DNA of 36,725 nucleotides from an archaeon (GTDB lineage: Archaea; Nanobdellota; Nanobdellia; Woesearchaeales; GW2011-AR15): contig JABHHN010000101.1 in the NCBI GenBank assembly GCA_018671515.1, forward strand, positions 1 through 36,725, given 5' to 3'. The notes under the pieces were generated by a model. That model was not told where the DNA came from. It was given only the letters and a program-made list of their open reading frames with translations, and ran no database searches. Position 1 is the stretch's first letter; every line of letters starts with the position of its first letter. Below, one piece after another: positions 1 through 36,725 of this stretch. Both the position numbers and the translations under genes were made by a program.

Positions 1-41
1 AAATCAGTAACTTTTTTATATTTGGACACAATTATTTTCAT
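1..41 (-). CDS. 5' end of a CDS running off the left edge (MKIIVSKYKKVTD...)
   Basis: ATG at 41 on the minus strand, preceded by a strong SD-like GAGGAGGAG (minus strand) at a suitable distance; only 13 codons visible. Confidence 0.5.
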   Translation of the reverse strand, partial: MKIIVSKYKKVTD

Positions 42-187
42 TAGCAGATCTCCTCCTCGATAAATTGGTTTTGAACTACTATTTATAGACGAAGAACTGC
101 TACTTATATTTTTCTAAAATGCAGAGGGTTTCATATTAGCCAATATTTACCAAATAATTTAATATAATACTATATTTTCACCAGAGT

Positions 188-745
188 ATGAAAGATTATA
201 TTAGCAAATATCTAAAAAAAGTATTTGATCTTATCAGAAAAAATCAAAAATTATCTATGATTATTGTAATAATCATTCTTCTTTGCATAATGTATTTTTC
301 AATAATAAAAAATGTATTAATACTAATATTATTAGTTTTTTTATCTGCTATATCAAAATTATATCATAGATTATTCAAAAATTATCTAGGTATAGATTTT
401 GTTTTATTTAGTTGCGTTGCAGCAAGTTTTATGTTTGGATGGAAAGTAGGAATGATTGTCGGCTGGATTAGTTTAATTTTAGCAGACTATTTTGGTAATA
501 GATTATCTCATACTTCATTGATTTCATTAATTACACTTGTAATAATTTCGTTTATTCCAAATATAATTACTGGACAAACTTTTTTTGTCATTGGAATAGT
601 CTCAACTTTTATATTTGAGGTAATTGCAGCTCCATTGTATATGTTGATGGGAAGTGATGTACCAAAAATAATAACATTTTTATCATCGCACTTCTTATTC
701 AATCTAATAATATTCATGAATTTGTCAAATTTCATAATAAGGTGA
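188..745 (+). CDS. Multi-pass integral membrane protein, unknown function
   Basis: 185-aa ORF with several hydrophobic helices; stop overlaps the GTG start of the next ORF (GTGA). Confidence 0.75.
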   Translation: MKDYISKYLKKVFDLIRKNQKLSMIIVIIILLCIMYFSIIKNVLILILLVFLSAISKLYHRLFKNYLGIDFVLFSCVAASFMFGWKVGMIVGWISLILADYFGNRLSHTSLISLITLVIISFIPNIITGQTFFVIGIVSTFIFEVIAAPLYMLMGSDVPKIITFLSSHFLFNLIIFMNLSNFIIR

Positions 746-1788
746 TTATATTGAATGATCTTGATTTTTTAAAAAGCATAGTTGAAATATATAGTGTCTC
801 AGAAAATGAGATGGCAGTTACTGATCATATTGTAGAAGTAATGAAAAAACTAGGGTTCAATTCATATAAAGATGAAGTTGGAAATGCAGTTGGAGAAATT
901 GGTGAAGGTGACAATCAAATATTATTAGTTGGTCATATTGATACAGTTCCAGGTGAAATTCCAGTAAAAATAAGAGGGGGAAAATTATATGGTAGAGGTT
1001 CAGTTGATGCAAAAGGACCATTTGCAACATTTGTAATGGCTGCCTCAAAAGTAAAAAATTTAAAAAATAAAAAAATAGTTGTTGTTGGAGCTGTTGAAGA
1101 AGAAATTGCAAGTTCAAAAGGAGCAAAAAACCTTCTGAACAAACATAAACCTGAATTTATAATAATAGGTGAACCAAGTGGATATGACGCAATAACCATA
1201 GGTTATAAAGGTGCAACTAGGGTTGAATATCAACTAGATAAAGAAAATTTCCATACTGCAGGAGAAGGAGAAAATGAAATTGAAGAAGCAATAAATTTCT
1301 TCTTAAAATTAAAAGGATTAGTCTATAATTACAATCAAGATAAAACAAAAATATTTGATAAACTCCAAATTCAATTAAGTAAAGTAAATTCTATATCAGA
1401 TGGTTTTACAAATACAATTCATATGGACCTAAGATTCAGGATTCCAATAGGTTATGATATCTCCAATATAAAAAAATTCATTGAAACAAATAAAGGAAAT
1501 GCTCAAATAAAAATACATGGAATTGAATATCCAATAAAAGTTCCAAAAAATAACGATTTAGTAAAACAATTTCTTAAATCTATGAGAAAACATCATATAA
1601 AACCAAGATTTAAAGTAAAAACCGGAACAAGTGATATGAATGTTTTAGGTTATGGGTATCCTGATGTCCCCATTGTAACCTATGGTCCTGGTGACTCATC
1701 ACTTGACCATACACCAAATGAACACATAATAATTAAAGATTATTCTAAAGCAATTGAAGTATTAACAGAAGTTCTAGAGAATTTATAA
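742..1788 (+). CDS. lysK: M20-family deacylase, LysK-like ([LysW]-lysine/ornithine hydrolase)
   Basis: Motifs GHIDTVPG, GRGSVDAKGPFA, EEEIASSKGA, IIGEPSG, TGTSDMNV; GTG start at 742 or TTG at 751. Confidence 0.85.
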   Translation: MIILNDLDFLKSIVEIYSVSENEMAVTDHIVEVMKKLGFNSYKDEVGNAVGEIGEGDNQILLVGHIDTVPGEIPVKIRGGKLYGRGSVDAKGPFATFVMAASKVKNLKNKKIVVVGAVEEEIASSKGAKNLLNKHKPEFIIIGEPSGYDAITIGYKGATRVEYQLDKENFHTAGEGENEIEEAINFFLKLKGLVYNYNQDKTKIFDKLQIQLSKVNSISDGFTNTIHMDLRFRIPIGYDISNIKKFIETNKGNAQIKIHGIEYPIKVPKNNDLVKQFLKSMRKHHIKPRFKVKTGTSDMNVLGYGYPDVPIVTYGPGDSSLDHTPNEHIIIKDYSKAIEVLTEVLENL

Positions 1789-1821
1789 TTAATTTTTTAA
1801 AATTTATTAATATTTTGAAAA

Positions 1822-2271
1822 CTATTCAACAGATTCATGCTCAAATAATTCTTTATAAACATCAATATACCATCTTTCTTCAATTCTTTTCAAATATACA
1901 AAATCTTCTCTTGGCTCAATTAATTCTCCTTTTTCATCTTGAATGAATATCATACGATATTCTAAATAAACATTTGCACTATCTTCAAATCTCCTACCTG
2001 TAATTTGAAATTTATCAATTACAAGTCCTTCTGTTTCTTTTAGAAATTCTTCCTTCATTAATTCTTGTACTTTTGAATATTCCATTCTTGTTTCAAATTC
2101 AATTTTTGATATACAACTCTCTGGACAATATACATTTTCATGAAGAATATTTATATTTTTAGTCTCATATAATTCTCTTTCAATTCTCTCAATTGTGCTT
2201 TCAGGTGTCTCTATTGAACAAGAAGATAATATTAAAATGAATATAATAAAGAAAAATGGAAATTTTTTCAT
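1822..2271 (-). CDS. Putative lipoprotein, unknown function
   Basis: Signal sequence with lipobox-like LSSC; 149 aa. Confidence 0.7.
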   Translation of the reverse strand: MKKFPFFFIIFILILSSCSIETPESTIERIERELYETKNINILHENVYCPESCISKIEFETRMEYSKVQELMKEEFLKETEGLVIDKFQITGRRFEDSANVYLEYRMIFIQDEKGELIEPREDFVYLKRIEERWYIDVYKELFEHESVE

Positions 2272-2356
2272 TAAATTAATATTTAGTTTGTCAAGTATAT
2301 AATTTTATTCTTTTTTCCTATTTTACACAAAAATTTATAATAATTTCTTCTTTTCC

Positions 2357-4033
2357 ATGTCTTCTATGGGAAAAAAAGAATTAAATGTAAAGCACTGGGC
2401 TGATCAGATTGCAGATGAAGTAATTGAAAGAGTAGAAAATGATCCAAGATTAAAAAAATTAGTTGAAAAGACAGGTTATTTTGTATATGATGAGAAAACA
2501 CCATCAGGAATAATCCACATTGGTTCTGGAAGAGGATGGATTATACATGATGCTATTGCAAAAGCATTAAGAAATAAAGGGAAGAATGCAAAATTTGTTT
2601 TATCAAGTGATGATCATGATCCATTAGATAAAGTCCCATCATACTTAGATAAAGAAATATATGAAAAATATATGGGAGTCCCTTTCAAAGACATTCCAAG
2701 TCCAGTTGAAGGATATAGTTCATTTGGGGATTATTATTTCAAACAATGTACTGATTTATTTGATCAATTTGGAATAGAAGCTGAACTAGAATCAACAGGT
2801 GAAGAATACGAAAAAGGAGTTTTCAATGTTGCTATTAAAAAAATTCTTAATAATACTGATAAAGTACAAAAAGTATACGCAAAACTTTATGGTGATGATA
2901 CTGCTTTTGCAAATAGACTTCCTTTCAATGTAAGATGTCCTAATTGTGGAAAGGTAGCAACAACTGCAACCCTTGAATGGGATTCTAAAAAAGAAGAAGT
3001 ATATTATGAATGCAAAAATGATGTTGTAAAATGGGCTAATGGTTGTGGAAACAAAGGATGGATTTCCCCATATGATAGGAATGGTAAATTACCTTGGAAA
3101 ATTGAATGGGCTGTAAAATGGCCTTCAAAAAATGTTATTGTTGAAACAGCAGGAAAAGATCATTTTACAAAAAATGGATCAAGGACAGTTGCATGCAGAA
3201 TATCAACTGAGATTCTAGATTATCCTTCACCTTATCCTTCAAAAGGATATTATACAGGACCAGGATATGAATTTTTCACAGTAGGTGGAAAAAAGATGTC
3301 AACATCAAAAGGAACAGGTGTTTCATTCTACAATAGTATGGATTATGCACCAGCAAAAATGCTTAGATTCCTACTTATCAGGACAAGACCAAATGCAGTT
3401 ATTGATTTCCAACCTTATAATACAAATGATTTAATATTATTATATGAAAGATATGATAAGACTGAAAGAATATATTATGGTGTTGATGATGAAGGCGAAA
3501 AAGAAAACATCAGGTCAAAAAGAATATATGAATTAAGTCATATTGGAAAAATTTCAGAAAAAATGCCACCTCAAGTTTCATTGACCCATGCTGGAAATTT
3601 AGTCCAAATATTTGATGATGATGATGAAATAATACAAAAATTAATAGATTCAGGAAATGTGTCTAATGACGTTGATTTAGAAGGTAAAAAATATATCAAA
3701 GAAAGATTATCTTTTGCAAGAAAATGGATTTCAGAATTTGCTCAGGAACAATATAAATTTTCATTACAAAATGAAATTTCAGAGAATATTGATTTAAATG
3801 AAAAACAAAAAGAAGCAATAAGAGCTTTGACAAAAACTTTACAAGAAAAAAAATTAAATGAAAAAGAATTGCATCAAGAATTTTATGATATCTCTAAAAA
3901 CATAAATATTGAAACAAGAGAATTTTTTACTGCTTGTTATAAAGTTTTACTAAACAAAGAAAAAGGACCAAAACTTGCTCCTTTTATAATTGCTCTTGGA
4001 AAAAAAGCAATTGATTTATTCGAAAAATTATAA
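2357..4033 (+). CDS. lysS: Class I lysyl-tRNA synthetase
   Basis: HIGSGRGW (HIGH-type) and KMSTSKGTG (KMSKS-type) motifs, Cys motifs CPNCGK..., archaeal class I LysRS layout. Confidence 0.95.
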   Translation: MSSMGKKELNVKHWADQIADEVIERVENDPRLKKLVEKTGYFVYDEKTPSGIIHIGSGRGWIIHDAIAKALRNKGKNAKFVLSSDDHDPLDKVPSYLDKEIYEKYMGVPFKDIPSPVEGYSSFGDYYFKQCTDLFDQFGIEAELESTGEEYEKGVFNVAIKKILNNTDKVQKVYAKLYGDDTAFANRLPFNVRCPNCGKVATTATLEWDSKKEEVYYECKNDVVKWANGCGNKGWISPYDRNGKLPWKIEWAVKWPSKNVIVETAGKDHFTKNGSRTVACRISTEILDYPSPYPSKGYYTGPGYEFFTVGGKKMSTSKGTGVSFYNSMDYAPAKMLRFLLIRTRPNAVIDFQPYNTNDLILLYERYDKTERIYYGVDDEGEKENIRSKRIYELSHIGKISEKMPPQVSLTHAGNLVQIFDDDDEIIQKLIDSGNVSNDVDLEGKKYIKERLSFARKWISEFAQEQYKFSLQNEISENIDLNEKQKEAIRALTKTLQEKKLNEKELHQEFYDISKNINIETREFFTACYKVLLNKEKGPKLAPFIIALGKKAIDLFEKL

Positions 4034-4034
4034 G

Positions 4035-4388
4035 ATGGTTGAAAAAACAATTATTGGTGCATCTGAAAAAATAAAGATATTTCATGGTGAAGACAAAATT
4101 AAAGAACTCGTTGGTAAAATAGATACCGGAGCTACTAAATCATCTATTGATATAAATCTTGCATCAGAATTAAAACTTGGGCCAATAACCAATACAAAAG
4201 TTGTAAAATCTGCATCAGGTGTTGCTCTAAGACCTATTATAATGGTAACAGTAGAAATACAAGGAAGAAAAATCACTGAAGAATTTACTCTTGCTAATAG
4301 AGGAAATTTAAAATATCCTATATTAATTGGATTAAATATACTAAAAAAAAACTTTATGGTAGATCCTCAAATAAATTGTGAACAATAA
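4035..4388 (+). CDS. Retropepsin-like aspartic protease, RimB/'ATP-dependent zinc protease' family
   Basis: KIDTGATKSSID motif (retropepsin DTGA); internal ATG at 4035 preferred over 3990, which overlaps lysS; adjacent to a RimK-like ligase. Confidence 0.8.
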   Translation: MVEKTIIGASEKIKIFHGEDKIKELVGKIDTGATKSSIDINLASELKLGPITNTKVVKSASGVALRPIIMVTVEIQGRKITEEFTLANRGNLKYPILIGLNILKKNFMVDPQINCEQ

Positions 4389-5463
4389 AATGAAAGCAGC
4401 TTTAATAAGTCTTGGAAGTACAAGTTCAAAATGGACTTATGAAGCTATGCAAAAATATTTTGATACTGTAGATAATATAAATCTTAAAGATATTGAAGTA
4501 AGTGTAGGTAAAGAACCAAAAATATTACATAAAGGAACTAAAATAAAAAATTATGATTGTATATTTGCAAAAGGCTCTTTTAGATATGCACAGATACTTC
4601 AATCAATTACTAATTTTTTATTTGATGATTGTTACATGCCAATTAATCCTGAAAGTTTCACCTATGTACATGATAAACTATTGACTCATTTAATTTTACA
4701 AAAGCATAATATTCCAATGCCTAAGACTTATATTACTTCTGGAATTGAAGGTGCAAAAGCACTTCTAAAAAATAATGTGAAATTTCCAATTGTCATGAAA
4801 TTTCCAAAAGGAACAGGTGGAAAAGGTGTTATGTTTTCAGACAGCTTTTCATCAGCTTCAAGTATACTAGATGCTCTTGCTGCGCTAAATCAACCATTCA
4901 TCATCCAAGAATATATTGACACAGGTGGAGAAGATCTGCGACTAATTGTTGCAGGTGAAAAAATTATTGCATCGTACACTCGTGTTGCAAATATTAGAGA
5001 AAAAAGAGCAAATCTTCACTCAGGTGGAACTGGAGTTCCTGCAAATCCAGATATTTATACTAAAAAAATTGCTATAAAGGCAGCAAAAGCATTAAAGGCA
5101 GATTTAATAGGAATAGATATTTTAGTCGGTCCAAAAGGACCTTTAGTAATTGAAGCAAATCTATCTCCTGGACTTCAAGGAGTTACAAAAATAACAAATA
5201 TTGATGTTGCAGATAGGATTGCTAAATTTTTACATAAGAAAACAAATGAACGAAATTCAAATCCTAAAGAAAAATCAGCAAACGATTTACTTCGAGAAGC
5301 ATCAAAAGAAAATGATAGCGATAATGAAATATTCTCTTCAATTACTCTTAGAGGAAATAGAATATTAATACCTGAAATAGCTTCAAAAATTTCAGGATTC
5401 ACACCTGATGAAGATGTCATAATAACTGCTTCAAAAGGAAAAATTATAATAAAAAAATTCTAA
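4378..5463 (+). CDS. rimK: RimK-type ATP-grasp ligase with C-terminal AbrB/SpoVT-like extension
   Basis: ATP-grasp motifs PIVMKFPKGTGGKGVMFSDS, IIQEYIDTGGEDLRLIVAGEKIIASYTRVA, LVIEANLSPGLQG; C-terminal ITLRGNRILIPEIASKISGFTPDEDVIITASKGKIIIKKF. Confidence 0.88.
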   Translation: MNNKMKAALISLGSTSSKWTYEAMQKYFDTVDNINLKDIEVSVGKEPKILHKGTKIKNYDCIFAKGSFRYAQILQSITNFLFDDCYMPINPESFTYVHDKLLTHLILQKHNIPMPKTYITSGIEGAKALLKNNVKFPIVMKFPKGTGGKGVMFSDSFSSASSILDALAALNQPFIIQEYIDTGGEDLRLIVAGEKIIASYTRVANIREKRANLHSGGTGVPANPDIYTKKIAIKAAKALKADLIGIDILVGPKGPLVIEANLSPGLQGVTKITNIDVADRIAKFLHKKTNERNSNPKEKSANDLLREASKENDSDNEIFSSITLRGNRILIPEIASKISGFTPDEDVIITASKGKIIIKKF

Positions 5464-5469
5464 AAAAAT

Positions 5470-6153
5470 ATGAAAGTTGGAGTTCTATTTAGTTCTGGAA
5501 AAGATTCTACTTATGTTATTCATCTAGCAAAAAAACTAGGTCATGAAATTTCTTGTCTAATAACAATGGAATCAAAAAATAATGAGAGTTATATGTTCCA
5601 CACTCCTAATATAAATCTAGCAGAATTATGTGCAGAAGCTATGGAAATACCTATAATTATTGAACAGACAAAAGGAAAAAAAGAAAGTGAATTAGAGGAT
5701 TTAAAAAAAGTAATTAATAATGCAAAAAAAAAATATGAAATAGAAGGTATAGTTACTGGTGCACTTTCTTCAACTTATCAAGGTGCAAGAATTCAAAATA
5801 TATGCAATGACCTAAATCTTTGGTGTTTTAATCCATTATGGCAGAAAAACCAGATTGAATTGCTTAATGAATTAGTAGATAATAAATTTAAAGTGATGAT
5901 TGTAGGTGTATTTGCATATCCATTTGATGAATCATGGTTAGGAGAAATAATTGATAAAGAAACAATATCAAAACTAAAAGAACTACAACAAAAATATAAG
6001 ATAAATCCAGCAGGTGAAGGTGGAGAAACAGAAAGTCTTGTAATTGATTCACCACTGCATAAAAAAAGAATCAAGATTACAAAGAGTACTAAAACATTTG
6101 AAAACTACGCGGGAGTTTTCAATATAGAAGAGGCATTTTTGGAACCAAAATGA
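5470..6153 (+). CDS. dph6: Diphthine--ammonia ligase (ATP-PPase)
   Basis: N-terminal SSGKDSTY PP-loop, GALSSTYQGARIQNIC, PAGEGGETESLVIDSPLHKKRI. Confidence 0.9.
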   Translation: MKVGVLFSSGKDSTYVIHLAKKLGHEISCLITMESKNNESYMFHTPNINLAELCAEAMEIPIIIEQTKGKKESELEDLKKVINNAKKKYEIEGIVTGALSSTYQGARIQNICNDLNLWCFNPLWQKNQIELLNELVDNKFKVMIVGVFAYPFDESWLGEIIDKETISKLKELQQKYKINPAGEGGETESLVIDSPLHKKRIKITKSTKTFENYAGVFNIEEAFLEPK

Positions 6154-6689
6154 CTACATTAATTATTAAATTAATGAAAGATGAATTGTACTACCTTGAA
6201 TTCATAAAACCAATTGTTGAGATTATTAAAAACCTTAAAACTAAAAAAACAAAATGTATATATTTTAAAAATTTAAAACAAAAAGATTTTGATGAATCTT
6301 CTAGAATAATTATCCCTGGAACTTATCTTAAGGATTTTGAATACATCAATAATATTGATGAATTTAAATGGATTAAAAATTATAATAAACAAATTTTAGG
6401 AATTTGCAGTGGAATGCAAATAATTTCTAAAATTTATGGTTCAGAATTAATTGATGATAAAGAAATTGGTGTAGTTGAATTAAGTTATAAAAAAAATCTC
6501 TTAAAAGATATCAAAAATGTATATGCATTGCATAATCTTGGAATAAAGAATGTTGATAATTTTCAAATTATTGCTAAATCCAAACAAAGTATTCTTGGAA
6601 TAAAACATAATAAAAAACCAATATATGGTATGATGTTTCACCCAGAAGTATTAAATAAAAAGATCATTGAAAAATTTATTAAAATTTAA
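6150..6689 (+). CDS. Class I glutamine amidotransferase (GMP synthase subunit A-like)
   Basis: GICSGMQ nucleophile elbow and MMFHPEV; ATGA overlap with dph6. Confidence 0.8.
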   Translation: MTTLIIKLMKDELYYLEFIKPIVEIIKNLKTKKTKCIYFKNLKQKDFDESSRIIIPGTYLKDFEYINNIDEFKWIKNYNKQILGICSGMQIISKIYGSELIDDKEIGVVELSYKKNLLKDIKNVYALHNLGIKNVDNFQIIAKSKQSILGIKHNKKPIYGMMFHPEVLNKKIIEKFIKI

Positions 6690-6884
6690 TTAATCTAAAA
6701 TAATATTATAAACTAAATTCTTAAAAATTTTCAAAATTCAAAAAATTCACTTGTAAAAATATTGAATTATTAGAATTCTCAAAAAATAAATATTAAGTTT
6801 TTGTACTAGTTAAAGGGGAAAAAATATTCAAAACTGAGTTGTGAAACCTTAAATTATTTATAATACTTAGTATTTTTATGCAAT

Positions 6885-7925
6885 ATGAAATATAAAAATA
6901 TTATTTTGTTATATATGCTTGTAATAATAATTATAATTAGTGGATGCAATCAAACTGAAGATTCAGCTCCGGAAGTATCTGAATTAACTTTTATAAAATT
7001 AGATATGGGTATTCCTTATTTTAACAATTTTCTAATAAATGAATTTTCGATACCGAATCTAGATATAAAAAAGCAAGTCTACAAAGGTGGTGCTGGAGCA
7101 GCAGGAATATCTATATATGATTTAGAGGAAGATGGAAATCTTGAATTAATAATATTAGACTTGGAAAGTATAAAAATTTTAGATCTTAATGGTAAATTGT
7201 TAGAAACTATTGATTCAACTAATGTAAAAACTATAGATCAAGTCTACAACGGTGGTGCTGGAGCAGCAGGGATAGCAGTATATGATTTAGAAAAAGATGG
7301 TAATCCCGAATTAATAATATTAGACTTAGAAGGTATAAAAATTTTAGATCTTAATGGTGATTTGATACAAACTGTTGATTCAACTAATGTAAATACTAAA
7401 GATCAAGTATCCCAAGAAGGTGCTGGAGCAGCAGGGATAACAGTATATGATTTAGAAGAAGATGGAAATCCTGAATTAATAATATTAGACTTGGAAGGAA
7501 TAAAAATTTTAAATCTTAATGGTGATTTGTTGCAAACTATTGATTCAACTAGTGTAGATACTAAGGATCTAGTCTACAAAGGAGGTGCTGGAGCAGCAGG
7601 GATAGCAGTATATGATTTAGAGAAAGATAAAAATCCTGAATTAATAATATTAGACATGGAAGGTATAAAAATTTTAGATTTTAATGGGAATTTACTACAA
7701 ACAATTGATATTAATAATATAAAAACTTCTAATCAAATCTACGAAGGAGGTGCTGGAGCAGCAGGAATAGAATTAGGATTTCTAGAATTAGGAGACGATA
7801 AAGATTTAGACATATTAATAATTGATACAAATGGAATTAAAATATTTTACAACCAATTTTGTGAAGAAAATCAAGACTTATGTATTACCGATCAAAAAGG
7901 AGAAGAAGAAGGAATAGTTGAATAA
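6885..7925 (+). CDS. Lipoprotein with 55-aa tandem repeats (VCBS/FG-GAP-like, probable beta-propeller)
   Basis: Lipobox-like ISGC; repeated GGAGAAGIxVYDLEEDGNPELIILDLEGIKILDLNGxLLQTIDSTNV. Confidence 0.8.
   Translation: MKYKNIILLYMLVIIIIISGCNQTEDSAPEVSELTFIKLDMGIPYFNNFLINEFSIPNLDIKKQVYKGGAGAAGISIYDLEEDGNLELIILDLESIKILDLNGKLLETIDSTNVKTIDQVYNGGAGAAGIAVYDLEKDGNPELIILDLEGIKILDLNGDLIQTVDSTNVNTKDQVSQEGAGAAGITVYDLEEDGNPELIILDLEGIKILNLNGDLLQTIDSTSVDTKDLVYKGGAGAAGIAVYDLEKDKNPELIILDMEGIKILDFNGNLLQTIDINNIKTSNQIYEGGAGAAGIELGFLELGDDKDLDILIIDTNGIKIFYNQFCEENQDLCITDQKGEEEGIVE
7089..7913 (+). repeat. Five in-frame tandem repeats, period exactly 165 nt
   Basis: ggtgctggagcagcagg at 7089, 7254, 7419, 7584 and 7749; last unit divergent. 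Confidence 0.9.
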
Positions 7926-8115
7926 ACCAAAAATTAAAAATTCAACTTTTTTTTATTTTTTCAAAAAATAATATATTAAGTAATTGTTATTTAAAAATAA
8001 TATTTTCTAGATAATATAATTTATCAAAAATAACAACAATCTTTATAAATGTTAAAATTTTTGTATTTATAGACGATAATTAATTCCTTTTTGGGGGGCA
8101 AATTTTATACTCATA

Positions 8116-8193
8116 GTAAAGAGTTTTTTAGAACTCTTTACAATCCTAATAACCAAACCACAATAAATAAAATTCGAATTGTTATTGTGGTTT
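8116..8193 (+). promoter_or_regulatory. Two perfect hairpins in the gyrB leader (possible ncRNA or structured 5' UTR)
   Basis: GTAAAGAGTT-6 nt-AACTCTTTAC at 8116-8141; AAACCACAATAA-15 nt-TTATTGTGGTTT at 8155-8193; TATA-like ctttataaa near 8041. Confidence 0.65.
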
Positions 8194-8237
8194 AGTATAT
8201 CACAAATCATATTAAAAATTAATCGAGAAACTACAAA

Positions 8238-10127
8238 ATGACAGATGAAGAATATAGTGCAAAAAATATCACAGTCTTAGGTGGTATTGAAGCAGTCAGA
8301 AAAAGACCTGGGATGTATATTGGTTCAACAGACATAAGAGGTTTACATCACCTTGTATATGAAATAGTTGATAATAGTATTGATGAAGCAATGATGGGAC
8401 ATTGCAGTGAAATTATTGTAATAATCCATAAAGATGGAAGTGTTTCTGTAAGTGATGATGGTCGTGGAATTCCAGTTGACAATCATCCAAAATATAACAA
8501 ACCTGTTTTAGAAATCATCATGACAAAACTTCATGCTGGTGGAAAATTTGATAAAGATTCATATAAAGTTTCAGGTGGATTACATGGAGTAGGTATTTCA
8601 GTTGTAAATGCACTTTCAAAATGGGTTGAAATTGAAGTAAAAAAAAATGGTAAAGAATATGTTCAGAAATATGAAAGAGGATTTCCAGTTACTGAATTAG
8701 AAACAGTTGGTCCTACAGATGAAAAAGGAACAAATGTTAGATTCTTCCCAGATGATGAAATATTTGATACAATCACATTCCAATTTGAAATCCTATCATC
8801 AAGATTAAGAGAATTAGCATTTTTAAACAAAGGAATAAATATTTCACTAAAAGATGAAAGAACAGATAAGGAGAAAAATTTCATGTATGAAGGTGGAATT
8901 ATTTCTTTTATTGAACATTTAAATGCTAAAAAACATCCACTACATGAACCAATATTTTTTGAAAAAGAAAAAAATGGAACAATTGTAGAAATTGCAATGC
9001 AATATACTGATGCATATAATGAAATGCTATTTTCTTTTGTGAATAATATCAACACTATTGAAGGAGGAAGTCATGTCTCAGGTTTTAAGACTGCACTTAC
9101 AAGATCAATAAATAATTATTCTGAAAAAAATAATCTAAATAAAGATTCTAAACTATCAAGCGATGATGTGCGAGAAGGGCTAACTGTTGTAATATCACTA
9201 AAAGTACCTGAACCTCAATTCGAAGGTCAGACCAAAACAAAACTTGGAAATTCTGATGTAAAAGGAATAGTAGATTCTGTAGTTTCAGAAAAACTAGGAA
9301 TGTTTTTTGAAGAAAATCCAAGTGTTGCAAAAGAAATCATAACTAAATGTGTTGGAGCATCAAAAGCAAGAGAAGCTGCAAGAAAAGCAAGAGAATTAGT
9401 GAGAAGAAAAAGTATACTTGAAGGTTCAACCCTTCCTGGAAAACTTGCTGATTGTTCAGATAAAAATCCTGAAAATTGTGAAATTTATATTGTAGAAGGA
9501 GATTCCGCAGGTGGAAGTGCTAAACAAGGAAGAGATAGAGGTTTTCAAGCAATTCTTCCATTAAGAGGAAAAATCATAAATGTTGAAAAAGCAAGAATGC
9601 ACAAAGTTCTTCAAAATAATGAAATCATAGCAATGATTACAGCATTAGGAACAAGCATAGATGATGAATTCGACATATCAAAATTAAGATATCACAAAGT
9701 AATAATCATGACAGATAGTGATGTAGATGGAGCACATATTGGAACTCTATTATTAACTTTCTTCTATAGACACCTAAAAGAATTAGTAGAAAAAGGACAT
9801 ATATATCTAGCACAACCACCATTATATCTTCTAAAAAAAGGTAAAAAAGAAATATATGCCCAAAATGAAGATATAAGAACTAAAATAACAGAAGAATGGG
9901 GTAAAGATGGACTTCATGTTCAGAGATATAAAGGTCTAGGAGAAATGAATCCAATTCAATTGTGGGACACAACCATGGACCCAGCTACAAGATTCCTAAA
10001 AAGAGTGACCATTGAAGATGCAGTAGAAGCTGATGAAACATTTGTAACATTGATGGGTTCAGAAGTTCCACCAAGAAAGAAATTCATCCAAGATCACGCA
10101 AAAGAAGTCATTAATCTAGATATTTAA
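8238..10127 (+). CDS. gyrB: DNA gyrase subunit B
   Basis: [69 protein letters not shown]. Confidence 0.97.
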
Positions 10128-10137
10128 TTTTATTTTT

Positions 10138-10422
10138 CTATAATTCTCTAAAAAATTCATATAGTGATATTAAAAAATATACTATAAAACCTGGAATTAA
10201 TACAATCACCCAATTTCTTAAAACAATTAATAATGATGTACATCCACAAATACAAGTTGCTATTGGTGATAAAAACCTAAAATCAGTACATTTAAATTGT
10301 TCCATTGGACAAGTAGCACACCTATATTTAATTGATGACAAAAAAACATACGAAATTAATGCAACTATAATAAAAATAATTATTTTCTTTTTGTTAGGTT
10401 TAAATGATTTTAAAAACAACAT
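10138..10422 (-). CDS. Small Cys-rich membrane protein, unknown
   Basis: 94 aa, two hydrophobic segments, clustered Cys (CATC...C...CICGC). Confidence 0.6.
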   Translation of the reverse strand: MLFLKSFKPNKKKIIIFIIVALISYVFLSSIKYRCATCPMEQFKCTDFRFLSPIATCICGCTSLLIVLRNWVIVLIPGFIVYFLISLYEFFREL

Positions 10423-10470
10423 TAAATTATAAATAAATTATTTGGTATTTAAATATATCTTTAACTTCAA

Positions 10471-11571
10471 TCAATGCTCTACTTCATATCTAAGAATTGC
10501 AGCATACTTTCCCATTTCTCTTAATTGGACACCTTCTCTTGTTTCAATTGATATTACTTCTACTTTTGATCCAAATTCTTCAGCCTTTTCTTCAAAACTT
10601 TCAATAACTTCATCATCTAATAATTCACAAAGTAATACCGTATCTACAACACCCAATCCTAATTTCTCCAAAACTTGCTCCCTACCATATGCAACCATTT
10701 TAGGTTTAGTTGATAATAAATCAAAAAACTTCATCATCAAATCTTTTTCCTGACCTATTTCTTCTTTAGCTAAAACATCCTGACATTTATCAACTAATTC
10801 TTGGAGACCAAAGTCACCTGTATAACTTAAATCTTTTATTGCAATGACTTTCTTTTTTACTTCATTAGTTAAATCTCCTTTTTCAAGAAGTTCATTTTTA
10901 GTCATACCAGGTCCACCAACTAAAATACCTTTAATTTCTTTTCTATGAAGAAAATCATTTTTCATATATTCAGCAACTTTTTTATAAAATTCTTTTGCAG
11001 CTCCTTCTCTTAATCTTTCAAAACGCTGTGCACTCTGTCCACCTGCTCTCATTTTCCCTGGAACATTTGATGATGTCTTTGTAAGATTGATTATTGTTTT
11101 TCCAGATAAAAGAGCAATCCTTGCATCTCTTCTATCAACTACAACCAAACCATATGTCTCCTTTCTTTCTACCATTTCTTTTAAAGAATCTAATACAAAA
11201 GCCTTATCACATCTGTATAATCTAAAAGAAACTGGTTCTGGTGGTTCTAAACTCCAAACACCAATATCTTGTGCACCTTCTCTTTCTGAAATATTTCCTG
11301 CAAAAACTGCCAAACCATGTTCTGGATTTTTTTTATACAATCTAAGATGCTGTATCATCCGCTCCAATGAGTCCTGAACATTTTTTCTTGTTGTAGAATC
11401 TTTAATATTTGATGCAGTCCCTTGTTCTTGTGCAAGATGTTGTATGATTTTTACTAATTCATATCCTGCTGGAACGTAAACTGATACTAATTCTGTGTGT
11501 CGCCCCCTGACATGATCTAATTTTTTTATGAATTTGAGTAGTTCCCTTCTTTGCTTTTTATCTATAGCCAT
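10471..11571 (-). CDS. prf1: Peptide chain release factor aRF1
   Basis: GTASNIKDSTTRKNVQ and VGGPGMTKNELLEKG (GGQ region appears as AGGQSAQRFERLRE); archaeal eRF1-family architecture. Confidence 0.95.
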   Translation of the reverse strand: MAIDKKQRRELLKFIKKLDHVRGRHTELVSVYVPAGYELVKIIQHLAQEQGTASNIKDSTTRKNVQDSLERMIQHLRLYKKNPEHGLAVFAGNISEREGAQDIGVWSLEPPEPVSFRLYRCDKAFVLDSLKEMVERKETYGLVVVDRRDARIALLSGKTIINLTKTSSNVPGKMRAGGQSAQRFERLREGAAKEFYKKVAEYMKNDFLHRKEIKGILVGGPGMTKNELLEKGDLTNEVKKKVIAIKDLSYTGDFGLQELVDKCQDVLAKEEIGQEKDLMMKFFDLLSTKPKMVAYGREQVLEKLGLGVVDTVLLCELLDDEVIESFEEKAEEFGSKVEVISIETREGVQLREMGKYAAILRYEVEH

Positions 11572-11668
11572 ATGTATAGACGGAAAAAGGGTTACTATAT
11601 AAAAATTACGCGAAAAATTAAGTTTTAGTTAAGATAGTTTTAAATTTCCACTATTTCTTTTCTTTATT

Positions 11669-12325
11669 ATGCACTATTTAATTAAAAATTCATTTATTGA
11701 AATGTATCCAGACAAAGAATTAAATTTTGATGCTAAATTAAAGTATTCAAAAGCATTCAAAGGGTATAATGCAAATGTCAAATATTCAAGAAACAAAGAT
11801 TTTTTTGAATTCAGATTAAGCTATAATTGGAAAGATGTATCAAGTGAAATCAAGATGGGGATAATACAGAATCTTTTCAATAGAGTAAATAAAACAAATG
11901 TAAAAACACTAAATATTGAAATGTATAATATTTTTTTAAAAAAACTAACTGATTATGTTCCAGTAACTAAGACTGATGAAATTCTAGAAAAATCATTTGA
12001 TAGAGTAAATGAAACGTATTTTGACAATTTGATGATTAAACCAAACCTCATTTTTGGAGGAAAAAATATACAAACACTTGGAACTTATTCGTATGGAACA
12101 GATACAATAATGATATCAAAACTTCTCATAAAAGACTTAAATCTTCTTGATTATGTAATGTATCATGAAATGCTCCATAAAAAACTAAAATATCAACAAA
12201 AAAATGGAAGAACACAACATCATTCTCCAGAATTTAAAAGACTTGAAAGATTATACTTTGACAAAGATGCTGAAAGTAAATTGAATAAATTTGTTAGAAA
12301 ACATAAATTTAAAGGATGGTTTTAA
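11669..12325 (+). CDS. SprT/M48-like putative zinc metallopeptidase
   Basis: YHEMLHKKL (HExxH) followed by HHSPEFKRLERL. Confidence 0.75.
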   Translation: MHYLIKNSFIEMYPDKELNFDAKLKYSKAFKGYNANVKYSRNKDFFEFRLSYNWKDVSSEIKMGIIQNLFNRVNKTNVKTLNIEMYNIFLKKLTDYVPVTKTDEILEKSFDRVNETYFDNLMIKPNLIFGGKNIQTLGTYSYGTDTIMISKLLIKDLNLLDYVMYHEMLHKKLKYQQKNGRTQHHSPEFKRLERLYFDKDAESKLNKFVRKHKFKGWF

Positions 12326-15300
12326 GGTATATGTTTATAAAGAAAAAATGCTACATTATCTTTTGTATTTCCAACTGATAAATCTGAAAGCCATTTTGAA
12401 ACTTGTTCTATTGGTTGTGTATCTATCCTGTGTTTAAATTGGTTCCATAAATCTGGTCTTTTATTAAAAAGACTTTTGTACCAATCAGATGACAAGAAAA
12501 AAACATCACCATAATCCATTTGAATTCGACTATTTTGATTTGGTATCAGTTGAATAGGTGTAACTCGTGATTCTCTTCTTCCAAATACATTTTCAACTAT
12601 TTCTTTCCCTACTGCATTTTTATAAACTTCTGGATCAGCCAATTGTTCCCAACCTGCATTTTGTTTTAATCTATACACCCCTGGATCTCCAGCATAACGA
12701 AAATCTATAAAATCACCATTAACTTGAGCTCCAACTCCTACCATTGGTTGACCTCTATCAATTACTGCGTCACTTGCTATATGAAGAGCATCATCAAAAT
12801 CAATCCCATTTGCTATTGCTTTATCAAACGCATCAAAAAATATTACATTGCCTTCTCCAGGTATAAAATCCCTATGTTGTGGAGTAGAAACTTCATCTAG
12901 TACTAATATATAATCACCAATATCTCCTTTAAATATACCAATTGCATCTTGATTATTTTGTTTATACAATCTAAAATAATCAGGGTCCCAACCCTTTGGT
13001 ATATTTACAGAATTTCCATGACCTTCCAAAGCAACATAACCTTCCGCAATTCCATTTTTTACTTTCCCCCTTAATTTTCCTCTATAAACACCTGCAAGTG
13101 CCTCAGCATTTCCTGATAATTGTGTTTGCATATTTGAACCTGTAAGATCTACTACTCGAGCTTCAAAATAATTTTCCATAGAATAAATCCAATTATCTAT
13201 ATCTAATTGATTTCTCATACCTCTCATTTGTTTTCTTGCTGCAGATCTTATTATTTCATCAGTATTTTGAACACTTAAATCAAATAACTGTCTTAAAGCA
13301 CCTTGTCTTATAGCATCATCAGAAGTCTCAATAGCTATTCTTGCCAATCCATTTATTGCTTTTGAACTACCTTGACCTCCTTGCATTGCAACCTTCCTCA
13401 ACATCGCAAATTGAGTTGCAATATCATCAACAGCACCTTTAGCAGGTCTTACCAATCTTGAAATAATATCATCAACATTATTTGAACTAACAGACCTTAC
13501 TTTTCTTGATCCTCCTACTATCCTATTTCTCATTTTTGTAAGTTTTTCAACCATATCATCTGAAAAACTACCACCTCTATTCTTTACTGATTGAAGAACC
13601 TGATCTGCTCGATTTGCCAACCTATTTGTCTTAGCAGAGGTAGTTTGTGAAGGAAATTGTCCAATGAGTTTATCATATTCTATCTGAAGACCAAAAATTT
13701 CATATTCAATTTCTCCTACTTGTTTATACAATGGATTTTTATTCAACATTTCATTAATTCGATCTTTTATAATTCCAATTTTTTTTGCATTTTCTTCATT
13801 CATTCGTTTTAATTCAGAAGGCTTTAAATTATTCAGATAATAATTTTCTGCTCTCTGCCTTCTCAAATCAATTAACTCCTCAAGTAATTCATGTTGTTCA
13901 TCTTGAAGAGCGGTCATTTTTTCATTACTCATTATTTCATCAACAATGTCTTGTTTTTTCTTTACTTTTGCTAATAAGTCATCAGCCTTAGCAATAGCTG
14001 ATTCATCTGCAAAACTCAATCCTGCAGATGATTTTCTAGCTTTCCATGAACTTCTTAATTTTCTTGTAGTATCTCTTGCTTGTTTTGCAAGATTATTACC
14101 TTTTGGATTAAAATCTTCAACCATCAATTCCCAATCCCAAAATTTAACATCTTCACTTCCACCTAAATGACTTTCTCTTCCAATTTTCGCCCATTTCCCA
14201 CCATATCTTTCCAATGCAAGTGGACCAACTATAAACATTAACATCTGCACAGTCCTTCCAACACATTCACCTTTTTCAGACTTTTTTTTAAGTTCTTCAA
14301 CATATTTTTCTTCACTACTCATGGTTTCATCAGGGTTATCAAATGCAGTTTTACATTCACCAAATATATTTCCAATATCAAGTAAAGTTACTCCTAATCC
14401 ACCAAATAATAATGTTACCATTACTGTACCTTTAGCAAATCTACCAGCTCCTGTCAATACTCTTGCAAAACGACTCTCGGAGGCAAAAAATTTTGCTATA
14501 AAAGGCATATCACTCAAAAATTTAAACATTGTACCAACTTTAGATATAGCACCAAACATCCAATTCCCAACTATAATTCCTCCAATTGCACCTATAACAA
14601 AATCTGCAATCTGCAACAAATTTATTGTTCCAATATTTTTCTTTATTTTTTCTTGACCATCCATAGCAAGCTGTAATTCTTTTGAATAATCAGGATCTTT
14701 TTCATTAAGTTCAATTATACTTGCCCATTGTCTTCCTGCAATTTCAGTTAGCATACTTTTTTTTGCACCATAGATTTTATCATGCCAAAATGGACCTTTT
14801 CCTGCGCCATTTGGATATTTATCTAATAAATTTTGATATGTTTTTAATGCACTATCTTCAAAAATTCCCCTAAATTCATTATCTTCATTTTCAGTCCAAC
14901 CTCCCATAGATTCCATTATTACAAAATAATCAAGCCAACCATATCCAAACAAAATCAAACCTGCATTTTCTTCATTTATTGCTTTAAATAATGGAACTGA
15001 AGGTGCATAAGTATTCACTGACTTAATCAATGAATTTATTTTATTCTTTCCAACTTCTTTATCTCTAGAATCTTTATCTGGGTAATCAGCATTTAATTCA
15101 AATGAAATTTCTTTAGAAAAACCTAATGCTTTTATTACAGCATCTTCTTTCTCTTCTTGTGTAGATATCCCTGCAATACCCAATTCATCCCTAATTTCTT
15201 GACAGTTTACTTGACAATCATCTGAAATATATTTTATTGAATTATATATTGTACTCCAACTCTTATCTTGTATTTCATTATTCTCATCAATTACTTGACC

Positions 15301-17652
15301 TGTAATAAAATTCTTCTTCAAATTTTCTATCTTTTGAGCAAGTTCATTATCTTCAGGCGGAGCAAATTCTCCAGGGTCTAACAAAGGTTGTCCATAAAGA
15401 CTACTCTTTAAAATTAAGAATGACTGTTCTATATCAAAAAGTTTTTCATCTGATCTTTTTAAACCATCAAAATATTTTTCTGTTCTTTTTCCACTTCCAA
15501 TTAAAAGAAGATATTTAAATGGATTTGTTAAAGAAGTAAAAAAAATCTCAAGACCACTAGCACCTATTCCTACTGAATCTTCAAGTAATATCTGTCTATA
15601 ATTTTCAGTAATTCCTAATGCAAGTTGAGTATTAGTTATACTTGCTTCAAGATAATATTTTATTACATCATTTCTTATATTTTTTTCATATGTGTTAATT
15701 GCATTTTTGAATACATCTGGCTCATTAATTGCTTCAAGAAACTGTTTTTGTTGTTCTTCACCCATATTTGATTTTGCATATTGTTCTATATAATTTTTAA
15801 ATGATTCTTTATATTCTTCCAATTCAGAATCTTTACAAAAATCCAAAGGTGAACCATATCCCTTAAAATTTTCAGACCTATAACATTTAGATCTAGCTTT
15901 GAGAAATCTTTTAAAAGCTTCTGTATATTCACTATCTATTCTTTCAAGTTCTTCAATTCTTTTTGAACCTAATAATTCATTTAATCCAATTCTTATTTCT
16001 TCTTCATTATCAGAAAAAACTAATAAATTTGCAAAACTTCCTTGTGAATATGTTCTTTGTTTTGCAACACATTCTCCATTTTTATCATATATCCTTACAT
16101 TTAATGTATACGCACCTGTAACTTTAGGCACAAATGATCCAGTATATTTTGCAATTCCATCTATAAACATTACTTTATTTTCTAATAATGGTATTGTCTG
16201 CTCTCCTGTGTCTTCATTAAATAAGCTTATTTCTATTTCTCTTTCTTCATCAGATATACTAAATTGGTCTGTTTCTAAATTTGTATCTTCCTGATTATCT
16301 GTAGATGAACTTATTGATGAAGTAGAATCAAAAATTATTTCAAATTTTATTTCATCAAATGCATCAAAAACTTGAACATTCTGATTATTCTCAAGATTAG
16401 TGGTTATTACAATAGATTCATCACATGTTCTTTTATAATCATCAAACAAAGGATCATCTGGTGGTACAAGGTCTTCTGTTGAGAGTATATCATAAAACGC
16501 ATCCAATGCTTTTTCATCTAAATCAGCATAATTTGTGATTTCATTGCATTGTTTTTCTTCATCTTCAATTGGTGGACAATCTTCAATACTTTTTATAACT
16601 TCAAGATCAACATCAGGTGTACATTCTAATGCATAATCAATTTCGCCATTAGACACAAATACTCTTATTACCCTACAATCATTTAAAGTCCTTTCTACTG
16701 TGGTTTTTGAAGAATCGGAGCATGTATTAGTTCCTAAAAAACCAGGATAATTTTCCAAATTTAGAGGAATGTCTGGATTATAATTTTCAATTTTTTTTAA
16801 AAATTCTCTCTTATTTGCTAACCAATTTAATTCATCTCTTACATCCAAATCTGGATCTGTAAACCCAATTGGATCACCATTAATATTATAATTACAATCA
16901 GGATATCCTGGGTTATCCCAATTTCCACTAGGTGGATTGTAATCATCTTCACCATCAGGTCCGTATCTACAAAGGTAGTTTATCCTATCTTGTAATGTAC
17001 AATCATTATTATCAATATTTTCTTTACATTTATCTGGATCTTCCAAACATTTTTCTATTTCTTCATTTGCTTGTGTTAAATCCATATCAAACCCATTATC
17101 TTCTCCGGGCATAATATCTTCTTCACAGATTCCTTCATTTGAAATACAATTACATTCCTTAAATAAAAATAAATATTTTTTATCATCCTGTTCAAATGGT
17201 TTAGATAAACAAATTTGACTAATTTCATTATTTTCATTACATGAAAGACTATCCTTTCCAATACCTAAAGGACATTCTAACTCTTTATCATAGCTTAATC
17301 GTTTTACTAGATAATCAGAAGAAATTGAAGATTTACATTGAGATTCAACAATTGCTATATCATCATCTGTATCACAACTATCTAAACATCTCTTTATATA
17401 TAATGAACCCGCATCAGTATTATCACTAAGGCAAGTCCAACTAAATAAATCCTGATTATTATTACACCAAAATTTCTTATTTCCTGATGGAGAATAACTG
17501 TTATGATATTTTTCATCAATTTCTTCACATTTTAATTTAGAATCTATATAACCCATAGGTAGATTTGAGGTATCTGCAATTGTCACCGTAATAGGAATAG
17601 TTGCAGTAAGAATAATATAAATCATAAACAACGAGAGTATTTTTTTTCTCAT
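12322..17652 (-). CDS. Giant exported membrane protein with C-terminal PP2C-like (PPM) domain
   Basis: 1776 aa; N-terminal signal sequence, Cys-rich ectodomain, about 3 hydrophobic segments near nt 14200-14630, coiled-coil and HEAT-like segments, C-terminal NQDA...YILVLDEVS...GVGAQV...AGDPGVYRL...GDVFFLSSDW...KDNVAFFLYK. Confidence 0.8.
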   Translation of the reverse strand: MRKKILSLFMIYIILTATIPITVTIADTSNLPMGYIDSKLKCEEIDEKYHNSYSPSGNKKFWCNNNQDLFSWTCLSDNTDAGSLYIKRCLDSCDTDDDIAIVESQCKSSISSDYLVKRLSYDKELECPLGIGKDSLSCNENNEISQICLSKPFEQDDKKYLFLFKECNCISNEGICEEDIMPGEDNGFDMDLTQANEEIEKCLEDPDKCKENIDNNDCTLQDRINYLCRYGPDGEDDYNPPSGNWDNPGYPDCNYNINGDPIGFTDPDLDVRDELNWLANKREFLKKIENYNPDIPLNLENYPGFLGTNTCSDSSKTTVERTLNDCRVIRVFVSNGEIDYALECTPDVDLEVIKSIEDCPPIEDEEKQCNEITNYADLDEKALDAFYDILSTEDLVPPDDPLFDDYKRTCDESIVITTNLENNQNVQVFDAFDEIKFEIIFDSTSSISSSTDNQEDTNLETDQFSISDEEREIEISLFNEDTGEQTIPLLENKVMFIDGIAKYTGSFVPKVTGAYTLNVRIYDKNGECVAKQRTYSQGSFANLLVFSDNEEEIRIGLNELLGSKRIEELERIDSEYTEAFKRFLKARSKCYRSENFKGYGSPLDFCKDSELEEYKESFKNYIEQYAKSNMGEEQQKQFLEAINEPDVFKNAINTYEKNIRNDVIKYYLEASITNTQLALGITENYRQILLEDSVGIGASGLEIFFTSLTNPFKYLLLIGSGKRTEKYFDGLKRSDEKLFDIEQSFLILKSSLYGQPLLDPGEFAPPEDNELAQKIENLKKNFITGQVIDENNEIQDKSWSTIYNSIKYISDDCQVNCQEIRDELGIAGISTQEEKEDAVIKALGFSKEISFELNADYPDKDSRDKEVGKNKINSLIKSVNTYAPSVPLFKAINEENAGLILFGYGWLDYFVIMESMGGWTENEDNEFRGIFEDSALKTYQNLLDKYPNGAGKGPFWHDKIYGAKKSMLTEIAGRQWASIIELNEKDPDYSKELQLAMDGQEKIKKNIGTINLLQIADFVIGAIGGIIVGNWMFGAISKVGTMFKFLSDMPFIAKFFASESRFARVLTGAGRFAKGTVMVTLLFGGLGVTLLDIGNIFGECKTAFDNPDETMSSEEKYVEELKKKSEKGECVGRTVQMLMFIVGPLALERYGGKWAKIGRESHLGGSEDVKFWDWELMVEDFNPKGNNLAKQARDTTRKLRSSWKARKSSAGLSFADESAIAKADDLLAKVKKKQDIVDEIMSNEKMTALQDEQHELLEELIDLRRQRAENYYLNNLKPSELKRMNEENAKKIGIIKDRINEMLNKNPLYKQVGEIEYEIFGLQIEYDKLIGQFPSQTTSAKTNRLANRADQVLQSVKNRGGSFSDDMVEKLTKMRNRIVGGSRKVRSVSSNNVDDIISRLVRPAKGAVDDIATQFAMLRKVAMQGGQGSSKAINGLARIAIETSDDAIRQGALRQLFDLSVQNTDEIIRSAARKQMRGMRNQLDIDNWIYSMENYFEARVVDLTGSNMQTQLSGNAEALAGVYRGKLRGKVKNGIAEGYVALEGHGNSVNIPKGWDPDYFRLYKQNNQDAIGIFKGDIGDYILVLDEVSTPQHRDFIPGEGNVIFFDAFDKAIANGIDFDDALHIASDAVIDRGQPMVGVGAQVNGDFIDFRYAGDPGVYRLKQNAGWEQLADPEVYKNAVGKEIVENVFGRRESRVTPIQLIPNQNSRIQMDYGDVFFLSSDWYKSLFNKRPDLWNQFKHRIDTQPIEQVSKWLSDLSVGNTKDNVAFFLYKHIP

Positions 17653-17653
17653 A

Positions 17654-18487
17654 TTAAATTTCCTTTATCATATGTAAAGCTGCAAACACAAAATCATATT
17701 CTTTATTTTCTGAAATAGTATCTTTTATTATCCATAAAGTAATAGGACCATCATCATAATAAAATTTAACATCTATTCCTTCAGGATAATCATTGTAATA
17801 CATAAAATTCAATGACATTGAAAGAGGGTAAATCAACTTATCAGAAATTTTTTCTTCAATTCTTTTATCTCGCTTTAAATCAGCAATCAATAATTGATTC
17901 ATAATTTTTTTTGTAGTTTCATGTATCATACCATACCTAATTGGTAAAAGTACAGCAAATTCATTTAGATTTTCAATATTATTATTATACTCTTTTACTT
18001 CAACAAATTGTTTCATTTTTATAAGAACATTTTTTGTTCCTATTTTTGTTGATACTGTTGGCATATTAACATATTCAACTGTTTTTCCAAATCTTAAAAA
18101 ATCTTCGTCTTCAAAACAATCCTGAATTTTACTTTGCACAAAATTTGATACTTCTATCTCCGTAGTCTCTAAACTATTCAGATACTGAGTCCCTTGTTTA
18201 TAGATAATATATAAATAATTACCATTTTCAATATACAATGGTTTAACATCTAATGGTAAAATCAAAAATCCACCTCTAGCTCCTAACAATGTAAATGCAT
18301 CCTCTCCTGCATCTTTAAGACAAGAAGTTACATATGATTTAATATAATCTACATTTGTTAATTTATTTGACTCTTGTTCAATTTTTGATTTTGACATATT
18401 ATTTGAAATATGAGTGCCAATAATCAATATTGAAGATATAAATAATGCCAAGAGTATTATTGTTGTAATATGTCCTTTTTTCTCCAT
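17654..18487 (-). CDS. Secreted or N-terminally anchored protein, pilin-like N-terminus, unknown
   Basis: MEKKGHITTIILLALFISSILIIGTHISNNM N-terminal helix after charged residues; 1-nt gap to the giant ORF. Confidence 0.75.
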   Translation of the reverse strand: MEKKGHITTIILLALFISSILIIGTHISNNMSKSKIEQESNKLTNVDYIKSYVTSCLKDAGEDAFTLLGARGGFLILPLDVKPLYIENGNYLYIIYKQGTQYLNSLETTEIEVSNFVQSKIQDCFEDEDFLRFGKTVEYVNMPTVSTKIGTKNVLIKMKQFVEVKEYNNNIENLNEFAVLLPIRYGMIHETTKKIMNQLLIADLKRDKRIEEKISDKLIYPLSMSLNFMYYNDYPEGIDVKFYYDDGPITLWIIKDTISENKEYDFVFAALHMIKEI

Positions 18488-18622
18488 CCATTAAAAATTG
18501 AAATAAACTAGTATATAATATTTATTGATTTAAATGTAAAAATTTTTAAAAATTACCAAAAATAATATAAAGCTATGCTCCCAATATCTTTATAAATCAT
18601 AATAAAATCCTAGAGGTTGAAA

Positions 18623-19024
18623 ATGACAGGCGATTGGAAAAACACACACGTAGGCTCCCTAAAAAAGGGCAATTATGTAATAATTGATGACATAGCATGC
18701 ATAGTTTCAGATATGAAAATAAGCAGACCTGGAAAACATGGTCATGCTAAAGTTAATCTAACTGCAACTGGTATGCTTGATGGTAAAAAAAGGCAAACAG
18801 TTATGCCAGGACATGATAATATCAAAGTTCCTATAATAGGGAAAAAAAATGCACAAGTACTTTCCGTTCAAGGAAAAAAAGCTAGTGTCATGGATATGGA
18901 AACTTATGAAACTTTTGATTTAGATATCCCTAGTGAACTTGATGGTCAAGTCAGTGATGGTATGACTGTTGTTTACTGGATAATACTAAATGACTTAGTA
19001 ATGAAACAAGTAAAAAATGAGTAA
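18623..19024 (+). CDS. eif5A: Translation initiation factor aIF5A
   Basis: SRPGKHGHAK hypusination loop, full-length family similarity; SD-like gaggttg upstream. Confidence 0.95.
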   Translation: MTGDWKNTHVGSLKKGNYVIIDDIACIVSDMKISRPGKHGHAKVNLTATGMLDGKKRQTVMPGHDNIKVPIIGKKNAQVLSVQGKKASVMDMETYETFDLDIPSELDGQVSDGMTVVYWIILNDLVMKQVKNE

Positions 19025-19059
19025 TTATTATTATTAAAAATATATAACAGGTAAAAAAA

Positions 19060-19224
19060 ATGGTTAGATTCCCAGAAGCAGATAAAAGATTGTTCAAAAA
19101 CATATTCGTATGTAGAAGAACAAAAAGGAAAATTAGAGCTGATCCACTTAAAGTAAATCAGAAAAAGGTTCGAGGAAGAGGTAAAAATGCAACAAGAAAC
19201 CTTAGACCTCTTAGAAAGAAATAA
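19060..19224 (+). CDS. rpl40e: Ribosomal protein eL40, cysteine-depleted variant
   Basis: 54 aa, absent from the ORF track: MVRFPEADKRLFKNIFVCRRTKRKIRADPLKVNQKKVRGRGKNATRNLRPLRKK; matches the archaeal eL40 start and LRP-RKK end but has one Cys; downstream of aIF5A. Confidence 0.8.
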   Translation: MVRFPEADKRLFKNIFVCRRTKRKIRADPLKVNQKKVRGRGKNATRNLRPLRKK

Positions 19225-19274
19225 TTTTTTTCAAATAAAAACCTTTTTATAATAATATTTCTTGAAAATTAATA

Positions 19275-20558
19275 ATGAACGAATTAAAAAGAGTTGAAAA
19301 CGTAACAATAATTTTATTACTAATTTTTCTTGGTTTCTTATCAACACAAGAACTTCCTAGTATCTTTTCTACACAAGTAGTAATTGGATTCTACGTTTTA
19401 TTCATATTATTATTATTCATTAATAAAGAAAAATTTGACGTACAGGCAAAAATTGTCTTTCTTTACAGAACTAAATTCAGCTTAAATTTAATGGATAAAT
19501 TATCCAATAACTTTAGAGGTCTAATCAGATTCATGGGTGTTTTTGGAATTATTATCGCATATATTGGTTTTGCAGTAACAACTGTATTTTTTGTAAAGCA
19601 AGCCTATGATATTGTAATAAACCCTCAATCCGCAATTCAAGTTTCTCCAATTATACCTGGTGTTGAATTAGTTGGCACAGGTCTTACATTTCCATTAGTA
19701 ATTGGTTGGATATCATTATTTATCATAATATGCGTACATGAATTTTCTCATGGAGTTGTTGCAAGAGCTTTTAACATACCTGTCAAATCATCAGGATTTG
19801 TGTTTTTTGGCCCAATACCTGGAGCTTTTGTTGAACCTGATGAAAAAGTATTATTAAAAAAGAAAGCATATAAACAATTAGCAGTATTTGCTGCAGGTCC
19901 TGTATCTAATATATTCTTAACTGCAATTATGATGTTGATATCTCTATTTGTTCTAGTTCCCATATTTAATTCATTTACATATTCTGAAGGAATAATCATC
20001 ACACCTATGGATGATTCCTCACTTCCATTATATAAAGCAGGAATACATGAAAAAACATTATTAAAAGCTATAAATGGTAATGATACATTAGATTATGCAA
20101 GTCTTGATTCTATGTTAAACTCATTAAAACCTAATGAAGAAGCAATATTAAACATTGATGGAAAAGACGTTGAAATCACCTTAGCACCCCATCCTGATAA
20201 TGCGTCAAAACCTTATATTGGATTTAATATGTTAAGGCCAAAATTATCATCATTTTTACCAATTGGATTTTCTAAAATATCACCAAAAAAAAATAGTTTT
20301 GATCAAAAGTTTTTCTTTCATCTTATAATATGGTTAGATGAATTATTCTTTTGGATTGCATTTATCAGTATCAATGTTGGTATGTTTAACCTTCTTCCAC
20401 TATTCATTACTGATGGTGCAAGGATGCTATTGCTTAATTTTGGTGAGAAAAAAATGATTGTATGGAAAGTAATAAACTTCGTAATGCTTACATTAATTTT
20501 CACAATAATTTTCTTACCAATAATTAGAAATTTCATTCCTGGTTTCTTTGTTTTTTAA
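19275..20558 (+). CDS. Site-2 protease (M50) family membrane metalloprotease with PDZ-like insert
   Basis: HEFSHGVVARAF, FGPIPGAFVEPDEK, NLLPLFITDGARM. Confidence 0.92.
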   Translation: MNELKRVENVTIILLLIFLGFLSTQELPSIFSTQVVIGFYVLFILLLFINKEKFDVQAKIVFLYRTKFSLNLMDKLSNNFRGLIRFMGVFGIIIAYIGFAVTTVFFVKQAYDIVINPQSAIQVSPIIPGVELVGTGLTFPLVIGWISLFIIICVHEFSHGVVARAFNIPVKSSGFVFFGPIPGAFVEPDEKVLLKKKAYKQLAVFAAGPVSNIFLTAIMMLISLFVLVPIFNSFTYSEGIIITPMDDSSLPLYKAGIHEKTLLKAINGNDTLDYASLDSMLNSLKPNEEAILNIDGKDVEITLAPHPDNASKPYIGFNMLRPKLSSFLPIGFSKISPKKNSFDQKFFFHLIIWLDELFFWIAFISINVGMFNLLPLFITDGARMLLLNFGEKKMIVWKVINFVMLTLIFTIIFLPIIRNFIPGFFVF

Positions 20559-20653
20559 TAAAAAAAATTCTTTTTAAAATATTCATCATTAGTCCACAAT
20601 ATTTAAAAAGAAATTTCTATAAAATAATATTATAAAATTATTAGGTGATACAT

Positions 20654-21829
20654 ATGAATAAAAAAATTGGATTATTTTTAACACTTTTTGTAGTGTTAAG
20701 CATTAGTGTTTTTGCACAAGGACAAAAAAATGACATGATGAGAAATCAAGCTGATATTGATCATCAAATTGAAGGTGGAGAAATGGAAGATTTAACCACG
20801 GATGAAATTGATGGACTGCTTTTAATGAGAGAAGAAGAAAAATTAGCACATGATGTCTATACTACATTATATGATAAATGGTCAATGCAAATTTTTACAA
20901 ATATTGCAAGATCAGAGCAGACACACACTAACGCAGTAAAAGAATTACTAGATGCTTATAGTATAGATGATCCAGTCAGTACTGATGAAGTAGGTGTATT
21001 TAATAATGAAGAATTAGCACAGCTTTATGACACATTAGTTGAACAAGGCAGCCAAAGTTTATTAGATGCATTCATTGTAGGTGCAATAATAGAAGATTTA
21101 GATATCAAAGACTTAAATGAATTATTAGAATCTACAACAAATACTGATATTATTTTAGTATATGAAAACCTTAGAAAAGGCTCAAGAAACCATATGAGAT
21201 CATTTATTAAACAAATTGAAAGCCAAGATGGTGAATATACTGCACAATATATTTCTACTGAAGAATTAGAAGAAATAATTGGTGGTTCACAAGAAAGTGG
21301 TCCAATACTAACAGATGATAGTGATATTGATTTACCGGCATTAAGAAATAGAATGGGTAGACAAAATAATAAAGATACTGGCAAACAACAATTAGGAAAA
21401 ATGTCTGAATTTGGAAATAAATTCAAAGGACAAAATGGTGCTAAATTAGGTGCAAATGGAGTAATTAATAACCTAAAAAACATGAATGAATACACAGATA
21501 GTCCTTTAGGAAAAAAAGTTTCTGAATTTGCAAAAAACTATCAAAATTCATACAATAAAGCACTAGGATATGAAAAAGAAATTGAATCAAGAAATGGATT
21601 TTCAAGATTTCTTTTTGGTGGAAATAAAAAACTTGCTCAAAATCTAAACGAAGAAGTAAAACAAAATAAAGAACAAGTTCAATCATTATTATCAGATTTA
21701 GAAACTGCTGATGAAGAAGAAACAACTTTAATAAGAGAACAAATAAAAGAACTTCAAACCGAATCAAACAGAATGGAAGGAATTGCAAATCAAGAAGCAA
21801 AAAAGAAAGGCTTGTTTAGATGGTGGTAA
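20654..21829 (+). CDS. Secreted DUF2202 (ferritin-like) protein with C-terminal coiled-coil extension
   Basis: Signal peptide; LLLMREEEKLAHDVYTTLYDKWSMQIFTNIARSEQTHTNAVKELL, RKGSRNHMRSFIKQIE. Confidence 0.88.
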   Translation: MNKKIGLFLTLFVVLSISVFAQGQKNDMMRNQADIDHQIEGGEMEDLTTDEIDGLLLMREEEKLAHDVYTTLYDKWSMQIFTNIARSEQTHTNAVKELLDAYSIDDPVSTDEVGVFNNEELAQLYDTLVEQGSQSLLDAFIVGAIIEDLDIKDLNELLESTTNTDIILVYENLRKGSRNHMRSFIKQIESQDGEYTAQYISTEELEEIIGGSQESGPILTDDSDIDLPALRNRMGRQNNKDTGKQQLGKMSEFGNKFKGQNGAKLGANGVINNLKNMNEYTDSPLGKKVSEFAKNYQNSYNKALGYEKEIESRNGFSRFLFGGNKKLAQNLNEEVKQNKEQVQSLLSDLETADEEETTLIREQIKELQTESNRMEGIANQEAKKKGLFRWW

Positions 21830-21886
21830 ATTTTTTTTCTTTTTTTAATTTTTATTAAATCATTTTTATCTATAATAACGAATCTA

Positions 21887-21932
21887 TCCGTTCGGACCTA
21901 TCCCCACGTTAAAACGTGGAGTATTATGCTCC
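21887..21932. other. GC-rich hairpin cluster (candidate ncRNA or IS200/IS605-like end remnant)
   Basis: TCCG-TT-CGGA; CCACGTT-AA-AACGTGG; GGAG-tattatg-CTCC packed into 46 bp of an AT-rich intergenic region. Confidence 0.45.
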
Positions 21933-22046
21933 TCACATTTCGATAAATTTTACTTTGCATCCAATAACCAGAAGAAAAACATTTTCATCTACACCATTAT
22001 TATATAGCAATTAATATTTCTAATTTTATATTATATTAAATTTAAG

Positions 22047-23363
22047 ATGATATTTGACGAATTAGCAGAAAGAATAAAGTGGGCTTTAATTAAAGAAAAT
22101 TTCAGTGTTCCAACATCTATCCAAGAGAAAGCTATCCCTATTATTTTGAAAGGAAAGGATTTAATTGGCATTGCACAAACAGGCACTGGAAAAACTGCAT
22201 CTTTTGTATTACCAATTCTCCATTTACTTTCAATAAATATAAAATCAATTAAACCAAAGTCACCTTTAGTTTTAGTTTTATCTCCAACAAGAGAACTTGC
22301 TATGCAAATTGACAAAACTTTTGAGATGTTTGGTAAGCATTTAAAAATTAAACATACAGCAATATTTGGTGGAGTTAGTCAAGAACCTCAAATTAAAATT
22401 CTATCTAAAGGAATCCAAGTATTAACTGCAACACCTGGGCGACTTCTAGATCTTATTTCACATGATAAAGTTAATTTATCTTCTGTTGAATACATTGTTT
22501 TAGATGAAGCTCATATGATGCTTGATATGGGTTTTTTAACTACAGTAAAAGAAATATATAAACAAGTCTCAAAAAAAAAGCAATCATTATTTTTTTGTGC
22601 AACAATAACACCAGAAATTCTTAAATTGGCAAATGAATTATTAAATGATCCTAGTACTGTTAAAATTGAAGCACAAAAAGCATCTAATTTAATTTCTCAA
22701 AAAGTATGTTATTTATATATTGATAAAAAAAATGCATTATTATTAGAATTAATTAAAAAAACAGGTAAAACAATAGTTTTCTTGCGTACAAAATATAAAA
22801 CCGATGTTGTTGCAAAACTATTAATTAAAAATAATATTTCTGCTGCTTCAATTCATAGTGATAAAAATCAAGAAGAAAGAACAAAAGTTATTGAAAATTT
22901 TAAATCAGGCAAAACTAAAGTTTTAGTTGCAACTGATATTGCTGCTCGTGGTATTCATATTGATAATGTATCATGTGTAATAAATTATAACACACCAAAT
23001 TATCCTGATGTATATGTTAATAGAATTGGTAGAACTGCAAGAGCAGGTAAATTAGGTGTATCTTACACATTTTGTGGCTTAGAAGAAAGAGAATCAATAA
23101 AAAAAATTGAAGAATACACATCTCTTAAAATGGAAGTAGTTCATCACACTTATTATGCTTCAAAGGTTGAAAATGCAACACCTGATGATATTGTTGCTTC
23201 TGTTAAGAAGAAATGTACTCATAAATTTGTTGCTAAAAAATCTAAAAAAAAGAGTGAATTTTATGTTCCACCAATTAACCAAAAAAAATCTAAAAGACCA
23301 CGTGGAGTGCATGCAAGAAAAGGTACTAAAAAACTTAAAAAACATAATAAAAAAAGAAAATAA
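22047..23363 (+). CDS. DEAD-box RNA helicase
   Basis: AQTGTGKT, PTRELA, TPGRLLD, DEAH (VLDEAHMML), ATDIAARGIHID, NRIGRTARAG; basic C-terminal tail. Confidence 0.95.
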   Translation: MIFDELAERIKWALIKENFSVPTSIQEKAIPIILKGKDLIGIAQTGTGKTASFVLPILHLLSINIKSIKPKSPLVLVLSPTRELAMQIDKTFEMFGKHLKIKHTAIFGGVSQEPQIKILSKGIQVLTATPGRLLDLISHDKVNLSSVEYIVLDEAHMMLDMGFLTTVKEIYKQVSKKKQSLFFCATITPEILKLANELLNDPSTVKIEAQKASNLISQKVCYLYIDKKNALLLELIKKTGKTIVFLRTKYKTDVVAKLLIKNNISAASIHSDKNQEERTKVIENFKSGKTKVLVATDIAARGIHIDNVSCVINYNTPNYPDVYVNRIGRTARAGKLGVSYTFCGLEERESIKKIEEYTSLKMEVVHHTYYASKVENATPDDIVASVKKKCTHKFVAKKSKKKSEFYVPPINQKKSKRPRGVHARKGTKKLKKHNKKRK

Positions 23364-23469
23364 AAATCATTCTCTTTAATATATAAATTTTAAAAACTTT
23401 TAAACTAAAAGTTTAATTTTTTTAACTTGATATTTAGTTACTTATGTTTTAGTATATGAAATGAACTCA

Positions 23470-23591
23470 TTAAAATGGGGCTACGCGGATTCCCTAATGA
23501 ACGAAGTGAATGGGTTGAGGAACGTCAGTGACACAACGTTCGAATCAAGTAAAAACATTTTAAAGAATTTAAAATGGGGCTACGCGGATTC
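23470..23591 (+). repeat. 23-bp direct repeat, second copy covering the 3' end of tRNA-Pro
   Basis: ttaaaatggggctacgcggattc at 23470-23492 and 23569-23591, period 99 bp. Confidence 0.9.
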
Positions 23592-23648
23592 GAACCGCGG
23601 TTGAGTGGCCCCAAACCACTAGTGATAGCCAAGCTACACCATAGCCCC
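23575..23648 (-). tRNA. tRNA-Pro(UGG)
   Basis: Minus strand GGGGCTATGGTGTAGCTTGGCTATCACTAGTGGTTTGGGGCCACTCAACCGCGGTTCGAATCCGCGTAGCCCCA; acceptor, anticodon (AGTGG TTTGGGG CCACT) and T arms fold; intronless, CCA not encoded. Confidence 0.97.
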
Positions 23649-23685
23649 AAATAATGACTCTGAAAATTTATGATACTTTTAAAAC

Positions 23686-24798
23686 TTACCTTTTGTAATA
23701 TAAAACTATAGGATATGATAAGAAAATTACACCAATAAGTCTTAATGCAAATTCTAAATTATGTATCCCAAAAATTGAAATTGTAAATATTGTAATTAAA
23801 GTCCCCGTAATTCTTCCTAATGATATAAAAAATCTCCTAATTACTATCATATTAGGTATTTCTCTAGTTCTTTTTTTAATTAGAGTATCTGTAAATCTTT
23901 CACTCATCTTCCAAGTAAGTACTATTATCCCTGTCAATGCAATCCATGATTTATATCCAGTTGCAAGACTTGCAAAAACTGTAACTAAACCCAATGATAA
24001 AGTCAAAGGATATAAATAATATTTTTTATCTTTATTATCTATTCTTTTTGTAATATGATATGCCAAGACTGAAACTGTTGAAACAAATGAAAAATAAAGT
24101 CCAAAATAAATTATCTGCTTATCATCTGGCAAATACAATTGAACATATCTCAATGTAATTAAGGGAATTATAATAAAAGGTATTGATTGCCATAAACCTT
24201 CCAAAAATAGCATTGTTTTTACTTTTTTAGCCAATTTTAATGCTTTCATGACATTCCATTTTATATTTCCTTCTCCCAAAGATGAAGACCCTTCAATATT
24301 TAATAAAAATAAGAATATACATATTAAAAATAATGGGAAAAAACCCATTTTTGCTGCAATTAATCCTCCTAAAAATGGAACTATTGCCTTAATAAAAGAC
24401 CCTAATCTTATTACATTTCTAATTTTCTTTTTTCTTTCTTTATTAGATTCATATTGCTTTGCTTTCGTTAAATAAGGAATCCAGAATAATTCAATAGCCA
24501 AAGCTGTTATAATCGCTACGATATATATTTGTGATTTAAATAAAAACTCCATTACTAAGAAAAATGATGCTACTCTAAGTATTTGAGAATAATTTATACT
24601 TTTTTTTATGTTTAAATTTTGAGGAAATATCAAAAATATAAATGATGTAAGACTAAGTACTAAAAAATAAGAAGAAATTTCTATATAATTATAACCCATT
24701 CTTGAAAAATAAAGAATTATTATATTCCATCCCAAAAATACGCCAATGATGTATAATACATAAACTAAATTTAATCTAATAAATTCTTTTATTTCCAT
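23686..24798 (-). CDS. MFS-type multi-pass transporter
   Basis: About 370 aa with about 10-12 hydrophobic helices. Confidence 0.75.
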   Translation of the reverse strand: MEIKEFIRLNLVYVLYIIGVFLGWNIIILYFSRMGYNYIEISSYFLVLSLTSFIFLIFPQNLNIKKSINYSQILRVASFFLVMEFLFKSQIYIVAIITALAIELFWIPYLTKAKQYESNKERKKKIRNVIRLGSFIKAIVPFLGGLIAAKMGFFPLFLICIFLFLLNIEGSSSLGEGNIKWNVMKALKLAKKVKTMLFLEGLWQSIPFIIIPLITLRYVQLYLPDDKQIIYFGLYFSFVSTVSVLAYHITKRIDNKDKKYYLYPLTLSLGLVTVFASLATGYKSWIALTGIIVLTWKMSERFTDTLIKKRTREIPNMIVIRRFFISLGRITGTLITIFTISIFGIHNLEFALRLIGVIFLSYPIVLYYKR

Positions 24799-24885
24799 TA
24801 TTTTTTTGGGTATATATACCAATTATTAAATTTTAAGGTTTTCATTCAAAATTGCTTTATAAATAAGTAATATTTCCACATAAAT

Positions 24886-25617
24886 ATGTTCAGTGTAATA
24901 TTAATTCAATCTGAAAATAGCGGAAATATTGGTGCAATAGCAAGAACTATGGGTAATTTTGATTTTAAAGAATTAACATTGATTGATTCAAAAGTTGAAC
25001 ATTTAAATGATGAAGCTCTGCATAGATCAAAACATGCTAAATCTATTTTAAAAAATGCAAAAATAAAACCTATTTCATATTTTCAAAAAAAATCAAAAGA
25101 TAATGTATTCAAAGATTTTGATTATGTTATTGCATTTACATCTGTATTAGGAACTGATTATAATCTTATAAGAACACCAATCTCCCCTATAAAATTTATA
25201 GATACAATTGATTCAAAAAAAAAATATGCACTTATCTTTGGTCGTGATGGATCTGGACTTACAAATAAAGAAATAAAAGAATGTGATTTTCCAGTAACAA
25301 TTGGAACCTCAAAAAATTATCCAGCACTAAATTTAAGTCATGCAGTTTCTATCATATTATATGAAATATATAAGAAATTTGGAAAAAATGATATTATTAA
25401 TCATATAAAAGATTGTGATGAATTAACAAAAGATGTTATCATTGACAAAATAAATAATATAATTGACACTATGGATTTTTCTACAAATGAGAAAAAAGAA
25501 ACTCAACATATAGTCTGGAAGAGAACTCTTGCTAAAGCACATTTAACCAAAAGAGAAGCTTATGCAATAATGGGTTTTTTAAATAAACTTAAAAAAAAAC
25601 AAATAAATCATGACTGA
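24886..25617 (+). CDS. trmJ: tRNA (cytidine/uridine-2'-O-)-methyltransferase TrmJ (SPOUT)
   Basis: ILIQSENSGNIGAIARTMGNF, ALIFGRDGSGLTNKEI, PALNLSHAVSIILYE. Confidence 0.92.
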   Translation: MFSVILIQSENSGNIGAIARTMGNFDFKELTLIDSKVEHLNDEALHRSKHAKSILKNAKIKPISYFQKKSKDNVFKDFDYVIAFTSVLGTDYNLIRTPISPIKFIDTIDSKKKYALIFGRDGSGLTNKEIKECDFPVTIGTSKNYPALNLSHAVSIILYEIYKKFGKNDIINHIKDCDELTKDVIIDKINNIIDTMDFSTNEKKETQHIVWKRTLAKAHLTKREAYAIMGFLNKLKKKQINHD

Positions 25618-26210
25618 CAAGAATTAAAATCAGTAATTTCTATCATTTGATTTTTACAATATCTATCTCTTTTGTTTTTAATAACTGGAGTCAATTGAAT
25701 ATTTTCAATATTACCACCTTTAGAAATATCATATTCATATGATTTTACATATCCTGTATCAGAAAATAATTCTGGTGTATCGTCTACAAATTTGAATTTT
25801 TTCTTCTCACCAATTACATTAAATGAAATTTTATTTATCTCATCTGTTCCATTATTAAAAACTAAAAAATCAATCTTATATTTTTCATCAAATGAATTAC
25901 ATATTATTTCCTGATCATTATATTTTCTGATAAATATCGAAGTATTTTCACAATAATCTACTGAAGATTGAGATGATGTGAATTTTAAAATAGTAGAAAT
26001 TCCAAGATAAGCAATTATAATAACAAAGACTGATATGAAAAAAATCATGATGTAAAGTGCAAAATCATATTTTTTCTCTAATTCCTTAAATGCATTCTCA
26101 ATTAGATGTTCAGGATAACCATGTGTTTTTAGATGATGCCTAATGTGATGATCTTGATGTCCTTTTTTTTTTACATCATTGATATATTTAGCAAGTTCAC
26201 TTTTTGGCAT
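25608..26210 (-). CDS. Single-pass membrane protein with N-terminal small helical domain
   Basis: MPKSELAKYINDVKKKGHQDHHIRHHLKTHGYPEHLIENAFKEL followed by one TM and an external domain; start overlaps the upstream wHTH gene by 14 nt. Confidence 0.7.
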   Translation of the reverse strand: MPKSELAKYINDVKKKGHQDHHIRHHLKTHGYPEHLIENAFKELEKKYDFALYIMIFFISVFVIIIAYLGISTILKFTSSQSSVDYCENTSIFIRKYNDQEIICNSFDEKYKIDFLVFNNGTDEINKISFNVIGEKKKFKFVDDTPELFSDTGYVKSYEYDISKGGNIENIQLTPVIKNKRDRYCKNQMIEITDFNSCQS

Positions 26211-26517
26211 TTTTTTGCAGGTATTTTTTTACTCGTTCATTCATCGTGGGTCTTGCTTTTTCACCTAAAGAATAATATATCTTTTCAGCTTCATCACCCC
26301 ACGAATAGTCGCCTTTTTGTCTTTCGATTTTATTGACGACGAACTCACCTGTCTCCACCCCTTTTTTTAAATGATAATAAATAGAACGCATGGTCACTTT
26401 TGGGAAAATATCTCTATAGATTGTATATATTTGATATCCATAAGCCTTGTCTTTAAAATAGAGAATCTCAACAATGCTTTGTCTAATATTTGAAAATACT
26501 GGTCTCCCCCTTGCCAT
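26197..26517 (-). CDS. Winged-helix (PadR-like) transcriptional regulator
   Basis: MARGRPVFSNIRQSIVEILYFKDKAYGYQIYTIYRDIFPKVTMRSIYYHLKKGVETGEF; ATG 26517 preferred over TTG 26556; TATA-like aaatatataa (minus) at 26541-26550. Confidence 0.75.
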   Translation of the reverse strand: MARGRPVFSNIRQSIVEILYFKDKAYGYQIYTIYRDIFPKVTMRSIYYHLKKGVETGEFVVNKIERQKGDYSWGDEAEKIYYSLGEKARPTMNERVKKYLQKNAKK

Positions 26518-26549
26518 ATGATTTGCTAAGACCAATATGTTTATATATT

Positions 26550-26618
26550 TTTTCAATAGTGAAAATAATTAAAATAAATATTTTCAACTCAAAAAACTTT
26601 GTTTTTCAATAATGAAAA
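26550..26618. promoter_or_regulatory. Twin 16-bp palindromic operator candidates
   Basis: TTTTCAATAGTGAAAA 26550-26565 and TTTTCAATAATGAAAA 26603-26618, 53 bp centre to centre, between divergent genes. Confidence 0.75.
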
Positions 26619-26675
26619 GAATTCAAATTATTTTTAAAAAACATTTATAATAATCCTATTATTACCATCACATCT

Positions 26676-27689
26676 ATGCTAAAGGAAATAAAAAGCACAA
26701 TACCAGACACATGTCCTATTCCTGAAAAAAAGATAAGAGAACTTGAAAATCAAGGATATAGAATTGTAGGTAATCATAGTGCTATCAAAATTTGTGGATG
26801 GACTAAAAATTCACTTAAAGATGAAGGTACATGCTACAAGCATAAATTCTATGGTATAAATTCTCATAGATGTGTTCAGATGACTCCTGCACTTCAGCAC
26901 TGTAATTTTAGATGTTGGCATTGCTGGAGAGATATTTCTACTGCTTCAATAAAATGGGATGGACCAATTGATGACCCAAAAGATATCATTGATGGATGTA
27001 TAAAAGAACATGTAAAAATATTACAAGGTTTCAAAGGAAATAAAGATATTAATAAAATAAAATTAGATGAAATGACAAGACCTATGCATTTTGCAGTTTC
27101 TCTAACTGGAGAACCTACTATGTACCCTAGAATTGGTGAGCTAATAGATGAAATAAAAAGTAGAGGCTCTTCTGCATATATTGTCACAAATGGATCATTT
27201 CCTGAACAAATAAAAAAATTAATAGGACATGAACCTACTCAATTTTACATAACTCTTGCAGCGCCAAATAAAAAGATGTTTATAAAAGATACAAACCCAC
27301 TTACAAATGATGCATGGGAAAAATTCAATGAAACTCTGCAGATAATGAAAGACCTAAATTGCAGAAGAACATTAAGATTAACTCTAACAAAAGGAATTAA
27401 CATGGAAAATCCAAAAGAATATGGTGATTTCATTAAAAAACTACATTTTGACTTCATTGAAGTTAAAGGATACATGTGGGTTGGTTATTCAAGGCAAAGA
27501 TTAAAAAAAGAAAATATGCCTAGTAACGACGAAATCAAAGAATTTTCTAAAAAACTATGTGAATATGGAAACCTTAAATTCATTGATGAACAAGTCAGAA
27601 GTAATGTTGTTTTACTGATGAGAGAAGATTTCGAGGGAAGAGTCATGTTATTTGATGAACCAAAAGAAAATTTAATACAATTAAGTTAA
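26676..27689 (+). CDS. taw1: tRNA-4-demethylwyosine synthase (radical SAM)
   Basis: CYKHKFYGINSHRCVQMTPALQHCNFRCWHCWRD (CxxxCxxC), SLTGEPTMYP, FIEVKGYMWVGYSRQRL. Confidence 0.92.
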   Translation: MLKEIKSTIPDTCPIPEKKIRELENQGYRIVGNHSAIKICGWTKNSLKDEGTCYKHKFYGINSHRCVQMTPALQHCNFRCWHCWRDISTASIKWDGPIDDPKDIIDGCIKEHVKILQGFKGNKDINKIKLDEMTRPMHFAVSLTGEPTMYPRIGELIDEIKSRGSSAYIVTNGSFPEQIKKLIGHEPTQFYITLAAPNKKMFIKDTNPLTNDAWEKFNETLQIMKDLNCRRTLRLTLTKGINMENPKEYGDFIKKLHFDFIEVKGYMWVGYSRQRLKKENMPSNDEIKEFSKKLCEYGNLKFIDEQVRSNVVLLMREDFEGRVMLFDEPKENLIQLS

Positions 27690-27783
27690 AATTGATAGAA
27701 TTTTTCTAAGTTAAATAATATATAATTTTTATTTCACATTTTATCCATAAAACTTTTTAAAAATATTTATCATGAATCCTATA

Positions 27784-27829
27784 CTCCTTCTCCGAAGGAG
27801 AAATTCCTTGCAGAGAGCGAAGCTCTTTG
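27784..27829. repeat. Two adjacent GAA-triloop hairpins
   Basis: TTCTCC-GAA-GGAGAA 27788-27802 (alternative CTCCTTC-TCC-GAAGGAG 27784-27800) and CAGAGAGC-GAA-GCTCTTTG 27811-27829. Confidence 0.7.
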
Positions 27830-27905
27830 CTGTGTTCTTAACATGCTCATAAAAAAACAAAAAGAAATTTAAAAACAAAACAAATAAATCAATTCTAAAA
27901 AAACT

Positions 27906-28499
27906 CTAAATCTCAACAATTACTCCTTTTGGTCCTGGATTGATTATTAGAGTTCTTCCAATTTTATCTTTTTTTCCTACATTTTCATGAAGATGTCCAC
28001 ATACAACAAGATGTGGTTGAGATTCATCAATGAATTTTCTGAAATTTTTATCTCCTGCATAACCATTATTTATCATATCAACTTTTGTTCCATGTGGTGG
28101 ACCATGTAAAACCAAAATTGATCTTTTTTTTCCTTTAATTTCATTTTTAAAAAAATTTTCAGAGATTCTCTTAAAATCTGGGTCAGCTTCTGAAAATCCT
28201 CCGCCTCCATATCCTAAAAACACATAATCTTCAAAATGATGTGCCCCTTTATGTATATAAATTATATTTTCAAATTTTTCACATAATTTTCCTAATTCAA
28301 TTTCATCTTCATGATTTCCTGGAACCATTAATACAGGTGAATAAAATTCATTTAAATCTTTCAATATTTTGTTCATATTTTTTTCCATTACAGTAAAATC
28401 TCCAGCACAAATTACCAAATCAACTTTTTTAGATAAAGATTTTAGTCTTCTCATTATTTTTTTGTTTCCATGACTATCAACAAATATCAATAATTTCAT
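27906..28499 (-). CDS. Metallophosphoesterase (YfcE-like)
   Basis: FVDSHGN, CAGDFT, VPGNHED, LHGPPHGT, CGHLHENVG; internal start at 28499 preferred. Confidence 0.88.
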   Translation of the reverse strand: MKLLIFVDSHGNKKIMRRLKSLSKKVDLVICAGDFTVMEKNMNKILKDLNEFYSPVLMVPGNHEDEIELGKLCEKFENIIYIHKGAHHFEDYVFLGYGGGGFSEADPDFKRISENFFKNEIKGKKRSILVLHGPPHGTKVDMINNGYAGDKNFRKFIDESQPHLVVCGHLHENVGKKDKIGRTLIINPGPKGVIVEI

Positions 28500-28622
28500 C
28501 ATTTCAATCCCAATTTTTTTGTGTAAAATTTGCATATACCATCGAGTTTTAAAAAATACTCATTTTTATAACCTTTTTGCTTAATTTATATAGTATTTCA
28601 ATCGTTAAGTTTAAAAATAAAC

Positions 28623-28865
28623 ATGATTTCCGAAGAGGATAATCTACAAAAAATGGTAAAAAAAGAAGCAAGCTCAACAAAAAGATTCGGATCAAGATAT
28701 GGTAGAACAACTAAGCTAAGATTTGGTCTTATAGAAAAAGAACAAAGAAAGCTACACATGTGTCCATACTGTAAAAAAGTTAAAGTTAAAAGACTTTCAG
28801 CAGGTATATGGCAATGTAGAGGTTGTGATGCTAAATTCACAGGTAAAGCTTATACTTTAAAATAA
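28623..28865 (+). CDS. rpl37ae: Ribosomal protein eL43 (L37Ae)
   Basis: STKRFGSRYGRTTKLR, CPYCKK...WQCRGCDAKFTGKAYT. Confidence 0.95.
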   Translation: MISEEDNLQKMVKKEASSTKRFGSRYGRTTKLRFGLIEKEQRKLHMCPYCKKVKVKRLSAGIWQCRGCDAKFTGKAYTLK

Positions 28866-28866
28866 A

Positions 28867-29007
28867 ATGACAATATATAAATGCTTTAATTGCAACAAAG
28901 ACATTGAAAGGACAACTCTGAGAAAAAGAGTCAGATGTCCATATTGTGGTTATAAAATCTTATTTAAACCTAGACTTGTTCCAAGTACTAAAGTAATAGC
29001 AAGATAA
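28867..29007 (+). CDS. rpoP: DNA-directed RNA polymerase subunit P
   Basis: 46 aa, absent from the ORF track: MTIYKCFNCNKDIERTTLRKRVRCPYCGYKILFKPRLVPSTKVIAR. Confidence 0.92.
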   Translation: MTIYKCFNCNKDIERTTLRKRVRCPYCGYKILFKPRLVPSTKVIAR

Positions 29008-29078
29008 TTCATTCAATTATTATATAGTAGTTGTATAATCAGGGAATAAATATTTAAATTTTCCACTAATGCAATTCT

Positions 29079-29447
29079 ATGTCCTATAAAAAATACAATA
29101 TAAAATCAAAAATGGACGTTAAAAAAGATACTAAGGAAAAGATTAGTCAACTTCAACTTCTTGAACAAAAAATTAGCACTTTAGTAGCTCAGAAACAACA
29201 ATTTCAACAGCAATTGATGGAAGTTGAATCTGCACTTGCTGAATCAAAATCTTCTGAAAAAACGTATAAAATCATAGGAAACATAATGGTTCTTTCAGAC
29301 AAAGAGAAAATACAAAAAGATTTAGAATCAAAAAAAGAAATTTTAGAATTAAGACTAACATCTCTTGATAAACAAGAAGATAAAAATAGAATAAAAGCTA
29401 AAGAAATTCAAACTGAAGTTTTAAAAGAGATGAAAAATGATAAATGA
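29079..29447 (+). CDS. pfdB: Prefoldin beta subunit
   Basis: Coiled-coil LQLLEQKISTLVAQKQQFQQQLMEVESALAE...TYKIIGNIMV; precedes UPF0147. Confidence 0.9.
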   Translation: MSYKKYNIKSKMDVKKDTKEKISQLQLLEQKISTLVAQKQQFQQQLMEVESALAESKSSEKTYKIIGNIMVLSDKEKIQKDLESKKEILELRLTSLDKQEDKNRIKAKEIQTEVLKEMKNDK

Positions 29448-29676
29448 TCAATTAATAGAATCTTTAGAGATGCTAAAAGAAGATCATGGTATCCCTAGAA
29501 ATATAAAAACAAAAATTGGTGAAATTTCTCAAATTTTAAAAAGTAATGAAGATAATAATTTAAAGATTAACAAAGCATTAAATATTCTTGATGAAATATC
29601 AAATGACGATAATCTTCAATCATTTACTAGAACACAAATCTGGAATCTTGTATCAATGCTTGAAGCAGAAGAATAA
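29437..29676 (+). CDS. UPF0147 family protein
   Basis: EMLKEDHGIPRNIKTKIGEISQIL...KALNILDEISNDDNLQSFTRTQIWNLVSMLE; overlaps pfdB. Confidence 0.88.
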   Translation: MINDQLIESLEMLKEDHGIPRNIKTKIGEISQILKSNEDNNLKINKALNILDEISNDDNLQSFTRTQIWNLVSMLEAEE

Positions 29677-29681
29677 ATTTC

Positions 29682-30245
29682 TTAAATTTTTTTACGTTTA
29701 ATAATTTTCTTAGAAACTAAAGAATTAGGAATATAAATAACATCTCCATTTTTTGTTGTGACTTCTGTATGAAATAGATTTAATTTAGTCACCTTTCCTT
29801 TAATATTATCAATTTCTATTATATTTCCTTCTTTAAAATACTTTTTTTTAGATATTTGAATACCACCAAATAAATTTGGAAAAAAATCTCTTATTCCAAG
29901 AGCCATAGAAAAAACTATCAACAACATAAAAATTAAAAAAAGGATATAAAGTATTATTCTAGCCAATCCTATTTGATATAAAGCATAAATTAATGATAGA
30001 GAATAGATTGTAAATGTAATTAAATTTATAATCAATTTTTCAATATTAAAAGAAATTTTAAAATTAGTCTTAAAAATACTATTTAACTCTATTTCTTTTA
30101 AAAATCTGGATAAAAGCTTATTTATTAATTTCCCAACTACAAAACCTGATAAAATTATTATTAATGATAAAATTAACTTATATGGTGTTCCTGTTAAAAA
30201 AAAATCCATATATTTCACAGGTTCAATTATAGTATTATTCTCCAT
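29682..30245 (-). CDS. MscS-family small-conductance mechanosensitive channel-like protein
   Basis: TM segments then GIRDFFPNLFGGIQISKKKYFKEGNIIEIDNIKGKVTKLNLFHTEVTTKNGDVIYIPNSLV. Confidence 0.88.
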   Translation of the reverse strand: MENNTIIEPVKYMDFFLTGTPYKLILSLIIILSGFVVGKLINKLLSRFLKEIELNSIFKTNFKISFNIEKLIINLITFTIYSLSLIYALYQIGLARIILYILFLIFMLLIVFSMALGIRDFFPNLFGGIQISKKKYFKEGNIIEIDNIKGKVTKLNLFHTEVTTKNGDVIYIPNSLVSKKIIKRKKI

Positions 30246-30345
30246 AAATAATAAGTTATAAAAATTAATATAAAAATTTATTGAAACATACAAATTCAAT
30301 AAAAACAATAACTTATTAATATTCGCGCATCTTTATTTTCAAGAT

Positions 30346-31875
30346 ATGGACAGAATTTTATTATTAAATGACATAAATATAGGAGATTCAAAGAATATTG
30401 GAAGACTAGGTATCAATATCTCCATCCTTCATAAAAAAAGATTAAATGTTCCTCCAACATTTGTAATTACAAAACAACTTTATTTAGATTATATGGAACA
30501 AACTCAATTAAACTATAAAATATCAAAATTACTTAATGAACCTAATAATAATAGCATAGATAATTCTCTAATAATTAAAAAACTAATTTTAGATTCTGAA
30601 TTTCCAGAGGATTTAAGAGAAGAAATAATAGATGCTTATTATAGCCTAAGTTTTGATATTGACTCAAACGATGCTTCTTCACTTTTAAAAGTTAAAGAAG
30701 AAAATGTAATACTTAAATGCAGTTTACTTGATAATAGAGTTAAAGAAAAAGAATTTATTCTTGATAATGTCAAAGGAGAGTCAAATCTATTAGATTCTAT
30801 TAAAAAAGCATTCATTATCCCTTTTTCACAAAATAATATTGAAAATCCATTATCTATACAAGACGGAATCACAATAATAATTCAAAGGAAAATTAATCCT
30901 GAAAAATCAGGAATTGTTCTAACTATAAATGAAAATAATAATAAAGAAATGCTAATAAAAACATATAAAGGAGAAATTAGTGATTTATCTCAAAATTATA
31001 CCTATATTGTTGATAAATATACACTTGAAGCAAAAAATAGAGATTCAAATCTTCTTGAAAGTAATGATATAATGGAAATTTCTAGAACTGCTAAAAGAAT
31101 TGAAGGATTTATGGGAAATCCACAAGAAATATTTTGGAAAATTAGCAAAAATAAATTATATCTCCTGCAAACAGGATCAATAAATAATGAAAATAAAATA
31201 GAAGAGCCTGATGAAATTAAACTTAAAACATATGATAAAGAAGAAGATTATTCAAATGTTGAAATTGAAGCAATTGACGAAGTAAATAATCCCATTATTG
31301 ATATTGATGATGAATCAACAGAAGAAGAACCTTGGGTTGATGAAATTGATTCATCTGAGTCCTTAGATCAGTTCCCAATCAAAGAAAATCCAGAAGAAAA
31401 AGTTAAAGTTAATGAAAATAATATTGAAGAAGATATTGAATTTCTTGAAATAATTGAAAAAGAAGAACAAAAAACAGATGAAATTGTTTTTCAAGATAAT
31501 GATGAAATAAAAGATACTGAGGTTGTTGAAAGTAATGATAATAATAATACAGATGATGAATTATCTATATTTTCATCTCTAAAAGAATCTAAACCTACTT
31601 TCGATAACTCATCTGAAAAACCAGATGAAGACCCATTTCAAAAAACAAAAGCATTAAGTAAAGAAATATTAAAATCAAGTATAAATGCAATATTTTCTGA
31701 ATTACATAAATTCAACATAAATGATTTAGAAGAACTAAAAAATTCAGATATCAATAATAAATATGAAATACTTCACATTTTATCATTACAAAATCTAAAT
31801 GATGAAGAAATACCAAATCCAAAAGATATTGAAAGAGCTCTAAACATCCTTAATCAATTAAAAAACAAAGTATAA
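30346..31875 (+). CDS. PEP synthase/PPDK N-terminal (ATP-grasp) domain-like protein, probably inactive, with acidic linker
   Basis: GRLGINISILHKKRLNVPPTFVITKQLYLDYME...TIIIQRKINPEKSGIVLT...NPQEIFWKISKNKLYLLQTG, then Asp/Glu-rich region and C-terminal helical domain; lacks His-phosphate and PEP-binding domains. Confidence 0.75.
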   Translation: MDRILLLNDINIGDSKNIGRLGINISILHKKRLNVPPTFVITKQLYLDYMEQTQLNYKISKLLNEPNNNSIDNSLIIKKLILDSEFPEDLREEIIDAYYSLSFDIDSNDASSLLKVKEENVILKCSLLDNRVKEKEFILDNVKGESNLLDSIKKAFIIPFSQNNIENPLSIQDGITIIIQRKINPEKSGIVLTINENNNKEMLIKTYKGEISDLSQNYTYIVDKYTLEAKNRDSNLLESNDIMEISRTAKRIEGFMGNPQEIFWKISKNKLYLLQTGSINNENKIEEPDEIKLKTYDKEEDYSNVEIEAIDEVNNPIIDIDDESTEEEPWVDEIDSSESLDQFPIKENPEEKVKVNENNIEEDIEFLEIIEKEEQKTDEIVFQDNDEIKDTEVVESNDNNNTDDELSIFSSLKESKPTFDNSSEKPDEDPFQKTKALSKEILKSSINAIFSELHKFNINDLEELKNSDINNKYEILHILSLQNLNDEEIPNPKDIERALNILNQLKNKV

Positions 31876-31877
31876 TT

Positions 31878-32117
31878 TTATTTATTCTCAAATATATGCA
31901 ATCCACCATCCATAAAATCATGAATATCTATCACTAAACCTAAAATTAGCCCAGCATTCACTAAAAATGGCCCAAAACCCCATTTTGCAAAAAATAATGG
32001 AATTAGTATTGTCATTGTAAAAAGTCTAATAAAATCATCTATAACAAAAAGAAATTTGAACACACCTTTTCCTCTTTTTGTCACTTGCATAAGCATATTT
32101 AATATTACTTTTATCAT
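31878..32117 (-). CDS. Small membrane protein, unknown
   Basis: 79 aa with hydrophobic segments, coding-like composition. Confidence 0.6.
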   Translation of the reverse strand: MIKVILNMLMQVTKRGKGVFKFLFVIDDFIRLFTMTILIPLFFAKWGFGPFLVNAGLILGLVIDIHDFMDGGLHIFENK

Positions 32118-32246
32118 TTTTAATTATCCCCTATATATTTTATATAGAAGAATTATATGTAATTTAAAAGATTTATGCTCTTTTTTTATAGACTCAAATA
32201 AATAATAAGAATATTATAATTTGAACTTAATTTTAAATAATGAAAT

Positions 32247-33188
32247 TTAATTCAAAACTACAATATATCTTGTTAGACTCTTATGTATATAAATCTCAAA
32301 TTCATTTTTTATTTTCCATTTAGTTATTTTTATAATCTTTTTATACTCAGACCAACTTGGAAATATTACAACCATTCTTTTTGTTGATTGATGAGCAGAA
32401 TTCAAAAAATTAAGATAAAGTTCATCTAAATTCTTCCCCTTGGAATTTTTACCATAAGGTAAATCAGTAACTATTGCATCAAATTTTTTTTCAATTGTAG
32501 ATGAATCCCTTTGTTTAATATTAAATTTATTTATACCATAATGCATAAGATTAACCTTACAATATTCTATCTGCTTTTTAAATAAATCATATCCTGTTAT
32601 ATTAAAACCCATAAACCCTGCTTCAATTAAAATTCCACCAGAACCACAAAAAGGATCTAATATTTTCCCATTTTTAAGTCCAGTAAGATTGATACAAACT
32701 CTTGCAAGCCTAGGATCTAATGATGATGGATGTAATTTAGGTCTCATATGAGCTTTTCTGCTTAGATAACTCTTATCAATATCAGTAATAAATCTACAAC
32801 AATATACTTCTTCCTTATTAAAAATAAAAAATATAATCGTATCAGGATTTTTTAAATTGACATTTGGTTTTTTTAAATTTTTCCAAATCAATGATGATAA
32901 ATTTTTTTCAGTGATATATTTATCATTTTTTATTCTAACACAAAACGTTTTTTTAATAAGTGAGTCCCAATCATATTTTTCAATTTTTTCATTTAATTTT
33001 GATTTATTTGATTTAAAAAGAAACTCAAAAATTCTATGACTAAAACCTAATCTCTTAGAATAATCTTTTTCTGATTCTATCAATAAATAATTATCAAAAA
33101 ATTTGAAAGATTTGTCTTTTTCTAAATAAATAATTTCTTCTTTAGCTAGATTTAAATTTGATTTATTTAATTCAAATATTAATTTCAT
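32247..33188 (-). CDS. Trm-G10/Trm11-like tRNA guanosine N2-methyltransferase
   Basis: KLHPSSLDPRLARVCINLTGLKNGKILDPFCGSGGILIEAGFMG and TDLPYGKNSKG. Confidence 0.85.
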   Translation of the reverse strand: MKLIFELNKSNLNLAKEEIIYLEKDKSFKFFDNYLLIESEKDYSKRLGFSHRIFEFLFKSNKSKLNEKIEKYDWDSLIKKTFCVRIKNDKYITEKNLSSLIWKNLKKPNVNLKNPDTIIFFIFNKEEVYCCRFITDIDKSYLSRKAHMRPKLHPSSLDPRLARVCINLTGLKNGKILDPFCGSGGILIEAGFMGFNITGYDLFKKQIEYCKVNLMHYGINKFNIKQRDSSTIEKKFDAIVTDLPYGKNSKGKNLDELYLNFLNSAHQSTKRMVVIFPSWSEYKKIIKITKWKIKNEFEIYIHKSLTRYIVVLN

Positions 33189-33274
33189 AATAGTTTAAGA
33201 ATTAATAATTCAAATAATAAAGTTTGTATTCAATTTAGTAAATTATAAATATCCAAAGAATAGTTAGAATAGTA

Positions 33275-35146
33275 ATGAATGATAGGAAATTGCTATTTTA
33301 TGCTATTTTGAGCTTTCTTGTATTAACAACAATAACAAATATTATTGTAATTATAAATATTGATGTACCTCAGGAATCAAAAATATCAGGAAAAGCAACA
33401 CAATTAGGAAATATTAATCTATGTTTATTAGATGGTCCTCCGGATTCATTATCCCTGTCTACTAATTGCAATACAACAATCTATGAAGATGATAATATTT
33501 TATGTAATTTTAGTGTAAACACTTCTGCAACTTATACTTCTAGTTTCATTACTAATCCAACATTATTTACAATTGAATCAGATGGAAATGTTAATTTTAC
33601 ACCTAACCAAACAAATGTTGGAAATCATTCATACTCTATTGGTTATACTGCAGGTCCGAGCTGCAGTCCCAGATCTGGTTCTGAAAGCTTTGATGTTGAA
33701 ATAATAAATACAAAAGATCCACCAATATTAATCCAAAATTTCTCTAATCAAAAATGGCCACAAGATACGAGTATAACTCCTTTTGATTTAGATTCTTATT
33801 TTTCAGATCCTGATGGAGATGAGCTTTCTTATAGTTATACTCCTGTTTCTTTTGTAACAGTCACCATAAATAATCTAAATGAAGTCACATTCAAACCAGC
33901 TTATCATTATTATGGCATACAATATGTCTATTTTAGTGCAATGGACCCATATAATGCATCTGTTACTAGTAATAAAATTAAATTAACAATTCAAAGAGTA
34001 GACATCGATGAAGACGATGATAATGATGATAGTACAAGTAGTAGTAGTGGTGGTAGTGGAAGTTCTGGATCATTTACATCTTGTATATCTCAATGGTTTT
34101 GTTCTGAATGGAGTCAATGTCCTCCAACATATATCAAACATAGGACATGTACAGATGAAAAAAATTGTACAGTACCTATAAATAAACCAAATGAAACTGA
34201 AAGCTGTGTATATGAACATACTTGTTATGATGGTATTTTAGGACCTTATGAAGAACAAGTAGACTGTGGAGGTATATGTCCAGCTTGTGAAACTTGCTTT
34301 GATGGAATAAAAAACCAAAATGAAGAAGAAATAGATTGTGGTGGAATTTGTAAATCGTGTACAACAACATTACTTAAACCAGGAGTAATTAAAAATATTG
34401 AAAAACCAATAAGAATAACTTCAGAAAAAAGATCTATTTTTAATGCTTTTCTAATGATGTTAATGGGATCCATGTTAATTTATGCATTATATAGATCAGC
34501 ACCTGTCCAACTACTTCTATTTCCACCTGCTAAACGCAAAAAGAAAAAAGAATTGATATTGGATGTTGAAGCAAAACAAACATTATTAGAAAGATTAGCA
34601 AAACTGGAAAAAAAAATACCTAGGTTAAAAAAAGAAGAAATCATCATTGAATTTTCATCTATATCAAGAGAATACTTTAGAAGATTGTTTGAAATTGAAT
34701 ATGAATATACATATGAAGAACTTCAAAATGAATTAAAAAATATAGAAGCAGAAAAAAGTCTAAAAGAGCTTTTAGTCAAATTTTTCAAACAATCTTCAGA
34801 AATTTCTTATAGTGGGTCTATTAATATCTCTAAAAATAAAATCATTGAAAGAATTTATCAATTTAGAAAAATTATTGAACTTACATCTGTAAAAGATCCA
34901 GGAATAAAAAAACCTGAAACAATTGAACAAAAACAAAAAATATTGGAATATAAACTAGACACATTTTTCTTAAAAGTATCAAATGCAAAACTTGCTATAA
35001 AAAATAATAATATAAATAAAGCCTACAAAATTTATCTTGAACTCCATAAAGATTATGAAAAACTTAAAAATAATGAAAAAAAAAGAGTTGTAAAGTATAT
35101 TGAAAATTTATATAATGATCTTTATAAAATTAAAAATAATTCTTAA
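33275..35146 (+). CDS. Membrane-anchored surface protein (cadherin-like, thrombospondin-1-like, DCGGxCxxC modules)
   Basis: Signal anchor; DPDGDELSYSYTP; SQWFCSEWSQCPPTYIKHRTC; two CxDGIxxxxExxxDCGGxCxxC modules; C-proximal TM (FNAFLMMLMGSMLIYALY) and coiled-coil tail. Confidence 0.82.
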   Translation: MNDRKLLFYAILSFLVLTTITNIIVIINIDVPQESKISGKATQLGNINLCLLDGPPDSLSLSTNCNTTIYEDDNILCNFSVNTSATYTSSFITNPTLFTIESDGNVNFTPNQTNVGNHSYSIGYTAGPSCSPRSGSESFDVEIINTKDPPILIQNFSNQKWPQDTSITPFDLDSYFSDPDGDELSYSYTPVSFVTVTINNLNEVTFKPAYHYYGIQYVYFSAMDPYNASVTSNKIKLTIQRVDIDEDDDNDDSTSSSSGGSGSSGSFTSCISQWFCSEWSQCPPTYIKHRTCTDEKNCTVPINKPNETESCVYEHTCYDGILGPYEEQVDCGGICPACETCFDGIKNQNEEEIDCGGICKSCTTTLLKPGVIKNIEKPIRITSEKRSIFNAFLMMLMGSMLIYALYRSAPVQLLLFPPAKRKKKKELILDVEAKQTLLERLAKLEKKIPRLKKEEIIIEFSSISREYFRRLFEIEYEYTYEELQNELKNIEAEKSLKELLVKFFKQSSEISYSGSINISKNKIIERIYQFRKIIELTSVKDPGIKKPETIEQKQKILEYKLDTFFLKVSNAKLAIKNNNINKAYKIYLELHKDYEKLKNNEKKRVVKYIENLYNDLYKIKNNS

Positions 35147-35201
35147 TAAACAAAATATTCATTTCTAAACTCCAAAATCAAAAATTATTTAAATAAGTTC
35201 G

Positions 35202-35245
35202 ATTACTAAGTTATATAATTAAGTATACTTAACTAACTTAGTAAT
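35202..35245. promoter_or_regulatory. Nested palindromic operator candidate
   Basis: ATTACTAAGTTA (35202-35213) / TAACTTAGTAAT (35234-35245) with perfect inner palindrome TTAAGTATACTTAA (35219-35232); TATA-like ttatataatt within. Confidence 0.75.
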
Positions 35246-35274
35246 TTCGGAATAATAGCGACAAATGATTTTGA

Positions 35275-35409
35275 ATGGTAAATATAAATATACAAATACC
35301 TGATGAGTTGCACAAAAAAGCTAAAATAAAATGTGCCATAGATGAAACTACTCTAAAAGATTTCATTATTAATTCTATTAAAGATAAATTAGAGGATAAT
35401 AAAAAATGA
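35275..35409 (+). CDS. Ribbon-helix-helix (CopG/Arc-like) DNA-binding protein
   Basis: 44 aa, absent from the ORF track: MVNINIQIPDELHKKAKIKCAIDETTLKDFIINSIKDKLEDNKK. Confidence 0.7.
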   Translation: MVNINIQIPDELHKKAKIKCAIDETTLKDFIINSIKDKLEDNKK

Positions 35410-36725
35410 AATTCAAAAAATACCTTCCTATTATCTTTGTATTTATGTTGCTAATCTCAATATATTTAATCTCCGCACTATTGAATTTTTCAACTGCTCC
35501 ATATTTTGATAATGTTCCAGTTCATACAAATGAAACACTAAATTGCATATGGAAAGTTAATGAAAATTCTGAAGCCAATATAACTTGGTATTTAGATGGC
35601 GTATATAATAGATCAGAAAACATCACCTGTTCTTCTGGAGTCGATTGTATATCTTCAATCCCAAATAATGAAACTCACAGATATAATTCTTGGAATTGTT
35701 CAGTTTATATATTTAATTCTACAAATTATAATACTACTCAATCTGTTGTCTTAAATATTAGTAATGCTGATCCGTTTTTTATTAATCTAGAAGACAATTA
35801 TTCACTCTTTGAAGATACAGCGTACTCACTTGATATTGATTCAATTGATCCCGATGCTCCTAATTCAGTAGATGGTGATGGAATACAATATACATCTATT
35901 TGTAAATCCAATTGTCCTTTCACTTCTTTTGATATTGCAAGTGATGGTAAAACAATTTTTACACCTGATAATAATGATATAGGAAATCACACCATACAAA
36001 TAATTGTCCTTGATGCAGAACCTGAAGATGGAATTACAAAAAAAGATGTGATTTACGAAGTTATTGGAATAAATGATGCACCAACACTTAATGGAACAGA
36101 AAATGTAACAATCACAGAAGGAAATATTTTATCATATCTTATCACTGGTTCAGATGAAGAAAATTATGGAGGACCATTTAATTTTACTGTAAATTCATCC
36201 TACCCGTATGATTCATTATTTGCATCAGAACAAATTCATTATTCAACTAGTGACAATATTACCATAAATATATCATTTATAAATTCAAGAGATTCACAAT
36301 TTGAAGATAATGGCAATCACACAATTACAGTCAAGATATGTGATCCAATAAATGCTACTTTATGCACTATTGCATCTTTCAATTTAGAAGTGACTACCGT
36401 AGCACATTATCCAATTTTAAGTTATATTCCAAATCAAAACGGAACACAAAATACAGCATTTAATTTAAAATTCAATGCTACTGATTTAGATGATGGAGAT
36501 GTGTTAAATTTTTCAGTTGTGCCAAATGACTGTACTCTTAGTAATCCTTGGTCAGTTACCATGCTTAATACAAGCAATCTAAATGCAACAGGTGAAATTG
36601 ATATTTCAACATTAACAAATAACCATATTGTATGTAGAAATGTTACAATTACTGTTGAGGATTCTACAACTAGGACTGATTCTCAAATAATATTTTTTAA
36701 TCTGACGAATATCAATGATGACCCA
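35406..36725 (+). CDS. N-terminal part of a large surface protein with Ig/cadherin-like repeats (runs off window)
   Basis: Open frame of 440 codons from ATG 35406 to the window end: MKFKKYLPIIFVFMLLISIYLISALLNFST...; DPDAPNSVDGDGIQYT, GINDAPTLNGTENVTITEGN; many N-x-S/T sequons; ATG overlaps the RHH stop. Confidence 0.85.
   Translation, partial: MKFKKYLPIIFVFMLLISIYLISALLNFSTAPYFDNVPVHTNETLNCIWKVNENSEANITWYLDGVYNRSENITCSSGVDCISSIPNNETHRYNSWNCSVYIFNSTNYNTTQSVVLNISNADPFFINLEDNYSLFEDTAYSLDIDSIDPDAPNSVDGDGIQYTSICKSNCPFTSFDIASDGKTIFTPDNNDIGNHTIQIIVLDAEPEDGITKKDVIYEVIGINDAPTLNGTENVTITEGNILSYLITGSDEENYGGPFNFTVNSSYPYDSLFASEQIHYSTSDNITINISFINSRDSQFEDNGNHTITVKICDPINATLCTIASFNLEVTTVAHYPILSYIPNQNGTQNTAFNLKFNATDLDDGDVLNFSVVPNDCTLSNPWSVTMLNTSNLNATGEIDISTLTNNHIVCRNVTITVEDSTTRTDSQIIFFNLTNINDDP

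What the first reader, a model, noticed from the sequence alone, without database searches (positions are those of the whole stretch)
12322..18487. Candidate undescribed transmembrane locus: giant 1776-aa exported protein plus secreted partner
Seen: two minus-strand ORFs separated by 1 nt. The first has a pilin-like N-terminal helix. The second has a signal sequence, a long Cys-rich N-terminal region, a mid-protein cluster of about three hydrophobic segments (nt ~14200-14630), coiled-coil and HEAT-like helical segments, then a globular C-terminal domain. Inference: with a cleaved signal and three TMs the C-terminus would be cytosolic, giving an ectodomain-to-cytosol signalling or secretion architecture. 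I recognise no named family covering the whole protein.
Basis: partly seen in the sequence, partly recalled or inferred. Interest (0 to 1): 0.75.

Follow-up and report, generated by a model that had tools for sequence, protein, structure and literature searches.

The report
Archaeal pilin-like partner plus exported phosphatase giant
In a tiny uncultured archaeon (Woesearchaeota), a membrane-anchored pilin-like protein is encoded directly before a very large secreted protein that ends in a protein-phosphatase-like domain; this gene pair recurs across the group with different enzyme endings, which suggests a widespread, undescribed kit for acting on neighbouring cells.

Summary
The two ORFs are real: 277 aa, then 1776 aa, 1 nt apart, minus strand. 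The genome is Woesearchaeota-like. The 277-aa protein belongs to a widespread family with a class III (prepilin) signal, two conserved cysteines and a confidently modelled ectodomain that matches no solved fold. In 60 of 68 distinct relatives the next gene is a signal-peptide protein of at least 250 aa (background 120/750). Those downstream proteins share little sequence. At the syntenic site in a sister genome the neighbouring genes are 55-74% identical, yet the giant is unrecognisable and ends in a calcineurin-like phosphoesterase. Elsewhere the endings are lytic transglycosylase, C25 or M64 peptidase, or PP2C inside proteins of 6464 aa or more. The window giant ends in a PP2C-like domain that Pfam misses (calibrated profile alignment; all five metal Asp kept). 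It has no N-glycosylation sequon (13 expected), two convincing TM segments rather than three, and a basic loop between them. Best reading: a Sec-exported, pilin-partnered protein carrying a phosphatase payload for a neighbouring cell. Delivery is inferred, not shown.

The parts
17654..18487 (-). Pilin-like partner, 277 aa (class III signal/TM helix residues 1-36; ectodomain with conserved Cys56 and Cys124)
   Evidence: ORF; relatives in 80/100 order genomes; alignments; AF2 model pLDDT 84.2, pTM 0.78; no PDB fold match at E<=0.001
18380..18487 (-). class III (prepilin-type) signal and N-terminal membrane helix of the partner
   Evidence: alignment motif KKGQITxFII; helix 6-36 in the model
12322..17652 (-). 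Giant exported protein, 1776 aa, 1 nt downstream of the partner
   Evidence: ORF; no Pfam/NCBIfam/PHROG/PDB family; no relative by sequence in 100 order genomes or genome contigs
17575..17652 (-). Sec-type signal peptide of the giant (about residues 1-26)
   Evidence: KD 2.28 at residues 5-23, MRKK n-region
15835..17529 (-). Cys-rich, acidic N-terminal region (residues 42-606, 26 Cys)
14545..14625 (-). hydrophobic segment 1 (residues 1010-1036)
   Evidence: KD 1.98, GES 1.94, WW +5.1 kcal
14428..14544 (-). basic 39-residue loop between the two segments (residues 1037-1075, net charge about +5)
   Evidence: sequence printed
14362..14427 (-). hydrophobic segment 2 (residues 1076-1097)
   Evidence: KD 1.77, GES 1.6, WW +3.2 kcal
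14209..14265 (-). weak third hydrophobic stretch (residues 1130-1148), not convincing as a TM segment
   Evidence: KD 1.31, GES 0.62, WW -0.08
13093..14115 (-). charged, probably helical/HEAT-like linker region (residues about 1180-1520)
   Evidence: sequence inspection only (print-out); no Pfam support
12325..13080 (-). C-terminal PP2C-like phosphatase domain (tested stretch residues 1525-1776; aligned core 1565-1775; Asp1569, 1586, 1656, 1723, 1765)
   Evidence: hhalign to 29 PP2C domains: prob 87.5, score 42.7, 193 columns; best true decoy 24.9; residues

Best explanation
The locus is one copy of a widespread Woesearchaeota module. A dedicated class III-signal, pilin-like membrane protein with an ectodomain of no known fold is encoded together with a Sec-exported multidomain protein that it presumably docks, anchors or escorts at the cell surface. 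In this copy the exported protein has a Cys-rich, probably disulfide-bonded N-terminal region for surface or target binding, a hydrophobic hairpin, a helical linker and a C-terminal PP2C-type phosphatase domain. The whole chain, phosphatase included, is exported and kept free of N-glycans. A PP2C needs phosphoprotein substrates, so the most likely purpose is to act on or inside a neighbouring or host cell, with the hairpin as a membrane-insertion element. Shown (by sequence): ORFs, gene-pair conservation, PP2C-like domain, absence of sequons, exchange of C-terminal domains between relatives. Inferred: physical pairing, phosphatase activity, delivery into another cell.
For: Gene pair: 60/68 unique short-form partners are followed within 150 nt on the same strand by a signal-peptide protein of at least 250 aa, versus 120/750 background, often overlapping by 4 nt. 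Export of the whole chain: 0 sequons versus 13.2 expected in the giant; pooled downstream proteins (without four glycoprotein-like outliers) 59 versus 320.6, while the reversed motif is 334; partners 0.94, soluble genes 0.99 of expectation; an STT3/AglB gene is present. PP2C. The same partner family precedes a 6464-aa giant with Pfam PP2C+PPDK_N, whose only sequon lies in its signal peptide (44.7 expected), and a giant locus of 3055 + at least 6247 aa with PP2C+FHA+HEAT. C-terminal exchange: L157 shares residues 1-397 with L036, but its 493-725 matches the SLT proteins L038/L123; other endings are calcineurin-like, C25, SLT, M64. Fast divergence at a syntenic site: SprT 55%, eRF1 66-74%, partner 30%, giant undetectable. 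Type IV filament ATPases, platform proteins and a prepilin peptidase are in the genome.
Against: No direct evidence of interaction, activity or delivery. Sequon avoidance is shared by other exported proteins of this genome, including lipoproteins, so it shows export, not effector function. The PP2C match is below Pfam cut-offs and invisible to plain HMMER; the Arg of motif 1 is Lys1564 and the Gly of DG is Glu1587, so it could be inactive. No immunity gene lies next to it. The domain-swap case comes from relatives, not from the window protein, whose N-terminal region matches nothing.
Confidence: 0.5

Rival explanations
1. Surface ecto-enzyme without delivery: the pilin-like partner and the hairpin hold a large extracellular protein on the archaeon's own membrane, where the phosphatase-like domain (or, in relatives, hydrolases and peptidases) works on extracellular matter for scavenging, adhesion or envelope turnover.
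For: Signal peptides, anchored partner, two-TM hairpin with a basic inside loop, whole-chain sequon avoidance as in ordinary exported lipoproteins, and mostly extracellular-type enzymes in relatives such as SLT, C25, M64.
Against: PP2C, and in relatives FHA, PPDK and HAD domains, normally have cytosolic substrates or need ATP; extracellular phosphoprotein substrates are not obvious.
Confidence: 0.28
2. One reading: cleaved signal, three TM segments, C-terminal PP2C in the archaeon's own cytosol, giving ectodomain-to-cytosol signalling.
For: A weak third hydrophobic stretch exists (residues 1130-1148, KD 1.31); PP2C domains are normally cytosolic signalling enzymes and the order also has clusters of ordinary non-exported PP2C genes.
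Against: The third stretch fails all three scales; no sequons in residues 1149-1776 (0 versus 3.5, p = 0.019); the 6464-aa relative, with PP2C near its end, has no sequon in its mature chain.
Confidence: 0.15
3. The C-terminal domain keeps the PP2C fold but is catalytically dead and serves as a binding module, the protein being essentially an adhesin.
For: Motif 1 Arg is Lys1564, the DG glycine is Glu1587, and the GGH and SDG glycines are missing.
Against: All five metal-coordinating Asp positions are kept, which is unlikely in a long-decayed enzyme.
Confidence: 0.2

Closest known systems
SPEARE proteins of Nanohaloarchaeota (PMC6642349)
   Same: Very long exported DPANN proteins with binding regions and an enzymatic end, proposed to act on a host; pilus-like genes noted in the same lineages including Woesearchaeota.
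   Different: SPEARE carry serine protease, laminin-G and a type III restriction-like C-terminus said to be cytoplasmic; none of these was found here, and no pilin-like partner gene is described for them in the passages read.
PP2C/PPM metal-dependent protein phosphatases (Pfam PF13672/PF00481)
   Same: C-terminal domain aligns end to end with DPANN PP2Cs and keeps all five metal Asp residues.
   Different: Below Pfam thresholds, altered motif 1 Arg and DG/SDG glycines, and located in an exported 1776-aa protein rather than a cytosolic enzyme.
Polymorphic toxin systems (PMC3482391)
   Same: In relatives, shared N-terminal regions with exchanged C-terminal enzymes.
   Different: No adjacent immunity gene, many endings are hydrolases or peptidases, and the constant element is a separate pilin-like gene.
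Type IV pilins / minor pilins of type IV filaments
   Same: Class III signal followed by a hydrophobic helix; assembly ATPase, platform and prepilin peptidase genes are in the genome.
   Different: Ectodomain (two conserved Cys) matches no solved structure, and each copy is paired with its own exported protein.
Woesearchaeota lytic transglycosylases and 'vampiristic' genes (PMC9723730); archaeal peptidoglycan hydrolases (PMC12352652)
   Same: SLT (GH23-type) domains in Woesearchaeota, as in downstream proteins L037, L038, L157.
   Different: Those papers list the enzymes alone; pairing with a pilin-like partner is not mentioned in the passages read.

Membership tests
PP2C/PPM phosphatase | Profile similarity over the whole domain, above calibrated background | tested here: met
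   hhalign score 42.7, 193 collinear columns; best of about 299 true decoys 24.9 (five real PP2Cs that slipped into the decoy set scored higher, as they should)
PP2C/PPM phosphatase | Pfam gathering threshold for PF13672/PF00481/PF07228 | tested here: not met
   no PP2C hit even at E up to 5; none in G000
PP2C/PPM phosphatase | Metal-binding Asp residues of the five motifs | tested here: met
   D1569, D1586, D1656, D1723, D1765 align with the motif Asp
PP2C/PPM phosphatase | Motif 1 Arg and Gly of the DG motif | tested here: not met
   Lys1564 and Glu1587 in their place
PP2C/PPM phosphatase | Mg/Mn-dependent phosphatase activity | not testable with these tools
   needs the purified domain
SPEARE protein | Serine protease, laminin-G adhesion and type III restriction-like domains | tested here: not met
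   no such Pfam domain; definition from PMC6642349
SPEARE protein | C-terminal region in the cytoplasm behind a TM segment near the C-terminus | tested here: inconclusive
   two TM segments mid-protein, and sequon avoidance speaks for an outside C-terminus
Type IV pilin family (partner) | Class III signal with N-terminal hydrophobic helix | tested here: met
   the window copy reads KKGH where most read KKGQ
Type IV pilin family (partner) | Known pilin globular fold | tested here: not met
   Foldseek versus PDB: no match at E<=0.001, TM-scores of listed matches at most 0.33
Type IV pilin family (partner) | Filament assembly genes in the genome | tested here: met
   4 T2SSE, 6 T2SSF, 1 prepilin peptidase matches
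Polymorphic toxin system | Constant N-terminal region with exchangeable C-terminal enzyme | tested here: inconclusive
   met in relatives: L157 and L036 share the N-terminal half while L157's C-terminus matches SLT proteins L038/L123; the window giant itself has no relatives to test
Polymorphic toxin system | Immunity gene next to the toxin | tested here: not met
   next gene is a convergent SprT-like protein on the other strand

The most novel reading that the evidence does not exclude
A DPANN-specific, undescribed delivery system: a family of pilin-like proteins of new fold, each paired with its own exported, glycan-free, rapidly diverging protein that carries an exchangeable enzyme (PP2C, calcineurin-like phosphoesterase, lytic transglycosylase, peptidase) into or onto partner cells. 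Giants of 6464 aa or more with PP2C, FHA and dikinase domains would be the largest members.
Probability: 0.35. Interest if true: 0.9.

Novelty: new variant of a known kind. Interest (0 to 1): 0.68.

Why it matters
How DPANN archaea act on their hosts or prey is an open question with few molecular candidates. This locus leads to a gene pair present in most genomes of a large order, with a partner family that can be found by sequence even though its cargo cannot. That turns an unreadable set of 'hypothetical' giants into a list that can be collected, typed by C-terminal enzyme and tested. If PP2C and related cytosolic-type enzymes are really exported by these archaea, it would point to protein effectors working in the cells they live on. 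The absence of sequons gives a cheap, alignment-free way to judge topology of such proteins.

Tried and rejected
Direct sequence relatives of the giant: none in 100 order genomes, in genome contigs, or among 88 other downstream proteins. C-terminal domain as query over 292 order genomes gave 11 weak matches; those inspected were chance hits, including a 1772-aa ORF that looked promising by length. A plain HMMER profile of PP2Cs does not separate the C-terminal domain from shuffles; only the deeper 29-domain profile with hhalign does. Single-sequence AlphaFold of the C-terminal domain failed (pLDDT 37) and was not interpreted. Foldseek of the partner against viral models gave one E = 9.6e-4 match with TM 0.17, rejected as meaningless. 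A partner alignment of 17 sequences was too diverse for a scan; a four-sequence one worked. Sequon avoidance as an effector signature was considered and rejected as too strong: other exported proteins show it too. Some of the eight counted failures of the gene-pair test are ORF-calling artefacts (for example G013C14 and L049, where manual reading shows the secreted gene), so 60/68 is conservative.

Full report
What is there. The window holds two minus-strand ORFs, 277 aa (17654-18487) and 1776 aa (12322-17652), 1 nt apart. Neighbours are ordinary archaeal genes: eRF1, an SprT-like protein convergent with the giant, aIF5A-like, an M50 peptidase and gyrB. The genome G000 is about 1.88 Mb in 120 contigs.

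The giant alone is an orphan. Pfam, NCBIfam and PHROGs give nothing above cut-off, PDB nothing, and no relative is found in 100 genomes of the order or in genome contigs.

The partner is not an orphan. It matches in 80 of 100 order genomes. An alignment shows a class III (prepilin) signal KKGQITxFIIIGL, two conserved cysteines (C56, C124 in the window copy) and a conserved C-terminal FA motif. A 46-sequence AlphaFold model is confident (pLDDT 84.2, pTM 0.78): a long N-terminal helix and a mixed alpha/beta ectodomain. Foldseek finds no PDB match at E<=0.001. The genome has type IV filament ATPases, platform proteins and a prepilin peptidase.

The pair is conserved. In the first 20 loci, the partner is followed by a signal-peptide-bearing protein of very different lengths and sequences. 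A larger set (78 named loci, essentially all Woesearchaeota, Nanoarchaeota or Pacearchaeota by title) gives 60 of 68 distinct short-form partners followed within 150 nt on the same strand by a signal-peptide protein of at least 250 aa, against 120 of 750 other gene neighbours (Fisher p = 9e-35). A longer form of the partner (450-1200 aa) shows 26 of 40.

The cargo diverges and its C-terminus is exchanged. In same-family genome G001 (L033) the SprT and eRF1 neighbours are 55% and 66-74% identical and the partner 30%, but the 1308-aa protein in the giant's place is not alignable with it and ends in a calcineurin-like phosphoesterase. Other downstream proteins end in SLT transglycosylase, C25 or M64 peptidase. 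L157 shares its first 397 residues with L036, while its residues 493-725 match the SLT region of L038 and L123.

The window giant ends in a PP2C-like domain. PP2C domains occur in two far larger proteins downstream of partner homologues: 6464 aa with PP2C, PPDK_N and PEP-utilizers (G013), and 3055 plus at least 6247 aa with PP2C, FHA, HAD, HEAT and beta-lactamase-like domains (G048, probably one gene with a frame break). A profile of 29 PP2C domains from the order aligns to residues 1565-1775 of the window giant over 193 columns (hhalign prob 87.5, score 42.7). Of 305 tested sequences the only ones above it were five true PP2Cs that had slipped into the decoys; the best real decoy scored 24.9, the shuffles 12.6 +/- 2.3. 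Asp1569, 1586, 1656, 1723 and 1765 fall on the five metal-site positions; the motif 1 Arg is Lys and the DG glycine is Glu. This is PP2C-like in fold with good support; activity is uncertain.

Topology. Three hydrophobicity scales agree on two internal TM-like segments (1010-1036, 1076-1097) separated by a strongly basic 39-residue loop; the third candidate (1130-1148) is weak. That predicts both ends outside. Independent evidence comes from N-glycosylation sequons. The giant has none, against 13.2 expected by shuffling; residues 1149-1776 have 0 against 3.5 (p = 0.019). Downstream proteins as a class are depleted (125 against 357; without four enriched outliers 59 against 320.6), while the reversed motif is not (334), nor are partners (0.94), soluble proteins (0.99), or other signal-peptide proteins taken together (0.93). 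The 6464-aa protein has one sequon against 44.7 expected, and that one lies in its signal peptide. An STT3 oligosaccharyltransferase gene is present. In the own genome, signal-peptide proteins split into sequon-rich and sequon-free groups, so the property marks export without glycosylation, not a special effector class.

Interpretation. The sequence evidence supports a wholly exported, pilin-partnered multidomain protein with a C-terminal PP2C-like domain. That the domain acts on or in another cell is inference: PP2C, FHA and dikinase domains normally work in cytosol, these archaea are thought to live on other cells, and the cargo shows fast divergence and C-terminal exchange as seen in conflict proteins. 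The main rival is an anchored surface enzyme with no delivery.

Compared with known things. SPEARE proteins (PMC6642349) are the nearest published DPANN giants, but their defining domains are absent here. Lytic transglycosylases in Woesearchaeota were reported as predation genes (PMC9723730, PMC12352652) without the partner gene in the passages read. Literature searches did not turn up a description of the gene pair or of sequon avoidance in archaea, but the library holds open-licence papers only.

Noticed in passing
L093+L094 (G013:C14), merged coordinates 4398-23792: 6464-aa exported protein in a DPANN archaeon with PP2C, PPDK_N and PEP-utilizers domains near its C-terminus, 12 Cys almost all in the first 800 residues, and no sequon in the mature chain.
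   Followed up: partly
L095+L096 (G048:C25), 4150 to beyond 31999: Giant locus of 3055 aa plus at least 6247 aa in overlapping frames (probably one gene with a frame break), with PP2C, FHA, HAD, HEAT and beta-lactamase-like domains; Cys occur in close pairs.
   Followed up: partly
whole genome G000, for example L236:2-2557, L200:2246-5518, window 35406-36725: Exported proteins of this archaeon split into sequon-free and sequon-rich groups, which may be usable as a topology and localisation signal.
   Followed up: partly
L033:6045-8663: eRF1 homologue of 872 aa whose two halves match the window's 366-aa eRF1, split by about 504 extra residues after residue 181, close to the GGQ motif; looks like an intein.
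   Followed up: no
L039:812-4024, L122, L126, L136 and others: A long form of the partner family (450-1200 aa, about 650-800 typical) shares the N-terminal 200 residues and is often followed by exported proteins of 1000-2300 aa, suggesting a second version of the module.
   Followed up: partly
L099-L107: Cytosolic PP2C genes of the order sit in clusters of similar-sized genes, possibly kinase/FHA signalling clusters.
   Followed up: no
window 20645-21829: Exported DUF2202 (ferritin-like) protein, also with no sequon (0 versus 3.6 expected).
   Followed up: no
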